Made by a program: the position numbers and the translations under genes. From assembly GCF_000347635.1 (NCBI RefSeq), contig NC_020514.1, positions 3,534,001-3,598,000 on the forward strand: a stretch of 64,000 bases of DNA, written 5' to 3'. The notes under the pieces were generated by a model that saw only the letters and a list, made by a program, of their open reading frames with translations, ran no database searches and was not told the DNA's origin. Source of the DNA: Paraglaciecola psychrophila 170. GTDB taxonomy: Bacteria; Pseudomonadota; Gammaproteobacteria; Enterobacterales; Alteromonadaceae. Positions 1 to 64,000 of the stretch are shown piece by piece (within the stretch, counting starts at the first letter, position 1; every line of letters starts with the position of its first letter).

Positions 1-162
1 TTTTTTAATTCATTCCCAAATAACTCAGTTGTGTCTGACAGAAATAAACAACTTACTAATATTATTTGTGATGCACATCAAAGAAAAACTATGACACGCG
101 AGGTACCGGGTTCGCTGTAATTTAGCTTTCGAAACTGCGTTCAAAGGCTCAAAATTTCTTTA

Positions 163-255
163 TTAAAAATTATTTTCCTTTGATTGTTTATAAATATTTC
201 TAGCGTTTTCATCTTTAAAGGCAAACGAGGAGATCAAAATCTTATCAGCCCCGAT
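163..255 (-). pseudogene. Remnant of a C-terminal Rossmann-like domain
   Basis: Reading on in frame past the TAG that ends the methyltransferase gene gives 30 more codons before a TAA at 163-165. They include the string ILISSFAFKDE, which is also found near the C-terminus of the 763-residue HAD-like protein at 1243-3534 (ILISSFAFKDEIAKNIYEQ). This is therefore the tail of a paralogous nucleotide-binding-type domain, now cut off by the stop codon. The remaining 162 bases to the window edge show no gene I can recognise. What is seen is the homology; that it is a deletion relic is inference. Confidence 0.6.
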
Positions 256-1197
256 CTATAATGCGTCTTCAAAAATTACCACGTCATATTCATGAAAATG
301 ATAGGGATTAGGACCTTTACCTGTTTCATCCACCAACAAATACGGCACACTGGCAATGACTCGACCGTCAGGCTTAAGGTTTTTCAAACATAACTTAAAA
401 AACGAATGATAATCTGCAACGTGTTCAATAGTTTCAAAAGAAGTAATTAAATCGAAAAGTTTAGATTCAGTAAATTCGTATTCATCAATATCGAGTACCT
501 CATAACTAAGGCGTTCATGCCCGTAAACATCATTAGCATATGCCACACTATCAGAGCAAATATCAACTGCCTTTAAACTAGCGGCATTGTTATTTGTTGC
601 TAAAAAGTAACTACCATAGCCTAAGCCACAGGCACAGTCGAGTACGCTATCGTTGGGGCGAATATACTGTTGTGCAAAGGCATACCTGAATATATGGGCA
701 TCTGAGCGACATGAAAACTCTCTGAGCATATACATATGTAAATCGCGCTCTGCCAATAAGTTATCCATAACAGTGAATTTATGGCCTGTTTGTCTGACTT
801 TTTTAAACGTTGTGGTAATAAAAGATCGATCATCTTGCAGGGATTGATAATCGCGTTTCAACCATTCACTACCGTCAAGATGAAATCCTTGCATGTACAT
901 TTTTTGTTCAATAAATTTCTGACTATAGGTCTTAATATCAGATTTGATTACAGTCACAAAAACGTCATAATTTATTTGACACTGGTAGTGATTATTCAAG
1001 CACTCAAGGGTGTCAAACAATGCATCTACATAGCACAATATATGACCTTTAGTCAGGACAGGTTGACTGAATTTCTCAATAACTTCGTTGGAATAAAGCA
1101 GCTGAATACCGAGCAGATGGTTTGCTTTCAAAACAAGAAAGATTATCTCATTATTAAAGGGAATTGAGGGAAGACTTAAGTCTTTGGATAATTTCAT
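256..1197 (-). CDS. SAM-dependent methyltransferase, 3' end truncated/chimeric
   Basis: A 313-residue protein. Its class I methyltransferase domain lies in the second half: motif I is VLDCACGLGYGSYFLA (about residue 187) and motif II-III is LKAVDICSDSVAYA, followed by SFETIEHV. The N-terminal 150 residues are not a family I recognise. The sequence runs normally to PNPYHFHEYD, where such enzymes usually continue for 30 or more residues. Here it switches to VVIFEDAL and stops, and the next codons match the tail of an unrelated Rossmann-type domain. The product is probably inactive or altered. It is the last gene of the glycan locus; any role in methylating a sugar or flagellin is inference. Confidence 0.7.
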   Translation of the reverse strand: MKLSKDLSLPSIPFNNEIIFLVLKANHLLGIQLLYSNEVIEKFSQPVLTKGHILCYVDALFDTLECLNNHYQCQINYDVFVTVIKSDIKTYSQKFIEQKMYMQGFHLDGSEWLKRDYQSLQDDRSFITTTFKKVRQTGHKFTVMDNLLAERDLHMYMLREFSCRSDAHIFRYAFAQQYIRPNDSVLDCACGLGYGSYFLATNNNAASLKAVDICSDSVAYANDVYGHERLSYEVLDIDEYEFTESKLFDLITSFETIEHVADYHSFFKLCLKNLKPDGRVIASVPYLLVDETGKGPNPYHFHEYDVVIFEDAL

Positions 1198-1242
1198 TTT
1201 TACCGGCCTAATTTAATCTGATGCATTTTCATCACCTTGTTG

Positions 1243-3534
1243 TTACAGGCTCAACACGTCAATAGCGTGTGTACTATGCTTAATAGACTGCTCATAAATA
1301 TTCTTAGCAATTTCATCTTTAAAAGCAAAGGAAGAAATCAGGATTTTATTAGCACCAACAGCCAAAGCATCCTCTAGGCTAACCACATCGAAACCCGCAA
1401 CCTTGTATCGGCCTGATATATCAGCCTTGCGGTCGATCAAATAGTCAATTTTCAGATTATTTTCTTGCAAATAGGGTAATAATTTTTCAAAAAACAAACC
1501 TGCACCGTAGACAGAAAAACGAGTCCATTTTTCATCTAAAATTCTCTCAAGCAGATTGAGAACTCCATTATCACTTTCCCCTGAAACCAACCCAAGACGC
1601 TCAACTAAAAACTGCTCAGATAGCAAGGCAAATATCCCTTGAGGCCAATGAATTTTACCCACTTTATATTTTGGAGTCTTAATAAACTGCTGATAAAAAT
1701 CATCTAGTCCTTCATCTAACACTAGTTCGCATTGTTCATTAGAAATAACAGGATAAGTCTTACTTGCACCAAAATTATCTTCATGATGGAGAAGGGTGAA
1801 TAACTCAGCCTCCAACCGAGTTGGTATAGATATATACCTATATAGTATTGGCAATATTTCATTGGTACTAATTGATGAAAAACCTAACTCTACATGCTTC
1901 TTAAAATAAGCAATGACTCCCAGCATAAACTCTTCAAAAACTCCCGAGTTTATTGATAAATTACTGCCCAATATTGGGGATACATTTATATCGTCTTTAT
2001 ACTTTAGCGTAGTGCCACTATCGCCTATTAAAAGCGGCTCAATGCACTCTGGTGAACGAGACAGCGACTGACTCAAACGTTTGGAATTCTCCACTGAATT
2101 TATAAAACTGCTATAAATAGTAGTATCGACGTACCTATATATTCTCTCTGACGAATAAAATAGTAAATTAGAAGCGCATTTATCATTAAGTGCACATTGA
2201 ATTTGGTGCTGTATAGTTCCTCCACCACCTAAATCAACAACTGTACAAGAATCGTAAGGGATACCAATATTTATTTGGTAATAATCTTTAAAACTATTCT
2301 TTTGTTGTAATATATTATTTTTTACATTTTCAATATTACCTCGAGCCAAACTTATTATCGATTTTAATAGGTTTTCTCCTTCATGATACATCCCATCTAC
2401 TACTCTAACTAGGCAACTATCAAAGTGTTCTAAAATCGAATCAGATTTCAAATTAAAATCACTATAAAAATCTTTAACCGTATAACCCCTCACACCTAAA
2501 ATCGTATGTATAAGATCTTCAAACCACATATTATTATCTAAATCAATCGATGGCCAAAAAGTTGACTTCCTGGATGCATATAATTTCTTAACCTTAATAC
2601 TACTAATGTTTCTTTGTTTAATCCTTAATTCTATTAGTGGAGCAAAAACAACAGCCTCACGCATTACGCACAATATATAAGAAGCATTTAACTTTATCGT
2701 TTTTTCGATCACCCAATCAGCAAAAGACATAAGAATAGGTCCCCAAACAAATGAACCTAATTCGTATGCCACAGAGTGTGTGGAATTTGAAGAGTGAACT
2801 GAAGCAATAAACCTTGCTGAATGAGAAATAAGAGGAAAAGAAAACGCGGCTTTTTCTAAATCAACTATTTTATTAGTATCTAACAATGTATGAGCATGTT
2901 TCGCATGAATCCCAAGCTTTTCAGGAACCAAAAAATCCGAATGATAATTATCGCCAACATGAAGCCACTTAGACATTTTTATCTTTTTCTCTTCAGCTAA
3001 GTATTTATACATTCCCCCATCACGTTTATTTAACTTATAGTCACAAGAAACATAAATTGGTAAGTTTTTAATTACGGTGGAGTCATAAAAAAAACAGTCT
3101 ATTATTTGTTGTTTACTTAGATACATATCGGAAATCAAAATTACAGAAATACCTCCACTAGTAAGCATTTGTATTAGATCATCCATCGATTTTAAAATAA
3201 AACCATTGTCTTTTTCCACATCTAATTCTATCCGATACAGCTCTTTTGATACCGAATCAGAAAATGGAGTGAACCTGTAAATATCATCAAGAAAGATTTC
3301 AGAGCTTCTGTCATTTAACCTTGCTTTTTTTTCCGCCTCTGAACGAATTCGACTGAACTCCGACGCATTGAAAGGTAGGTGATTGTTTTTTGAAAATAAT
3401 CTATGACAGATTTCAAAAATATCGGATGGACAAGATACATTTCTAAAAATAATGGTGTCAAATATATCAAATGAGACGGTTTCAATTCCGTTTAAGTTAA
3501 CATACTCAATGATTGTATTAATTAATTTAGACAT
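1243..3534 (-). CDS. Large HAD-like hydrolase with C-terminal Rossmann-like domain
   Basis: 763 residues. The N-terminal 210 residues form a HAD-superfamily domain: motif I is DIFDT at 23-27, motif II is VILISDMYLS near residue 130, and the acidic motif HVGDNYHSD lies near 195. The middle 400 residues are not recognised beyond a general likeness to large HAD-type proteins of polysaccharide loci (COG5610-like). From about residue 672, FSVYGAGLFFEKLLPYL starts a small Rossmann-like domain ending in ILISSFAFKDE. The same module recurs at the N-terminus of the LicD-type protein at 4114-5076 and as a relic at 163-255. It lies 124 bases after the TagD-like gene on the same strand. Substrate unknown; a phosphatase or transferase role in glycan decoration is a guess. 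Confidence 0.65.
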   Translation of the reverse strand: MSKLINTIIEYVNLNGIETVSFDIFDTIIFRNVSCPSDIFEICHRLFSKNNHLPFNASEFSRIRSEAEKKARLNDRSSEIFLDDIYRFTPFSDSVSKELYRIELDVEKDNGFILKSMDDLIQMLTSGGISVILISDMYLSKQQIIDCFFYDSTVIKNLPIYVSCDYKLNKRDGGMYKYLAEEKKIKMSKWLHVGDNYHSDFLVPEKLGIHAKHAHTLLDTNKIVDLEKAAFSFPLISHSARFIASVHSSNSTHSVAYELGSFVWGPILMSFADWVIEKTIKLNASYILCVMREAVVFAPLIELRIKQRNISSIKVKKLYASRKSTFWPSIDLDNNMWFEDLIHTILGVRGYTVKDFYSDFNLKSDSILEHFDSCLVRVVDGMYHEGENLLKSIISLARGNIENVKNNILQQKNSFKDYYQINIGIPYDSCTVVDLGGGGTIQHQIQCALNDKCASNLLFYSSERIYRYVDTTIYSSFINSVENSKRLSQSLSRSPECIEPLLIGDSGTTLKYKDDINVSPILGSNLSINSGVFEEFMLGVIAYFKKHVELGFSSISTNEILPILYRYISIPTRLEAELFTLLHHEDNFGASKTYPVISNEQCELVLDEGLDDFYQQFIKTPKYKVGKIHWPQGIFALLSEQFLVERLGLVSGESDNGVLNLLERILDEKWTRFSVYGAGLFFEKLLPYLQENNLKIDYLIDRKADISGRYKVAGFDVVSLEDALAVGANKILISSFAFKDEIAKNIYEQSIKHSTHAIDVLSL

Positions 3535-3658
3535 GACTGAGCATCATTTCAATTAAAAGTTTACACCACAATTTTTTGTTTTTTGTTAAATTAGTCATCA
3601 TTAAAATAATACCCTTTACTCTGAAACAATAAAAATAACTATTTACGTTATTTTAAAT

Positions 3659-4117
3659 TCACTCAATAGCCTTAACAATATTCAATACGCTATCCAGCCC
3701 AAGTTTTATTTGCTGAATAGCAGCACTATCAATTTTAGACAGGGCTTTTTTCAAATCGGTAGTTGAGATACTTGGTGTTCTTGGAAGGTATACCACTTCA
3801 CAGTTTGCACTTAACTCATCAAACTTACCTTGCCAGTCTGCACCAATACCAAATATATCTATTTGGTATTGCTCTATATCTTTCTTTTTTTGCTGCCAAT
3901 CGTGCTCGGCAATAACTTGGTCTACACACCTTAACGCGGAGACTATCTTGGCTCGTTCAGCATAACTGTATACGCTGTGTTTGCCTTTTAATAAATTAAA
4001 CTCATCAGTAGACACACCTACAATTAATTTACCTCCCAGATCGGCCAAACGCTCTAACATATTGACGTGACCAACGTGTAATAAATCAAAAGTGCCATAA
4101 GTAATCACAGTTTTCAT
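3659..4117 (-). CDS. Glycerol-3-phosphate cytidylyltransferase-like protein (TagD family)
   Basis: 152 residues, close to the usual length of TagD-type nucleotidyltransferases. It has the nucleotide-binding signature GTFDLLHVGH at residues 8-17 and the second signature RTPSISTT near 113-120. The family makes CDP-glycerol (or CDP-linked relatives) from CTP and a polyol phosphate in the cytoplasm. Its start overlaps the stop of the LicD-type gene by 4 bases, so the two are translationally coupled. The pair suggests synthesis and then transfer of an activated polyol phosphate onto a glycan. The family call is firm; the exact polyol cannot be told from sequence. Confidence 0.85.
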   Translation of the reverse strand: MKTVITYGTFDLLHVGHVNMLERLADLGGKLIVGVSTDEFNLLKGKHSVYSYAERAKIVSALRCVDQVIAEHDWQQKKKDIEQYQIDIFGIGADWQGKFDELSANCEVVYLPRTPSISTTDLKKALSKIDSAAIQQIKLGLDSVLNIVKAIE

Positions 4118-5076
4118 AACGTCTGACTCTTAAAAACCGTCGCTGACTTAACATGACTGAGAGACCATTCTTTTTGTGGTGTTTGCCAATCACCGTAATG
4201 GCCTTCTAGATAGGCTTCAACATGATTAGGTAAAGACACTTCACCACCAGCAAATGTATGGCTTTGCATGTCACTAAAATGATTAGAAGGCATACGAAAC
4301 CCGCGGGAGGCTAAGCAATAGTCCATATGTTCTCCCTGGATATATTTAACAAAAAAATCGATGCCGGGAAAGGCATCACAGCCTTCATCAGGGAGTAACT
4401 TAAGCGCTCGAATTTCACCAATTGGCACCGCGCCGTAGGATTGTTGATTAATGTATGTGTGTAAGGTCCAAGTCACACCCGTTATTCGAAACATCTTGGG
4501 TAATTGTTGCTCTAAAATCTGAATGGTGTGGGTTAAATAGTCTGCATTCACAGAAAAATCCAAATCATCATCCCAGGGAATGAGCGCATTATCTCTATAC
4601 ACGCCGAGTAAAGTGCCGGCATCAATATAATAAGGCACATCGTGTGATTTTAAATTCTCAGACAACATCAACAGCAAGTCCACTGCGGTTTGACCTTGTC
4701 TATGGGAATTTTTAAGTTGTATTGGTTTAATCAGTCTTGCGGGCAATACTTCGACCATTATTTCAGGAACTAACAGTTTCAACTGTTCCTGAATTTGTTC
4801 AAAAAACTCACTAGCAATTAAAATTTTATCGGGACTAAATGATGCTATGTCTGACGGTGAGATAATGGGAATATTTTGAATACTAGAGTCATGTTTTTTA
4901 CTATCGTTATCGACGAATGCGAGCACATCATATAATTCGGATACAGCAGATAATGCAGAACGACCTGACAAACTTGCGCCAAATATCACAACTTTTTTGT
5001 TTGGTTGAAATGTCTCTGCATCTTTTGCTCTTTTAAAATAGGGTATATAGCTATGTTTATAGTCTATTATCGGCAA
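4114..5076 (-). CDS. LicD-family phosphotransferase with N-terminal Rossmann-like domain
   Basis: 320 residues. Residues 27-115 form a Rossmann-like domain (KKVVIFGASLSGRSALSAV, then LAFVDND). From about 130 there is a LicD/fukutin-type domain: DAGTLLGVYRD, followed by the acidic cluster IPWDDDLDFSV that binds metal in this nucleotidyltransferase-fold family. LicD enzymes move a phospho-substituent from a CDP-activated donor onto a sugar. Being coupled to a TagD-like gene, glycerol phosphate is the most likely donor here (inference). The start appears to be TTG with no strong ribosome binding site, so the exact N-terminus is uncertain. The N-terminal module resembles the C-terminal domain of the HAD-like protein two genes downstream. 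Confidence 0.8.
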   Translation of the reverse strand: MPIIDYKHSYIPYFKRAKDAETFQPNKKVVIFGASLSGRSALSAVSELYDVLAFVDNDSKKHDSSIQNIPIISPSDIASFSPDKILIASEFFEQIQEQLKLLVPEIMVEVLPARLIKPIQLKNSHRQGQTAVDLLLMLSENLKSHDVPYYIDAGTLLGVYRDNALIPWDDDLDFSVNADYLTHTIQILEQQLPKMFRITGVTWTLHTYINQQSYGAVPIGEIRALKLLPDEGCDAFPGIDFFVKYIQGEHMDYCLASRGFRMPSNHFSDMQSHTFAGGEVSLPNHVEAYLEGHYGDWQTPQKEWSLSHVKSATVFKSQTL

Positions 5077-5114
5077 CTACTGAATCGACTTTAATCGGTA
5101 CCTTCTGGCAATAT

Positions 5115-5840
5115 TTAAGCTGTACTGCCCGCATCTACTGTCATTACGGTGCCAGTGATTGTTGAGGCTTGTTCGCTTAAAAGGTACATCACCATAGCCG
5201 CCACATCGTCCACTGTGGCTAACTTACCTAACGGGCTTCGCCGCTTGACGCTTTCTAACTTTTCACCTTGCAAACTGCTGGTCATGTCAGTTTGCATATA
5301 ACCGGGGGCCACACAATTAACAGTTATTCCTGCTTTACCCACTTCACGGGCTAATGATTTACTAAACCCTTCTAATGCGGCCTTACTGGCTGCATAAACA
5401 CTTAAGCCGTTAAAACCTGTTTTGGCGATAATAGAAGATATATTGATGATCCGGCCTTTTCGATTCAACAGCATCGAACGCACCAGATATTTACTCAATA
5501 AAATAGGCGCTTGAATATTCAGGCGCATTAAATGTTCAATGGCAGAATTAGGCATAGTGGCCAGCACACCATCATGACCTGCAGCAGCGTTATTAATCAG
5601 GGCGTAAGGTCGTCCATATTGTTTGATAAGTTGCTTGCACAACTCGGGTATTTTATCCAAGTCGGCTAAATCAGCGGCATGAAAATTAACGAGCTGCGGA
5701 TACGCTTGCTGCAGAGCTCTATATGGCTCTGAGAGTTGTCGTGCAATAGCAATCACGGCATACCCGTTGGCAGCAGCTTGTTGGCTAATGGCTAAACCTA
5801 GACCTTTGCTGGCACCTGTTATTATGACGTAATCAGTCAT
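5115..5840 (-). CDS. SDR-family 3-oxoacyl-ACP reductase-like protein (FabG-like)
   Basis: 241 residues, typical classical short-chain dehydrogenase length. The NAD(P)-binding glycine motif TGASKGLG is at 8-15, NNAA at 83-86, and the catalytic Ser136, Tyr149 and Lys153 (YAASK) are all present. It overlaps the end of the AMP-ligase gene by 8 bases and sits in one run with that ligase and an acyl carrier protein. That context makes a beta-ketoacyl-ACP reductase acting on a dedicated acyl group more likely than a sugar dehydrogenase. Housekeeping fabG normally lies with fabD/acpP, which is not the case here. Confidence 0.8.
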   Translation of the reverse strand: MTDYVIITGASKGLGLAISQQAAANGYAVIAIARQLSEPYRALQQAYPQLVNFHAADLADLDKIPELCKQLIKQYGRPYALINNAAAGHDGVLATMPNSAIEHLMRLNIQAPILLSKYLVRSMLLNRKGRIINISSIIAKTGFNGLSVYAASKAALEGFSKSLAREVGKAGITVNCVAPGYMQTDMTSSLQGEKLESVKRRSPLGKLATVDDVAAMVMYLLSEQASTITGTVMTVDAGSTA

Positions 5841-7155
5841 ACTGCGGCTTCCTGTTTAATTTACCACTTGGATCGCGGTCTATATTCTTGACTATATTAA
5901 TTTTGGTAGGTATTTCAAAGCGTTGCAATTGCTTTTTACACATTTTCAACACTTGTTGTTTGACCTCTTGCTCAACTGCGGCGTCCATTATCATCACGTC
6001 TGCTACCACTAACTCACCCAGCAAGGCACTTTTTTTGGCGTATACCTTCGCTTGGCTAATATCAGAACATTGCAATATTACTTGCTCGACTTTTTCTGGA
6101 TGTACCTTATTGCCACCAACGTTTATCGTACCTGTTGCTCTTCCCAAAAATAGCACTCTGTCGTCGTTCACTTGGACTTTATCTAAGGTGTCCACATAGC
6201 CAGGTGCATTCGTTTGTAGTACCAATGATTGACAGACGTGATGTTGTGGTTTAACCAGTAAATGTTGTTCGTCTGACACCTTTAGCGCGACCGTAAGTGT
6301 CTGGTCTTTAAGCCATTTAGTAGGGAAACCAGCGCGACCGTCGCTCACTATAAAACCGACTCCAGCTTCTGTCGAAGCGTAAATATGCCTTACGTTTGCA
6401 TTCGGGAACAAACGTTTCAAAGTATTCAACAGACTTTGGTCGGCAATCTCACCCCCTAGCGTAATATGACTCAGAGTTAATTCACTCAATTGACCCGTCA
6501 TCAGAAGTTGCCGCCACAAACTGGGGGTAGCAGATAAAGCCGTAACATCGGCATGTTTTAAAAATGCCATCTGAGCTAAAGGTTCGTAATCAGCTACATC
6601 TACTAAGTCAGCGCCACTTAATAGCGCCTGTAACAACACTTGTAATCCCGCAAATCTGTAAGGTTGATACAACAAAGCCCAGCACAATGCTTGTAATTTT
6701 TGACTGTGTTTGGTGTTTGCAGTCAATGATAACAAGGAATGGGAACACCATTTTGGCTCACCTGTAGTACCAGACGTCGCCATAAACCAAGTTGTCGCGA
6801 CACTAGCTTCAGACTTCAATAGCGTAGGCATTGAATCCGTAACAGCTGCATCACTTTCAAGCGGCCAATATATAATATCGTTGTGAGGTATTGTCACATT
6901 TGGAGGACTTAAATAAATAGCTGAGCAGCAACCATCAAATGCAATGAGCGCCGTGACAAAATCGGCCAAGTTTGTATACCGGATGGCTATGCTGCGTTGA
7001 TAAAATTGCGGATACTGCTGCCTAATTTGCTCAGCCTTTGTTATCAGCACAGCGATAGAATTGTGTTGACCTGCAGCGGTTATCACCCCTGTTGTGGACA
7101 GATTTGTTAATTGATTAAACAGGCTTTGCATGATGGATTTACTAGTTATTAGCAC
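5833..7155 (-). CDS. AMP-dependent acyl ligase (adenylating enzyme)
   Basis: 440 residues, somewhat shorter than full-length acyl-CoA synthetases. It carries the adenylate-forming core motif TSGTTGEPK at 127-135, the A5-like motif HIYASTEAG near 260, and the C-terminal catalytic lysine region PSGKLNRKP at the very end. It should activate a carboxylic acid as acyl-AMP and pass it to a thiol, most likely the carrier protein encoded immediately upstream (overlap of 14 bases). The start is GTG at 7155 or ATG at 7131; neither has a clear ribosome binding site. Substrate acid unknown. Confidence 0.8.
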   Translation of the reverse strand: MLITSKSIMQSLFNQLTNLSTTGVITAAGQHNSIAVLITKAEQIRQQYPQFYQRSIAIRYTNLADFVTALIAFDGCCSAIYLSPPNVTIPHNDIIYWPLESDAAVTDSMPTLLKSEASVATTWFMATSGTTGEPKWCSHSLLSLTANTKHSQKLQALCWALLYQPYRFAGLQVLLQALLSGADLVDVADYEPLAQMAFLKHADVTALSATPSLWRQLLMTGQLSELTLSHITLGGEIADQSLLNTLKRLFPNANVRHIYASTEAGVGFIVSDGRAGFPTKWLKDQTLTVALKVSDEQHLLVKPQHHVCQSLVLQTNAPGYVDTLDKVQVNDDRVLFLGRATGTINVGGNKVHPEKVEQVILQCSDISQAKVYAKKSALLGELVVADVMIMDAAVEQEVKQQVLKMCKKQLQRFEIPTKINIVKNIDRDPSGKLNRKPQYD

Positions 7156-7396
7156 ATTGTTGATACATAGCTAAGAACTCAGCAAAAGTGCTTGGGTAAG
7201 TATCAAGGGCCAATTCAGTAAACGGGTCATAACCCAAGTCTTCTTCTAGCTGTGCCACTAACATGGCATAACCTAGCGAGTCTAAACCACATTCAAGCAA
7301 CAGCGTATCAGGGTTTATCGATTCGACTAACTGGCAGTCACTCAGCTCAGCAACTTGTTGCATTGCATCTTTAATTTGTTGTTCTAAGTTCAGCAT
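7142..7396 (-). CDS. Acyl carrier protein
   Basis: 84 residues, acidic, with the phosphopantetheine attachment motif GLDSL (Ser40). It is not the housekeeping acpP (no fab genes around) but a dedicated carrier between a PseH-type N-acetyltransferase and an adenylating ligase. It presumably holds the acyl chain that the SDR reduces and an acyltransferase moves to the sugar. The carrier identity is clear from motif and length; its partner enzymes are inferred from the gene order. Confidence 0.9.
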   Translation of the reverse strand: MLNLEQQIKDAMQQVAELSDCQLVESINPDTLLLECGLDSLGYAMLVAQLEEDLGYDPFTELALDTYPSTFAEFLAMYQQCANN

Positions 7397-7410
7397 GTTT
7401 GTATCCTAAG

Positions 7411-7992
7411 CTATTCTAAAAATTGCATATGAGCAGCTGCGAGTGCAATCTTCTTGGGTAATTTTTTGAGTATTTTGCCACGATTTTCATCCCACTGCTT
7501 AAGTTCATAACTGTAATGCTGTATATCAAAACGTTGGCCGTTACGTTCGCCGCCTTTTTTAAGGCTAAGCTGTTTGTATTCAAACACTTTATGCATGTTA
7601 TTTGCTGCATGATTGAACGATAAGACTTGCGCCAGCAAATGACTAAATTGACGGTGACTCGCACAAAAATCTAAAGCTGCAAATTCCAACATAATACCGC
7701 TACCCGGCCACACGTTAGTCTCCCCCAAATAACAGCCCCATTCTGGCGTGGCTGTATTCATATTTGAAAAGTTAAGTACTCCAATGGGTCGCTGGTCTTG
7801 AAAAAAAATATAAAACTGACGGCTGTTGTCACTTTTAAGCTTTTTAAACCAAGCACAGTGCTCTAACCATTTTACCGGCGCACTGCTATGCATATTTCGC
7901 ATAATCCTAGGGCTGTTTCGCCATTGCCAAACCAGCTGCAAATGTTCTTCTTGTAGCGGCTTAAAAGCATGTTCAGGGATCAATGCTTTCAT
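7411..7992 (-). CDS. pseH: PseH-like GNAT acyltransferase of pseudaminic acid synthesis
   Basis: 193 residues with a GNAT fold. The N-terminal stretch has WQWRNSPRIMRNMHSS, typical of RimJ/PseH relatives, with PIGVLNFSNM in the acyl-CoA-binding half and KVFEYKQ further on. PseH acetylates the C4 amino group of UDP-4-amino-4,6-dideoxy-N-acetyl-beta-L-altrosamine (EC 2.3.1.202). It abuts pseG by one base, which supports the assignment. The C-terminus is about 20 residues longer than I would expect. Because an acyl carrier protein gene follows 14 bases downstream, it might use an acyl-ACP donor instead of acetyl-CoA (inference). Confidence 0.8.
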   Translation of the reverse strand: MKALIPEHAFKPLQEEHLQLVWQWRNSPRIMRNMHSSAPVKWLEHCAWFKKLKSDNSRQFYIFFQDQRPIGVLNFSNMNTATPEWGCYLGETNVWPGSGIMLEFAALDFCASHRQFSHLLAQVLSFNHAANNMHKVFEYKQLSLKKGGERNGQRFDIQHYSYELKQWDENRGKILKKLPKKIALAAAHMQFLE

Positions 7993-9026
7993 TAAGTATT
8001 TTCACTTGTCTTTTTTTGCTCTGACATCAACTCAACAATATTATTGGCCCCATCAACCACAGCATATAATAGTGCTTTTTGATGCATCCCAAGCAAACGT
8101 TCTGGTTGCTGCCACAAGGACAACCCCTGCGTAACCCATTCATCAGTGCTTATAGCATCGCTATTGACTACCTGACACCAACCTTGAGTTGCCGCGTCTT
8201 GACTGGCAAACGTTTGGTTTTCTGCCACTACCACCAATATTGATGGTGTTGCACAAGCAAGCAGCTCAAACTGACTGCCTCCTGCTGCCGACAAAGCTAG
8301 CTTAGTGTTAAGCAACACGACTGCCATATTTTGGCAGTCGTGTAGGTGGGTGATATCTAGTAAGCTGTTCTTGATAAAATTGGTAAGAGCACTCACGCCA
8401 TGGTAAGCGGCGCCAGTAATCACAATGATTGGCATAGATGCATTAGCGTTGTCCAAAGATTGCAACGCTTTACTGGTCAAACCTTTAGGATCACTACCGC
8501 CAAACATCAGGGTTAAGCTGTCGCGATCCGACCACTGTCTGTTCATTAGCTGCAGGAATTCCTGTCTTAATACTTGATAACCCGGTCCAATAGCCAATAC
8601 CGCTTTAGGCGCAGTTAGGTGATAATGATTTGAAGTCGCGTTAAACGCACCATTGATAACCATATCGGCATAAAGTGCTCCGCTGTTATTGATATCGTCG
8701 AAAACAGCTAAATTAAAAGCAAGACATTGTAGCGACTTGCGATAAGCCTGATCAAATTGATAGCCATCAAGCACCAACCAATCAGCGCATGAATCTACAC
8801 ATTGTTTAGCTAACCATTCTGGCTCTGTACTGCTCTCAATATCAGTCATGGGTAGAATGGTTCCTATCCAATCTGTTCGGTTACAACAAAACTGCTGAGA
8901 GCGCGGCGACATAAAAAAAATCACCACATGACCAGACTGAACCAAGCTCTGCGCTAACGCCATACAACGCATAACATGTCCTAAACCGATGTTGGGTTCG
9001 CCCTCGACTCGAAATACTACGCGCAT
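7992..9026 (-). CDS. pseG: PseG, UDP-sugar hydrolase of pseudaminic acid synthesis
   Basis: 344 residues with a GT-B-like fold (MurG-type). The N-terminus has the glycine-rich loop GLGHVMRCMALA with the catalytic-type histidine of PseG. The C-terminal half has LMFGGSDPKGLT and LSAAGGSQFELLACATPSI, the nucleotide-sugar binding segment. PseG removes UDP from UDP-2,4-diacetamido-2,4,6-trideoxy-beta-L-altropyranose (EC 3.6.1.57). It lies between pseI (15 bases upstream) and pseH (one-base overlap), the usual pathway clustering. Confidence 0.9.
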   Translation of the reverse strand: MRVVFRVEGEPNIGLGHVMRCMALAQSLVQSGHVVIFFMSPRSQQFCCNRTDWIGTILPMTDIESSTEPEWLAKQCVDSCADWLVLDGYQFDQAYRKSLQCLAFNLAVFDDINNSGALYADMVINGAFNATSNHYHLTAPKAVLAIGPGYQVLRQEFLQLMNRQWSDRDSLTLMFGGSDPKGLTSKALQSLDNANASMPIIVITGAAYHGVSALTNFIKNSLLDITHLHDCQNMAVVLLNTKLALSAAGGSQFELLACATPSILVVVAENQTFASQDAATQGWCQVVNSDAISTDEWVTQGLSLWQQPERLLGMHQKALLYAVVDGANNIVELMSEQKKTSENT

Positions 9027-9041
9027 CGGCTATTACTCACA

Positions 9042-10097
9042 CTAGCACTCAAACATCGACCAATCTAATGGCGTGCCTTTAACCAAAGCATGTTTAGCAA
9101 CTTTACCTAATACATTGTCCCAGTGTTTAGGTGCCAATCCAAAAGCTGGGCGCACTATTCTTAGATTGGTTGAACTTAAGGCTTGTCCTTGCAGAACATT
9201 TTCACTCACATAGATTGAACGACGATACTGTTTCGACTTTTCTTCTGCTTGGGTGCCACCATACTTGACTTGTCCTAACGCTTGATGGGCTCTTTTGGTC
9301 TCAATCACTAAAGAGGCTAATTCATCAGGCTGTAACGAAAAAGCCGCATCCACGCCCCCCGCTTGTCGGTCTAAAACAAAATGTTTTTCAATAACAGTGG
9401 CACCGAGTGCAACTGCCGCAACAGACACGCCAATACCTGCGGTATGATCAGAAAGGCCCATTTGGCAGCCAAAGGCATCGCGTAAATGTGGGATAGTCAA
9501 AATATTAGACTGAGTCGGTTGTGCTGGATACGTGCTGGTACATTTTAATAAAATGATATCCTCACAACCTGCCTGCCTAGCCACATTAACGGCTTGTTCA
9601 ATCTCCGTTAAACTGGCCATGCCGGTAGATAGTATTAATGGTTTTTTCTTACTAGCGGCTTTACGAATCAGTGGTAAGTCGGTTAGCTCAAATGAGGCAA
9701 TTTTAAAACAGGGAACGTTCAGATCATCTAAGAAGTCAACAGCCTGTTCATCAAATGGCGAGCTAAATGCCAGCATACCTAGAGACTTAGCTTTATCGAA
9801 CAAGGGTTGATGCCACGCGTATGGCGTAGCCGCTTTTTGATACAACGCGTGTAACGACTCGCCTCGCCACAAGCTGTCTTCTTCGTGAATAACGAAGTGT
9901 TCGTTATTCACGTCTAGTGTCATACTATCAGCCGTAAAGGTTTGTAATTTTATGGCATGTGCACCGGCTTTTGCGGCCGCTTCCACCATCAACATGGCAA
10001 CATCAAGTTGCTGACTGTGATTACCGCTCAGTTCAGCTATAACGAAGGGCGGGAAATCTGCGCCTATACTGCGCTTACCCAGTTTTATCTCATTCAT
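9042..10097 (-). CDS. pseI: PseI, pseudaminic acid synthase
   Basis: 351 residues, matching NeuB-family synthases. The TIM-barrel N-terminal domain has FVIAELSGNHSQQLD and AHAIKLQTFTADSMTLD. GMASLTEIEQAV and GLSDHTAGIGVSVAAVALGA follow, and a C-terminal SAF (antifreeze-like) domain begins near residue 290. It condenses the altrose derivative with phosphoenolpyruvate to give pseudaminic acid (EC 2.5.1.97). I prefer PseI to sialic or legionaminic acid synthase because pseB, C, F, G and H are all adjacent. It overlaps the upstream GT9-like gene by 8 bases. Confidence 0.93.
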   Translation of the reverse strand: MNEIKLGKRSIGADFPPFVIAELSGNHSQQLDVAMLMVEAAAKAGAHAIKLQTFTADSMTLDVNNEHFVIHEEDSLWRGESLHALYQKAATPYAWHQPLFDKAKSLGMLAFSSPFDEQAVDFLDDLNVPCFKIASFELTDLPLIRKAASKKKPLILSTGMASLTEIEQAVNVARQAGCEDIILLKCTSTYPAQPTQSNILTIPHLRDAFGCQMGLSDHTAGIGVSVAAVALGATVIEKHFVLDRQAGGVDAAFSLQPDELASLVIETKRAHQALGQVKYGGTQAEEKSKQYRRSIYVSENVLQGQALSSTNLRIVRPAFGLAPKHWDNVLGKVAKHALVKGTPLDWSMFEC

Positions 10098-11148
10098 CTT
10101 GTTGATCCTTGATATGAATGAAAACGGATTCTATACTTTCTACTAAGTCCTCTGGTTTATCGCAGTTACAGTCTACAGCAGCAATACCATCTTGACTGAC
10201 GCTATGCTGCATACAGGGAGACAGCGGGTCAGTTGCAAATTCTGGCATTAACAACGCTGGCTCGCTGTTGCCACTGACAAGTAACGTCGCACAAGCAACT
10301 GCTTGAGCATACCAACGATTTCCACTTGGTTTACATACCATCAAGTCAGTGGCTGAGAGCATTTTTAAGAGTGAGCGAATATCCTGCTTGTCCTCGATAT
10401 CACTCCAAACAACATAGCCTTTTTGTTCTAATAGTTTTTTTAAACGATCGGCATAGGGGTAAAGGTATCCATCGTCAGATTGAGCAAAGCATAAACCAAT
10501 CACTTTCTTGTCTTTCGCTTTTTTAGCTAATCGTTTATCAGCGCTGACAACGATAGATTGTTCTAATTTGTCATCGACTAAACCACAGCACCTACTTAAA
10601 TAATACTCTGGATATCCGCCTTCATACACGGTCTCGTATTGCCACCAGCGACTATGCAAGCGGTGCATGTTGACAAACGAACTCGCCATGAAAGCTTGCG
10701 TTGAATTAACATAGTCAGCTTGCAAACTTTTGTCTTGCACTTGGTGCAACAATTGCCGCACCGACATATTTAAATAATTACCACTGACTGGCTCCCCAGC
10801 ATCGCTAAGAAAGCGCGCCAGAAAACACGGCATAAAGGTAGTATCTAAATTAACTATCTTACTGTAGTTTTCACCGATTATCTCTTCTGCTAATCCTAAA
10901 AATGACTCCATCGCAAGAAAGAAATCGTCAGGCCACTGCTGCTCAGTGATATGTTTTACCTGCACTCTCGGTTCGGCCAATTTAATTAATTCTGCACCGT
11001 CTGCAAATGTTAAAAAGTGGAGCTCTGCCTCGGGGAGGGTTTTCTGAAAATAGCGTAATACAGGTAGACCAATCGCACAGACATCAGCCGAACTTAACAT
11101 TCTGACTAACAATACTTTTTCAGTCTTAGACTCAACTAATTCATTCAC
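10090..11148 (-). CDS. Putative glycosyltransferase, GT9-like fold
   Basis: 352 residues. The start KVLLVRMLSSADVCAIGLPV followed by LPEAELHFLTFADGAELI is the pattern of ADP-heptose:LPS heptosyltransferase-like (GT9) proteins. A second half begins near KVIGLCFAQSDDG and has LLKMLSATDLMVCKPSG as the putative donor-binding region. It lies inside the pse operon, overlapping both pseF and pseI by 8 bases, so it probably acts on the same glycan. No Maf-type nonulosonate transferase is in the window, so this is a candidate for attaching part of the flagellin glycan. The donor is unknown; the fold call is moderate. Confidence 0.6.
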   Translation of the reverse strand: MNELVESKTEKVLLVRMLSSADVCAIGLPVLRYFQKTLPEAELHFLTFADGAELIKLAEPRVQVKHITEQQWPDDFFLAMESFLGLAEEIIGENYSKIVNLDTTFMPCFLARFLSDAGEPVSGNYLNMSVRQLLHQVQDKSLQADYVNSTQAFMASSFVNMHRLHSRWWQYETVYEGGYPEYYLSRCCGLVDDKLEQSIVVSADKRLAKKAKDKKVIGLCFAQSDDGYLYPYADRLKKLLEQKGYVVWSDIEDKQDIRSLLKMLSATDLMVCKPSGNRWYAQAVACATLLVSGNSEPALLMPEFATDPLSPCMQHSVSQDGIAAVDCNCDKPEDLVESIESVFIHIKDQQDE

Positions 11149-11842
11149 TATGATGCCCCTGAACGTAAGCTTTAAACATCAGTTCTGCCCGCTGCCAATC
11201 TTCTGGCGTATCGATATCCTGTACTAAATGCCGGGGTAAAACCACTGGTAGGCTATGTTGACTAAAAATTTTTCGATTCGATAAATAAGCATCCGTTGTA
11301 CCCCAATAAAACTGGCCAGCATCATGGTATGCCTCTTCTAGATCCTGGGAGCGTTTTCCAATATCGTCAGGAAACATCGGAGCTACACCTGCTTGATTTT
11401 TGAGCAGCGCCCGTTGCACCGGAAAAGGAAAACTAGTGACTGAAAACGCAAAAGACTTTTCGCTTTGCTGTTCTAGGGAGTCTAAACCTTGCTTTAAAAA
11501 CTTGGCTTGTAAAAACGGTGCAGTGGCGTAGATACAACAACAAAATTTAGGTTTATAAAAATGTTCGATACAAAACTTGATGCCGTGATTAGTGACTGGG
11601 CGTGTGCCAACCACATCATTTGACAACTCCTGAGGCCGAATAAAAGGCACATCAGCTCCATAAGCTTTTGCTACCTCTGCTACTTCTTCGCTGTCAGTAG
11701 AGACGATGATCTTGTCAAACAAACCAGATGTTTTGGCCGCGTCTATCGAGTAAGCGATAAGAGGTTTTCCAGCAAATATTTTAACGTTTTTAAGGGGAAT
11801 TCGCTTACTGCCACCACGTGCAGGGATGATGGCAATATTCAC
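11141..11842 (-). CDS. pseF: PseF, CMP-pseudaminic acid synthetase
   Basis: 233 residues, right for nonulosonate cytidylyltransferases. The N-terminus IPARGGSKRIPLKNVKIF is the CTP-binding signature, and IIVSTDSEEVAEVA follows. PseF activates pseudaminic acid with CTP (EC 2.7.7.81) in the cytoplasm. It overlaps pseC by 4 bases and the GT9-like gene by 8. It could be mistaken for NeuA, but the complete pse gene set around it decides the assignment. Confidence 0.9.
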   Translation of the reverse strand: MNIAIIPARGGSKRIPLKNVKIFAGKPLIAYSIDAAKTSGLFDKIIVSTDSEEVAEVAKAYGADVPFIRPQELSNDVVGTRPVTNHGIKFCIEHFYKPKFCCCIYATAPFLQAKFLKQGLDSLEQQSEKSFAFSVTSFPFPVQRALLKNQAGVAPMFPDDIGKRSQDLEEAYHDAGQFYWGTTDAYLSNRKIFSQHSLPVVLPRHLVQDIDTPEDWQRAELMFKAYVQGHHSE

Positions 11843-12984
11843 GTCAACACCTCGTGAAGTACAGCAATCACTTTTGCCTGTTCTGTATCAGTTAAACTTG
11901 GAAACAAGGGCAATGTTAGAGCGTTTTGATAAAAATGCTCAGACACTGGAAAATCACCTTCTTTAAAACCCAGTTGCTGATAATAAGGTTGCAAATGAAT
12001 CGGGATATAATGCACATTTACGCCCACCCCTTTGTCATGAAGCTGCTGGTAAACGTGATGACGATCATGTTGTATTAGCTCGACCATATATAAGTGCCAT
12101 GCACTTTTAAATTGCGGCTCTACAACCGGAAGTTTTAAAGGCAAATCAGCTAGGGCATTATCATATACTTTGGCGAGCTCAGAACGTTTTTGAATAAATA
12201 CGTCCAGCTTACTCAACTGTGATAACCCAAGTGCAGCATGTAAATCGCTCAGCCTATAGTTATATCCCAGCTCAAGTTGCTGATAATACCAAGGACCATG
12301 ACTTTCTCCTTGATATTGTGATGGGTCTTTTGTCACTCCATGCTTAGCAAATAATTGAAGCTTTTGGTAAAGCTGGCTTTGATTAGTTAAGACTGCGCCG
12401 CCTTCAGCACTGGTTATTGATTTAACTGGATGGAAACTCAAAACTGACATATCAGAATAGACACAACTACCAATCCTAGATTGCTGATAACTGCCCCCTA
12501 ACCCATGTGCAGCATCTTCAATAAGTACAATAGAATACAGCTGAGTTAGCTTTTGAATAGTTTGCATTTCACAGCTCAATCCAGAAAAGTGCACCACAAT
12601 TAACGCTTTTGGTAAACAATTCTGAGTGGCAGCATATTGGAGTTTGGTTTCTAATGCGCTGATATCAATATTACGGGTAAGAGGGTGTATATCCACAAAA
12701 TCTATCGTTGCGCCGCAATACAGCGCACAGTTTGCTGATGCTACAAAAGAATTGGGTACAGTCCAGACTGAATCGCCTGCTACAACACCTGCAGCTAAAC
12801 ACGCCACATGCAAACCTGACGTTGCACTATTGACTGCAACACAGTGGTTAGCGCCAGTATATTCGCATAGAGCTTGCTCAAATTTAGGTACCACAGTACC
12901 TTGAGTCAAAAGCTGGTTGCGAAGTACCTCAACAACTGCATCGACATCATCTTCATCAACGAGATGTTTACCGTACGGGATCAT
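11839..12984 (-). CDS. pseC: PseC, UDP-4-amino-sugar transaminase
   Basis: 381 residues, DegT/DnrJ/EryC1 aminotransferase family. PLP site features are present: NSATSGLHVACLAAG, IEDAAHGLGG, and the Schiff-base lysine in SFHPVKSITSAEGG. The start IPYGKHLVDEDDVDAV and NQLLTQG are typical of PseC. It converts the 4-keto product of PseB to UDP-4-amino-4,6-dideoxy-beta-L-AltNAc (EC 2.6.1.92). It follows pseB by 12 bases. Confidence 0.93.
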   Translation of the reverse strand: MIPYGKHLVDEDDVDAVVEVLRNQLLTQGTVVPKFEQALCEYTGANHCVAVNSATSGLHVACLAAGVVAGDSVWTVPNSFVASANCALYCGATIDFVDIHPLTRNIDISALETKLQYAATQNCLPKALIVVHFSGLSCEMQTIQKLTQLYSIVLIEDAAHGLGGSYQQSRIGSCVYSDMSVLSFHPVKSITSAEGGAVLTNQSQLYQKLQLFAKHGVTKDPSQYQGESHGPWYYQQLELGYNYRLSDLHAALGLSQLSKLDVFIQKRSELAKVYDNALADLPLKLPVVEPQFKSAWHLYMVELIQHDRHHVYQQLHDKGVGVNVHYIPIHLQPYYQQLGFKEGDFPVSEHFYQNALTLPLFPSLTDTEQAKVIAVLHEVLT

Positions 12985-12996
12985 GCAATATCTCCC

Positions 12997-13995
12997 TTAC
13001 AATATGACTTTATCAAGTAACTTTAATTCATCTATTGTTAGAAAGTGTGGATTAGTACCTGAGTGATATTCAAATTTTTCTTCTACCGGCTTCCCGACTT
13101 CACTTAATTTGTTTTTTAAGTAATTGACTGTTTTATCGAAGAACTTAATCGCAGGCGTAATCACGTAATGATCATCGAATTCAAGAGAATGATGCGCCAT
13201 TTCCTCTGGCACCATGACTTCATGCAGTTTCTCGCCAGGGCGAATACCCACTATTTCATAATCTCGGTTGCCACTAATAGATTCGACCAGATCTAAAATA
13301 CGAATAGAAGGAATTTTAGGTACAAATATCTCGCCACCCTGCATACGCTGAAAGTTCTTTACAACAAACTCTACACCGTTGTCTAGGGTGATCCAGAAGC
13401 GTGTCATTTCCGCATGAGTCACGGGCAACTTAGTTACACCCTCATCCAAGAGTTTATGAAAAAATGGTACTACTGAGCCTCTAGAACCAACAACATTGCC
13501 ATAACGTACTACAGCAAATCTGGGGCCCTTAGCACCGGACATATTGTTGGCAGCGACAAACAGTTTATCTGAGGCAAGTTTAGTCGCGCCATACAAATTA
13601 ACTGGATTAGCAGCTTTATCGGTAGACAGCGCAATCACCCGACTTACATCAGCGGCAATAGCTGCATCAATCACATTTTGAGAACCATATATATTAGTTT
13701 TGATACACTCATTAGGATTATATTCTGCAGCTGGCACTTGTTTCAGGGCTGCGGCATGCACCACATAATCAACATCGCGCATCGCAGATATTAGACGTTC
13801 TTTATCGCGCACATCACCAATAAAATAACGCATGCAAGACGCATTATAATGTTGCTGCATTTCAAATTGTTTTAACTCATCTCGGGAGTAAATAATCACT
13901 TTTTTAGGAGAATAGTTTTTGGTCAGAAAATCAGTAAAACGTTTACCAAATGATCCCGTTCCGCCCGTAATTAAAATAGATTTATTATTAAACAT
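12997..13995 (-). CDS. pseB: PseB, UDP-GlcNAc 4,6-dehydratase (inverting)
   Basis: 332 residues, extended SDR family. The NAD-binding motif TGGTGSFG is at 10-17, and IIYSRDELKQFEMQ matches the FlaA1/PseB subgroup. The catalytic region is ALSTDKAANPVNLYGATK. It does the first pathway step, dehydrating and epimerising UDP-GlcNAc at C5 (EC 4.2.1.115). It is the first gene of the pse run, 90 bases beyond the end of the fliS/fliT-like pair, so it may be read from a promoter there or by read-through from the filament genes. Confidence 0.95.
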   Translation of the reverse strand: MFNNKSILITGGTGSFGKRFTDFLTKNYSPKKVIIYSRDELKQFEMQQHYNASCMRYFIGDVRDKERLISAMRDVDYVVHAAALKQVPAAEYNPNECIKTNIYGSQNVIDAAIAADVSRVIALSTDKAANPVNLYGATKLASDKLFVAANNMSGAKGPRFAVVRYGNVVGSRGSVVPFFHKLLDEGVTKLPVTHAEMTRFWITLDNGVEFVVKNFQRMQGGEIFVPKIPSIRILDLVESISGNRDYEIVGIRPGEKLHEVMVPEEMAHHSLEFDDHYVITPAIKFFDKTVNYLKNKLSEVGKPVEEKFEYHSGTNPHFLTIDELKLLDKVIL

Positions 13996-14085
13996 AAACA
14001 GCCCTTACAATCATTTTAGTTGGGTAAAATGCATATTGACTTGATGCATCACCCAATTGATATAACTCGTTAAAATCTCTGATAT

Positions 14086-14394
14086 TCATCGATATTTATT
14101 CACTGCTTTGCGACCACGTACTAATCCGGAGAGTTGTTTTAATGACGCTTTAAATGATTCCTCAGCATAAGCAACTAATGCGCCATTAACTTGCAATTCA
14201 GCGGTCACAAACTTAATTTTTTCTTCTTCAGGGATATTTTCTAGGAAATTCTGGATAAATTCGTCGCGTTGCGTTACAAGTTTCAAAAACACGGACTCAT
14301 CAGGATCATTTTCAGTCGTTAGCTCTGATAGATCCTGATTAATACTTTTTAATGGGGAAGGTGTATAAGAATGATCTAATATTAATTTTTTCAA
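14086..14394 (-). CDS. Putative FliT/FlaI-like flagellar chaperone
   Basis: 102 residues, mostly helical and charged. No motif I can name with confidence. Its start overlaps the fliS stop by 4 bases, the place where Vibrio-type polar flagellar loci have FlaI and enteric ones have FliT, the export chaperone for the cap protein FliD. That position and the small helical character are the only grounds for the call. Confidence 0.55.
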   Translation of the reverse strand: MKKLILDHSYTPSPLKSINQDLSELTTENDPDESVFLKLVTQRDEFIQNFLENIPEEEKIKFVTAELQVNGALVAYAEESFKASLKQLSGLVRGRKAVNKYR

Positions 14395-14822
14395 ATCACT
14401 GCTTGACGTTTTTGCCTCTGCATCTCATAAGCCTCTTGCTTAGATGACTCAGGAATTTGCGACCAAGCTGTTTTAATCAGTAAAAACAGAGTAATCACTT
14501 CATCAACAATCTTCAAGTTATTCTGAACATTAGCATCAATCAAGCGCTGTATCATATAATCGTAAAGAGAATATAAATTATCAGCCACCTCACCTCCGGC
14601 CTCCAATTCTAGAGTATCTCGCAAGTTCATCAAGATAGCTGTTGCTCTAGAAATATGTTCAGACTTGCCAGCATAATCTTTTCGTTCTATACAGCCTTTG
14701 GTATAAGCAAGCTTATCTAACGTACCTTGCATTAACATTTCAGTTAACTTGTGCGGATCGGCTTGACTGATCTGTTGTTTCAAATTGCCTTTTTTATAGG
14801 CATTGATACCTTTTAAAGCCAT
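14391..14822 (-). CDS. fliS: FliS, flagellin export chaperone
   Basis: 143 residues. MALKGINAYKK and SQADPHKLTEMLMQGTLDKL are typical FliS, followed by RDTLELEAGGEVADNLYSLYDYM, the conserved helical core. FliS binds the C-terminal D0 helix of flagellin in the cytoplasm and keeps it from polymerising before export. It lies 40 bases after fliD, in the standard order flaG-fliD-fliS. Confidence 0.95.
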   Translation of the reverse strand: MALKGINAYKKGNLKQQISQADPHKLTEMLMQGTLDKLAYTKGCIERKDYAGKSEHISRATAILMNLRDTLELEAGGEVADNLYSLYDYMIQRLIDANVQNNLKIVDEVITLFLLIKTAWSQIPESSKQEAYEMQRQKRQAVI

Positions 14823-14862
14823 ATTGATTATCCATTTATTAAATAGTTAAACCACATTAAAT

Positions 14863-16320
14863 TTAGCCTAAAGTCGCCAATAAAGCTGAACCTGTTGAAT
14901 TTAATCTTGCTACTGTTTGGTCAAGATTTAAATACTTAGCCCGTAATATCTCCTCAGTTTTAGCCAGTCTTAACTCCAGGTTTAACCTTTCATCAAAAAT
15001 TTGCTCCCTTTGGTCTTTAGCAGTATTTTCTCGGGATTTAAGTAACCCGCTAAAACTGGTGTATTCTTCAACATAATCAAAAAGGCGAACAGCAATACCT
15101 TGCTTCTCATCGGTAAATAAAGCGGCAATATCATCAAAATTATCATTTAATGCCTCTTTTAGACGATCGTCACCACTGCCCAACCCGATATTGTCGGTGG
15201 AACTTATTTCCAACTCGCCCTGATCGTTATACTCTATACCAACTTGGAAAAGACCACCTAGGGCAGATGAGTCAACAGAAGAAAAAAGAATATTATTTAT
15301 ACCTGTTTGTATGCCCCTAACCAAAGAATCACCAGCGAGCGAACCATCGTCCTCTAAATCAGATTCACCGTATTTAGTAAGCAGTTTTATTTCGGCTTGT
15401 AAGGCGTTAAAATCCTTAACAAACTCTCTGATAGTTTCCTCGACGGCTTCTTTGTCAAAGCCAATACTCAAATTTGATGTCTTAAATGTTATGCCATCTG
15501 ATTCTAGTTCCGATCTTTCAGAAGCCTCGAAGCTGACATTTTCTATTACATTTTCAAATTTATTGGTTTTACTTTCTACAGCAATGCCGTCGATATTGGC
15601 TTTGGCGTTTTGAGCAAAAGTAACAGGTGTTAAATAAGTAGAAGCCTCAGTAGAGTTTGTAGTTGAAACAAGATCCAGTTCAGCTACATCATTAAAGTTG
15701 ACAATAACTAAGTCATTTCCTTCGCCGGGCGTGTTCGAAGTAAATACTAATTTTGCACCACCGACAGCAGTACCTGTATCTATAATACTGGCCGTGACAC
15801 CAAAGTTATCGTTTGAAGCATTGATGGCGTTTCGCAAGTCTTCTAATGAGTCACCAGCATTTAAGTTGATACTAAATGAATCACTGGTGGCATTAATTTT
15901 AAAAATAAGTTTGGCGGTACCAGTGCTTAATACCGTATCAGTGGAACTATCAAAGCCACCATCGCTTGCATCTGCGGTTTCAATTCGGCTACCGCTAGCG
16001 AGCTGACTTACGGCTATATTGTAGTCACCTTCTAGTGCACTATTGGATGCTTCAGCTGTAAAAGGTTCGACGCCCTCTGATGGATTATTTATACTTGGCT
16101 CACGCCCTTTGAGGTTCGCATTACTACGCAAGCTATCTAAGGTTTCTTGAAAATCCTCAAGTTTGGATTTTAACTTACCAATTCCAGAAATTTCAGCTTC
16201 AACGTTTTCCTCTCTGGAATTCAGAGCATCAGTTTTCGGCTTGCGCTCAGCATCGAGCAATTGCCCAACTAAACTTTCAAGATCCAAACCTGAACCGACA
16301 CCTAATGACTGAATTGACAT
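14863..16320 (-). CDS. fliD: FliD, filament cap protein
   Basis: 485 residues. The N-terminal start SIQSLGVGSGLDLESLVGQL is the FliD D0 signature, and GDYNIAVSQLASGSRI belongs to the N-terminal domain. The C-terminal third (residues 280-480) has the D0/D1 helices, ending ARLNSTGSALLATLG. It caps the growing filament and folds flagellin subunits arriving at the tip. It is exported and is a normal length for marine gammaproteobacteria. Confidence 0.95.
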   Translation of the reverse strand: MSIQSLGVGSGLDLESLVGQLLDAERKPKTDALNSREENVEAEISGIGKLKSKLEDFQETLDSLRSNANLKGREPSINNPSEGVEPFTAEASNSALEGDYNIAVSQLASGSRIETADASDGGFDSSTDTVLSTGTAKLIFKINATSDSFSINLNAGDSLEDLRNAINASNDNFGVTASIIDTGTAVGGAKLVFTSNTPGEGNDLVIVNFNDVAELDLVSTTNSTEASTYLTPVTFAQNAKANIDGIAVESKTNKFENVIENVSFEASERSELESDGITFKTSNLSIGFDKEAVEETIREFVKDFNALQAEIKLLTKYGESDLEDDGSLAGDSLVRGIQTGINNILFSSVDSSALGGLFQVGIEYNDQGELEISSTDNIGLGSGDDRLKEALNDNFDDIAALFTDEKQGIAVRLFDYVEEYTSFSGLLKSRENTAKDQREQIFDERLNLELRLAKTEEILRAKYLNLDQTVARLNSTGSALLATLG

Positions 16321-16379
16321 ATCACGCCTCTACTCCAACAATATTCTGAAGGATAAAGTTAATGTCACAAATGTTGACA

Positions 16380-16808
16380 TTAAACCTGTTTGTTAAATAG
16401 TAAACCTACTGCTGTTCCAACTTCCGTTTGCAAGTCTTGCAAACGTTCTGAGATTCTTAGTATTTCTTCAGAAGGTATTTGTCGAATAATTTCACCAGAC
16501 TCCGAGTCAGTTACTTTAACAACTTGTTTATTGCTGCCTTCGTCTACCGAAAAATTTAACTGCCTACTGTTGCTCTGCACAAAATCATTTAATTGTGAAA
16601 CAGCCGTGTCAATTTGCCCCGAACTAACCTCAATAGGCACTTGTTCCTTTATTTCACTTGTGTCGGCTGACTCAGATAAATCTTTAGTTTCTAGTTGCGC
16701 TGATGCCTGTTCGGTTTCCGTTAATCGGTTTGTACGAATACTATCTGCGGTGGTACTTTCCCTAGGTACAGCAAAATCTTGGCCAACTTGTGATACATTA
16801 ATTTCCAT
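16380..16808 (-). CDS. flaG: FlaG family protein
   Basis: 142 residues. The C-terminal half has the FlaG pattern: LNFSVDEGSNKQVVKVTDS, then GEIIRQIPSEEILRISERL and GLLFNKQV. The N-terminal half is low-complexity and variable, as usual for the family. FlaG influences filament length in Vibrio and Pseudomonas; its exact role is unclear. It lies between the first flagellin and fliD, and a terminator-like hairpin (16834-16853) precedes it. Confidence 0.9.
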   Translation of the reverse strand: MEINVSQVGQDFAVPRESTTADSIRTNRLTETEQASAQLETKDLSESADTSEIKEQVPIEVSSGQIDTAVSQLNDFVQSNSRQLNFSVDEGSNKQVVKVTDSESGEIIRQIPSEEILRISERLQDLQTEVGTAVGLLFNKQV

Positions 16809-16833
16809 AAATCACCTTTATATAAAATACTAA

Positions 16834-16853
16834 TGGCTACTCTGCAGCAGCCA
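16834..16853 (-). terminator. Terminator-like hairpin between flagellin 1 and flaG
   Basis: An 8-bp stem with one G-T pair (TGGCTGCT / AGTAGCCA) and a 4-base loop, followed on the minus strand by a T-rich stretch. It sits directly after the flagellin gene at 16881-17705. Partial termination here would give far more flagellin mRNA than flaG-fliD-fliS mRNA. Confidence 0.5.
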
Positions 16854-16880
16854 CCCAAAGAATAGTTGCGAAACTAAATA

Positions 16881-17705
16881 TTAGCTAAGCAATGATAATG
16901 CAGCCTGTGGTCTTTGCTTGGCTTGACTTAAGACCGACAAAGACGCTTGCTGAATTATCTGGTTTTTAGTCAATTCAGCGGTTTCTGTAGCAAAATCTGT
17001 ATCTCGGATCCGTGAACGAGCACTGGCGATGTTTTCGGAGATATTACTCAGGTTACGTATAGTAGACTGAAAGCGATTTTGCAAGGCACCTAAGTCGGCA
17101 CGAATACCTCCCACGGCAGATATTGCTGTTGTTATTGCAATGAGTGCTGTGGAAGCCCCATCAAGAGTAGACAAATCGGTTGCAGCGATGCCTAAACCAG
17201 AAGAGCCATAACCGCTTGCTCTAGACAAGTTGACAGAGATAGTCTGTCCAGCGTTAGCACCAACTAAAAATTTTGAAGAGAAGCTACCTTTTGAAGTATC
17301 TAGATTACCGAACTGTGTATCAGATGCGATACGACTGATCTCATTTATTAATGCAGTTACTTCTTTTTGCAACGCCGTTCGATCAGCAGAAGAGTTAATG
17401 CCATTTTGAGATTGCACAGCTAAAGTCCGAATGCGTTGTAATGAAGTTGTAACCTCACCCAATGCACCTTCAGCTGTTTGTGTGAGTGAAATCGCATAGT
17501 TCGCATTTTGTACTGCTTGATTCAAACCTTGTACTTGTGTCGTAAGACGATCTGAAATCTGCAAACCAGCGGCATCATCCGCAGCACGGTTTATCCTAAA
17601 ACCTGAAGATAATCTTTCGAAAGATGAATTCAAAGCTTGACCAGAACTGAACAACTGGCGCTGTGCATTCAAAGAAGACACATTTGTGTTGACAAATAAA
17701 CCCAT
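16881..17705 (-). CDS. fliC: Flagellin 1
   Basis: 274 residues. N-terminal D0/D1 ([37 protein letters not shown]) and C-terminal D1/D0 (RSRIRDTDFATETAELTKNQ ending AALSLLS) are joined by a short middle, so D2/D3 are absent as in many polar flagellins. The ribosome binding site is strong (AGGAGG, seven bases before ATG). A sigma-28 promoter lies at 17879-17905. Unlike its paralogues it ends in QAKQRPQAALSLLS. As the one followed by flaG-fliD-fliS it may be the main filament subunit. Confidence 0.95.
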   Translation of the reverse strand: MGLFVNTNVSSLNAQRQLFSSGQALNSSFERLSSGFRINRAADDAAGLQISDRLTTQVQGLNQAVQNANYAISLTQTAEGALGEVTTSLQRIRTLAVQSQNGINSSADRTALQKEVTALINEISRIASDTQFGNLDTSKGSFSSKFLVGANAGQTISVNLSRASGYGSSGLGIAATDLSTLDGASTALIAITTAISAVGGIRADLGALQNRFQSTIRNLSNISENIASARSRIRDTDFATETAELTKNQIIQQASLSVLSQAKQRPQAALSLLS

Positions 17706-17878
17706 AAAAAACCTCCTGAAAACTCACCGCACGCCGATAGCGTGATTGTACTAGTAAGTTTGCCTCAATATAGATGGTCAAAAACCTCTTCTTGACCATC
17801 ACCTCACTTACATCATTTAACAACACCTCTATCGTCAAACGAGGCTAAAAGCGATCAATTAGACAACCCTCGACCTAC

Positions 17879-17905
17879 GTATCGACACTTACAACAGTAA
17901 CTTTA
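17879..17905 (-). promoter_or_regulatory. Sigma-28 promoter of flagellin 1
   Basis: On the minus strand: TAAA (17905-17902), 15 bases, then GTCGATAC (17886-17879). The sigma-28 (FliA) consensus is TAAA-N15-GCCGATAA. Spacing is exact and 6 of 8 bases of the -10 match. It lies 174 bases before the flagellin start, leaving a long 5' leader. Confidence 0.75.
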
Positions 17906-18209
17906 GTTTTTTTTCGATTTTTTATTTATTATTCCTGATCTCAGATCTGACTTTTACTAATATTTAACAACCGTCTCAGTGAAAAAAGGTTTCAAGTGAT
18001 TTTCTTTAGAAACCTCTCCACTATCTTGCATCCCCAGATTTATCATGTCCTAAGATATAAATTGCCGATGTCTTGAACATAAGCTGAAACAATTTTGGAT
18101 ATGAAGATAATCGGGCGCAGTAATGAAATAACATTAATGACAAACATATACTGTGTCAGGTAAGAAGATGCAGTGCTTCAACGATTACAAAAACATAAAT
18201 AATCAATGT

Positions 18210-18224
18210 TGGCACACAACATGC
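18210..18224 (+). promoter_or_regulatory. Sigma-54-like site facing away from the flagellins
   Basis: TGGCACACAACATGC reads as GG-N10-GC on the plus strand, the invariant spacing of sigma-54 promoters. No gene lies downstream on this strand before 22506. It also forms an inverted repeat (ATGTTG / CAACAT around GCACA), so it might instead be a protein-binding palindrome. A similar site occurs at 19707-19721. Confidence 0.35.
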
Positions 18225-18252
18225 TTTGGGATCAGGGACATTAGCAGACTAT

Positions 18253-18287
18253 TTGTGAAAACACTTAGTCTTGTGAAAACACTTAGT
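18253..18287. repeat. Tandem 17-bp direct repeat
   Basis: TTGTGAAAACACTTAGT occurs twice, at 18253-18269 and 18271-18287, separated by one base. It lies in the spacer between flagellin 1 and flagellin 2, about 30 bases downstream of the sigma-54-like site. Function unknown. Confidence 0.8.
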
Positions 18288-18295
18288 TGCTAATG

Positions 18296-18336
18296 AAAAA
18301 AGGCCGGGGAAAATACTCTTACATAGCGTCCCCGAC
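18296..18336 (-). terminator. Rho-independent terminator, copy A
   Basis: On the minus strand GTCGGGG pairs with CCCCGGC (one G-T pair), followed by a run of T. Part of a 64-base element (18303-18366) with a second, nearly identical copy at 18550-18612. Just upstream on the minus strand a smaller stem (TTGCTC / GAGCAA) makes it a double hairpin. Confidence 0.65.
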
Positions 18337-18612
18337 CAACTTGCTCACGTTAGGAAATGGAGCAAATAAGGTTTCTGTCCGACTGGCAGGGTTAGAAGAG
18401 CTGAATACTGGCCTCTCAACCAAACTTCTACACTCTCGGTCCTGTTAGTCGGCGTTTTAATTTACACATCTAAGATGTAAACAAACGAAGAAATATTGTT
18501 TGTACCACAAGACTTAAAAATACTGCGCCTTACGGCTTTTGTTAAAAAAGCCGGGGCAAAACCCTTACAGGGTGTCCCCGACCAACTTGCTCACGTTAGG
18601 AGTTGGAGCAAA
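18303..18612. repeat. Pair of direct repeats carrying terminator hairpins
   Basis: The segments 18303-18366 and 18550-18612 are direct repeats of about 64 bases. Both contain the shared string CCAACTTGCTCACGTTAGGA after the terminator hairpin. Two terminators 250 bases apart behind flagellin 2 suggest that a duplicated flagellin unit was lost, leaving its 3' end. Confidence 0.7.
18544..18582 (-). terminator. Rho-independent terminator, copy B (flagellin 2)
   Basis: On the minus strand GTCGGGG...CCCCGGC followed by TTTTTT, with an inner ACCC/GGGT pairing. It is the first terminator downstream of flagellin 2 (stop at 18783), at about 200 bases distance. The rest of the 17706-18782 spacer holds the flagellin 1 promoter and the repeats listed separately; no gene is seen. 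Confidence 0.75.
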
Positions 18613-18782
18613 CTCGGTATTGGTTACATCAATAGCTGCTAATACAACTACAACGTAACCTTATAAATAGTGCCCTCCGTAGCATATCACAATAACATTC
18701 CATCGTTACTTTTCAGGGCACAGCCCCGGGCGGCCTCTCATTTCCTACCCTCTTGATATCGAAATCGTATGTATACGAATGA

Positions 18783-19607
18783 TTAACCTAATAGCTGTAA
18801 TGCTGACTGAGGACGCTGATTCGCTTGCCCTAACACCGTTATACTGACATGTTGAATAATCTGCCAGCGGGTTAACTCTGCCGTTTCGACGGCAAAATCG
18901 GTGTCACGAATACGACTTCTTGCCGCTGAAACATTTTCAGAAATATTATTTAAATTTCTGATAGTTGATTGGAAACGATTTTGTATAGCACCTAAATCTG
19001 CTCGCTGAACACTAATAATGGAGATAGTTTCCCAAAATGAAGCCATCGCTGCTGAGGCTTCTGATTCAATCATCACCGATATACTTGCCACAAAAAGCCC
19101 AGATGTGCCATATCCCCAAGTTCGCACTACATTAACACTAATCGTCTGACCCGCATTCGCTCCCACCAATAACGCTGAAGAAAATGCACCATCCAATACG
19201 GTTACGCCACCAAATTGCGATTTCAAAGCAACACTACTAATCTCGTTTTTCAGTGCAGTGATTTCTTTTTGCAGTGCCACTCGATCTGCGGACGAATTAA
19301 TTCCGTTTTGCGATTGCACTGCAAACACACGCATTCGATGCAAAGCACTGGTAGTCTCTGCTAGTGCTCCCTCGATCGTCTGTGATAAAGAAATCCCATC
19401 ATTGGCATTTCTGACGGCTTGATCTAAACCCCAAACCTGAGTGGTTATTCGGTTAGATATCTGCAATCCTGCTGCATCATCTTTTGCGCCGTTAATCCTA
19501 AAGCCCGACGACAGCCTTTCAAAGGCCGTATTTAAATTATTGTTCGACGTAAACAACTGACGAGTTGCATTCATCGACAACATATTAGTACTAACAAATA
19601 AACTCAT
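18783..19607 (-). CDS. Flagellin 2, divergent paralogue with tryptophans
   Basis: 274 residues with the same D0/D1-only layout as flagellin 1 ([40 protein letters not shown]). It differs in having four tryptophans (VWGLDQ, RTWGYG, SFWETI, TRWQII), which flagellins generally lack, and several unusual hydrophobic changes (SVMIESE, QHVSITV). The ribosome binding site AGGAG is good, but I find no sigma-28 motif upstream. It may be a specialised or decaying copy; the reading frame is intact. Confidence 0.85.
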   Translation of the reverse strand: MSLFVSTNMLSMNATRQLFTSNNNLNTAFERLSSGFRINGAKDDAAGLQISNRITTQVWGLDQAVRNANDGISLSQTIEGALAETTSALHRMRVFAVQSQNGINSSADRVALQKEITALKNEISSVALKSQFGGVTVLDGAFSSALLVGANAGQTISVNVVRTWGYGTSGLFVASISVMIESEASAAMASFWETISIISVQRADLGAIQNRFQSTIRNLNNISENVSAARSRIRDTDFAVETAELTRWQIIQHVSITVLGQANQRPQSALQLLG

Positions 19608-19706
19608 TGTTATCTCCTAACTATGCACTGACTTATCATTTTTGTTTTTAGTGTCAGTGATATTCTGGTGTTGCTAAAATTAAAATCAACATGTTAAATG
19701 CGTTAT

Positions 19707-19721
19707 TGGCACGCTACATGC
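19707..19721 (+). promoter_or_regulatory. Second sigma-54-like site on the plus strand
   Basis: TGGCACGCTACATGC has GG-N10-GC spacing and shares 16 of 19 positions with the surrounding core of the site at 18210-18224 (TTGGCACxCxACATGCTTT). It is followed at once by a terminator-like hairpin (19730-19761), so productive transcription to the right is doubtful. Confidence 0.35.
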
Positions 19722-19729
19722 TTTAATCT

Positions 19730-19761
19730 AAATGCTAGCTGGTACCCTGGCTAGCATTTTT
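19730..19761 (+). terminator. Strong hairpin with T-run upstream of flagellin 2
   Basis: A perfect 10-bp stem AAATGCTAGC / GCTAGCATTT with a 10-base loop, followed by T on the plus strand. On the minus strand it would sit in the leader of flagellin 2, 120 bases before its ATG, so it could also act as a leader structure. Confidence 0.55.
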
Positions 19762-19992
19762 GTTAAGTGTTAGAAACACAAAAAGCAAATGCAAAAAGTG
19801 TGAGCTTGTGCTCAAGCTGACAGACAGAATTGATGGCCTAAACCTCAATACCTCACTACCTCCTGGCGTCTATTTTGTCTGTTGGCGATTTAACAAAAAA
19901 GTCTCGGATTTACGTGTTAAATCGCAGTCATCTCACGCTAAAAACTATTGTAACGTGTTGATAAAAATTAATAATATTATATCCCTCGGTCG

Positions 19993-20110
19993 GTTGCAGC
20001 CTGTCCCCACAATTTGCAATTCGACCGTTTATCACCTAACTAGATCTGTATATTTTCAACTCTAGGCAAATGTTCCCTCGTATATTTAGTTGCAGCCTGC
20101 CCCCGCAATT
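19993..20110. repeat. Two copies of a 22-bp direct repeat
   Basis: Segments 19993-20014 and 20089-20110 are direct repeats (GTTGCAGCCTG-C/T-CCCC-A/G-CAATT) with two mismatches, 96 bases apart. They fill part of the 19608-20156 spacer between flagellins 2 and 3, which otherwise holds no gene. Confidence 0.7.
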
Positions 20111-20156
20111 GCTCATGTTTATACACGTATTTTCACACCTGGTTTATCTCTAATTA

Positions 20157-20983
20157 TTAGCCTTGTAATAACTGCAATGCTGCTTGAGGGCGTTGATTGG
20201 CTTGACCTAACACCGTGATACTAGCTTGTTGGATGATCTGCCAGCGGGTTAATTCCGCCGTTTCGACGGCAAAATCAGTGTCACGAATACGACTTCTTGC
20301 CGCTGATACATTTTCAGAAATATTACTTAAATTTCTGATCGTAGATTGAAAACGGTTTTGAAGCGCACCTAAATCCGCTCGCTTAGCATCAATAATTGAG
20401 ATTGCTTCAGTCACAGCATTCATGGCTGCCGATGCTTGCCCTTCAGTTAGTACAGATACATCAGCCACATTTAATCCAGATGCACCGAACCCACCGATGC
20501 GCTCAACATTCACACTGATAGTTTGACCTGCGTTAGCTCCCACCAAAAAAGCTGATGAGAATGCACCATCTAAGAGTTTACCCCCCCAAATTGTGATGTA
20601 GATGCAATACGACTCATTTCGTTCTTCAATGCCGTCACTTCTTTTTGCAGTGCAACTCTGTCTGACGACGAGTTGATACCATTTTGAGATTGAACAGCCA
20701 AAACACGAATTCTTTGTAATGCTGATGTTGTTTCAGCAAGTGCGCCTTCAATGGTCTGCGACAAAGAAATCCCATCGTTAGCATTCCTCACGGCCTGATC
20801 TAATCCAAGAATTTGAGTGGTAAGACGGTTGGATATTTGTAAACCTGCAGCATCATCCTTCGCGCCATTAATCCTAAAACCCGAGGACAACCTTTCAAAG
20901 GCCGTATTTAAATTGTTGTTCGACGTAAACAACTGACGAGTTGCATTCAACGACGACACATTCGTGTTAACGAATAAGCTCAT
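20157..20983 (-). pseudogene. Flagellin 3, frameshifted in a G7 run
   Basis: The first 133 codons read as an intact flagellin N-terminus ([17 protein letters not shown] ... SQFGG), then the frame breaks at seven G on the minus strand (20581-20587) and stops at 20570. The rest continues in another frame from about 20570 to 20157 (LVGANAGQTISVNVERIG ... ALQLLQG). Adding one G would restore a 275-residue protein very like flagellin 2. Both halves are well conserved, so the break is recent, a sequencing error, or a phase-variable tract. Ribosome binding site AGGAG; only a weak sigma-28-like sequence upstream. Confidence 0.85.
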
Positions 20984-21134
20984 TTTTAATCTCCTAACGA
21001 TTTGTTGTAAACACCACCAGACTATTATTATTATTAGTTGTCTTAATGGTTGCAGAGCTGTGCTTTTATTTTTATTCAGCTTCTACAAAGGCGTTCGCTT
21101 ATATTTTTATTAGATGCGTAACGTCTATGTTTAT

Positions 21135-21162
21135 GTATCGTGCAACAAGGAAAATTTCTTTA
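21135..21162 (-). promoter_or_regulatory. Weak sigma-28-like promoter of flagellin 3
   Basis: On the minus strand TAAA (21162-21159), 16 bases, then CACGATAC. The spacer is one base longer than in the promoters of flagellins 1 and 4 and the -10 is poorer. If real, expression would be lower. Confidence 0.35.
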
Positions 21163-21216
21163 GGAGAAAAATAGACTAGTTTTTTAATACTATATATTTC
21201 AATAAGTTAAACAACG

Positions 21217-21242
21217 AAAAAAGCCGGAGAAATTCTCCGGCT
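21217..21242 (-). terminator. Rho-independent terminator of flagellin 4
   Basis: On the minus strand AGCCGGAGAA / TTCTCCGGCT, an almost loop-less perfect palindrome, followed by TTTTTT. It lies 160 bases downstream of the flagellin 4 stop. A second imperfect stem (GAGAGTTTCGCTCACTCTC) precedes it at 21257-21278. The 20984-21402 spacer holds nothing else I recognise apart from the weak promoter. Confidence 0.85.
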
Positions 21243-21402
21243 AAGCGCTCTTTCAATTGAGAGAGTGAGCGAAACTCTCAACTGCTCGGTTCTTATCAAC
21301 CCAGTGCACTACCCCCTGGCTTCTAAGCCTTAAACAGAAGAAGGGTCTCGAAACCTAGGCTAATCGAAGGTTAGTCTGAATAAACGACTAACCCAGCAAA
21401 GA

Positions 21403-22227
21403 TTAACCTAGTAAAGATAGAGCCGCTTGTGGACGCTGATTAGCCTGACTTAATACAGTCAAACTCGCCTGCTGAATAATCTGATTACGCGTTAATTCCG
21501 CAGTTTCAGAAGCAAAATCAGTGTCTCGAATACGACTCCTTGCCCCTGACACATTTTCAGAAATATTAGTTAGGTTACGAATAGTTGATTGAAAACGGTT
21601 TTGCAAGGCACCTAAATCGGCACGCACGCCACCCACAGCCGATATGGCAGTTGTTAGTTCCGTTAATGCAGCTGAAGCTCCATCTACAGTCGACACATCA
21701 GTACCGCCGATACCTAATCCTTTAGCACCGTAACCATCTGTTCTAGATAAGTTAACTGAGATTGTCTGGCCACCATTGGCACCTACTAGAAATTTAGATG
21801 AAAAATCACCCTTTAGAATATCTAGGTTACCAAACTGCGAGTCGGTAGAAATACGGCTAATTTCAGTTTTAAGGGCGGTCACTTCTTTCTGCAACGCGGC
21901 GCGATCAGCAGAGGAGTTGATACCATTTTGGGATTGTACTGCAAGCGTACGGATACGTTGAAGTGACGTAGTCACTTCGCCTAACGCGCCTTCAGCTGTT
22001 TGCACCAGTGAAATAGCATCATTGGCGTTACGTGCTGCTTGGTTAAGACCTTGTACTTGGGTGGTTAATCTGTCAGTGATCTGCAAACCAGCAGAATCAT
22101 CAGCTGCTCGGTTAATACGAAAACCTGAAGACAAACGTTCAAAAGATGTACTTAAAGACTGCGCTGAATCGAACAAATTACGCTGTGCGTTCAACGATGA
22201 AACATTGGTATTTACGAATAAACCCAT
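21403..22227 (-). CDS. Flagellin 4
   Basis: 274 residues, D0/D1 only ([60 protein letters not shown], ending AALSLLG). It is closest to flagellin 1 and keeps all expected conserved positions with no tryptophan. It has a good ribosome binding site (AGGAG), its own sigma-28 promoter and its own terminator, so it is an independent unit. It is probably a second major or a minor filament subunit. Confidence 0.95.
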   Translation of the reverse strand: MGLFVNTNVSSLNAQRNLFDSAQSLSTSFERLSSGFRINRAADDSAGLQITDRLTTQVQGLNQAARNANDAISLVQTAEGALGEVTTSLQRIRTLAVQSQNGINSSADRAALQKEVTALKTEISRISTDSQFGNLDILKGDFSSKFLVGANGGQTISVNLSRTDGYGAKGLGIGGTDVSTVDGASAALTELTTAISAVGGVRADLGALQNRFQSTIRNLTNISENVSGARSRIRDTDFASETAELTRNQIIQQASLTVLSQANQRPQAALSLLG

Positions 22228-22363
22228 GGTTTTTCTCCTACACTCTCAGTCCAGACGATGCTGGCGACCACATAATTAAATAATTATGTGGCTGGTTAAA
22301 TAACACTAATAGAGTAATGATTTTGTATTTTAAAAATCATTACTACTGGCCCTCTCGAAAACT

Positions 22364-22390
22364 ATATCGACCCATTTAAAATTCCCTTTA
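22364..22390 (-). promoter_or_regulatory. Sigma-28 promoter of flagellin 4
   Basis: On the minus strand TAAA (22390-22387), 15 bases, then GTCGATAT (22371-22364). Consensus TAAA-N15-GCCGATAA. Same -10 variant (GTCGATA) as the flagellin 1 promoter. It lies 137 bases upstream of the ATG. Confidence 0.75.
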
Positions 22391-22505
22391 ACATGAATTT
22401 GCCTTTTTTCTGAGAATCGGCAAAAAATTGCCACCTTTGCATTTGGTTTTCACCTGAGTTTCAATGGTTTAAATATGATAAAAAGGTTTTGAAAATGCCC
22501 CTAAA

Positions 22506-23483
22506 TTGGTTAAAAAAATCGGAAGTAAAGCCGTTCACAATGCATTTGTAGATTTATGTGAGTTTAAACAACAATTATATTGCTGTTACAGAGAAGCTGA
22601 AAATCACATCAGCGCCGACGGCAGGATCTGCATTCTGACCTTAGATACCCAAGGTCACGTTTTACATTCAAGACGAATAACCGTTCCTAAAACTGATCTA
22701 AGAGACCCTAAGATAATAGTTACACCAGATGGCGACATGCTGCTAACTGCTTATGCTCGTCAAACCTCTAAGCTTAACCAAACACTCAGCACGCGAAACT
22801 TAAATTGGGTATCACAAACTGGGTATAGTTGGTCCGCAGCCATAGAATATGCAGATAGAGGGTGGTGGTTATGGCGTGTAAGATGGCATAAAAGTCAAGC
22901 ATTTGGTTTTGCTTACAATAGAAAACAAAACACGATCCATTTATATTCAGGTAATCCCAGAAGAAGTTTTCATCTGCATCAACCTTTTGCCTTAAGTTTG
23001 AAGAAGCACAAAAAAGGATATCCAAATGAAAGCGATATTATTTTTGACCATGATAACGCCCTTGCAATAGTAAGAAGAGATGCCGACAGTTACTCAGCGC
23101 AACTTAGGCAAAGTTCATTCCCTTTTAAAAAATGGCGTTGGCTAGATTTAGGACGTTATATTGGTGGTCCTGTTATGTTGCGCCTAGATACATATTTCGC
23201 GTTGGTCGGTGGCAGAATAATCAAACAGGGGAAACTTGTAACAGGGTTACTTAAAATGAATTTGTCGAATGGTGATTTACAAGAGTTTCTGATTTTTCCT
23301 TCAGTTGGCGACAACGGTTATCCAAGCTTAGTTTTGAAAAAAGGAGTATTAGAAAAGGGTATATTGGAAGATGATATGCTTTACGTTAGTTATTATTCAT
23401 CACATGAGGACAACAAAATTTGTGTGTATTTAGCTGAGATCAATTTAAATACATTGATTAATAATAAAGTATTGGTAACCTGA
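22506..23483 (+). CDS. Sialidase-like beta-propeller protein
   Basis: 325 residues from a TTG; no clear ribosome binding site, so the start is uncertain. The N-terminus (HNAFVDLCEFKQQLYCCYRE, then SADGRICILTL and LRDPKIIVTPDG) has the pattern of bacterial proteins annotated as exo-alpha-sialidase or BNR-type six-bladed propellers. No signal peptide is seen, so it would be cytoplasmic. It is the only plus-strand gene between the flagellin array and flgL. A link to the nonulosonic acid glycan made by the pse genes is tempting but is inference only; catalytic residues cannot be confirmed by eye. Confidence 0.55.
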   Translation: MVKKIGSKAVHNAFVDLCEFKQQLYCCYREAENHISADGRICILTLDTQGHVLHSRRITVPKTDLRDPKIIVTPDGDMLLTAYARQTSKLNQTLSTRNLNWVSQTGYSWSAAIEYADRGWWLWRVRWHKSQAFGFAYNRKQNTIHLYSGNPRRSFHLHQPFALSLKKHKKGYPNESDIIFDHDNALAIVRRDADSYSAQLRQSSFPFKKWRWLDLGRYIGGPVMLRLDTYFALVGGRIIKQGKLVTGLLKMNLSNGDLQEFLIFPSVGDNGYPSLVLKKGVLEKGILEDDMLYVSYYSSHEDNKICVYLAEINLNTLINNKVLVT

Positions 23484-23715
23484 GTTCTGGATAAGCCATA
23501 CCGTCCAGCATCACTATTAGCGCGCCTATCTTCGTTGAACTTGCTCAAAATAGCTAACTATTCCTTTACAAGCTCGCCTCGATAAACGCAATAACAGCAG
23601 CACTGGATGCGTTCAATGCCTTATTCAATCAATTATAACTATCTGACATAATGTTTTTATTATAATTACTTTTAGGGCATCGGCACCTCTTAACCCGAGT
23701 TCAGGTTAGGTAGGC

Positions 23716-24939
23716 CTAGATGAAATCAAATAATGAAGTACCTGTTACCCGAGCAAAAGTGGCTTGGGCTGCCTGCAAAGCAGTCTCTTGACGACTGAGT
23801 TCTGACACTGCTTCGGCGTAATCCACATCTTCGATATTCGAACGGGCCGAACGGTTAGCAATGTCTAGGTCTAAGTTTGAAGCCAATACAGAATCAGCAA
23901 CGTTGCCTCGCCCACCAATTTCAGAGATAGCGTTGGCCATGCTAATTAATGAATTATCTACACCAACCAGTGCATCTGATAAAGCCTCATCAAGGCCTGT
24001 GGCACTAACATTTGTGTTATTTAATAAATTGACGAAATCGTTGAGTGTTTCAGCTATATTTTTCTTTTCTGGTTTCTCTAACTGAAAGTTAACTGTGTCA
24101 CCAGTAGTACCAGTGATATTAAACTCTAAACCTTTATACAAAAGTGCGCTACCACTTGAGAAGTCAATCGTATCTAAAACAGCTCCAGACCCTACATTGA
24201 ATACTTGCGCTTGGGACGCCGAAATAATTCTCACCTCAAATTCGTTGTTGGCTGGATTGACTGCATCATAACTATTTTTATGAAACTTATCGAAGGCACT
24301 TTGACCTTGAACTTCTAACGACGCAGATGTTGCTCCTGAAGTGCCGGTAATAGTCGATTTGAAACGAGAAAACACATTTTCAAATACTTCCTGTCCAGAA
24401 TTATTCATTTGTAAACTAATGGTATCCGACACCTTAATTTTATTCTCGCCTCCGTCTCCTTCGAAATTATATTTGTTACCTGATGCACTCGCATTTAAAC
24501 TGTATGCTGGAGATGCAGACTGAAACCCAGCAAAAATATATTCTCCAGCAGGGTTGCGGCTATTCATTAAATCAAAGACTTGATCACGAATTTGGCCCAC
24601 CTCTATCGCAATCGCTTTTCTGTCTCCAGTACTGAGAATGCCATTGCCCGATTGGACCATTAATACTCGAGCACGGTTAATCGCATTATTTACACTGCTT
24701 AAAACGGTTTCTTCTTGCTCCAAACTATTGGTCAATAAATTAGTATTCTTTTTATACTGAGCGATTAAATCAATTTCTTCGGTTAACCTTATAACCTGGG
24801 CTGCTCCTACAGGATCATCAGACGGACGCAAGAGTTTTTTTCCTGAAGATAATTGTTGTTGAATATCCGATAAACCCGCTTGATTATCTAATACAGATTG
24901 GATACTACGGTCGTAAAGTTGCCCTGTGGAAATACGCAT
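23716..24939 (-). CDS. flgL: FlgL, hook-filament junction protein 2
   Basis: 407 residues. N-terminal MRISTGQLYDRSIQSVLDNQ and QQQLSSGKKLLRPSDDPVGAA are the FlgL signature. The C-terminus has NIEDVDYAEAVSELSRQETA and ends GTSLFDFI. It is exported and assembles between FlgK and the filament. It follows flgK by 13 bases and is the last gene of the flg run; no clear T-run terminator was found in the 232 bases after it. Confidence 0.95.
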   Translation of the reverse strand: MRISTGQLYDRSIQSVLDNQAGLSDIQQQLSSGKKLLRPSDDPVGAAQVIRLTEEIDLIAQYKKNTNLLTNSLEQEETVLSSVNNAINRARVLMVQSGNGILSTGDRKAIAIEVGQIRDQVFDLMNSRNPAGEYIFAGFQSASPAYSLNASASGNKYNFEGDGGENKIKVSDTISLQMNNSGQEVFENVFSRFKSTITGTSGATSASLEVQGQSAFDKFHKNSYDAVNPANNEFEVRIISASQAQVFNVGSGAVLDTIDFSSGSALLYKGLEFNITGTTGDTVNFQLEKPEKKNIAETLNDFVNLLNNTNVSATGLDEALSDALVGVDNSLISMANAISEIGGRGNVADSVLASNLDLDIANRSARSNIEDVDYAEAVSELSRQETALQAAQATFARVTGTSLFDFI

Positions 24940-24952
24940 ATTTTACCTTTAG

Positions 24953-27106
24953 TTATCGAACAACGGCTAAAATAGTATCAAACAAGTTTTGTGCAGTACT
25001 GAGCAAGCGCGCTGCTGCCGCATAAGATTGTTGATACCTGACCAAATTTGCGGCTTCTTCATCTAAGCTGACCCCCGATACTGATTGAAACCAATCACTT
25101 GACTGAGATTTAAGCGCCTCAGCCGCTTGCAATGCTATATCAGCACTGGCGGCTTGTTGTCCAATATCACTCACAATATTAGCATAAGCCTCGTGAAAAC
25201 TTGCCGGCGATCCAGAGCCACTATTATTAACTTGCAGACTATTTTTATTCTGCAAGTCTGCCATCGTTAATCCATTTCGATTATCGTTCAACCCGTCTGT
25301 GTTATAACCAATTGTGAAAGCATCTCCAGCCTTAGGCTCACCTTGTAAGGACAACTCAAAGCCAGGATAGTCATCTAATGCACTGAAGGCAGCAGGCCAC
25401 CCAGCACTTCCTTCAGCTTGCGCCATCAAATTATTTAAATCGGTCACACCAGACACAGTAGTAATAGTGTTTCCGGTACTATCTCTGACTTCATATTCAT
25501 CATTTGCAGTAAAGAAAATCTGTACTGGGGCCCCTACACCACCGGCACCTGTTGGTGAACTGCCTGGACCATGTAAACCACCCGCTCCATCAAAACCAGA
25601 TGCTTTACTATCAGTGAATGTATTGTCTACAAAATTATTCGTTACTTTAATAGAGACAAGCTCAGCGTCACCTAAATTACCTATATTGGTATCTAATCGA
25701 ATAGGTGAAGCTAATGCTAAGTCCTCAGGGCGAGTCATTATAACCTCAATTTTATCAGCAGTATTTTTAGTCGGTTGGATTAAAAATTGATCACCTGAGG
25801 TATAAGTGGCACCACTGGAAAATTCCAACTCTACCCCACCTAGCATTTTAGTAAAGATACCGGACTGTGCATCTACTGTAGGATAATTCTTGGTGATATC
25901 ATTACCGTTTACATCTTTAATTATGGTGCCATCGGCATTCAGCGCAGTTACGGTTACATCAAGCGTTGATGGAGCGCCAGGCGTCACACTATTGATGGTC
26001 ACTTGATAATCTGCACTGCTGATTTCACCCGCAGCACCCGCGGTAATTCGCCCTGTCACCACACTGGCACCATTCGCATTATCAGGGTATTCAAGTCCCA
26101 CAAACTCTGGAAGTGAAAATATATCGCTACCCAGTTGCTGATCCAGATCCATACCTTGCCGATTTTGAGTGTTAATCGACTCCGTCAGCGCTAGTGCTAT
26201 TTGCCCTAACTCTCTGCGACTAGTTTCTAATACATCATCTCGATAACGCAGCAATCCACCAATTGCTCCTCCTAACTCGTTTTCATCAACATTTAAGACG
26301 GTAGGTTTGCCACGACTAGAAAGTTGTAATGACAGGTAGTTTAAATCTGCGTCATTTTCTACCTCTAAAACATTAAACGATCCATCTTGCATAACCAGTG
26401 ATTCCCCAGATGTTAAGTTAACCATCACTCGCCCATCATTTCCGGAGCTTTGGCGGACTTCAATAGACACTAAACTGGCTAATTCTAATATGGCACTGTC
26501 ACGCTGGTTTTTTAAGGTTCCGGGTTCATCATTTGGATTACTAGCTTGATTCACCACGATCGCGTCATTCAAATCAGCAATGGTTTGTACCAGTGAATTC
26601 GCGGTCTTAACATGGGCACTAATTTCTAAATTCAGTTCTTCTTCTTTGTCTCGCAAGAAAGCTGACACGGTTCCGATTTGACCAACTAATGATTTTGCTT
26701 GACCTAGAACTAGTTGCCTTCCAGCAAGGTTTGTAGGGTCATCCGTTGCCGTTTGTACAGCGGAAAAAAAACGACTCATACTGGCAGAGATGCTATTCGC
26801 TTCGCTGGCAAATACGTTATCTATCACCGCCGTTTTGTTATAAAAATTCTCATGTTCACTTTGCAATGTAGTATCACGTCGTAATTGATTTTGTGCAAAT
26901 ACATTCAACACTCGCTCAGTGGTAGACTGTCCGACTCCCCCAGTTAGCTGGCTTTGAAAGCTAGTACGTTCGCGCACATAGCCTTCAGTATTGACATTAG
27001 CAATATTGTGACCAGCAGTGTTCAGCAATTCATTACTGGCATTCACACCACTTTTAGCGATAGAAAATAAATCTGCAGTTCTGATATTGTTATTACTGTA
27101 AATCAT
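24953..27106 (-). CDS. flgK: FlgK, hook-filament junction protein 1
   Basis: 717 residues, longer than the enteric protein (about 550) but normal for marine relatives with an enlarged middle. N-terminal LFSIAKSGVNASNELLNTAG and HNIANVNTEGYVRERT are typical, and the C-terminus has SGVSLDEEAANLVRYQQSYA. It joins hook and filament. It overlaps the flgJ stop by 4 bases. Confidence 0.95.
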   Translation of the reverse strand: MIYSNNNIRTADLFSIAKSGVNASNELLNTAGHNIANVNTEGYVRERTSFQSQLTGGVGQSTTERVLNVFAQNQLRRDTTLQSEHENFYNKTAVIDNVFASEANSISASMSRFFSAVQTATDDPTNLAGRQLVLGQAKSLVGQIGTVSAFLRDKEEELNLEISAHVKTANSLVQTIADLNDAIVVNQASNPNDEPGTLKNQRDSAILELASLVSIEVRQSSGNDGRVMVNLTSGESLVMQDGSFNVLEVENDADLNYLSLQLSSRGKPTVLNVDENELGGAIGGLLRYRDDVLETSRRELGQIALALTESINTQNRQGMDLDQQLGSDIFSLPEFVGLEYPDNANGASVVTGRITAGAAGEISSADYQVTINSVTPGAPSTLDVTVTALNADGTIIKDVNGNDITKNYPTVDAQSGIFTKMLGGVELEFSSGATYTSGDQFLIQPTKNTADKIEVIMTRPEDLALASPIRLDTNIGNLGDAELVSIKVTNNFVDNTFTDSKASGFDGAGGLHGPGSSPTGAGGVGAPVQIFFTANDEYEVRDSTGNTITTVSGVTDLNNLMAQAEGSAGWPAAFSALDDYPGFELSLQGEPKAGDAFTIGYNTDGLNDNRNGLTMADLQNKNSLQVNNSGSGSPASFHEAYANIVSDIGQQAASADIALQAAEALKSQSSDWFQSVSGVSLDEEAANLVRYQQSYAAAARLLSTAQNLFDTILAVVR

Positions 27107-28086
27107 TTTTTCTCGCCCCTATCGCTGAATTTTTCCAGTGAATATTGTTTAAACTGTTCACCTTCAAACACAGCAATAACCTTATTTGCATAATCGGGGT
27201 CAGTGGCATAACCCGCTTTTTGTAACTCTGAAAAATAATCTTGTGGTGACTGGCTGTGCTTAACTGCGTCTTCATATCTCGAATTTTGTTTTACAAAACC
27301 GACGTAATCTTGCATCGAGTCGGCAAAGGAATCGTACATTCTAAAGGGCGCTTTTTTTGGAGCGGCAACACCTTGCTCAAATTCGATAGTATCGACCATC
27401 GCTCGGTCACCCTGCCAACGTCGATCGGCTTTGATACCAAATAAATTGTGAGAATTCTGTCCAGAAGTATTATGGATCATGTGCTGACCCCAACCAGTTT
27501 CAATAGCTGCTTGCGCTAACAAAGCCTTCGGGTCTATACCTAGCTCTTCAGCTGCTTGTTGAGCTGCGGGATAAAGCTGCTCGATAAAAGACTGCGCATC
27601 GTCAAAAGCTGCAGTTTTAAACGATTGAAAGGTTTTAATTGATTGGTTGCCTAACACCTCTTCTTGGGATTTTTGAGTGCTAGCGATTGCATTTCGATTA
27701 ATACTAGAAAGATTACCATCACTACGTAAGGCACCAGCAGGCATATACCCGTCAACAGCTTTACCAAGTTGCCGCACAATGATATCCGCTAGCCCTATAC
27801 TGCCATTACTGGCTAAGTCACTGGCTATCTGAGTATCGTGCATATCTCGATAAAATTTAACTTGTTCTGAGTTAAATGGGCTATCTTTATCCGCCATCAC
27901 GTCTTGCGCTTTACGCATCGACTTGAGCATCATTTGCACAAAGATAGCCTCAAATTGTTTGGCTGCCTCATCTAATGCTTTACTGTCACCGCTTTGCGCT
28001 GCACGGCGCAACGCATCCAAACCTTTAATATCATTAGCATTTCGAGATAATTCAAGTGGGTTTTGGGTAATAAGTGACTGTTCCAT
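27103..28086 (-). CDS. flgJ: FlgJ, rod-cap protein with peptidoglycan hydrolase domain
   Basis: 327 residues, two domains. The N-terminal rod-binding part (FEAIFVQMMLKSMRKAQDVM, YRDMHDTQIAS) is followed by a glucosaminidase/muramidase domain from about residue 165, with ALLAQAAIETGWGQHM carrying the catalytic-type glutamate and NLFGIKADRRWQG. It works in the periplasm, opening the wall for the rod. It follows flgI by 18 bases. Confidence 0.95.
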   Translation of the reverse strand: MEQSLITQNPLELSRNANDIKGLDALRRAAQSGDSKALDEAAKQFEAIFVQMMLKSMRKAQDVMADKDSPFNSEQVKFYRDMHDTQIASDLASNGSIGLADIIVRQLGKAVDGYMPAGALRSDGNLSSINRNAIASTQKSQEEVLGNQSIKTFQSFKTAAFDDAQSFIEQLYPAAQQAAEELGIDPKALLAQAAIETGWGQHMIHNTSGQNSHNLFGIKADRRWQGDRAMVDTIEFEQGVAAPKKAPFRMYDSFADSMQDYVGFVKQNSRYEDAVKHSQSPQDYFSELQKAGYATDPDYANKVIAVFEGEQFKQYSLEKFSDRGEKK

Positions 28087-28104
28087 AAGATTTTCCAGAT
28101 AACC

Positions 28105-29217
28105 TTAAATAACGACCAGGTCGCCTTGTAAGGCTCCTGCTTCGCGTAGTGCTTCTAAGATAGCCATCAAGTCACCTGGTGCTGCACCGACTTCATTCAC
28201 TGCCCTGACCAACTCATCTAACGTCACGCCGGGATTAAAAGTGAACATACGAGTGTCGTCTAAATTCACGTCAATAATAGATTGAGTCGTCACCACAGTT
28301 TCACCATCAGCTAATGTATTAGGCTGATTGACTATTTGGTTTTCAGCAATGGTTACTGTTAGTCCACCATGAGTAATAGCGGCAGGTAAAAGCCGCACAT
28401 CTTGTCCAATCACGATGGTGCCAGTGCGACTATTGATCACCACTTTTGCAGAGGCTTTAGCTGGGGTAAATTCAAAGTTTTCTAGTGTAGCCAGAAAGCC
28501 AACTCTTGCCCCGACACCTCTAGGCGCATTTACCCTGACAGAAGCCGCGTCGATAGGTGTGGCAATAACATAACCTTTGTCTGGGTCAGCCCCTAAACGA
28601 GTATTAATGGTGTCAGCCAGGATTTTAGCAGTTGAAAAGTCAGGGTATTTCAAATTGAGTGTTAAATAGTCATTTTGCATAAAGCCACTTGGCACAGCTC
28701 GCTCCACTAAGCCACCATTAGCAATACGACCAACAGTAGGCGTGTTGACCACTATTTTTGAACCATCACCGCCTTCTGCGCCAAATCCACTGACCACTAA
28801 ACTGCCTTGAGCTATAACATAAACATTGCCATCTAATCCCTTTAAGAACGTCTGTATCAGTGTGCCTCCTTGCAAACTCGCAGCTTCACCGATAGAGGAA
28901 ACAGTGACGTCAATGGATTGCCCTGGTTTGATAAAAGGAGGCAGCAAAGCATGCACAGCAACAGCGGCAACATTTTTAATTTTAGGTTTAAGGTTATTAT
29001 CTAAGCTGATACCAAAATTCGATAACATGGTGCGAAAACTTTGCTCTGTAAATGGGCTCTGTTCCCCTGTTCCAGGTAACCCCACTACCAAACCATAACC
29101 TACTAACTGGTTACTTCTGACTCCTTGAACAGTGGCTAAGTCTTTTATTCTTTGCCCATAAGTCATGGGCGACAACATCAAACTGACTACGATCATCAGG
29201 GTAATAAAAGTCTTCAT
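28105..29217 (-). CDS. flgI: FlgI, P-ring protein
   Basis: 370 residues, standard length. A signal peptide (residues 1-21, ending SPMTYG) precedes [20 protein letters not shown], the highly conserved FlgI start. The C-terminus [20 protein letters not shown] is also diagnostic. It forms the periplasmic P ring around the rod and depends on FlgA for assembly. Confidence 0.97.
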
Positions 29218-29230
29218 ATAATTTTCCTTA

Positions 29231-29929
29231 CTAAAACGGCCAATATTCAGATGAGAAAAAACCGCTTAACCAGCCTTCCTTTTGTGCTCTATCAAAACTA
29301 CCCGTGCCGCTATATTGGATGCGTGCATTGGCTATTTTGGTCGACTCTATTTCATTAGTTGGGCTAACGTCATCTGGGCGAACGACACCGGTTAAGCGAA
29401 TGTATTCGTCACCATTGTTCAAGGTCAGCCATTTTTCACCACGGACCAATAAGTTTTGGTTTGCTAGTACTTGCACCACGGTCACTGATATAGCGCCGGT
29501 TAAATTGTTACTTTGATTGGCCGAGGCATCACCTGTAAAGTCATTAGATGCATCTAGGCCCATCTGTATAGACTCACCACCAAGGTTGAGGGCATTTCCC
29601 CCCAACCCGATTATCGGGTTGACCGCTACACCGGTTGCTTTTGACGTACTGTTACTTGCTGATTTAGTGGCTCGAGTGTTTTCTTGAAGGTTAACCGTAA
29701 TGATGTCGCCAACACGCCTAGCTTTTACATCCGAGAAAAGGTTATTTGCCATATCAGCTTGAAAAATAGCCCCATCTTCAGCTACTTTTTGGCGTGGGAC
29801 TTCGGGCCTAATAGGTGCATAAAATGGGTCATTTGGTAATGGTTGATGACTGTTAGTAGATTGGCAACCGCTTAGCATACCTATGCCTAAACATAAGTAT
29901 GCTAATTTGAATAACGTTGACTTAATCAT
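29231..29929 (-). CDS. flgH: FlgH, L-ring lipoprotein
   Basis: 232 residues from the ATG at 29929. The frame is open to 29983, but the ATG at 29929 gives a proper lipoprotein signal peptide ([21 protein letters not shown], lipobox LSGC, Cys22). The mature part has [18 protein letters not shown] and [20 protein letters not shown], diagnostic of FlgH. It forms the outer-membrane L ring. It follows flgG by 16 bases. Confidence 0.95.
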
Positions 29930-29945
29930 CACTATTTCACTCTCA

Positions 29946-30734
29946 TTAAAGCTGCTGAATAACCTGACCCAACATCGAGTCAACGGCTGAAATTACTTTT
30001 GAGTTCATTTCGTACAAACGCTGACTTTCAATCAAGTTGACGAGCTCTTCTGTGACATTCACATTAGAAGTTTCAAGCGCCCCTTGCAATATAGTGCCAA
30101 TGCCTTCTAAGCCAGGCACTCCCTGTATTGGCGCACCACTTACAGCCGTCTCAACATATAAGTTCTGCCCAGTGGGTTGCAAACCAGTGGGGTTAATGAA
30201 ATCGGATAAACTAATCTGCCCCAATACTTGTGGGTCAGCTTGCCCTCTGACAGAAGCAGAGACTTCGCCATCTTGCGAGATAGTTAACTGCTGCGCATCT
30301 TCTGGCACGGTGATCGCTGGCTGCAGTAAAAATCCAGCGCCAGGGGTGACTATTTGACCTTGGTCATTAAGCGTGAATTGACCATTTCTAGTGTAAGCAG
30401 TGCTACCATCTGGTTGTAATATTTCAAAAAAACCTTTGCCTTGTACCATCATGTCTAAAGAGTTTTCAGTCGTCAGCATATTACCTTGAGTGTGCGCTTT
30501 TTGAGTCGCTACCACTTTACTACCAGCCCCTAACATCAATCCAGAAGGTAACTCAGTATCCGCGGAAGAACGGCCACCCGGTTGATTGATATTCTGATAA
30601 AGCAAATCTTCAAAAATAGCACGGTCTTTTTTAAAACCCACAGTGCTGGCGTTAGCCAAGTTATTGGATATTACTGCGACATCGGTCTGAGCGGCATCTA
30701 GGCCTGTTTTACTTATCCACAATGCAGGATGCAT
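29946..30734 (-). CDS. flgG: FlgG, distal rod protein
   Basis: 262 residues, exact family length. The N-terminal HPALWISKTGLDAAQTDVAV and NNLANASTVGFKKDRA, and the C-terminal LVNLIESQRLYEMNSKVI, are the flagellar rod/hook signatures. It makes the distal rod crossing the outer membrane rings. 74 bases separate it from flgF. Confidence 0.97.
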   Translation of the reverse strand: MHPALWISKTGLDAAQTDVAVISNNLANASTVGFKKDRAIFEDLLYQNINQPGGRSSADTELPSGLMLGAGSKVVATQKAHTQGNMLTTENSLDMMVQGKGFFEILQPDGSTAYTRNGQFTLNDQGQIVTPGAGFLLQPAITVPEDAQQLTISQDGEVSASVRGQADPQVLGQISLSDFINPTGLQPTGQNLYVETAVSGAPIQGVPGLEGIGTILQGALETSNVNVTEELVNLIESQRLYEMNSKVISAVDSMLGQVIQQL

Positions 30735-30808
30735 AGATTGTCTCCTAAAATTTTGGTTGTCGGCTCATTTTGCTAACGGTTGTCATAATCAGCTGCGCCA
30801 CAATTACT

Positions 30809-31552
30809 TTAGATAATGCGCAACAATTGATTACCACGGGTATCTAGTTCTTTTGCTTGTTTCATCATTTTAATTTGCATTTCATAATGCCGTTGCAAAT
30901 TGATCATATTGACCATTTCTTCCACAGGGTTAACATTACTGCCTTCAAGCACACCTGTACGAATACTAACTAACGCATCTTCTTCGGCTAATTCGCCCGT
31001 TTTTAATCGAAACAGGCCATCAGTCCCCCGTTCCATATCCCGCACATTTGGGTTCACAAACTTAAGTCGACCTACTTCTTCCAGCACAGTTTCGGGCGCG
31101 CCTTGAGGTTGAACTGAAAGCGTACCGTCATTCGCTATATTGATTTTGGATAAAGGAACAGGCAAAAATACAAGCCCAAAATCACCAATAACAGTATTAC
31201 CGTATGAATCTTTGAGTTCGCCGTTAGGGCCTAATTCGAAACTACCATTACGGCTATAAGCTTCATTGCCTTGTGCATCTTGAACTGAAAACCAACCATC
31301 GCCTTGTATCGCCAAATCCAGCTCTCTGCCAGTCTGGATCATGGCACCACCGTCAAAATTGTTAACAGCATTTTCTGTCATAGAAAACACTCGCGTCGGC
31401 AAACCCTCACCAAATGCGGGCATGGCACGAGCTTGTTCAAGTTGTGCCTTAAAACCAGTGGTTTGCGCATTAGCCAAGTTATTGGCACGAACCGATGCAC
31501 CTAATAAGTCTTGTTTAGCGCCACTGGCAGCAATGTAAAGTAGTTTATCCAT
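30809..31552 (-). CDS. flgF: FlgF, proximal rod protein
   Basis: 247 residues. DKLLYIAASGAKQDLLGASV and NNLANAQTTGFKAQLEQA at the N-terminus, MVNMINLQRHYEMQIKMMKQ at the C-terminus. It is the first gene after an internal terminator and a sigma-54-type promoter, so it probably heads a separate flgFGHIJKL transcript. Confidence 0.95.
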   Translation of the reverse strand: MDKLLYIAASGAKQDLLGASVRANNLANAQTTGFKAQLEQARAMPAFGEGLPTRVFSMTENAVNNFDGGAMIQTGRELDLAIQGDGWFSVQDAQGNEAYSRNGSFELGPNGELKDSYGNTVIGDFGLVFLPVPLSKINIANDGTLSVQPQGAPETVLEEVGRLKFVNPNVRDMERGTDGLFRLKTGELAEEDALVSIRTGVLEGSNVNPVEEMVNMINLQRHYEMQIKMMKQAKELDTRGNQLLRII

Positions 31553-31592
31553 GACAGAATCTTGACCTATTTGGAACTTGGTTAAGATATGT

Positions 31593-31607
31593 GCAAATAA
31601 GATGCCA
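31593..31607 (-). promoter_or_regulatory. Sigma-54-type promoter of flgF
   Basis: On the minus strand TGGCATCTTATTTGC: GG-N10-GC with TTGC at -12 and TGGCA at -24, close to the consensus TGGCAC-N5-TTGC. It lies 41 bases before the flgF start and just after the terminator of flgE. Confidence 0.75.
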
Positions 31608-31641
31608 TCTAAGGCTATTAAACTATCTATACGTCAGATAT

Positions 31642-31665
31642 AAAAAAGGCTGCTCGAAAGCAGCC
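31642..31665 (-). terminator. Rho-independent terminator after flgE
   Basis: On the minus strand GGCTGCT-TTCG-AGCAGCC followed by TTTTTT: a perfect 7-bp stem with a stable tetraloop, 29 bases after the flgE stop. It divides the flg genes into flgBCDE and flgF onward. Confidence 0.93.
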
Positions 31666-31693
31666 CAATAAAGACATAAATATCAGTATGTTA

Positions 31694-33058
31694 TTAACGA
31701 ATGTTGAGTACTGTTTGATTTAACTGATTGTTAATTTCCAAGGCTCTTGAATTGGCTTGGAAGTTTCGCTGGGCAATAATCAGGTCAATAAGCTCAGTGG
31801 TAAGGTTAACATTTGCCTGCTCTAATGCAGATGAGTTAATATCACCAAAAGTACCAGTAGTGGCTTCGCCGGCTAACGCTTCACCGGAACGAATACTTTC
31901 TTGCCACTGAGTGTTACTTTGTTGAGTTAGACCTTGATCATTTGCAAAACGCACCAGAGCTACTCGAATGATGGGTTCAGATGTACCATTTGAATAAGTT
32001 GCCCTTACAAGTCCATCGGAATCAATAGCTATCCCTGTCAAACGACCTACAGCCAAACCGTCTTGCTCTAATGAAGTAACTTCAAATGTCGAGGCGAACT
32101 GTGTGGGCTCCCCTGATACAGCGGTATTGGAATCCAATACAAAGTTTGTGGTAACAGTCTGACTAGGATCCGAACCGTTGGTTAAAATCCCCCCCCCAAG
32201 AGGGACTGAAGTTGCATCACCTAAAACCAAGGGCTCGCCAGCAGAATCAAACATAGCTTGAAAGTCACCACCACTACTAAACTCTAATCTAAATGCGGGA
32301 ATTTCAGCCCCTAAAGAAGTTGCACCTACGGTATTAACCGCACCTAAAGCACCATCAGCAAGAGGCTGGTCATCTACATAAGTAATCCCTAACCATTGAT
32401 TATCGTTACCTGGAGTATTATCTTTTAAGAAATAATAAGTCTGTACATGGCTATCACCTAACGAATCAAAAATAGTCACTGACGTTGCTGCGTTATAGGT
32501 AGTCGTATCGTCTGGGTCGAAGAAAGCAGGTTCTTTTGCTTCATCTCCTGCGGGTAAATTCATCTTCAGCTTGACTTCAGAAGTAGCTGTAGGTGAGCCT
32601 GAAGAGTCTGGAATACTCACGGGTTCGGTGGTACTTAAAGCCACTGATGCTGAAGTACCGTCGGCATTGACCGGAAAACCTAATAAATTGTCACCATTAG
32701 AATTTACCACAAAGTTACTGGAATCTAATTTAAACATTCCAGCACGTGTGTAGGAAAAGTCCCTAGAGTCTAAACCAGGCACTGTAGCAAAAAAGCCATT
32801 ACCGGTGATGGCTAAATCCAAAGCATTGTTAGTAAATTGTAAGCTACCTTGAGAAAACTGTTGAGCTACTTCTTGGGTAATAACACCGTCACCCACTTTA
32901 GTTTTGCCGCCTGCCAGCAAAGATTGAGCATATACATCACCAAATTCTGCTCGAGACTCTTTGAAGCCTACTGTATTAACGTTAGCAATGTTGTTTGCTG
33001 TTGTATCTAAGTCTCTTTGTGCCGCTGACACGCCACTTAACGCTATGTTAAAAGACAT
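31694..33058 (-). CDS. flgE: FlgE, hook protein
   Basis: 454 residues. SFNIALSGVSAAQRDLDTTA and NNIANVNTVGFKESRAEFGD at the N-terminus, LIDLIIAQRNFQANSRALEI at the C-terminus. It polymerises into the hook. It follows flgD by 14 bases and is followed by a strong terminator, matching the need for large amounts of this subunit. Confidence 0.97.
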   Translation of the reverse strand: MSFNIALSGVSAAQRDLDTTANNIANVNTVGFKESRAEFGDVYAQSLLAGGKTKVGDGVITQEVAQQFSQGSLQFTNNALDLAITGNGFFATVPGLDSRDFSYTRAGMFKLDSSNFVVNSNGDNLLGFPVNADGTSASVALSTTEPVSIPDSSGSPTATSEVKLKMNLPAGDEAKEPAFFDPDDTTTYNAATSVTIFDSLGDSHVQTYYFLKDNTPGNDNQWLGITYVDDQPLADGALGAVNTVGATSLGAEIPAFRLEFSSGGDFQAMFDSAGEPLVLGDATSVPLGGGILTNGSDPSQTVTTNFVLDSNTAVSGEPTQFASTFEVTSLEQDGLAVGRLTGIAIDSDGLVRATYSNGTSEPIIRVALVRFANDQGLTQQSNTQWQESIRSGEALAGEATTGTFGDINSSALEQANVNLTTELIDLIIAQRNFQANSRALEINNQLNQTVLNIR

Positions 33059-33072
33059 AATTTTCTCTCCTG

Positions 33073-33756
33073 TTAACCGCCGATTTGAATGACATCTTTA
33101 AGTTTGACACTTACATCGCCGTCCAAATTAAGAATAATACCTTGACTACTTGCAGCTACACTTACGCTGCCTACCTGTCTATTTATTGCTGTGGGCAATA
33201 CTACTGACTCGCCTGCCACATTGCCTTGCGCACGTACCACATAATTGCCAACCGGCATATTATTGCCGTTTACATCAGTTCCATCCCAATTAAACTCAAT
33301 ATTACCTGCTGCTTGGGTGCCGACATTAATTGACTTGATAATTTCACCGGTTTCATTTTCGATGGTAATTTCAAGACCCCCAACACTTTGTTCGGTAATT
33401 ACTACACCAGAAACATTCTGTCCTTCAGCTGAGATATATCCGATGTCACCTTGCAATAACACTTCTTGACCAATCAAACTGGATGCCTGTAATGCTTGAT
33501 TAGAGGTCATAGAAGTAGCAAAATCAGTAAACTTGTCGTTAAGCTGCTCTATACCATCAGCCATAGTGAAGCTGGTCATTTGTGCGACCATTTGGTCGTT
33601 ATCAACTGGCTTTGTAGGGTCTTGATTAGCTAACTGCTCAGTCAATAAAGAGAAAAAGTCTTCCTGGCTCAATGTCTGATTACTGTTATCAGATACCCCA
33701 GTTTTTTCTGGTTGCCAGTACAAGTTGGTGTTTAGACCATTGTTTACTGTTTCCAC
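33073..33756 (-). CDS. flgD: FlgD, hook cap/scaffold protein
   Basis: 227 residues. LSQEDFFSLLTEQLANQDPT and MVAQMTSFTMADGIEQLN are the FlgD signature, and a C-terminal FlgD Ig-like and Tudor-like region follows (EFNWDGTDVNGNNMPVGNY). It caps the growing hook. It lies 40 bases after flgC. Confidence 0.95.
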   Translation of the reverse strand: METVNNGLNTNLYWQPEKTGVSDNSNQTLSQEDFFSLLTEQLANQDPTKPVDNDQMVAQMTSFTMADGIEQLNDKFTDFATSMTSNQALQASSLIGQEVLLQGDIGYISAEGQNVSGVVITEQSVGGLEITIENETGEIIKSINVGTQAAGNIEFNWDGTDVNGNNMPVGNYVVRAQGNVAGESVVLPTAINRQVGSVSVAASSQGIILNLDGDVSVKLKDVIQIGG

Positions 33757-33796
33757 AATTATTCCTCTATATATGACTTGCGGTTGCTACTCATTA

Positions 33797-34219
33797 TTAG
33801 TTACCTTGACCGAGTCTTAGCACATTCCTAAAGATTCGTTTAGTGGTATCTGCTATCTGTACGTTTGTCTCGTAGGCTTTAGATGCAGACATCATATCCG
33901 CCATTTCCTCAACTACATTGACATTGGGTTTGTAGATATAACCATTTTCGTCCGACATGGGGTGTCCAGGGCTGTACTCAATTTGTAAGGGCTTAGCACT
34001 TTCGACTATCCCCAGCACTTTTACCCTGCTGCCCACACCTTGTTGTTCAGATGCTTGACGTAATTCAGCGGCAAAAACAGGATGGCGAGCCTTATATGTC
34101 TGGTCATAACTACTGCTGACACTATTAGCATTCGCCACATTACTGGCGGTGGTATTCAGACGTACACTTTGTGCACTCATACCTGTGCTAGCTATGTCCA
34201 TCACGTTAAATAAACTCAT
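33797..34219 (-). CDS. flgC: FlgC, proximal rod protein
   Basis: 140 residues. FNVMDIASTGMSAQSVRLNT and ASNVANANS at the N-terminus; YKPNVNVVEEMADMMSASKA and YETNVQ at the C-terminus. It is adjacent to flgB with 2 bases between the genes. Confidence 0.97.
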   Translation of the reverse strand: MSLFNVMDIASTGMSAQSVRLNTTASNVANANSVSSSYDQTYKARHPVFAAELRQASEQQGVGSRVKVLGIVESAKPLQIEYSPGHPMSDENGYIYKPNVNVVEEMADMMSASKAYETNVQIADTTKRIFRNVLRLGQGN

Positions 34220-34221
34220 TA

Positions 34222-34620
34222 TTACTGACCTCCACTCAAGGCTTTTTTCATGCCTTTAATTTTACCGTTAAGAAACTCCATTCCTGCTTGATAACGTAAC
34301 CCATTGTCTAAAAATGTATTTCTTTCAATTTGAACATCAACCGTATTGCCATCACCGGTGTCAGATTGATTTGGGATACGAAACTGCAATTCACCCGTAC
34401 TTTTCATAGAACCTTTAATATGGTTGTCATGAGTGCGAGTTAAATTTTGACCACTAGATTGCTGTGCGCTTTTCATCGCCTTTTGAAAATCGATGTCTCT
34501 TGCCTTGTAGCCTGGTGTGTTTGCATTCGCTAAGTTTCCAGCGAGTACTTCCATCCTGTCAGTTCTGACCTGCAGGGCTTTATGATGAAAGCCCATCAAG
34601 TTGTCTAGGTTAATAGCCAT
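34222..34620 (-). CDS. flgB: FlgB, proximal rod protein
   Basis: 132 residues. LAGNLANANTPGYKARDIDF is the FlgB signature, with NTFLDNGLRYQAGMEFLNGK at the C-terminus. First gene of the flgBCDE unit, with a ribosome binding site GAGGAG seven bases upstream and a sigma-54 promoter at 34649-34663. Confidence 0.97.
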   Translation of the reverse strand: MAINLDNLMGFHHKALQVRTDRMEVLAGNLANANTPGYKARDIDFQKAMKSAQQSSGQNLTRTHDNHIKGSMKSTGELQFRIPNQSDTGDGNTVDVQIERNTFLDNGLRYQAGMEFLNGKIKGMKKALSGGQ

Positions 34621-34648
34621 GTACTTCTCCTCTATGTACCGAGATGCA

Positions 34649-34663
34649 GCAAGGACTGTGCCA
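34649..34663 (-). promoter_or_regulatory. Sigma-54 promoter of flgBCDE
   Basis: On the minus strand TGGCACAGTCCTTGC, a full match to TGGCAC-N5-TTGC with GG-N10-GC spacing. It is 29 bases from the flgB start. It implies control by a sigma-54 activator of FlrC type, as in polar flagella. Confidence 0.88.
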
Positions 34664-34714
34664 TAGGCAACAATATTAGCAAGATTAAAATAGAGGCAGA
34701 GCTCTAAGGTAGGT

Positions 34715-35548
34715 TTATTGAGGTTTTATAAGGTAATAAAGGCCTGGATTACACCTGACCATGGTAAATTTATCAGTCAAACCTGAAATAGACTCTGATG
34801 CGCCAAGGAATAATACGCCGTCATCTTGCAGGCATGCGGCAATCTTTTGCAGTATTTTCTTTTTCACTTCGGGAGAGAAATAAATCAGCACATTACGACA
34901 AAATATAATATCGAACTTGCCAAGTGATGTATAACTATCTAATAAGTTGATAGCTTTAAATTTGGCTAAGGCTTTTACGGGTAATTTTAAGCGCAATTTA
35001 CCGTTATCCGCTGGTTCAAAAAAATCTAATTTGAATTGCTCTGGTAGACCACGAGAAATGGCCAAATGATCGTACTCTGCTGACCGACAACGTTGCAACA
35101 TCTCTTCGGATATATCAGTCCCAACAATCTCAATACCAGCACGAAAGCTATTTGAGCGTTGTTTCTTGTAATTCAAAATAGTCATGGCAATTGAGTAGGC
35201 TTCTTGACCTGACGAACAAGCGGCACTCCATATACGCAAGGGTCTAGTTTTGTCAGAAAACTGGCTAAGTATGGGGTTCTCAAGCAGTTTAAAAGGGTAA
35301 TCATCACGAAACCATAAGGTTTCATTCGTTGTCATGGCTTCAATGGCGGCAGTTTGATGTTGCCGGTTGCCTTTAATTATTGAGTCTATATAAGCGTTAA
35401 TAGACTCATAGTTAAACTGTTTGATTAATGGGAGCAGCCTACTACGCACTAAATACTGCTTATTATCCCCTAAAACGATGCCACAGGATCGCTCCAAGAA
35501 ATAACTAAAAGAAATATAATGTTGCTGATCAAACTCTTTACCTGTCAC
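34715..35548 (-). CDS. cheR: CheR, chemoreceptor methyltransferase
   Basis: 277 residues, standard CheR. The N-terminal helical domain is followed by the SAM-binding domain: TTNETLWFRDDYPF, PLRIWSAACSSGQEAYSIAM, IVGTDISEEML and FDIIFCRNVLIYF. It methylates glutamates on chemoreceptors. Located between cheV and flgB, a common Alteromonas/Vibrio/Shewanella arrangement. Confidence 0.95.
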   Translation of the reverse strand: MTGKEFDQQHYISFSYFLERSCGIVLGDNKQYLVRSRLLPLIKQFNYESINAYIDSIIKGNRQHQTAAIEAMTTNETLWFRDDYPFKLLENPILSQFSDKTRPLRIWSAACSSGQEAYSIAMTILNYKKQRSNSFRAGIEIVGTDISEEMLQRCRSAEYDHLAISRGLPEQFKLDFFEPADNGKLRLKLPVKALAKFKAINLLDSYTSLGKFDIIFCRNVLIYFSPEVKKKILQKIAACLQDDGVLFLGASESISGLTDKFTMVRCNPGLYYLIKPQ

Positions 35549-35632
35549 TCAATGCTCTCTATCAGTATATTTTTGAAAATTCAAAAACAACATATTTCCC
35601 ATAATCTTAATCAACAGCTCTCAAGGCTTGTA

Positions 35633-36556
35633 CTACTCGTTTCCAAACCATTTTTGGACCGAGGTAGCCAACTCATCTGGGTGAAACTTAGCAATAAAAT
35701 CGTCAGCACCCACTTTCTCAACCATTGCCTGGTTAAACACGCCACTTAAAGACGTGTGCAGAATAACGTGAAGATTTTTCAGCTCTGGAGTATTTCTTAT
35801 TTCTGCTGTAAGTGTGTACCCGTCCATCTCAGGCATTTCAATATCTGATATTAGTACACCTACTTTGTCGGTTATATCACCTGTTTCGGCAGCAATTTCT
35901 TTTAATCTCTTCAAAGCTTCAAGACCATTTTTTGCTAATTCGATTTCTAGACCGAGTGAAGACAAAGCTTTCTTAACCTGATTACGAGCCACGGAGGAAT
36001 CATCAGCAATAAATATTATTTTTTCATGTTTATTATCTACTTTTAGATTGCCTGCAACTTCATCACTCAAATCAGTGTTGACAGGTGAAATATCATTCAG
36101 AATTTTTTCAACATCCAAAATTTCTATCAACTCGTTTTCAATTTGGGTGACTGCTGTCAGATAACTTTCTCGACCACTACCTTTAGGCGGCGGCATAATA
36201 GACTGCCAGTTAGTGTTAATAATACGCTCTACTGAGCCCACTAAAAAACCTTGTACTGAACTGTTGTATTCGGCAATGATAATAAAAGCAGTGCTTAGGT
36301 CTTCAATCCTCTTGCCGCCTACAGCCAGACTCATGTCTATCACGGAAATAGTTTGCCCTCGGATGTGAGCAATGCCTCTAACTAACTTATTCAGTCTAGG
36401 CATAGAGGTTAAAGGTGGACACTGCAATACTTCACGCACTTTAAATACATTAATACCAAACCGCTGTCTTGTATTGAGCTTAAACAACAACAACTCTAAT
36501 CTATTTTCACCAACCAGTTGGGTACGTTGGTTGACCGAGTTAAGAATTTCAGACAT
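35633..36556 (-). CDS. cheV: CheV, CheW-response regulator coupling protein
   Basis: 307 residues from the ATG at 36556, which has GGAG six bases upstream; an upstream in-frame TTG at 36568 is less likely. The N-terminal CheW domain (FGINVFKVREVLQCPPLTSM, GQTISVIDMSLAVGG) is followed by a receiver domain from about 185: FIADDSSVARNQVKKAL and phospho-acceptor Asp in VLISDIEMPEMDGYTL. It couples chemoreceptors to CheA and is itself phosphorylated. Divergent from flgA. Confidence 0.95.
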   Translation of the reverse strand: MSEILNSVNQRTQLVGENRLELLLFKLNTRQRFGINVFKVREVLQCPPLTSMPRLNKLVRGIAHIRGQTISVIDMSLAVGGKRIEDLSTAFIIIAEYNSSVQGFLVGSVERIINTNWQSIMPPPKGSGRESYLTAVTQIENELIEILDVEKILNDISPVNTDLSDEVAGNLKVDNKHEKIIFIADDSSVARNQVKKALSSLGLEIELAKNGLEALKRLKEIAAETGDITDKVGVLISDIEMPEMDGYTLTAEIRNTPELKNLHVILHTSLSGVFNQAMVEKVGADDFIAKFHPDELATSVQKWFGNE

Positions 36557-36721
36557 ATATGACTCCAATACGAATTAAAAGCGGCGTAACTTTTGCTTAT
36601 ATCCTACTAAGGTACGATTAAGGACAATTAAACCACAACTATATTGCGCAGAACCGCAACAAATTGACACTTACACGAAACGCATTAACTGAGCTGAGCA
36701 ATAGCAACTGTAAAGTTTCTA

Positions 36722-36749
36722 ATAAAGCGTCTAAATATTGACGCTTTAT
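36722..36749. repeat. Perfect 10-bp inverted repeat between cheV and flgA
   Basis: ATAAAGCGTC and its reverse complement GACGCTTTAT flank an 8-base AT loop. It lies 49 bases before the flgA ATG in the divergent cheV-flgA region (36557-36797). Without a T-run it looks more like an operator than a terminator. Confidence 0.7.
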
Positions 36750-36797
36750 GCTTTCGTTCATACGCCCTTAGCATAGACAAATTAACAACAAGTGAAC

Positions 36798-37508
36798 ATG
36801 AATAAATCACATTATTATCGAGGATTAGCAAGCCTGATCGCAATAACTACTTGTATGTATACTGGTATAACGGCGGCAGATGAAAATAATTTAACAAAAC
36901 AGCAATTGATCAGGGAGGCAGAAAAATTCGTATTAGGTCAATTAGACCCCGAAAGTATCAAAACCATCGATGTAGAAGCTATGCCTATTGACCAACGGGT
37001 TGAGATACCAGAGTGTACTTCCACTTTAACTTTCTCCTCGAGTCCGGAAGCACTAAGCCAGTCGAATGTTTCGGTAAAAGCCCAATGTAATAACAACGAC
37101 TGGTATATGTTTATGGTAGTAAAAGCCACGGAAACGCAACCGGTTGTGGTTATCTCTAGCGCAGTTAGTCCAGGAACATTATTAACCGAAGATAATATTC
37201 ATATAATTAATATGGATAAAAAACGTTTAAGAAGAAGTACATTTTCCGATATAGAGGATGTAGTCGGCGCAAGGATAAAACGTCGCGTTTCAGCGGGCAG
37301 ACCCGTTAACCCAAATAACTTATGTTATGTGTGCAAAGGCGACAGCGTTACTATCTCTGCTGGCAATCCCAGTATGCGAGTAAAAACCAGTGGTGTCGCA
37401 CTAGAAGACGGTAGAATGGGTGAAACAATTCAAGTGAAAAATAGACGTTCTAATAAAAAAATATACGCCCGAGTATCCAGTACAGGACAAGTAGAAATTG
37501 GGATTTAA
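36798..37508 (+). CDS. flgA: FlgA, P-ring assembly chaperone
   Basis: 236 residues from the ATG at 36798 (a GTG six bases earlier is possible). A signal peptide (to about ITAA) precedes a SAF domain (VSPGTLLTEDNIHIINMDKK) and the C-terminal GETIQVKNRRSNKKIYARV, the FlgA signature. It helps FlgI form the P ring in the periplasm. Divergent from cheV; flgM follows 150 bases later with its own promoter. Confidence 0.95.
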   Translation: MNKSHYYRGLASLIAITTCMYTGITAADENNLTKQQLIREAEKFVLGQLDPESIKTIDVEAMPIDQRVEIPECTSTLTFSSSPEALSQSNVSVKAQCNNNDWYMFMVVKATETQPVVVISSAVSPGTLLTEDNIHIINMDKKRLRRSTFSDIEDVVGARIKRRVSAGRPVNPNNLCYVCKGDSVTISAGNPSMRVKTSGVALEDGRMGETIQVKNRRSNKKIYARVSSTGQVEIGI

Positions 37509-37549
37509 GTACATCGAGAAACGACAAGCATTAGACTCCATTCAACTAC

Positions 37550-37582
37550 TGCTGAAATAGTGCTGAAATAGTGCTGGAAATG
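37550..37582 (+). repeat. Three 11-bp direct repeats upstream of the flgM promoter
   Basis: TGCTGAAATAG (37550-37560), TGCTGAAATAG (37561-37571) and TGCTGGAAATG (37572-37582) lie in tandem, ending 11 bases before the -35 of the flgM promoter. The period is about one helical turn, so all copies face the same side of the DNA. Confidence 0.75.
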
Positions 37583-37593
37583 TTTTTTTTTGC

Positions 37594-37620
37594 TAAAGTA
37601 TACGTAATCGTTGCCGATAA
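37594..37620 (+). promoter_or_regulatory. Sigma-28 promoter of flgMN
   Basis: TAAA (37594-37597), 15 bases, then GCCGATAA (37613-37620): a perfect match to the FliA consensus. It puts the anti-sigma factor gene under the sigma factor it inhibits, the usual feedback loop. Confidence 0.92.
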
Positions 37621-37658
37621 CAAAAACGAGGTTAAACAAAAGGGAGTGAGTATTCATT

Positions 37659-37994
37659 ATGTCCATTAACAACATAAACAACGGTAGCCCAAAAGCGCCA
37701 GTTGACAACCAGAGACTCAGTCAGCAACAGCAGGCTTTGAATAACGGTAATGCGCAACAGTCAAGTGTGCAACAAGCAGCAACAGCTGGTGTTCGCCAGG
37801 ACTCTGTCTCATTGACGACATATGCACAACAACTTAGCCAAGTTCAGAGGAAAAGTACGGAAGCACCTGTCAATCAAGAAAAGGTTGATAGACTGAAAAA
37901 AGAGATTCAAAGCGGTGACTATCAAGTTAATCCTGAATCACTTGCTCAGAAGATTTCGACATTAGAATCAGAATTATTTGGTACTAAAGCATAA
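37659..37994 (+). CDS. flgM: FlgM, anti-sigma-28 factor
   Basis: 111 residues, a typical FlgM: an unstructured, glutamine-rich N-terminal half, then DRLKKEIQSGDYQVNPESLA and QKISTLESELFG, the sigma-28-binding helices. It holds FliA inactive until the hook is complete and FlgM is exported. flgN follows 41 bases later. Confidence 0.93.
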   Translation: MSINNINNGSPKAPVDNQRLSQQQQALNNGNAQQSSVQQAATAGVRQDSVSLTTYAQQLSQVQRKSTEAPVNQEKVDRLKKEIQSGDYQVNPESLAQKISTLESELFGTKA

Positions 37995-38035
37995 AGGCAG
38001 CATAATGAATGCTGTCCTTATCTTAGGCTAATCTT

Positions 38036-38464
38036 ATGTTTGAATTAAAAAAAGCAATTAAAAGTCAACATGAATTCTTACTCGAATTACAACAGATTCT
38101 TGAAACAGAACTACACCTTATCAGTAGCAGAGATGCTGAATCACTGATTAACATGCTTAAAACTAAAGAAGCCTTGCTTGATTCTATACAAAAGCAAGAC
38201 ACTCTTATTGCAGGCCTGTATACCAAATCTAGTCAAGAACAAAAAGATAACCAAGAAGTTGTTGAGTTATTTAATCATGCAAAAGATATGGTTGCTCAAT
38301 GCAAGTATCGCACTCAAATTAATCAAACAGCAGTAGAACAAGGTCAATTGCGCCTAGAACACCTACGTAATCTTTTATTAGAGTCCAGAGCCAAAGAATC
38401 TATGACCTACGATAAAAGTGGACGTACTCAAGGTGGTACTTCTGGTAGCGGGATCAGCGCTTAA
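38036..38464 (+). CDS. flgN: FlgN, export chaperone for FlgK and FlgL
   Basis: 142 residues, alpha-helical and charged (FELKKAIKSQHEFLLELQQI, DAESLINMLKTKEALL), with Q/R-rich C-terminus. Length, helical pattern and place behind flgM identify it as FlgN, which keeps junction proteins export-ready. Confidence 0.85.
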   Translation: MFELKKAIKSQHEFLLELQQILETELHLISSRDAESLINMLKTKEALLDSIQKQDTLIAGLYTKSSQEQKDNQEVVELFNHAKDMVAQCKYRTQINQTAVEQGQLRLEHLRNLLLESRAKESMTYDKSGRTQGGTSGSGISA

Positions 38465-38568
38465 ATTAACCCTCGTTCAGAACAATAAAAAGTACCGGCG
38501 ATAAAAAATGGCTCCAGTTCTATCGATAATAAACGTTTTAATCTTCAGATAGTTGCTTTAAGCTAATT

Positions 38569-39060
38569 CTAATAATAATGGACTTTTTTAACGCGCTTGG
38601 GTCGTGCTGTAGATAAGTAGATATCGTTGACCAATTTAAAGTCCAATTCTAACTCAGTCGCATACATGTCATCTCCTACTGGATAACTCTTGACAACTTT
38701 TGCACCTCTGATCACACCTTGTACCGAGCTATCTAAACTAGTGTTTTGTATAACCAAACTTGCTAAAGACTGACCGCTATCCACTTTTTGTCCAAACACT
38801 TGCTCAGTTAATTCACGATATGCATCTAGCTTTGAGGCCTTGAGTGCCATCAACATTCGACTGGACTCACTAGCCCCATTTTGAACTGAGATAGGTGCAT
38901 AGCCAACAGCAAAAATAACGGGATAGGTTTCAGGGGCAACGGTTTCCCACTCAACATGTTTATTGAACACACTAGAACAGCCTGTCAAACATAAACTTAA
39001 AATTGCTGCAAAAGCTACATATCGGCTGCTTAGATTATTAATACTTAATATGTACATCAT
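38569..39060 (-). CDS. flgP: FlgP-like outer-membrane lipoprotein (LPP20 family)
   Basis: 163 residues. A lipoprotein signal peptide ends in lipobox LTGC (AFAAILSLCLTGCSS). The mature part has FAVGYAPISVQNGASES and LKASKLDAYRELTEQVFGQ, the LPP20/FlgP pattern. In Vibrio FlgP forms outer-membrane-linked rings of the polar motor with FlgO and FlgT. It is divergent from flgT. Two ATG codons in tandem start it; the second (39057) is better spaced from the AAGGA. Confidence 0.85.
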   Translation of the reverse strand: MMYILSINNLSSRYVAFAAILSLCLTGCSSVFNKHVEWETVAPETYPVIFAVGYAPISVQNGASESSRMLMALKASKLDAYRELTEQVFGQKVDSGQSLASLVIQNTSLDSSVQGVIRGAKVVKSYPVGDDMYATELELDFKLVNDIYLSTARPKRVKKVHYY

Positions 39061-39095
39061 CTTCCTTATATCCCGCGATTAACTATATAAACACT

Positions 39096-39134
39096 ATAAT
39101 TATAATATTTTTTTATAATATTTTTTATAATATT
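39096..39134. repeat. AT-only repeats between flgP and flgT
   Basis: About three copies of TATAATATTTTTT-type sequence lie in tandem in the divergent region. They would make easily melted DNA; no promoter consensus is assigned. Confidence 0.5.
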
Positions 39135-39300
39135 AGTCTGCAATAACCATACCTAAAAAATATCATACTCATAATCACACTCATATAGGTATGATTTGTG
39201 CTTAGCTAAAGAGAAGTTAAATGTAATAGAAAATCTGTCTGAAATTTGACGATGCATTATCACAGGGTTCACTTTACCCAAGTTACAACAAAGGTAAGTT

Positions 39301-40458
39301 ATGCAAGTAAGTAGAATAATACAAATAACCTCCGTTCTAATGTTACTTGTTAGCAGCAGCCCTGCAATGGCCATTTGGTTCGAAGCCTCAGGCCAAGCCA
39401 TTATTCACAATGGTGAAAAAGAAGCGGCACGCCAACAAGCGACTCAAGAAGCCATTAAACAAGCGCTACTATTCTCTGGTGCGTCAGTTAAGAGTATTCA
39501 GTCACTTGCTAATGGTTTACTTGAAGACGACCGCTTTGAAATTCGCGCTTCAGGTGAAGTGAATAACATTGAACTGATTGATGAAATTTACCACGACGAC
39601 TACGTTACAGTTTCCATAAGAGCAGATATATTTCCACAAGAAGCCCTGTGCACGGCTTCAGATTATAAAAAAAATATTGTAACGACATGGTATAACATCA
39701 ATAAACGGCAACAAGCTGCCGTCGGCAACCTCTATGATTTTGGTAAAGTCATAGCTGAAAAGCTACAACAAGAAGCACAAAACCATGCTAAATATTCATT
39801 TATAAATCGTGTAGAGCCTTATTATTTAAGTCCATCCGATAAAGAAAAGAAAGCAACAGCATTTGAGCTTGCGAAAAAATCGAATGCTCAATATGTTCTT
39901 TACGGAGAAATACTAGAATTTGCTGTAGAAACCTCAAAAGCATCAGGCTTAGCGTTTTGGAAAAGCGATCTAAGCAAACGAAATCTTACACTGGCCTTCT
40001 CAATGTATGATGGCAACTCAGGTGAAATGGTCTTTCAAAACACACAAAATATGTCAGCGATATGGGACTTTGACCCGTTCCAACCTATAGACAGCAATAG
40101 TCGAAAATTATGGAATTCAACGTTTGGATCTGCAACCGAGAAGGCCATACAATCAGTCGTAAGATTAATAGATGAATCAGTAAGTTGCTTGCCTGCATTT
40201 GGTCGGGTAATAAACGTTACGGGTGAGAGCCTAAGTATTAATATTGGCAAACACAACGGCGTAAAACAAGGAGACAAATTGACATTATTTCAAGTTAATC
40301 AATTTTTCGATGCTCAAAATTTCCCACACCGACAATTTCAATTACATCCCGAGGAGGTGATAGTGAGACAAGTATTTGCAGAAACAGCCGTCGTCGCTTC
40401 AGTTACTGGTGCCCCTTTGGCTAATATTCAACCAAACGATTTTGTAGCACGAAGATAA
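39301..40458 (+). CDS. flgT: FlgT, H-ring protein of the polar flagellar motor
   Basis: 385 residues, close to Vibrio FlgT. A signal peptide ends SSPAMA. The mature start IWFEASGQAIIHNGEKEAAR and the following QATQEAIKQALLFSGASV are the FlgT N-terminal domain. The C-terminal part has SLSINIGKHNGVKQGDKLTL. It forms the H ring around the L and P rings and stabilises stators in sodium-driven motors. flgO, usually near, is not in this window. Confidence 0.92.
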   Translation: MQVSRIIQITSVLMLLVSSSPAMAIWFEASGQAIIHNGEKEAARQQATQEAIKQALLFSGASVKSIQSLANGLLEDDRFEIRASGEVNNIELIDEIYHDDYVTVSIRADIFPQEALCTASDYKKNIVTTWYNINKRQQAAVGNLYDFGKVIAEKLQQEAQNHAKYSFINRVEPYYLSPSDKEKKATAFELAKKSNAQYVLYGEILEFAVETSKASGLAFWKSDLSKRNLTLAFSMYDGNSGEMVFQNTQNMSAIWDFDPFQPIDSNSRKLWNSTFGSATEKAIQSVVRLIDESVSCLPAFGRVINVTGESLSINIGKHNGVKQGDKLTLFQVNQFFDAQNFPHRQFQLHPEEVIVRQVFAETAVVASVTGAPLANIQPNDFVARR

Positions 40459-40532
40459 AAACATTAGAGGGTTTAAATCCCGTCTCGGCTAGTACATAAT
40501 GCACGCGCTTATCGCTAAGCACTGAACTCGTA

Positions 40533-40607
40533 GTCCCCGTAGTTTAATGGATAAAACAAGGCCCTCCTAAGGCTTAGATCTTGGTTCGATTCCAGGTGGG
40601 GATACCA
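40533..40607 (+). tRNA. tRNA-Arg (anticodon CCT)
   Basis: A 75-base cloverleaf: acceptor GTCCCCG pairs with TGGGGAT (two G-T pairs), D-arm AGTTTAATGGATAAAAC, anticodon loop CTCCTAA with anticodon CCT at 40566-40568, T-arm TTGGTTCGATTCCAG, and encoded CCA at 40605-40607. It is followed 220 bases later by a P4-type integrase gene, so its 3' end is very likely the attachment site of the island to the right. Confidence 0.95.
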
Positions 40608-40665
40608 TTCAGTCATATCAGCATATACCCTCGTTAACCTAAAACCATTCTAGACCAATGAAAAT

Positions 40666-40682
40666 AAGGCCTGCAGCCTTTT
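40666..40682 (+). terminator. Possible terminator after tRNA-Arg
   Basis: A short stem AAGGC-CTGCA-GCCTT followed by TT. Weak, but placed where a tRNA terminator would be expected. It also lies in the likely attL region. Confidence 0.35.
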
Positions 40683-40826
40683 AATCTGAACACCTCACTT
40701 TAACCAAGATTACTCAAAATACCCTAAAATTACTCCCTGTTGTTGCACATGTGTTGCACAGAACATTTGAAAGTATGCTTTAATATCAGTATCTTAATAA
40801 AACATAACCGTTTTGGTGTTGCACAG

Positions 40827-42170
40827 ATGGCCGATAATAGATTTAAGTTTACCCTTAGACGTATAGAAAAAATTGAACCATCGGCAAAGCGAGACCGCTA
40901 TTACGATACAGAAAATGCTGGGTTGATCCTGGAAGTACAGCCCTCGGGTAGAAAAGTATTTCGCACATTTAAACGAAACAGTACCAGCGGCAATCTCAAT
41001 ACAGTCACCATAGGCCCCTTTCCATCTGTCACAGTCGATATGGCAGTTAAGCGTCACAGTGAGCTTGTATCAGATATATATAAAGGCATTGACCCCACAG
41101 AGTCAAAACGCGAAGCAAAGCGCAGAGGGATAACCTTTGCTGCCCTTTTTGATATTTACGACAAAGACTTCTCAGCAAAAGTTAAACGCGACGAACGCCG
41201 CGCTTCGAGCCAGGAACACAATGGCGGTTTATACAGCAATCACCTTTCACAGGTATTAGATGACAAAAGCAGAAGGCTTGCAGTTGTCACGCTTGAACAA
41301 ATCAATGAAAAGTATGCCTCTACAATCATAGAAACACTCAAAGATGAAAAAACTAAACCTATATTTAATAAATGCCTAACCATGCTCAAAAGCATGTTTA
41401 ATCTTGCGATTAAAAAACACTTAATAACCAAAAATCCATTTATAGGTGAGAAGAAATACACCGACAACGAACGTAAACGATATTTACAGGAAGATGAAAT
41501 GGAGCGTTTTTTCGCTGCCATCGACAAAGAAGAAGAAATTTATCAAGACTTAGTAAAAATGCTGCTTTACACCGGACAACGTAAAAACTGCGTATTATCC
41601 ATGCGCTGGGAAGAGTTGAACAATAACCTAAACGTTTGGACTATTCCCACCTCAAAGATGAAAGGCAAAGAATCACACACCCTACCCTTACCTATTCAAT
41701 GCACTAATATTTTAAAACGACGAGCTGAACACAAACACCCCAATGGCTTTGTGTTCCCTGCAAAAACCCAAAACAGTAAGTTAGGTCATATTGCAGAAAA
41801 AACCGGCGAGAACTCCTTCTGGCGAAGAATAACCAGAAATGCCGGGCTCTACTCAACAAACAAAGACCAAAACTTAACAGTGCACGATTTAAGGCGTAGT
41901 TTGGCCAGTTGGCAGATCAATAACGATGTAGACCTCTACACCGTATCTAAAACACTCGGCCATAAAAGCATCACCACCACCCAAAAAATCTATGCTCACT
42001 TAAATTCAGATAAAGTTAGAGATGGAGTATCAACTGCCGCATCAGCATTGGAGCTAGCTTCAGTTAAGAATAAGCATGATTCGCCCTTTCCCAAGCTTAA
42101 GCAGCTTGCTGAGTCGCTGAATGAAGATGAACGGAGCTATTTATTGGGTTTGTTATCGGCTGGAAATTGA
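40827..42170 (+). CDS. P4-type tyrosine integrase of the genomic island
   Basis: 447 residues from the ATG at 40827; the frame opens earlier, but this start gives the usual N-terminus. An N-terminal DUF4102-type DNA-binding arm (YDTENAGLILEVQPSGRKVF, TVTIGPFPSVTV) is followed by the catalytic domain: Arg in LLYTGQRKNCVLSMRWEEL, HDLRRSLASW, and LGHKSITTTQKIYAHL with the nucleophilic Tyr. It inserts into tRNA 3' ends; here the neighbour is tRNA-Arg(CCT). It is intact, so the island may still be mobile. Confidence 0.95.
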   Translation: MADNRFKFTLRRIEKIEPSAKRDRYYDTENAGLILEVQPSGRKVFRTFKRNSTSGNLNTVTIGPFPSVTVDMAVKRHSELVSDIYKGIDPTESKREAKRRGITFAALFDIYDKDFSAKVKRDERRASSQEHNGGLYSNHLSQVLDDKSRRLAVVTLEQINEKYASTIIETLKDEKTKPIFNKCLTMLKSMFNLAIKKHLITKNPFIGEKKYTDNERKRYLQEDEMERFFAAIDKEEEIYQDLVKMLLYTGQRKNCVLSMRWEELNNNLNVWTIPTSKMKGKESHTLPLPIQCTNILKRRAEHKHPNGFVFPAKTQNSKLGHIAEKTGENSFWRRITRNAGLYSTNKDQNLTVHDLRRSLASWQINNDVDLYTVSKTLGHKSITTTQKIYAHLNSDKVRDGVSTAASALELASVKNKHDSPFPKLKQLAESLNEDERSYLLGLLSAGN

Positions 42171-42326
42171 CTGAATGTTTAAGCTTTGCCAGCGAACTAT
42201 TTACTTGTAGTCACAGATAGATTGGTAGAATGGACTCGTACTTCACTTGAACACACAAATTATCATGACCGTTTTCGCAAAAAAAACCACATATTAAGTG
42301 GGCTTGTTGATTTGAGGATGCTTCAC

Positions 42327-43187
42327 TTAATGATGCTGTTCAGAATTAGTTTTATTTTCAATTCCAGCTTTTGCGAACTGAAGAATGTTATCCATGTCTG
42401 CAAATTGGTCAACCTTAACCCCAAGCTGCTTAATTTCACCCACCACGTCATCGTAGACTTGGATCATATCAGTCTTATCGTTAGCTGGGCGTTCAACCGT
42501 AAACAAGGCTCTTTCTTTAAGTACAACACGCTTTTCAATCAATTTCTCTACACGTCTTAACCAGTGAACAGCGTGTTCATATGCTTTCAACGGTGTTTTT
42601 TGTTCAAAGGCCAATGGTTTGATAACTCTATATCCTTGAGCTCCTTTGTGAACTAATGGCATAGGTATATCTAACACTCCTGCCATTAAATTCTGCTGAG
42701 TAAACTTTAGTTGTAATTCTTTAACAAAAGTTTGTCTCAATACTTTAACCATTTGCTGTTCGCGGTATTCATCATTAACAAAATCACGCACCACAAAACG
42801 CTGATAAAGTTTATCAAGCTCTACTAAATCGGTTTCCCCCATCATGCGGCCAATATTGCCAAAATGCAGAACAGACTCTCTATGGCGAGTAACTTCAGTA
42901 AAGTATTCAACTAACTCTTTACCGCGTATTCCATTGTTAATGCAATAATGTTGGATTCTATCTAATTCTGCAGTAAAAGTTTCGATGGCATTTTTATACA
43001 GTTGCCCATCTAAATCGTCGAAAAACTTAGTAACACGGCCAAAACGTTTAGGTGCAAGTTTAAATAAAAACTTTCCGGTCTTAGGCGCAATCAGCACTAC
43101 ACCTACGTTGGCAAACTCTCTGGTTTCAATAAAGGGCATAAAGCGCACTACTGCGTATTGGTAAACAGCGTTAAAAGTGTTGTTCAT
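42327..43187 (-). CDS. DUF3037 domain protein
   Basis: 286 residues from the ATG at 43187, which has GGAGGG seven bases upstream. The N-terminal YQYAVVRFMPFIETREFANV with GVVLIAP is the DUF3037 pattern. Its start overlaps the HipA-like gene by 4 bases; these two families are often found together in this order. Function unknown. Confidence 0.8.
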   Translation of the reverse strand: MNNTFNAVYQYAVVRFMPFIETREFANVGVVLIAPKTGKFLFKLAPKRFGRVTKFFDDLDGQLYKNAIETFTAELDRIQHYCINNGIRGKELVEYFTEVTRHRESVLHFGNIGRMMGETDLVELDKLYQRFVVRDFVNDEYREQQMVKVLRQTFVKELQLKFTQQNLMAGVLDIPMPLVHKGAQGYRVIKPLAFEQKTPLKAYEHAVHWLRRVEKLIEKRVVLKERALFTVERPANDKTDMIQVYDDVVGEIKQLGVKVDQFADMDNILQFAKAGIENKTNSEQHH

Positions 43188-43915
43188 TGTAGTGCCCTCC
43201 AGAAGTCGTCGTGATTGTATGCGCCTAATACTACTCTTATCCGATCTATTTCGCCAAGTGCATCTGGTATCTCTTGTAACCATTCATCAGGAATAGTGGC
43301 AATAATTGCATCCAAGCCATCGAGTGCATTGGTAAATTTATCTACATACATTTGTTTTTCGAACATAGGTTCAAACATGTCAGTTTGGCCACGAAACAAA
43401 AAACTCGATACGTGTAGTTTTTTATGTTCTTCAATATTAAAGTCTTGCTCAAATGCTAAATTATGGTCGAAAACCACAAGATTATTTGAGGCTAAATTGA
43501 AGTATAGATTTGGATTCCCTCCAGCTTCAGTCAGAGTTCTATCGCCATTTTGAATCCAGTTATCAAACATAAACAAGTCAGTTAAAATTTGTTTATCTGC
43601 TCTTCGCAATAAATTGACGTTAACTTCCTGTAAATCAGGTTGCAAACGAGAAGCAAAAGCAACGCCAGAACCAAGCCCAACCAATAAATCGATGTCATAC
43701 TCAACCAAAGATTCATCGACGTAAACCAGTGCACAATCTGGGATGGCCAAACCATATCGCTGCCCTAAATTGGCCGCAATCCATTCATACAAACAACCTT
43801 TAAACGTAGCATTCAAACGCTTAACTACATATTCATTATTATCATCACCCAAACAAAGCCAAGGCTCAGTTTTGCCCTGTGTCATTTTTTGCTTTATTTC
43901 GATGATGTTTATCAT
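43184..43915 (-). CDS. HipA-like kinase family protein
   Basis: 243 residues, much shorter than HipA (about 440). It has the C-terminal kinase-like elements: ATP-site lysine region NNEYVVKRLNATFKG, catalytic loop FDNWIQNGDRT with GGNPNLYF, and LVVFDHNLAF for metal binding. HipA proteins phosphorylate a translation component; no HipB-type antitoxin is adjacent, and the partner is DUF3037. Possible defence or stress module; function inferred only. Confidence 0.7.
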   Translation of the reverse strand: MINIIEIKQKMTQGKTEPWLCLGDDNNEYVVKRLNATFKGCLYEWIAANLGQRYGLAIPDCALVYVDESLVEYDIDLLVGLGSGVAFASRLQPDLQEVNVNLLRRADKQILTDLFMFDNWIQNGDRTLTEAGGNPNLYFNLASNNLVVFDHNLAFEQDFNIEEHKKLHVSSFLFRGQTDMFEPMFEKQMYVDKFTNALDGLDAIIATIPDEWLQEIPDALGEIDRIRVVLGAYNHDDFWRALQ

Positions 43916-44067
43916 GCCTTATATATTCCTTAGTACAATTTAAACGTTAGCAATTTACAAAATGATTGCTCGTTTCATTGCTGTCCTATTCATTTGCCTG
44001 ATGTTTGCAATCCCATCAAATTAATATGAGTGTCTTAGTCATTCATCAATAATGAACACCTTATATA

Positions 44068-47000
44068 TCATTGACTCATCACTAAAAAGTCATTAATTAC
44101 CATGAATTCAGTTGTCTCTTTTAGTGCTGGGCTCACAGTTCCAAACTTATTCATTAGATTTCCCAAGAGGTCATTATTCCATTTGTTTTGATTACTAAAT
44201 ATTTTAAACAGCAACTGAAAAGCTTCTTCTGGATACTTTTCAATTACATCGGAATTATTAAACTGGTCTAACACTAGGTACATATCATCAATTGAGCGTA
44301 GCATTGGTGTAACAGTTTTTAGTGCCTCAGGGAAAGTATCGTCTAACTGAAGTAGAAGCAGAGTAAAATGTTGTGCAATTTCTTGTGTTAAATAGCTCCC
44401 TCCCTTAGGCCACGCTTTACGAATTAAAGGGTTTATCCTATTCAACCAATAATTATCACGCCCTTCTGACTCATAAGAAACAGAACTCTCCATAAAACCT
44501 ACAGCATAAGCAAGACCTTCGTTACCCATTGAACGAAATGCCTGTTGAATTTCTTTATTTGTATATAAGTCTTTGTATTGAAGGCAGGCTAATGTAAACA
44601 AACTTACTAATTGCTCTAAATTCCTCCCCGTAAGGCTTTTGGCTTCTAACGCTTGAAGCATGGGCTCCTTCAAATCTATTGCCAAGTCGGCAGACAACCG
44701 AGGATTCCATAAATAACCTTGCCAAAAATATTTTGCATCATCAGATGTATCAAAATTTAATAACGTAATCATTTTGGTTTGAGTCCATTCCGGCTCAACT
44801 GAATAAAAATACATTAGTCGTGAAAACAAAATCACTCGCCCTAACGTCAGTAAATCACTATCTAATAACTGATCTAGTAATTCAAAAGGTTGGGGCCTTG
44901 GCAATTCATCCTGTGATTCAAGTTTATATAGATTTAGTCGATCTAAAATGGCTTCAGTCATTATTCCAACAGGATCATTGATAGCCCTATCTATCGCATC
45001 GAAATCTTCTCCAGTTTCTAGTTCAGAATTCCCGCTCAATTCAAATAACCGTGATGCGATATTCCAAAGGTGAGCTTCATCTATACTTTGGGGAGCCACT
45101 TTTGTTCCGGCTTTTCTTGCCCACCATGCGACTGCCCATGCTTCTTCTCTGAAGAATTCATCCGGTAATTTTGCAACCATTGGAGCTACTGTAGACCAGG
45201 TATTTTCTTCATGCTCTGCTATGCCGGTTAATCCAGCACTCCATGATTTGTGATGCCAATCATCATGAGCAAACATATAGGCTAGTGTTTCAATAACATC
45301 GTTTGGCTGAGCCTTTCCAGCATAACGAAACACATCGTTTCGACCTTCATTAAATTTAGTGTTTTTTTCAGTAAGCAGCGCTACGCGCTTAGGTAATGGT
45401 AGTGAAAAGAGTGATTCGGATGTAATGTCAGTATCATTCCCGACACTAGTAGAATGCCAATGAGTAAACTCATCACGATCACCTTCACTTAGACTCCACA
45501 TAGGGTACTGCAGTGAAAGCTTTTTATACAAAACCTGAGCTTCGCCAAATAATTCACGATCAAAAGTTTGTAATTTTGCCAACATCACCCAACGTTCTCG
45601 GTTTAACCTTGTGTGAAATTCTTCATCACTTATGTCTGTGACATACTGTAGTCTAGGGGGGCCATTTACAATAAAGTTAAGCAGAATTTCAGCTTTATTC
45701 TGACTGGCCTGCGGCCATGCTTTATTTAGTAACCTGTAAACCTCTCTTGTCATACCACTAGACCAAAGCCACCATCCATCATCTTCCAACAAATAATCGA
45801 TAGTTTCGTCTGCGGGTATTACATCGTTATAGGTATAAGCATTTAAGATAAGACGTCGAAATATTGGAAACCGATAGCCATTCCAAATTTCTAGAATCAA
45901 TCTAGCTTTAGATTCATTCGATTGAAATAACGCTCTCCATAAGTCTCGACATAATTCGACCAAAATCGGAAATGATTTATAATTACTATTTTGTGGATGA
46001 GGTTGAATTGAAATAATATCCCAATGAGAGCGATCCTGTTTTGCATTAGCTAGCCCAACAATAGCAAACAGTTCCATCGCATCTAAAAGCGCCTCGCTAG
46101 CAGGTACAAGCGCATCCGTATAGTCTTTGGGATAATTATCAGATTTTGTTAGCCGTTTAAATTCATGTTGGTCAATATTAAGGACTACATCTGTAGAAAA
46201 TGCTTTTCTCTGTGTATTTCCATCACGAATATCCTCCCCGCCCCAATAGTATGCTTTAGTAATCTGATAGCACGGCCTTAATAGCTTTTTAAACGTCAAA
46301 AGTGTTAAGGCATCAGGGCCATTAGCCATTTTACTGATCACTTCATAATTATTTGACTGATTTGTGCGTCCTAGATAGATATGGTCTGACGTGACTATCT
46401 TCCAAAATGACAAGAATGGCTCAATGGGAGGTTGGCTACTTAGTTTCCAATTTACCAATTCTTTGAACAAAGGGTGTAAGCCAAGACCTTGATCAATAAC
46501 CCATCTAATTAAGATTTCTTTGTCTAAATGATGAAGTAACCATTTCCAAATATTTTCTGATATTTTATTTGGCATGACTAAATTATTTCTGACTGGGTTA
46601 GTACAAATCAGATTAATTGTTTTTCTAATTTGACTAATCGAAAGTAATCCATTTTCCTGTAACAAAGGCAGCCACTCAATTGGAGCAGGTGGGTCTCTTA
46701 ACTCAGAAAAAACTTTCGCCGGATAACCACTAACACTTTCATGATTGTTATCTACCCTTTCCTTTAAGGTATCAAGCACTTGCTGGATCGATTCATCCTG
46801 ATCATAAGGCGCTCTTGGTGCTAACCTAGCTTTAGATTTAATAATACGCTGTTTGCTACTTAAGCCATCTCTCGCATGAGCAGCCCAAGCTTGTAAAGAG
46901 TTATGAAGATTAGGATGATTGGCACCACCCTTTACATAAAGTACAGGTTCAACTCCTTTCGCTTGCCATTCCTTAATCGCGTTTAGCCTTTTCTTATTTG

Positions 47001-47754
47001 TCGTATCCGCAATCACATAGGGGTCTTTGAATAATTTATTATCCTGTCTGCGGTCCGCTGCAATCGCATCTGTCATATACCTTATTACAGGATCATTAAG
47101 GCTGTACCCCACAAAAACAACAGTGAAGTTAACAAATAATTCCGTAACAAACTTACTCGCCCACCTCTCAGTTAAGTAAGCCGAACCAAAATCACCACTA
47201 GTAAAAACTAAATGTTCACCATTCGGGTCTTGTTCAACATCAATCAGACCATGAAGATGGACTACAGATGCCCACTTGTGTGATTTTGGCACTGGAAGCT
47301 TTGGAGCTGAGTCAGACCGTTTAATTGCATTACCTTCTGCTGTCAAAAAACCATGATCAACATTTGTTGTTACTAACCGATAGTTACCGGATCTAGTTTT
47401 TGATAATTGCAAAAGAGCCTTATGAGTGGCTACATTGGCGTCAGGCTTTAACGTTAGTTCATTGATAATTTCTTTACGTACTAAGTTAATACCAGTTGTA
47501 TTTCCTATTTGAGTACGAGCCTCTAATAAACCCAGAGCCCGATCATAAAACCCTGCTTTTATTGCCTGTTCTTCTATTTCATCTTTTTCTTGATGTAGAT
47601 TCTGATATACCGCTTCTACGAGGTCATTGAACCCTGCCAAGCCAGAAGGATAAGAAACTCCCGCGCCACAAAAAAAAACCAACTCATCATTTTCTTGAGC
47701 TTCAATTAATTCAAGTGGAATATCGGGTGCACCTTTTCTAGCAATAAATTTCAT
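44068..47754 (-). CDS. Large SIR2-domain protein, candidate NAD-depleting defence effector
   Basis: 1228 residues. The N-terminal 300 residues are a SIR2-like domain: VFFCGAGVSYPSGLAGFNDL (NAD-binding GAG-S), VVHLHGLID (catalytic His) and VVFVGYSLNDPVIRYM. The remaining 900 residues are helical and resemble the DUF4020-type extension seen in such proteins; no enzymatic motif is visible there. Long SIR2 proteins in bacteria are known to destroy NAD+ upon phage infection (DSR and related systems). It lies 62 bases after hsdS, same strand, probably one transcript. Defence role is inference from family and place. Confidence 0.75.
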   Translation of the reverse strand: MKFIARKGAPDIPLELIEAQENDELVFFCGAGVSYPSGLAGFNDLVEAVYQNLHQEKDEIEEQAIKAGFYDRALGLLEARTQIGNTTGINLVRKEIINELTLKPDANVATHKALLQLSKTRSGNYRLVTTNVDHGFLTAEGNAIKRSDSAPKLPVPKSHKWASVVHLHGLIDVEQDPNGEHLVFTSGDFGSAYLTERWASKFVTELFVNFTVVFVGYSLNDPVIRYMTDAIAADRRQDNKLFKDPYVIADTTNKKRLNAIKEWQAKGVEPVLYVKGGANHPNLHNSLQAWAAHARDGLSSKQRIIKSKARLAPRAPYDQDESIQQVLDTLKERVDNNHESVSGYPAKVFSELRDPPAPIEWLPLLQENGLLSISQIRKTINLICTNPVRNNLVMPNKISENIWKWLLHHLDKEILIRWVIDQGLGLHPLFKELVNWKLSSQPPIEPFLSFWKIVTSDHIYLGRTNQSNNYEVISKMANGPDALTLLTFKKLLRPCYQITKAYYWGGEDIRDGNTQRKAFSTDVVLNIDQHEFKRLTKSDNYPKDYTDALVPASEALLDAMELFAIVGLANAKQDRSHWDIISIQPHPQNSNYKSFPILVELCRDLWRALFQSNESKARLILEIWNGYRFPIFRRLILNAYTYNDVIPADETIDYLLEDDGWWLWSSGMTREVYRLLNKAWPQASQNKAEILLNFIVNGPPRLQYVTDISDEEFHTRLNRERWVMLAKLQTFDRELFGEAQVLYKKLSLQYPMWSLSEGDRDEFTHWHSTSVGNDTDITSESLFSLPLPKRVALLTEKNTKFNEGRNDVFRYAGKAQPNDVIETLAYMFAHDDWHHKSWSAGLTGIAEHEENTWSTVAPMVAKLPDEFFREEAWAVAWWARKAGTKVAPQSIDEAHLWNIASRLFELSGNSELETGEDFDAIDRAINDPVGIMTEAILDRLNLYKLESQDELPRPQPFELLDQLLDSDLLTLGRVILFSRLMYFYSVEPEWTQTKMITLLNFDTSDDAKYFWQGYLWNPRLSADLAIDLKEPMLQALEAKSLTGRNLEQLVSLFTLACLQYKDLYTNKEIQQAFRSMGNEGLAYAVGFMESSVSYESEGRDNYWLNRINPLIRKAWPKGGSYLTQEIAQHFTLLLLQLDDTFPEALKTVTPMLRSIDDMYLVLDQFNNSDVIEKYPEEAFQLLFKIFSNQNKWNNDLLGNLMNKFGTVSPALKETTEFMVINDFLVMSQ

Positions 47755-47816
47755 TTCAATTCCATTTTCAATTTACTAAAAAGCTTTATTTACAACAATA
47801 ATTTCAGCTATGTAAT

Positions 47817-49584
47817 TCATAATGCTTGTTCCACAATCGCATCAGTGAGGTGGAGTTGGGTGGTTTGGGCTTGGTTTAAACGTTCTTTAAGTGAGTCACA
47901 TAAGGCCATTAACTCATCGACTTTTTCGACTATTCGTTCTTGCTCTGCGAATGGCGGCAATGAGATAGGCAATGTACCAATATGCGTTTGGTTTACTGTC
48001 TTTTGTCCGGCTGTGCTTACGAATAAATTAGCAATTTTGGAACGGATTAAATCCGATGAGCCAAGTAGAAATAGGTATGGCGTAAATAGGCACTCTATGG
48101 GGAAATTCATGCGAATAAAATGATCGCAGTAGATTGTATCAAGGTCGCTTTCGCAAGTAATGAATCGACCTACGATATCAGCGCTGCCATTAACACGGAT
48201 AATCAATACATCTCCCTTCTTCAGCGAGTATCGTTTAATTGTTTCTGCCGCTATCTCAAGAGTCCTAGTGTCGTTTAACGATATTTTCCAATTTTTAATA
48301 TCGGCTAATCTCAATACTATGACGTCTTTCCCACCCTTATCACCTCGACTTGATGCACCATTTTGAAACTGTGGTAGCAAACTATTTAAATACGCCCACT
48401 CCCAGCCACTTGGCAATGCAAACGGTTTCTCTTCATCTGATATTGGCGGCAGTGGTTTTTGTTTTTTAATTTTGCCGTCTTTGATCAGTTGTTGTTTTTC
48501 GGTGGCAATGCGTTCTAGTAGTTTGGATGCGGGTTCGTCTTTGGGGTCTTGTTTGACGAGTTTGCCCATGACTGCGAGTTGCAGGATGGTTTGTTTTAGT
48601 TGGTCTATGCTGGCTTGGGTGGTGAATAACACGTCGAAGTGTTGGCTAATCGTTTGCCAGTTTTCGTTGAGTTCGTCGGCGTCTTTGGCATCGGTGAGGG
48701 TTGCCAGCAGCACTTCTACCAGTGTTTTATGGGCGTCGATACTGGATTCGGTTTGCGCTTCAAGTTGGTCACATAGGACCATTAATTCGTCGACTTTGGC
48801 GACTATGCGGTTTTGTTCTTCGAAAGGGGGTAACGGAAAAACAAACTCTTGAATACTCTTAATACCAACATTTGGCTGAGTCGTTCTATTTTCAGCTTTT
48901 CTACACTGCTCTTTGACAAAAGGTGAAATAGAAAAAATAAATTGAAAATCCGAATTAATTCTTCCATGCAATGTTTTGATTACACAACAAGAGTATGACG
49001 CTAGAAAATCAATATCCGTATCAACTAAAACGTTAGCACCTATTGTTCCATAGCGAGGGAAAATAATATCACCACGTTGAGGTTGAATTTTTTGCAGCAA
49101 GTTTTTCAAAATCTTCTCTAGAAATTTTCTTGGCATTTTCAAATTTAATAACATTATTTGGATAAAAATCCCTTGGCGAAACATAAGGATATCCAGTTAA
49201 TTCCTCACTAGGCATTTTGTGATCAATATCCCCAATTTTTAACGCTAAATTATTCCATCGTTGCCATTCCCAACCTTTTGGTAGCTCAAACGTTTTTTCT
49301 TCATCTGTAATTGGCGGCAATGGCTTTTGCTTTTTAATCTTGCCTTCTTTTATTAACCGCGTTTTTTCAACTTCTATTTTTTTAAGCAACTCACTAGCTG
49401 GTTCATCATTAGGATCTTGCGGGACTAACTTACCGCGCACCGCCAACTCTAGTATCAACTCACGGAGTTTTTTAACACCGACTAATTCCAGCTTTTTTGA
49501 ACTCCCCCGCCCTGCTGCGGATTTGGTTTTGATGGCGGAAGTCCAGATATCCAGATGCTCAGTTATTAGATTTTCAACCGACAT
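47817..49584 (-). pseudogene. hsdS: HsdS, type I specificity subunit, frameshifted
   Basis: Two overlapping frames (49584-49069 and 49184-47817) make one 589-residue HsdS if the A6 run at about 49088-49093 (minus strand) is shortened by one base: EKLAAK then runs into IQPQRGDIIFPRYGTIG. It has two target-recognition domains and a repeated conserved region (GKLVPQDPNDEPAS ... PLPPITDEEK and GKLVKQDPKDEPAS ... PLPPISDEEK). EcoEI-type HsdS has a similar length. It would direct both methylation and cleavage. As written, only a half-length first product is made. It starts one base inside the hsdM stop. Confidence 0.85.
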
Positions 49585-51050
49585 TACTTGGCACCTGTAC
49601 TTAGAGCGTCGGCAAGTATGCCTTTAAGTTGGTCGCGCAGTTGTTGAATATCCTGCTGCTGGCTTGCATATTGACCGAGTAACTCTTGTGGATCGTGATT
49701 GATTTGCTCGCCCACATGAGGGTTTTTAATGTCGAGGTTAAAGTTACGGGCAATGATGTCGTCAATGCTGACTTGCCAGGCTTGTTCGGATTCTGTTCTG
49801 CTTGCAAAACCATCTTGCTCGTTGCCCCACCATTCGTTTTCAGTTTTGAATTCTTCAAAACGCATAGGTTTAGTTTTGTTGTAGTTTTTTACGCCTTCTG
49901 GGTAAGGGTGTTCGTAAAACCAAATGTTTTTAGTGGGTGTGCCTTTGGTGAAAAACAGGATATTGGTTTTAATGCCTGTATAGGGGGCAAACACACCATT
50001 GGGTAAACGTATAATGGTGTGTAGGTTACATTCTTCCGTCAGCATTTTTTTGATTTTGGTTTTTACGCCTTCACCAAACAAGGTGCCGTCGGGCAACACC
50101 ACGGCGGCTCGTCCACCGTCTTTGAGGACTTCAATAATCAACTGCAAAAACAAATCGGCAGTTTCGCGGGTTTGCATGTCTGATGGGAAGTTTTTCTCTA
50201 TACCGTCTTCTTCGGTGCCACCAAATGGCGGGTTGGTAGCGATAACATCAAAGGTGCTGTCCCACGATGAGAGGGGCTTATTAAGGGTATTGCCGTGTTT
50301 AACCTGCACGGGTACTTCGATACCGTGCAGCATCATATTGGTGGTACATAACAAATGGGGTAGCTGCTTTTTTTCTACGCCGTGAATTTGAGTTTGCAAG
50401 GTTTGATGGTCGCTGCCGGTTTTAACGTAATTGTCTTTAATGTGGTCAACAGAACAGGCCAAAAAGCCACCTGTACCACAGGCAGGGTCAAACACTTGTT
50501 CACCTAGTTTTGGGTCGAGACGGTCAATTATAAAGCGAGTGACAGCCCGTGGAGTGTAGAATTCACCGGCGTTACCGGCGCTTTGTAAGTCTCGTAGAAT
50601 TTGTTCGTAAATATCACCGAACAAGTGGCGCTCTTTTGAATCCCCAAAGTCGACTTCGTTTAGTTTGTTGATCACCTGGCGCAGCAGTGTGCCGTTTTTC
50701 ATGTAGTTAAAGGCATCGCTAAAGGCTTCACGCACCACAAAACCACGGGGGTTTTTATCTATAGGTGCAGTGAGATTTTTGAGTTTTTCAAAAAGTTCGT
50801 CGTTCACAAAATCCAGTAATTCATCACCGGTTATGCCTTCGGCATCACTTGCCCAGTTACGCCATAAGAACTGTTCAGGGATAGGTGCACGGTAGTTATC
50901 TAACTCAAGCTCTAGGTCTTCTTCTTGGGCATCAAATATTTTTAAGAAAAGTAGCCATGACATTTGACCTAAACGCTGTGCATCGCCGTCTACACCGGCG
51001 TCTTTGCGCATAATGTCTTGAATGGATTTAATTACGGAACTGACTGACAT
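49584..51050 (-). CDS. hsdM: HsdM, type I DNA methyltransferase subunit
   Basis: 488 residues. An N-terminal HsdM_N helical domain (KDAGVDGDAQRLGQMSWLLF) is followed by the N6-adenine methyltransferase domain: FDPACGTGGFLACSVDHI for SAM binding and the catalytic ATNPPFGG. It methylates adenine at the site given by HsdS and protects host DNA. 40 bases separate it from hsdR. Length fits the type IB (EcoAI/EcoEI) group. Confidence 0.96.
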   Translation of the reverse strand: MSVSSVIKSIQDIMRKDAGVDGDAQRLGQMSWLLFLKIFDAQEEDLELELDNYRAPIPEQFLWRNWASDAEGITGDELLDFVNDELFEKLKNLTAPIDKNPRGFVVREAFSDAFNYMKNGTLLRQVINKLNEVDFGDSKERHLFGDIYEQILRDLQSAGNAGEFYTPRAVTRFIIDRLDPKLGEQVFDPACGTGGFLACSVDHIKDNYVKTGSDHQTLQTQIHGVEKKQLPHLLCTTNMMLHGIEVPVQVKHGNTLNKPLSSWDSTFDVIATNPPFGGTEEDGIEKNFPSDMQTRETADLFLQLIIEVLKDGGRAAVVLPDGTLFGEGVKTKIKKMLTEECNLHTIIRLPNGVFAPYTGIKTNILFFTKGTPTKNIWFYEHPYPEGVKNYNKTKPMRFEEFKTENEWWGNEQDGFASRTESEQAWQVSIDDIIARNFNLDIKNPHVGEQINHDPQELLGQYASQQQDIQQLRDQLKGILADALSTGAK

Positions 51051-51090
51051 CTTATAAAAGTCTCTTATTTTAGTGCTTAGGTTTTAGTGC

Positions 51091-53529
51091 TTAAGCGGAT
51101 TTTTCCGGAAAGGAGTTATATATAGCGGCTTCAAGCTCGGTAATGGCTTGGTCGTATTGTTGGCGGCCACCGAAGCCGTTCTTTAGAATTTCTTTAAACG
51201 AACCTATCTCAGTAAAGGGGTAAACCTTAATGGTTTGTAGGTTTTCTAATTCACTCACACCGGCATCAGCGTATTTTTCTAACAAACTGTTTAATACACT
51301 TTGTGCCTGCTCTGAATATTGGGTGAAGTAATTGCGTTTTTTAACGTTATTTGCCCGTTCTTTGCGAGTAAGTGCTGGCTGGTCAAATACTACGTGGCAG
51401 ATCATATCAAAAGGGTCGAGGTCTTTTCCGACTTCTTGCTCAAGTGCATCCCAGATAATGCCTTCGTCGGCCATTTCATCAATAATGCTTTGTTTACGTT
51501 CGGCTTCGTTCCACTTGCGCACAAAGGCATCGAGGGTGGCGAATTGTTTGTTGAGGGTTTTGCGGGTGTAGTCTTTAAAGGATTCGGTGACTAACTTGCC
51601 GTCGGTATCGTAATACTGCACACGCTCGGCAACCTTGAGCACTTTGACGCCTTTAACATGATACTTGTGGATTTTTTCTTCGTCTTGCCAGTCGCCCCCC
51701 ATTTCACCATCGGGTAGTGCATTGCCATCATCGAAACCAGCTTCGGGGAAATCCGTTGCATCGCTCGTTGAATCTGTTTGCTCCTCGTCTTCTTGCCCTT
51801 GCATTTTTTCATCAAAGTCAGACTCAGGATCGTTTATCTCTTCGGGTTTGCTCACAATGACTTTTTCGGGCACACCGTCGAATGCTTCATCGGCAAACAG
51901 TTCGGTGGCTTTTTTGAAATCTAATATGGTGAACCAGAGTTTGTTGTATTTGTCGTCGATACGGGTGCCACGGCCAATGATTTGTTTAAATTTGGTCATG
52001 GATTGAATAGTTTGATCGAGCACGACTAACTTGCAGGTTTTGGCATCGACGCCTGTAGACATTAACTCAGAGGTGGTGGCGATAACCGGATAGGCGCGTT
52101 TAGGGTTAATGAAGTTGTCGAGTTGCGCTTTGCCTAATTCATCATCACCGGTAATCTTCATCACGTATTTTTCGTTTTTGGCGTATTGCTCTGGGTTACA
52201 GTTAATCAGTGCTCGGCGCATACGATCTGCATGATCGATGTCGTTACAAAAGACTATGGTTTTGTCCATCTCTCCGGTGCGTTTTAGATAGTTGGTGATG
52301 GTTTCGGCGACTAACTGTGTTCGCTCATCGATGACCATAGTGCGATCAAAATCTTTTTGATTGTAGATGCGGTCGTCAATCAGATTGCCTTTTTTATCTA
52401 CCTGCCCCTTTGTGGGTCGCCAGCCTTGTAAGTCTAGGTCAATGTCTACCCGCACCACTTTGTATGGCGCTAGAAATCCGTCTTCGATGCCTTCTTTTAA
52501 CGAATACATGTAAGCGGGGTCACCAAAGTAATCAGTGTTAGAGACTTCTTCTGTTTCTTTGGGCGTGGCCGTTAAACCAATTTGGGTAGCAGCGCTGAAG
52601 TATTCGAGGATTTCACGCCACGCACTGTCATCGGCGGCACTGCCACGATGGCACTCGTCAATGATGATTAAATCGAAGAAGTCAGGGTCAACTTGCTTGT
52701 ACGCTTTTTGTGATTCTTCGGGGCCAGTTAATGCTTGATAGAGCGCAAGGTGAATTTCGTAGGCAGGGTCGACATGACGGCCTTTGATTTTGGTCATAGC
52801 TTGGCCAAAGGGCTGAAAATCATTGATACGGGTCTGATCAATTAATACGTTTCGGTCGGCTAGAAATAGAATGCGTTTTTTGGCTTTAGCCTTCCACAAA
52901 CGCCAGATAATTTGAAAGGCGGTATAGGTTTTACCGGTTCCGGTTGCCATTACTAGCAACACCCTGTTTTGGCCTTTGGATACGGCTTCTAGTGTTTTAT
53001 TAATAGCTTGTATTTGATAATAACGCGGCGCTTTACCGCTACCATCGTCATAATAATCTTGAGTAATAATGGGCAGTTGCTGTGCGGTATATCCTTTATA
53101 GGCGCAAAACTTAGCCCAAAGCTCTTGAGGGCTGGGGAATTCAGTTAGGGAGATTTCGGTTTCAAGTTGGCTTGGGTTAGTTTTATCGTGAAAAATAAAA
53201 CCGTCACCGTTGGATGCAAAAATAAAAGGTACGTCTAACAGCTTGGCATAGTCCAGACCTTGCTGAATGCCCTTGCCGACCTCATATTTGTTAGCTTTGG
53301 CTTCGACCACCGCAAGAGGCATGGATACTTTATGATAAAGCACGATATCAGCAGACTTAACCTTCATCCGTGCCGCAGCCATACCTCGCACAACTACTTT
53401 ACCATCTCGAAGTTTTACCTCCTGACGAATTTGATACATATCATCCCAGCCTGCATCCTTGATGGCAGGCATGATGAACTTGGTAATTATGTCAGTTTCG
53501 CTAAGTGCTTTTTTATTTATAGGTGGCAT
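51091..53529 (-). CDS. hsdR: HsdR, type I restriction endonuclease subunit (EcoEI-like)
   Basis: 812 residues from the ATG at 53529; the frame opens at 53571, but family members start near [13 protein letters not shown] and an AGGG lies upstream. The N-terminal nuclease domain has [20 protein letters not shown] (E-x-K). The helicase motor follows: [15 protein letters not shown] (Walker A), [15 protein letters not shown] (DECH box), [10 protein letters not shown] (motif VI). A C-terminal EcoEI-type domain completes it. It translocates and cuts unmethylated DNA. All motifs look intact, so restriction depends on whether hsdS is functional. Confidence 0.95.
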
Positions 53530-53659
53530 ACCGCTTTTCCCTGCCCTTTGCATTCTGATTATTTTCTGCAAACTTAGACTAGCATGATTGTGAATTATTT
53601 TTCACTAGGTAAAACCCAAGTTTGGGAAAAATATTCTTGAAAATTAGATGTTTAGTCAT

Positions 53660-53965
53660 CTATTTTTGTTTAGCTAAATACATTTGAGCAGCTTGAACAA
53701 GCTCTCGATTTGCAGTACCAAAAACAATCTCTGCCGCTGTTATTGGATCCGCGGACGTTTTGTTAGTTCGATAGAGGTCAATAAACACCTCTTCATTAAC
53801 ATTATCTAAAGGGATATTTATATCTATTTGACTAGAAAAATCATTACGACATTTTGCACAATATACCAATAAACGACCAGCCTCATCTTCAGTATTATAC
53901 CTGAGTGAAACCAGATTAAGCGGTGATTTACTTCCACAGCGAGAGCATTTGACGGGCTTATTCAT
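53660..53965 (-). CDS. Small zinc-ribbon protein, unknown function
   Basis: 101 residues. An N-terminal CSRCGSKS and a later YCAKC make a four-cysteine zinc ribbon. The rest is unremarkable. Its start overlaps the upstream membrane protein gene by 8 bases, so the two are probably translated together. It lies upstream of hsdR on the same strand. No family recognised. Confidence 0.6.
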   Translation of the reverse strand: MNKPVKCSRCGSKSPLNLVSLRYNTEDEAGRLLVYCAKCRNDFSSQIDINIPLDNVNEEVFIDLYRTNKTSADPITAAEIVFGTANRELVQAAQMYLAKQK

Positions 53966-54293
53966 TTAGATTCTCATCTCCCGCTTTTTGGGGTTTTACC
54001 CAGACTTTTTCCGTTCCTTTATAACCTGGCATTTGCCTGTAATAGTAAGCATTACAAAAACCACATGTTCCCCCCTTATTATTGCTTCGTGGGAGGAAAA
54101 ACCAATCACCCACTCGAAAAAGGAGAAGAACACCGTCAACTACAGGCCAAAATACAGCGACAGTGGCGCATTCAGAAAGTATATCTTTCAGTGAATATTC
54201 CCTGTCTAGATCAGGGGAACGGATATGGCCAATCAAAATCACAAAAAAGCGAACAACTGCAACAACCAAATAAATCATCAGTACTGTAAACAT
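53958..54293 (-). CDS. Small membrane protein with CxxC, unknown function
   Basis: 111 residues. One strong N-terminal membrane segment (VLMIYLVVAVVRFFVILIG) and a second weaker hydrophobic stretch (VAVFWPVVDGVLLLF), then a cytoplasmic-looking tail with GTCGFCNAYYYRQ. Coupled to the zinc-ribbon gene. No family recognised; it could be a small accessory pair of the island. Confidence 0.55.
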   Translation of the reverse strand: MFTVLMIYLVVAVVRFFVILIGHIRSPDLDREYSLKDILSECATVAVFWPVVDGVLLLFRVGDWFFLPRSNNKGGTCGFCNAYYYRQMPGYKGTEKVWVKPQKAGDENLNE

Positions 54294-55139
54294 AAGTTTT
54301 CCCTGTTCATCCTATTCACCAATTGAACTCCAAAAATACTGTTGTCATATCTGAATACTAGACCTCGACGAGTCACTAAGCACTCAATAAAATATGTCAC
54401 CATGCTACAGCACCTTCCCCCCCCCTGTAATGGACACGCGTTAAATACACGCGTTATATTGCACGCGCAATGCTACGTCATTGTTTTACATAGCATTCCC
54501 CCGATTATAGCGTGCGTAAAACGTGCCATTTAATAGCGCGTAAGCCTAGAGAAACCGACCTCTTTTTCGCGCTACCTAGACGATTCGTCAATCAAAACAT
54601 CAATCTCTTTGATGTAGATTGTGTGGGATTCTTATAGAGCCCACATGCTGTCTACATTTCCAGTAACACAGACTTTTTTGAAATACTCACTTTGTACTCA
54701 GTTTTAGGCTAAATAAAAAGAATATACAAGAAGCAATAAAACTACACTTTAGATAAGTTGCGGATTCTTATTTTCAAGTGAAAATTATCCTTTCATAAAA
54801 TAAATACGTTCCACTAAACGCCCTATTTTAGGGATTTATATCTTTTAATATCAGATAGTTATGATCAAATAAGCTTGCAAATACTTAATCAAAAAGGTTA
54901 GATTAAATACCTTCCATTAATCTTCAGGAAAAAGAATGCAATGGCAAAAGTATTCGCTGTTTCTAGCCCCCCTTTAAAGCATATAGCTAGACCAACAGTT
55001 CGATATATTGCTTTATAAATAACCAATAGATGGGAAATCACCAGCAATGCTGATTGTTCATTTACGTAGAGTATTTTTGCCTGTTGTTTGGAATCGTTAG
55101 CTGATTAGTACTTATCAAATTGTAACTTTAGGAAGACAT
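54294..55139. other. 846-base spacer without a convincing gene
   Basis: AT-rich overall. Notable are a run of nine C at 54417-54425, two copies of ACACGCGTTA (54434-54443, 54447-54456) with a third CACGCG at 54462-54467, and a sudden GC-rich patch around them. The right half presumably holds the promoter of the plus-strand gene at 55140. Reading frames here look random. Confidence 0.5.
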
Positions 55140-57667
55140 ATGTTTATTAATACCGTACCAATTAGCAAGACAATTGATTTTAAGGAGCTCAGCAGTGTAA
55201 TCAAACTTCGCGACCAGGTGGCTTTAAAACAATTACTGAATAGCTTTAACAAAGAAATAACTTCAGATGGGGCTCTGATAAAATCCTTAGATTCACAAGA
55301 AGGTGATTATGAGTTATTTATAATTAGTACCCGTCTAGTCCTTCGCACAATAACATTTGTCAATCCTGACCACATCATGCCATCAATCGACAGTATGCTT
55401 TGCGAAAGCGATCTACTTGACGATGGTTCAGAAGTAACTCGGAACCATCCCTTTAAGTTTTTACAGAATCATATTTTAAACGCAGGGGCTGATAGAATTA
55501 TTGAATTCTATCTATCGTCATCCAAACAGATCCCCCTTGCAATAACTAACCTCTATATTGAACATGTGTTTAAGATGAAATTCCTTGATTTTAAACCGCT
55601 GTCTTTATCAAAGACAGAAGAATCCTTAGTCAACAATACAGGCGGCAATAAGTTACTAATTTTATTATTGATATCTTTGCAACGACTCGAGGAAGATGAC
55701 CAAGTTCTGCATGTTTATCAAAAAGAAATCGAAACACAAAACCCAAAACTATACCGGAGTATACTTTCTCTTATCAATCCACTCGACGATGGGTTTCAGG
55801 AAGAAGAATACTACTCATATTTCATTGGGCCTTGCCGGGAATATTTGGCACAAATGCATACAGAAAGCACGCCTACAAGGATTCAGACCAAAGAGGTCCT
55901 TGAGTTTATTAATCATAATTTACAGAATATACACACTTACGGGAACAATCCCCATGAGTTTGATCAGAACTTTTTTACTGTATCAGTATTGGCTGTCTTT
56001 TATAACCAGCTGGACCGATTCAAATCAGTCTTTGCAACAGCAATACGAAAGTTAATCGAAGCTAAGCATCTACCTGGAATAAAGCCACGTCAATTTCCTT
56101 TGATAAAAGATTTTTATAAATACTTCACTAAACAAGAAAGAGTGTGGCTAGCTAAACACGATTACACGTTATGCTCCATTGAGATGCTGTATTACCCACA
56201 ATTATACAAACCACATGAATTGAGGAAAATGCTGCTAAATTTAATGTGTTCAGCAGGTGATGAGGAACAAGAGTTAAGTTGGTTTAATGTAAATGAACAA
56301 CCTGAATGGGATGAGGAGGGTTTGCACCTTATTAACGACGTGTTTTGGCCAATGGAAATGGCGGAAATGCTTAAACAAGTTTTTTATCCGTTAAACAATA
56401 AAGCAACTGTCAAAGCTACCTATAACGTGATATCTCGATGGATCGATGCATTTAGATATGACCAACTCGATGAAGAATGGACAGATGCACCTGACCCCAA
56501 TTTAATTGATCCACTTCGCTTGGCGACTTTTTATAGTGACATTATACAAGACGTTGTGAATCATGAGCGTTTTGGTGATGACAAAATAGCCCGCAGGTTA
56601 ACTAACTCTGTGTATCGCTTTTTGACTGATAAAGACGAATACTTACCGACAGATTTGTTGTTTTTCGTTGCATACTTTTCAACCGATAATAAATTTAAAG
56701 AAACTGCATATAAACAAGTTTTTGAAAGACAAGAAGACTATTCCTCTGCATCTGCAAACAATCTCATTTTAATTAAACTGGACCAAGGAGATTTGCAGGA
56801 AGCTCAAGCGATTGTAGACAACATGGAGGAAAGTGAATTAAGACAAAAATGTCAGAAGCTTATTAATGAAAAAGCTGAAAAAGCTAGAAAGCTTTCTGCT
56901 TTAATCGCTTTGCCAAAAACAGATTTGGCAGTTTCTGACCTCTCAGATTTGCATTTGATTTTTTTAACCGCAACCTGCCTGTCAGCACTGTCTGTTCGAG
57001 ATGATCATATTAATCATAGAAAAAAACCACTTTCTGCCATGCTTGTACCGGATTACGACACTTCTCATAAGATAATACGCCAGTTATTAAGAGAAAACAT
57101 TTTAAAACCTAAAAACAATAGTTGGATAAATATCGACCCCGAAAATGTATCTAAGTACGCTATTACAGAGCTTCCTCTTATCCCAAACGTAAAAGGTTAC
57201 TTTCAATTTGAATCGTTCGTGGAATTACTTCGAGATGAACTACGGTGTCGCTGTATTGCTCCTTCAGTCGTTGCTAAAGCTAACGTGAAAATTAAGATGG
57301 GATGGCTACTAAATTCCTTCTACCACACTCTTGAAAAAGTGAGTATCCACTGGAGTATGTGGCGCTCGCTATTGACGATTACGAAAGAATTGAAGAACTA
57401 GTAGTGCGTTTTAGTTGCGCTCAATTGTCATCTATAGGTTGGAATACGGTAAATTTTGTGGCTGGTACCCAGAGAACTCATGGGTTCGGCCTTCAAGTAG
57501 CTTGTGATAGGATGATTCCTAGACTTATAAAAGGACTGGGAAATTTTTCTCCTCTGGACTTTAAGAGTAAAACATATAGTAGAAATAAAGCTCCTAGCTT
57601 TGGGCTAGAATCCGCATTATATCTTGTCGATGGAATAGAAGTTGAAGATCGCTATGAGCAAACCTAA
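55140..57667 (+). pseudogene. Unrecognised large protein (about 842 residues), frameshifted near its 3' end
   Basis: The first frame gives 753 codons (55140-57401), but from about 57334 the true frame changes: in the next frame, EYPLEYVALAIDDYERIEE continues smoothly to 57667. One more A in the run after CTTG (57333-57338) would join them. The protein is soluble, acidic and mostly helical, with no domain I recognise. It begins with a good ribosome binding site (AGGAAG). It stands between the restriction system and a recombinase, so it may be a defence gene, but nothing in its sequence shows that. Confidence 0.65.
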
Positions 57668-57810
57668 GATGAATTAGTCTCATCCTCATTAGCTGGGATA
57701 CTACCCAATTATTAGCAATTAAGTGAACATAACTAACTTAAATTTATGTTTGGAATTAATGGGATCTGATTCTTCTACTTATGAAGGCTAAAATGAGCAA
57801 ATAAAATAGT

Positions 57811-58368
57811 CTAAATCTGCAAGTAAGAATAAAGAGTTTGCCTGCTGATTCCAAACTCTTTGGCTAATTCACTTTTGTTACTTCCAGCAACAACTCGTTC
57901 AATCAACACAGTAACCTCTTCGGCTGATAATGACCGTTTACGCCCTTTGTAAATGCCTTTTTTCTTAGCCAGCTCAATACCTTCCCTCTGGCGTTCTTTA
58001 ATCAGTGAACGCTCAAACTCAGCAAAAGCGCCCATCATGGACAGAAGCAAGTTAGACATTGGCGAATCAGCTTCATTAGTAAAAGTTAGGCCTTCTTTAA
58101 CAAAACGAATACCAATGCCTCTGTTCGTTAAACCTTTTACAATTTGGCGTAAATCATCCAAATTACGAGCAAGCCTATCCATGCTATGTACTACAACTTC
58201 ATCCCCTTCCCTGGCAAACAATAGTAATTCTTTAAGTTGTGGTCGATTGGTATCTTTGCCAGAAGCTTTATCAACAAAAACACGATCTAAAATTTCTTGG
58301 TCTAATTGCCTTTCTTCATTTTGTTCAAATGAACTGACTCGCTTATACCCAATCTTTTGACCTTTCAT
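57811..58368 (-). CDS. Serine recombinase (resolvase/invertase family)
   Basis: 185 residues, the length of TnpR/Hin-type enzymes. Catalytic Ser12 in IGYKRVSSFEQNEERQL, arginine motif VVHSMDRLARNLDDLRQIV, dimer helix LLLSMMGAFAEFERSLIKER, and a C-terminal helix-turn-helix ELAKEFGISRQTLYSYL. No transposase is near. Inverted repeats upstream (58383-58458) may be its recombination site and operator. Ribosome binding site AGGGAAG. Confidence 0.93.
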   Translation of the reverse strand: MKGQKIGYKRVSSFEQNEERQLDQEILDRVFVDKASGKDTNRPQLKELLLFAREGDEVVVHSMDRLARNLDDLRQIVKGLTNRGIGIRFVKEGLTFTNEADSPMSNLLLSMMGAFAEFERSLIKERQREGIELAKKKGIYKGRKRSLSAEEVTVLIERVVAGSNKSELAKEFGISRQTLYSYLQI

Positions 58369-58382
58369 AACTAAACTTCCCT

Positions 58383-58458
58383 AAATTGTTAAATTAGAGT
58401 CTAGACTTTACCTTACACATGTAAACAAATCAATAAATAGACTCTATTTTGACAATTT
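58383..58458. repeat. Inverted repeats at the recombinase promoter, candidate res site
   Basis: Arms 58383-58404 and 58437-58458 are 22-bp inverted repeats (AAATTGT-T/C-AAA-T/A-TAGAGTCTA) with about three mismatches. A second, shorter pair (TTTACCTTACA near 58407 and TGTAAGGTTAA near 58474) repeats the pattern. They lie 15-110 bases upstream of the recombinase start, where resolvases often bind. Confidence 0.65.
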
Positions 58459-58577
58459 TAGCTTAAATAAAAATGTAAGGTTAAGGTATACCTTATTATT
58501 ACAGTCAGAAATTCCAACTCATATGTTGGCAACCATCAAAGTGTGAAACTAAAATTTCATCTACTTTTATCAACCAA

Positions 58578-58961
58578 ATGATTGCCATGAACAAAAAAGA
58601 AAAAGAATACCTACTTTACTATTTGGAGCAGCTAAGCCTGAAGCTAAGAAATAACATATCTGAAATGCAACAAGGACTAAATCATATTGCAGATATATCG
58701 AAAAATATCAGCCAAGAAATACCAACATCTCCAAAAGTAATGACTTTTGATCCATTGTCGACTGATAAGTTGGCCGAGAAACCACCTGAATGCTTGATTC
58801 GTATAAGGGAAGTCTGCCTTTTAGTTTCAGTAAGTCGTTCAACTATTTTCAGAATGGTGGAAGAAGGAAGTTTCCCTAAACCTTTAAACTTGGGACCTAG
58901 GTTTAAAGCCTGGCAAAAACGAACAGTGGTAGATTGGATAATTTCACACGATGACAATTAA
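58578..58961 (+). CDS. AlpA-family DNA-binding regulator
   Basis: 127 residues (an ATG at 58587 is an alternative start). The C-terminal 60 residues are an AlpA/Vis-like winged-helix: LIRIREVCLLVSVSRSTIFR then EEGSFPKPLNLGPRFKAW and VVDWI. The N-terminal half is a charged helical segment not usual in short AlpA proteins. AlpA-type proteins activate integrase genes or act as excisionases in P4-like islands, which fits the integrase at 40827. Confidence 0.85.
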   Translation: MIAMNKKEKEYLLYYLEQLSLKLRNNISEMQQGLNHIADISKNISQEIPTSPKVMTFDPLSTDKLAEKPPECLIRIREVCLLVSVSRSTIFRMVEEGSFPKPLNLGPRFKAWQKRTVVDWIISHDDN

Positions 58962-59168
58962 TGAAGCATTGCTTGGGTTTAGCGTTTGAACTCACGGCTA
59001 AAAGGGGCCATTCGCTCTAAGGCTTGCTGTTACCAAAAGCTTACGCTCAGTAATGCCAAATTAACTATGCCACTAAATAGCTATGAGTATATACAGCGGA
59101 TATTAACAGCCTAGTATGCCATAGTGATATTTCTATTTAATAAATGGAGTTATTTAAAAGCGGACGTT

Positions 59169-59267
59169 CGTTAACGCCTCGTTTAGAGGCAATAAAATAG
59201 TTGGATAAAATTAGCGACTAAGGAGCAAAAGCCAACTGTTTTATTGCCTCTAAACGACTTGTTATAT
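59169..59267 (-). repeat. attC site 1 (last of the array)
   Basis: On the minus strand it begins ATATAAC-AAGTCG and ends GAGGC-GTTAACG. The arms TTTAGAGGCAATAAAACAG and TATTTTATTGCCTCTAAA pair over about 25 bases, with CAACT/AGTTG boxes inside. It directly follows the gene at 59303-59647. The middle is nearly identical to attC site 6. The 58962-59168 stretch to its left holds nothing recognised. Confidence 0.8.
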
Positions 59268-59302
59268 GTGCCATCCTATTGCCTAGAAGTTACCAACACT
59301 CC

Positions 59303-59647
59303 CTATTTGTTTTCTTTTAGGTGTTGTTTTATTTCGCTCACTCGATGGCCTTTGAAAATTGTATGTTCTTTATATGAAATATGTTTTGTATAACGCTGAT
59401 CTTCTCTTCCCTTTTTAGTATATCTACCAAAATAATTTCTTTCGCTTTCATTACCAAAACCTAAGTGAGCGCCATAACAAAGAACTGAAATAAAGCAGAT
59501 AACACCATATATAATAACCCCAACAGTACTTACAAAGTTTGTCAGTATTGCTGTTGAAGCAAAGCCAATAAAAAAAGATAGTATATATTTTCGTCTTTGC
59601 TGTACATACTCATAACAAAGTTCAATATTGAGAGTATTTTTATTCAC
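59303..59647 (-). CDS. Integron cassette protein, small membrane protein
   Basis: 114 residues. Two hydrophobic segments (ILSFFIGFASTAILTNFV and TVGVIIYGVICFISVLCYGA) followed by a basic tail (RYTKKGREDQRYTKH). No family recognised. The gene starts 8 bases after the GTT of the preceding attC-like site and ends just before attC site 1, so it fits one cassette exactly. Confidence 0.65.
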   Translation of the reverse strand: MNKNTLNIELCYEYVQQRRKYILSFFIGFASTAILTNFVSTVGVIIYGVICFISVLCYGAHLGFGNESERNYFGRYTKKGREDQRYTKHISYKEHTIFKGHRVSEIKQHLKENK

Positions 59648-59654
59648 TTTTACA

Positions 59655-59749
59655 CCTTAACATTTATTCTGCCGTGAAATCTGAGGCCATTTAAGGCTGC
59701 GAATTTGGGGCGCGCGTTGTTTGCGCGTTCATACCATAATTTGTTTATT
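59655..59749 (-). repeat. attC-like site 2
   Basis: On the minus strand it starts near AATAAAC and ends ATGTTAAGG, with a GC-rich hairpin centre (GCGCAAACAACGCGC). It lies between the stop of the 59755-60111 gene and the start of the 59303-59647 gene. The left core is degenerate, so the call is less sure than for other sites. Confidence 0.55.
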
Positions 59750-59754
59750 ATATT

Positions 59755-60111
59755 TCACGCCCATCGAATCCAATTTACAAGTGCGTCTAGACCTGAATAA
59801 TTGAGCACACGAATACGGTAAAGATTGATCGACTTGTCTAACAGTTCCGATACACGACCTAATGCAGTGCTTGGATTTTCGGAATTGTACTCAGCAGCCA
59901 ATTTAACATCACCTGTTAAAAGTAAACGACTTGGCTTGTGAGTTACAAAAATTGAGGCTTCTTTACCTGTTAGTCCCTTCACTCTTGGGTCAAAAGCTAT
60001 CTCAGCTCCAGTATCTAGACGATATGAAATCAGGTAACGATTGTTATCCTCTGCTAGCAAGGTGGCGAAAAAACATTTGTTTAGATAATTATCAACATCT
60101 GAGCCATTCAT
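59755..60111 (-). CDS. Integron cassette protein, unknown
   Basis: 118 residues from the ATG at 60111. The frame is open to 60210, but those codons run through an attC site and into the neighbouring gene, so the internal ATG (with AAGGA upstream) is the right start. Sequence NGSDVDNYLNKCFFATLLAE and RLDTGAEIAFDPRVKGLTGK, no known motif, soluble. Confidence 0.6.
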   Translation of the reverse strand: MNGSDVDNYLNKCFFATLLAEDNNRYLISYRLDTGAEIAFDPRVKGLTGKEASIFVTHKPSRLLLTGDVKLAAEYNSENPSTALGRVSELLDKSINLYRIRVLNYSGLDALVNWIRWA

Positions 60112-60132
60112 AATTCGAAACGTCCTTGTGAA

Positions 60133-60187
60133 ATATAACGCCAAATTCAGGTGTTCCGTGGGCGTCACTTGGATTTTCTTGTTATGT
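60133..60187 (-). repeat. attC site 3 (short form)
   Basis: A 55-base site: on the minus strand ACATAAC at one end and GTTATAT at the other, with CCAAGTGACG / CACCTGAATTTGG inside. Ends are complementary apart from one base. It follows the stop of the 60191-60889 gene by 3 bases. Confidence 0.7.
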
Positions 60188-60190
60188 GAA

Positions 60191-60889
60191 TTACAGCTCG
60201 TAACATACATCAGACTCCGAGGCTGCTCGAATAGTATTCGTTGCCATTTCAGGATCCACAGAAATTAAGCGCCCATGTACCGACTTGAACCCTTGAGCCT
60301 GACCAAGAGCAGTGAATTTATAAAAGCCAGATAGGTGATACATTGATGTTTTCTTGCAGAAGAAAACCTCATCAAACCCAGATTTGGAATTTTCGACGCC
60401 ATCTAAAAATACGCTAAATTTTTCCGGTCCATAACCAAACGACGCAACATAAGAAATTTCATCTTTTGTAAGATCATACTTTGGTAGACTGATTCTATAC
60501 CCACTGTCATTTTCAATTTCCCTCAAGGTATTAGCATACATTTTTAGTCTTATGAAAATAGTATCGCCTTTTGTCGTTGACGCATTAATCAAGCTGGTAA
60601 GCTTCAATTTTTGGTCAAACTCACCCTCATATGCATATATTCTTAATATGTTGTCTGCATTTCTGTGTTCTTCACGTGTTTGAAAAGAATCGTAATTAAA
60701 TTTTGAGGAGTCTAGATGAGCATAGTGGTCTACATATGATTGATAAGTTTCAATCTTAAAAGAACCTATCAAGTCGATACTTAAGGCATAAACTAGAGAA
60801 AGTAAACCAAGCAATGTACCTACTGCAGTAAGCTTGCTCGGCAAACTCCATTTTTTCCACTGCTTATCACTCGGTACTAACATATTCAT
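60191..60889 (-). CDS. Integron cassette protein with one membrane segment
   Basis: 232 residues. One N-terminal membrane segment (LTAVGTLLGLLSLVYALSI) followed by a soluble domain with several cysteines late (FFCKKTSMYHL, SDVCYEL). No family recognised. It starts 9 bases after the end of attC site 4. Confidence 0.65.
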   Translation of the reverse strand: MNMLVPSDKQWKKWSLPSKLTAVGTLLGLLSLVYALSIDLIGSFKIETYQSYVDHYAHLDSSKFNYDSFQTREEHRNADNILRIYAYEGEFDQKLKLTSLINASTTKGDTIFIRLKMYANTLREIENDSGYRISLPKYDLTKDEISYVASFGYGPEKFSVFLDGVENSKSGFDEVFFCKKTSMYHLSGFYKFTALGQAQGFKSVHGRLISVDPEMATNTIRAASESDVCYEL

Positions 60890-60897
60890 CTCGATTC

Positions 60898-60991
60898 ACA
60901 TAACGGCCCAATAACAGGCTAAGTAATGGTTGGCTAAAGTTTTGTAACGAAACGTAGCCAACTGTTACGTGACCTTGTTAATTTGTTAGGT
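60898..60991 (-). repeat. attC site 4
   Basis: On the minus strand ACCTAAC at one end and GTTATGT at the other, matching the RYYYAAC/GTTRRRY pattern. Inner boxes CAGTTGGCTACG and TAGCCAACCATT pair. 94 bases. It follows the DUF2026-like gene by 7 bases. Confidence 0.85.
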
Positions 60992-60998
60992 GAATTAT

Positions 60999-61613
60999 TT
61001 ACCAAGCTCCTATTACGCTATTTCCTTGTAAAGCAATAGAGTTTAGCTGCCCTTTTCCATCCTTAATTTGAATTGCACTGTTCATTTTCTTAGGAGGCTT
61101 TTTGTACCATTGACTACAAATATCTGCTAAATCAGAATACGCAAGACTAGAGGCTAAATATTCCATTCTATTCTCTAGGACTTCAGGGTTTGCATCAAAA
61201 TAGAAATCACCTTCTTTAGTGAGATGATTTAGTGATTCAGCCATTTCAGATATCGGTTTCTGCATCATTTTGGCTTTTAGAGGAACTTTACCTGTTTTAA
61301 TATCAGAAAAAGCTGGTGCCATGAAATCAATTAACCAGCCATCTACAACTACCCAACAGTGGAAAGCATCTATATCTGATGAGAAATTATCACCATCTAA
61401 TTTTGCAAAGGATAAAACGTCGTTATTGCCACCCATATGATAGAAACACATACCAGCAAGGGGCTGAGCATCCATTTTATAATGTTCTCGTAGAATATGT
61501 GCACCATAAAAGCTAAAAAATGTACATGCAACAGTAGGGTCAGCATTTTCATTTTTTACGATGCTGTTAATTGTTTTATAAATTCTTTCGTAATCCTTCA
61601 GCTTAATCTTCAT
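60999..61613 (-). CDS. Integron cassette protein, DUF2026-like
   Basis: 204 residues. KLKDYERIYKTINSIVKNEN, then DPTVACTFFSFYGAHIL and DAFHCWVVVDGWLIDFMAP, are the pattern of DUF2026 proteins. A cysteine in the first block and His and Asp in the second resemble the Cys-His-Asp order of transglutaminase or papain-like folds; this is inference, as no activity is known. Soluble. Confidence 0.7.
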   Translation of the reverse strand: MKIKLKDYERIYKTINSIVKNENADPTVACTFFSFYGAHILREHYKMDAQPLAGMCFYHMGGNNDVLSFAKLDGDNFSSDIDAFHCWVVVDGWLIDFMAPAFSDIKTGKVPLKAKMMQKPISEMAESLNHLTKEGDFYFDANPEVLENRMEYLASSLAYSDLADICSQWYKKPPKKMNSAIQIKDGKGQLNSIALQGNSVIGAW

Positions 61614-61628
61614 CTAAACTCTCGATTC

Positions 61629-61725
61629 ACCTAACGAGGCTGTAGAATTTCTCTTTTAGAAAAAACAGTCTCAAAAATTATTAAAAATTAAGCCTCAAAA
61701 CGCGTTCCTACGTGAAATCTGAGGC
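61629..61725 (-). repeat. Partial attC-like site 5
   Basis: The right core is clear on the minus strand (CCTC-GTTAGGT, ending at 61629), just before the DUF2026-like gene. The left core is not. It shares the string GCCTCAGATTTCACG with attC-like site 2. Together with attC site 6 it frames about 170 bases with no gene. Confidence 0.45.
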
Positions 61726-61808
61726 AATATCCTACTAGAAAAAGATTTTTACAGTCTCTCTGAACATAAATTTCAATCGCCATTTTCCACTTTGGAGAAA
61801 TTTTAAAG

Positions 61809-61903
61809 CCTCAACGCCTCGTTAAGAAGCAAAAAAGTGTTGGCTAAAATTAGCGATGAAGGAGCAAAAGCCAACTGTTTTTGTCCTTTTGAACGACTTA
61901 GAT
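61809..61903 (-). repeat. attC site 6
   Basis: On the minus strand ATCTAAG-TCG ... GGC-GTTGAGG, with inner AGTTGGC and GCCAACA boxes. It begins immediately after the stop codon of the 61904-62620 gene. Its centre (TTAGCGATGAAGGAGCAAAA on plus) nearly matches attC site 1. Confidence 0.8.
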
Positions 61904-62620
61904 TTACATTACACACCTACACCAAACCAACTGGGCTTCTGACAGCAAGCTAGTATTAGTGTTTAAGTAATTAGTACTGGTATCAATTATTCTTACAGCC
62001 TTAGTTTTCGTCTTATCATATGAGATTCTAGTTAACCTAGAAAATTGACCAGCGTTAATCCATAGGTCATCGTACGATTTCACACTATCTTCATAGAAAA
62101 AGCAAAATTTCAATTTTCTCCTTTTCTTATAGCTTTGACTTGGTAAGAAATTTAACAGTGTTACGTATACATATGGTAAATATTGCGGTTTTAAATTGGC
62201 ATAGCTGTATACATTTAGTCGATTGGCTTCTTTGAGCAGCTTTAAAAATTCCTTTAAGTCTAAAAAGGGAACTATATCTTTTGTTCTAGCCCAAAGCTTA
62301 TCCATATTCAAATCAGCAAAGTTTCGATTTTGTTCGACTGTTTGAGGATCTGGTCTAGTTGGTGTAAGTCCACGATATGGGCGTGCTGCGGGATCTTTTG
62401 TAGGGCAAAATTGGCTATCGTTATGATAAAAATGTGCGTTAGCTTTTGTATGACCCGCTTTTACTTTCATGTCTCTATTGCAAACTGGACACTGAGTACT
62501 AGGTGAAAGATTCATGTCTTGGAAGCCAAGCTGAGTAGCTAACTTCTTGAATTCCGAACAATCTATCAATTGATTTTTATAGGTTGGATTAGAGTGCTGT
62601 GGGTGTAATGCTTTATGCAA
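61904..62620 (-). CDS. Integron cassette protein with zinc-binding motif
   Basis: 238 residues from a TTG with a strong ribosome binding site (AGGAG, seven bases away), 16 bases from the end of attC site 7. The N-terminal part has CPVCNRDMKVKAGHTKANAH, with FYHNDSQFCP after it, a likely zinc site. The remainder is helical and basic. No family recognised. Confidence 0.65.
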   Translation of the reverse strand: MHKALHPQHSNPTYKNQLIDCSEFKKLATQLGFQDMNLSPSTQCPVCNRDMKVKAGHTKANAHFYHNDSQFCPTKDPAARPYRGLTPTRPDPQTVEQNRNFADLNMDKLWARTKDIVPFLDLKEFLKLLKEANRLNVYSYANLKPQYLPYVYVTLLNFLPSQSYKKRRKLKFCFFYEDSVKSYDDLWINAGQFSRLTRISYDKTKTKAVRIIDTSTNYLNTNTSLLSEAQLVWCRCVM

Positions 62621-62636
62621 CTTTATACTCCTGTAA

Positions 62637-62737
62637 ATCTAACGCCCGCTTAAGCGAAACAAAAATGGTTGGCTATAATGTGAAGCCGAGCGAAACGTAG
62701 CCAACTGTTTTTGTTCCGTTTAAAGCGCTTATTAGGC
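62637..62737 (-). repeat. attC site 7
   Basis: On the minus strand GCCTAAT-AAGCG ... GGGC-GTTAGAT, with ACAGTTGGCTACG and ATAGCCAACCAT pairing and outer arms GCTTTAAACGGAACAAAAA / TTTTTGTTTCGCTTAAGC. The clearest attC in the array, 101 bases. Confidence 0.9.
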
Positions 62738-62745
62738 CTTTAAGT

Positions 62746-63660
62746 TCAAACTTTCCGTATACCCAACCCACTAAGATCTTCACTTTCAACGACTTCGAAA
62801 TATTCTACGTCATTTTGTATAACCTTATTGATGAGGATCTTATAAAAGTCTCTTCGCTCATTGCTCATTCTCATGCCAAAAACTACTTGGCTCAATATTC
62901 CGGGGAAATCAAATAACCCATGACTTTCTTCAACATAGCGCCATTCCTTTTCGTATTCCCATGCAGGTGTTTTAGTGCTTATTGTAGATCTAAATACATC
63001 ATCTTCGAACGATACCCTTTGAACATTTTGTACCCCGCTACCTGGAGCCATAATTTGTACTTCATTCTTAATGCCAGCCTTGAATGTAGGCTTCTCTCTG
63101 TTGTATGTAGCAGGCAAACAATGTCTAGGGTTTGCTAATTTGCAGTCGTTAGACCAACTAAAACCAAACGCTACACCTTCATGGTTAGCACCATAATGCG
63201 CCCACATTAACTCATTAGCGGAAGTCCCACTAAGACTAAAGATCCCTACTGAAGATAGACGCTTTCGCATATCCCTAAATATATTCTCAGGATTAGACAA
63301 CCGCATACCATGATCTGAATATAAAGACCTCATCGCTTTTACTTTCCTGCTATGAGTCAACTTTTTGAAGCGCTTTAACCATTGTTTAGTTTCTCGCTCA
63401 CTCAACGAAAAAAGTCGTTTAGGTGGCTCAAAAAATGGTCGTTGAGCCACAAGGCCCATCAATTGCCCCTGTTCCATTTCACGGATTGTTTTAGCTTCCC
63501 AAACTGGGGGGATCTCTCCTATACGACATTCTAGAGGATCATTCAGCTGAGAAGGTGATGATAGCCAAATTTTCTGATTTCTTATGATATCTTGAGTACG
63601 TTCCGAGTCATCTCTGTACTTAAAGAGTACCTTAGGTTTTTCTTGTTCATTTATTTTCAT
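62746..63660 (-). CDS. Integron cassette protein, DUF2971 family
   Basis: 304 residues. VLFKYRDDSERTQDIIRNQK, WLSSPSQLNDPLECR, IFSLSGTSANELMWAHYGAN with HEGVAFGF, and WEYEKEWRYVEE are the DUF2971 landmarks. Function unknown; the family occurs in mobile and defence regions. It ends 8 bases before attC site 7. Confidence 0.85.
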   Translation of the reverse strand: MKINEQEKPKVLFKYRDDSERTQDIIRNQKIWLSSPSQLNDPLECRIGEIPPVWEAKTIREMEQGQLMGLVAQRPFFEPPKRLFSLSERETKQWLKRFKKLTHSRKVKAMRSLYSDHGMRLSNPENIFRDMRKRLSSVGIFSLSGTSANELMWAHYGANHEGVAFGFSWSNDCKLANPRHCLPATYNREKPTFKAGIKNEVQIMAPGSGVQNVQRVSFEDDVFRSTISTKTPAWEYEKEWRYVEESHGLFDFPGILSQVVFGMRMSNERRDFYKILINKVIQNDVEYFEVVESEDLSGLGIRKV

Positions 63661-63708
63661 TTATAAACTTCATCTATTGATAATTTACGCATCGATTCTG
63701 GCACTGAG

Positions 63709-63769
63709 GCCTAACGCTTCTAAGTACAGGCGCGCGCTTTTTGCGCGTCCGTGTGGCTTATTGATTAGC
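63709..63769 (-). repeat. attC site 8
   Basis: A 61-base site: on the minus strand GCTAATC ... GAAGC-GTTAGGC with a GC-rich centre (ACGCGCAAAAAGCGCGC). It precedes the DUF2971 gene by about 50 bases. To its right (63770-64000) one minus-strand frame runs in from beyond the window edge and ends near 63927, too short to judge. Confidence 0.7.
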
Positions 63770-64000
63770 TGCCACATTGCGGGCTGCTGTTTGAATTGAA
63801 TGATGAACTAACAAACTGTGACTGCCTTGTTTGAATTGTGTAACTGCAATTTCCGTTGCCTTAACTTTGTCAGTGTTTGATGATTAATATTGCCAGAACT
63901 TACTAGTTACGTGAATCTTTTTTACCGATTGTAATTAGCTAAAAAGCTAACCGCATTGCACACCACTTTAGGTAGCCCTCTGTAAATACGCTTTAGAATG

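Follow-up and report, generated by a model that had tools for sequence, protein, structure and literature searches.

Clusters of attC sites lacking an integron integrase are called CALINs, a term that PMC11389934 attributes to Cury et al. 2016, and in its passages on detection IntegronFinder 2.0 gives at least two attC sites as the CALIN default (PMC9024848). In Alteromonas, which belongs to the same family (Alteromonadaceae) as the organism studied here, the passages on attC describe three regions with these sites, of which two lack intI, and report expression (PMC4119200). For Xanthomonas and Shewanella, the parts of the papers that concern CALINs place them away from the platform, with a lineage-specific loss of intI in Xanthomonas and single attC sites in Shewanella (PMC12444791, PMC9229058).

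We analysed a stretch of 64,000 nucleotides from the genome of the marine bacterium Paraglaciecola psychrophila 170, termed the window. An array at its right end, made up of six cassettes that encode proteins and one without an ORF, is very probably a CALIN that travels as cargo in a tRNA-Arg(CCT) island of about 28 kb. It resembles the CALINs in having several attC sites with the integrase not nearby, and differs from them, as they are described in the passages cited, in that it lies bounded within a tRNA island whose site is empty in some relatives (PMC11389934, PMC9024848). Likewise, the Alteromonas regions are described in those passages as genome regions and not as tRNA-island cargo as here (PMC4119200). 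The kind of array is already known; this CALIN itself is new. The style of the attC sites is similar to that of the Vibrio sedentary chromosomal integron, whereas the array in the window has no intI at its head, no attI and just seven sites. When the earlier note likened the array to sedentary chromosomal integrons, this was correct for the type of attC, but not for the location, which is a tRNA-integrated island.

attC sites and cassettes of the array

The attC sites were detected with covariance models that were trained solely on sites outside the window. One model for every attC type (alignment A3) was dropped because no common fold was found, and therefore two models were used. R1 was built from 13 sites at other loci of the same genome and R2 from 9 shorter sites, none of them from the window; both are home-made, and their E-values are rough. 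The array contains the following parts.

59169..59267, minus: attC site 1, last of the array (R1 E 1.9e-16; DNA fold z -7.9)
59303..59647, minus: cassette gene, 114 aa, without family match
59689..59753, minus: attC-like site 2, degenerate core (R'' TAAT, R' CTT; R2 E 6.8e-5; fold z -0.54)
59755..60111, minus: cassette gene, 118 aa with the ATG inside the cassette, without family match (searched in a 151-aa form)
60133..60187, minus: attC site 3, short type (R2 E 0.0015; R1 unfiltered E 0.0031; fold z -0.30)
60191..60889, minus: cassette gene, 232 aa, near-orphan
60898..60991, minus: attC site 4 (R1 E 3.5e-12; fold z -2.6)
60999..61613, minus: cassette gene, 204 aa, DUF2026 (PF09641 E 8e-98)
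61628..61770, minus: doubtful attC remnant (R' GTTAGGT only; no model match; fold z -0.75)
61809..61903, minus: attC site, degenerate R'' TAAG (R1 E 3.7e-14; fold z -1.5)
61904..62620, minus: cassette gene, 238 aa, CoiA_N-like motif under the family cut-off
62637..62737, minus: attC site, degenerate R'' TAAT (R1 E 1.9e-17; fold z -3.4)
62746..63660, minus: cassette gene, 304 aa, DUF2971, PADLOC candidate defence family PDC-S31 (PADLOC E 2e-43)
63709..63770, minus: attC-like site, degenerate R'' TAAT (R2 E 7.9e-7; fold z -0.65)
63771..64000, minus: ORF-less cassette body, by eye, ending about 4 bases beyond the window

Four sites were matched by R1 and three by R2. These seven lie at 59169-63770, all on the minus strand, and separate or flank six minus-strand ORFs, which agrees with the earlier note's count of at least seven such sites among six genes and with its proposal that covariance models could verify them. 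An eighth candidate, 61628-61770, had no support: it was matched by neither model and folded no better than shuffles. At E<=10, the remaining R1 rows in the window were three, corresponding to the opposite strands of three of its four sites, and the only further R2 row in the 64 kb had an E-value of 1.7. The helices of R1 covary across its 13 training sites, with 36 double-sided cells compared to 12.0 in shuffles (0/500), in a control that ignores relatedness.

The cores were inspected by eye in the eight candidates. The GTT of R' was kept in seven, and the AAC of R'' together with GTT in three (59169, 60133 and 60898), a looser fit to RYYYAAC/GTTRRRY than had been claimed. A first core scan with this motif, allowing one mismatch and demanding a stem, recovered 60898 alone among the seven sites, on both strands, along with five rows that lack model support. 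Sites 59169 and 61809 are 84% identical over their common 67 nt, and 60898 shares one exact 19-mer with 62637. Outside the array, 59169 is 92% identical to a site at 1867.4 kb of the same genome, and a site of the 583-kb array matches 63709 at 92% identity over 50 nt. The ORF-less cassette resembles, by eye, an ORF-less cassette of the 1866-kb array (L021:11372-11608). At the gathering level, no Rfam family was found in the array, the sole match in the window being the tRNA, and a consensus scan of L019:1000-6500 gave 14 promoter-like sites against an expectation of 17.4, which is no excess. The 151-aa form of the 118-aa gene, extending to 60210, would cross attC site 3.

The cassette products had been called mostly new, which is partly right. 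DUF2026 and DUF2971 are known families, the 238-aa product (AlphaFold2 pLDDT 87.8) has 44 further relatives, and for the 232-aa product a word-based search of 5.8 billion proteins returned one relative besides itself (52% identity). A relative of the DUF2026 product has a solved structure (2hly, E 1.7e-67), the residues C30, H85 and D96 are fully or almost fully conserved across 36 aligned sequences, and DUF2026 proteins are named in Vibrio too. The 304-aa product matches the PDC-S31 profile and is, from its sequence, a candidate anti-phage protein. Among the papers listed from the open-licence PMC literature for DUF2971 together with defence and phage, none mentioned DUF2971.

The tRNA-Arg(CCT) island

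To the left of the array, the window contains the following features of the island.

40533..40607, plus: tRNA-Arg(CCT), the island attachment gene (Rfam match 40533-40604)
40593..40612, plus: attL repeat, 20 nt
40740..42170, plus: island tyrosine integrase (PF00589 E 3.6e-27)
43184..43915, minus: HipA-like kinase (PF20613)
44068..47754, minus: Dsr1 (SIR2) defence gene (PADLOC E 6.5e-213)
47817..53571, minus: type I restriction-modification (specificity, methylase and restriction subunits)
57811..58368, minus: serine resolvase
58578..58961, plus: AlpA-like regulator

The 3' end of the tRNA is repeated at both ends of the island with 20 of 20 nt identical, the attR copy lying at 68549-68568 on the window scale (L019:10549-10568, where L019:10549 equals 68549), and the integrase adjoins the tRNA. 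Empty sites were observed in 5 of 21 Paraglaciecola relatives (G011, G017, G019, G020 and G021), where the gene that stands right of attR in P. psychrophila is found 0.08-0.44 kb past the tRNA. In G019, 82 nt after the tRNA are like the left end of the island, and a remnant may be present there. Three relatives (G010, G012 and G016) have DNA resembling the integrase end at the tRNA, and the other 13 gave no call. At the same tRNA, G016 carries the restriction-modification genes (91% over 4081 nt) and, 38 kb on, a second copy of the repeat with the integrase end (97% over 413 nt). In 60 kb at this site of G016, attC matches were no better than E 0.052, and positions 40001-58000 of the window gave none better either.

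In the next 10 kb to the right of the array (ORFs of L019 to 16000), a phage-type tyrosine integrase, a Rep_trans protein, the attR repeat and chromosomal genes were found. Because of this second tyrosine integrase, the island may be composite. Within the island, no repeats beyond a 14-mer border the array, and the junction bears no repeat showing an entry route. With PDC-S31 in the array and Dsr1 and type I restriction-modification in the same island, the cargo would be partly anti-phage.

Interrupted integron integrases

In the whole genome, intI matches over the family cut-off were found at 583.6 kb and 2340.8 kb only, and the array lies at 3593 kb. The lone intI-profile match in the window does not reach the cut-off (E 4.8e-7) and corresponds to the tyrosine integrase of the island. 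The intI gene at 583.6 kb has an in-frame stop and a 7-nt duplication, and that at 2340.8 kb has its frame broken near codon 18 and carries a 73-nt insert, with an IS1595-type element just upstream. Since both genes are interrupted, the IntI of the cell itself probably cannot rearrange the array today, which would travel as island cargo.

One of the two genes is broken by a small repeat that recurs at the same place in many related integrases. This palindromic repeat of about 73 nt occupies a single codon boundary in ten intI loci from seven Paraglaciecola genomes, and also in Rheinheimera baltica. It separates the codons of RHSF from those of ATHLL, right behind the H-x-x-R motif, and its distribution on a tree needs eight changes. 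The junction was matched exactly at 5 loci in a scan of genome contigs that possibly left out the window's own genome. The ten loci gave no family match to the repeat at E<=1, and the papers listed from the open-licence PMC literature, including those on Paraglaciecola with integron, had nothing on it. TwoAYGGAY matches adjoin some copies outside intI, and group II intron matches occur elsewhere in L070, L080 and L087. In the passages on Xanthomonas and Shewanella, intI was lost by frameshifts, stops, deletions or insertion sequences, in contrast to one repeat at one site here (PMC12444791, PMC9229058).

We give about even chances to the following explanation: the repeat homes repeatedly, site-specifically and in one orientation into intI of Paraglaciecola and Rheinheimera, switches IntI off or, in the in-frame alleles, alters it, and so freezes the cassettes, leaving arrays like that of the window to be carried by other mobile elements. 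The repeat may be moved in trans by a hairpin-reading transposase, or it may be a reversible switch.

History of the array and its carriage

The palindromes are very unlikely to be ordinary intergenic repeats between unrelated genes. Repeats of such kind occur in the genus, and the three short sites (59689, 60133 and 63709) on their own fold no better than shuffles, with 61809 only weakly better, but models from other loci match all seven on one strand and with the spacing of cassettes. In other genera, moreover, an attC comes straight after a DUF2026 relative (G058), and a broken DUF2971 relative has attC matches 0.6 and 1.3 kb off. Hardly any weight is left for the proposal of the earlier note that a complete chromosomal integron ends in this array and has its platform just right of 64000. 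The orientation of the array would place intI rightward, yet the next 10 kb are without intI and hold the phage-type integrase, Rep_trans, attR and chromosomal genes; with both over-cut-off intI genes so far away, the proposal is refuted for this assembly. Its other option, a solitary cassette cluster, was borne out, as no integron integrase is nearby.

A serious rival, which we hold somewhat less probable than its converse, is that the island came without the cassettes and that an IntI from this lineage later placed them in it, using a non-classical (attG-like) site. This is favoured by the likeness of the attC sites to the host's own arrays, as for 59169, by the ORF-less cassette type common to the 1866-kb array, by single attC matches scattered across the genome and by the related island DNA of G016 without clear attC. 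On the other hand, no attG core was established at a junction, both over-cut-off intI genes are now interrupted, and a previous host from the same genus would produce an identical picture.

For the CALIN carried by the island, we infer that an IntI, through its action on folded attC hairpins, would have collected the cassettes, which later became separated from it. Today, they would no longer be reshuffled by the cell's own IntI, the R'' cores would be decaying, and the array would move as a block when the tyrosine integrase excises the island.

The locus provides a mapped case, with its boundaries and its unoccupied counterparts in relatives, in which integron cassettes have passed to a tRNA island that also holds known defence genes. 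Carriage by the island is a route by which cassettes can spread when the integrase does not accompany them. If truly site-specific, the repeat in intI would act as a brake dedicated to integrons, and would offer a natural starting point for explaining why pseudogenes are so frequent among intI genes.

attC sites and cassette genes of the array

The window was searched with two covariance models, trained on 13 long and 9 short attC sites that all lie elsewhere in the own genome. Both models combined gave 7 matches, all on the minus strand and all within 59169-63770, which bears out the claim of at least seven attC-like minus-strand sites in the earlier note; the other model rows in the window were only reverse-strand echoes and one row with E 1.7. 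Since the letters TAAC and GTTA helped to select the training sites, the conservation of their cores is no independent fact. The covariation in their stems is independent evidence, with a shuffle control that ignores relatedness. Among the four long sites, three fold as single strands clearly better than shuffles (z -7.9, -3.4 and -2.6). The long site at 61809 folded more weakly (z -1.5, 18 of 200 shuffles equally good), and the fold of the three short sites was no better than shuffles. The GTT of the core site R' is kept in 7 of 8 candidate sites. The AAC of R'' is lost at 59689, 61809, 62637 and 63709, which fits a decay of unused sites.

All six cassette ORFs share one direction and correspond to the six small genes that had been placed among the sites. 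The 304-aa product is a DUF2971 protein and matches PADLOC PDC-S31. The 204-aa product belongs to DUF2026, and its conserved Cys, His and Asp suggest a predicted cysteine hydrolase or transferase. For the 238-aa product, 44 further relatives were found, with named sources that include Pseudoalteromonas, Marinobacter, Xanthomonas and Acidithiobacillus, and for the 232-aa product one. The two smallest products had no match in Pfam, PADLOC or NCBIfam. Among 295 genomes of the order, own included, DUF2026 was matched in 4 and DUF2971, at the limits set, in 2. An attC site directly follows the DUF2026 gene in one of three foreign loci (genome G058, E 7.8e-21); no attC match was found at the other two, L121 and L123, the latter close to a contig end. 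At the DUF2971 locus of G071, which itself carries two stops, attC matches lie 0.6 kb (E 0.0083) and 1.3 kb (E 1.2e-11) away. Distant relatives also occur on plasmids: 69 records hold them for the DUF2971 product, all below 60% identity, and 7 for the 238-aa product.

The own genome is a single contig of 5,413,691 bases, of which the window covers bases 3534001-3598000. Further attC arrays lie at 570-583, 1866-1870 and 2350-2359 kb, and single attC matches are scattered at 429.7, 815.6, 2257.9, 2494.2, 3277.5 and 4203.9 kb. Cassettes of about 230 bp without an ORF occur in two arrays (L021:11372-11608 and window 63771-64000) and are alike by eye; they may be promoter carriers. The array is real and, as the proposal of a solitary cluster without integrase had it, a CALIN (a cluster of attC sites lacking an integron integrase), which is a known kind. 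Passages in PMC4119200 describe intI-free arrays from Alteromonas, and passages in PMC12444791 and PMC9229058 from Xanthomonas and Shewanella.

The island in tRNA-Arg

The 3' end of tRNA-Arg(CCT) at 40593-40612 has an exact copy at 68549-68568 (window scale, beyond the window). Between the repeats lie an integrase, HipA-like, DUF3037 and Dsr1 genes, a type I RM system, a resolvase, AlpA, the array, a second tyrosine integrase and Rep_trans. The GC content is 0.36-0.45 inside the island vs 0.37-0.39 to its left; the island is not marked by GC content. The type I specificity gene (window 47817-49584) is apparently split across two overlapping frames of 455 and 171 aa, and only the longer one matches Methylase_S. 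The second tyrosine integrase and the Rep_trans replication gene were located at L019:6863-9050, between the array and attR. Given these two genes, the island may consist of two tandem elements; a third attachment repeat was not found within 5 mismatches.

Five of 21 genus relatives have, within 0.08-0.44 kb of the tRNA, the gene that in the own genome is the right-hand neighbour of the second repeat. One of these five, G019, may hold a remnant of the island, as an 82-nt stretch behind its tRNA is similar to the left end. DNA similar to the integrase end was found at the tRNA site of G010, G012 and G016, which makes eight of the 21 relatives with a readable site. The tRNA region of G016 is the most similar (96%); here, RM genes sit between the tRNA and the second repeat copy, and the integrase end comes after that copy. 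In the 60 kb examined of G016, no attC match had an E-value below 0.052. From the relatives' sites and this island DNA, we conclude that the array is a cargo of the island that is absent from related island DNA. As far as our searches show, it is novel for such an array to sit in a tRNA island that carries defence genes and for which both ends and empty sites are mapped.

Integron integrases and the repeat inside intI

Two intI matches in the own genome exceeded the family cut-off. The one at 583.6 kb lies beside the 570-583-kb array and is interrupted by an in-frame stop and a frame-shifting 7-nt duplication; this tandem duplication (L020:16384-16440) lies in a conserved stretch just before the repeat site of other copies. 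In the intI at 2340.8 kb the frame breaks near codon 18 and a 73-nt insert is present; an IS1595-type element lies immediately upstream. This insert is a palindromic repeat of about 73 nt that was found between the RHSF and ATHLL codons at ten intI loci in 7 of 22 genus genomes. The intI of Rheinheimera baltica carries it at the same codon boundary, hence it occurs in several lineages and two genera.

Loci with the repeat inside intI
intI loci by genus genome: G000 (own), G003 (two), G005, G007 (two), G012, G016, G020 (two)
Repeat-bearing loci: L010:1443-1515 (own genome, 2340.7 kb), L039, L040, L041, L042, L043, L044, L077, L078, L079, L087

Between pairs of the eleven loci, identity is 92% for the repeat (median, 55 pairs) and 64% for the 120-nt flanks, without a clear correlation between the two (rho 0.20, p 0.15). 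At the two G003 loci the repeat is 97% and the flanks are 58% identical. An intI tree of 29 rows (10 with the repeat, 19 lacking it) was computed with the insert removed; on it, the repeat label requires eight changes, seven of them forced by well-supported branches; shuffled labels required 8.5 on average. Three points count against independent gains: the label changes can be losses too, the G007 pair, with near flanks in common, may reflect one conversion, and the G000 locus forms a single lineage with one of the G020 loci. The compared loci also hold 24 copies outside intI, 22 of them not within an ATG ORF of at least 150 aa.

IntI requires a His and a Tyr downstream of the repeat site. The repeat shifts the frame in G000, G005, G012, G016 and G020 C104. 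One G003 locus and that of R. baltica keep the frame but have a stop inside the repeat. The G007 C11 copy is open throughout, yet carries the repeat in frame. The remaining repeat-bearing loci are broken at several places. As far as our searches show, the recurrence of this repeat at a single codon boundary of intI is novel. A 2008 survey labels nearly a third of intI genes pseudogenes (PMC2426708).

In a search of 40 genomes for intI (E 1e-40), four of the 22 genus genomes had no match and four (own, G003, G005 and G007) had only shortened matches. The other 14 each had one or more full-length matches free of stops, and therefore a relative could supply a functional IntI.
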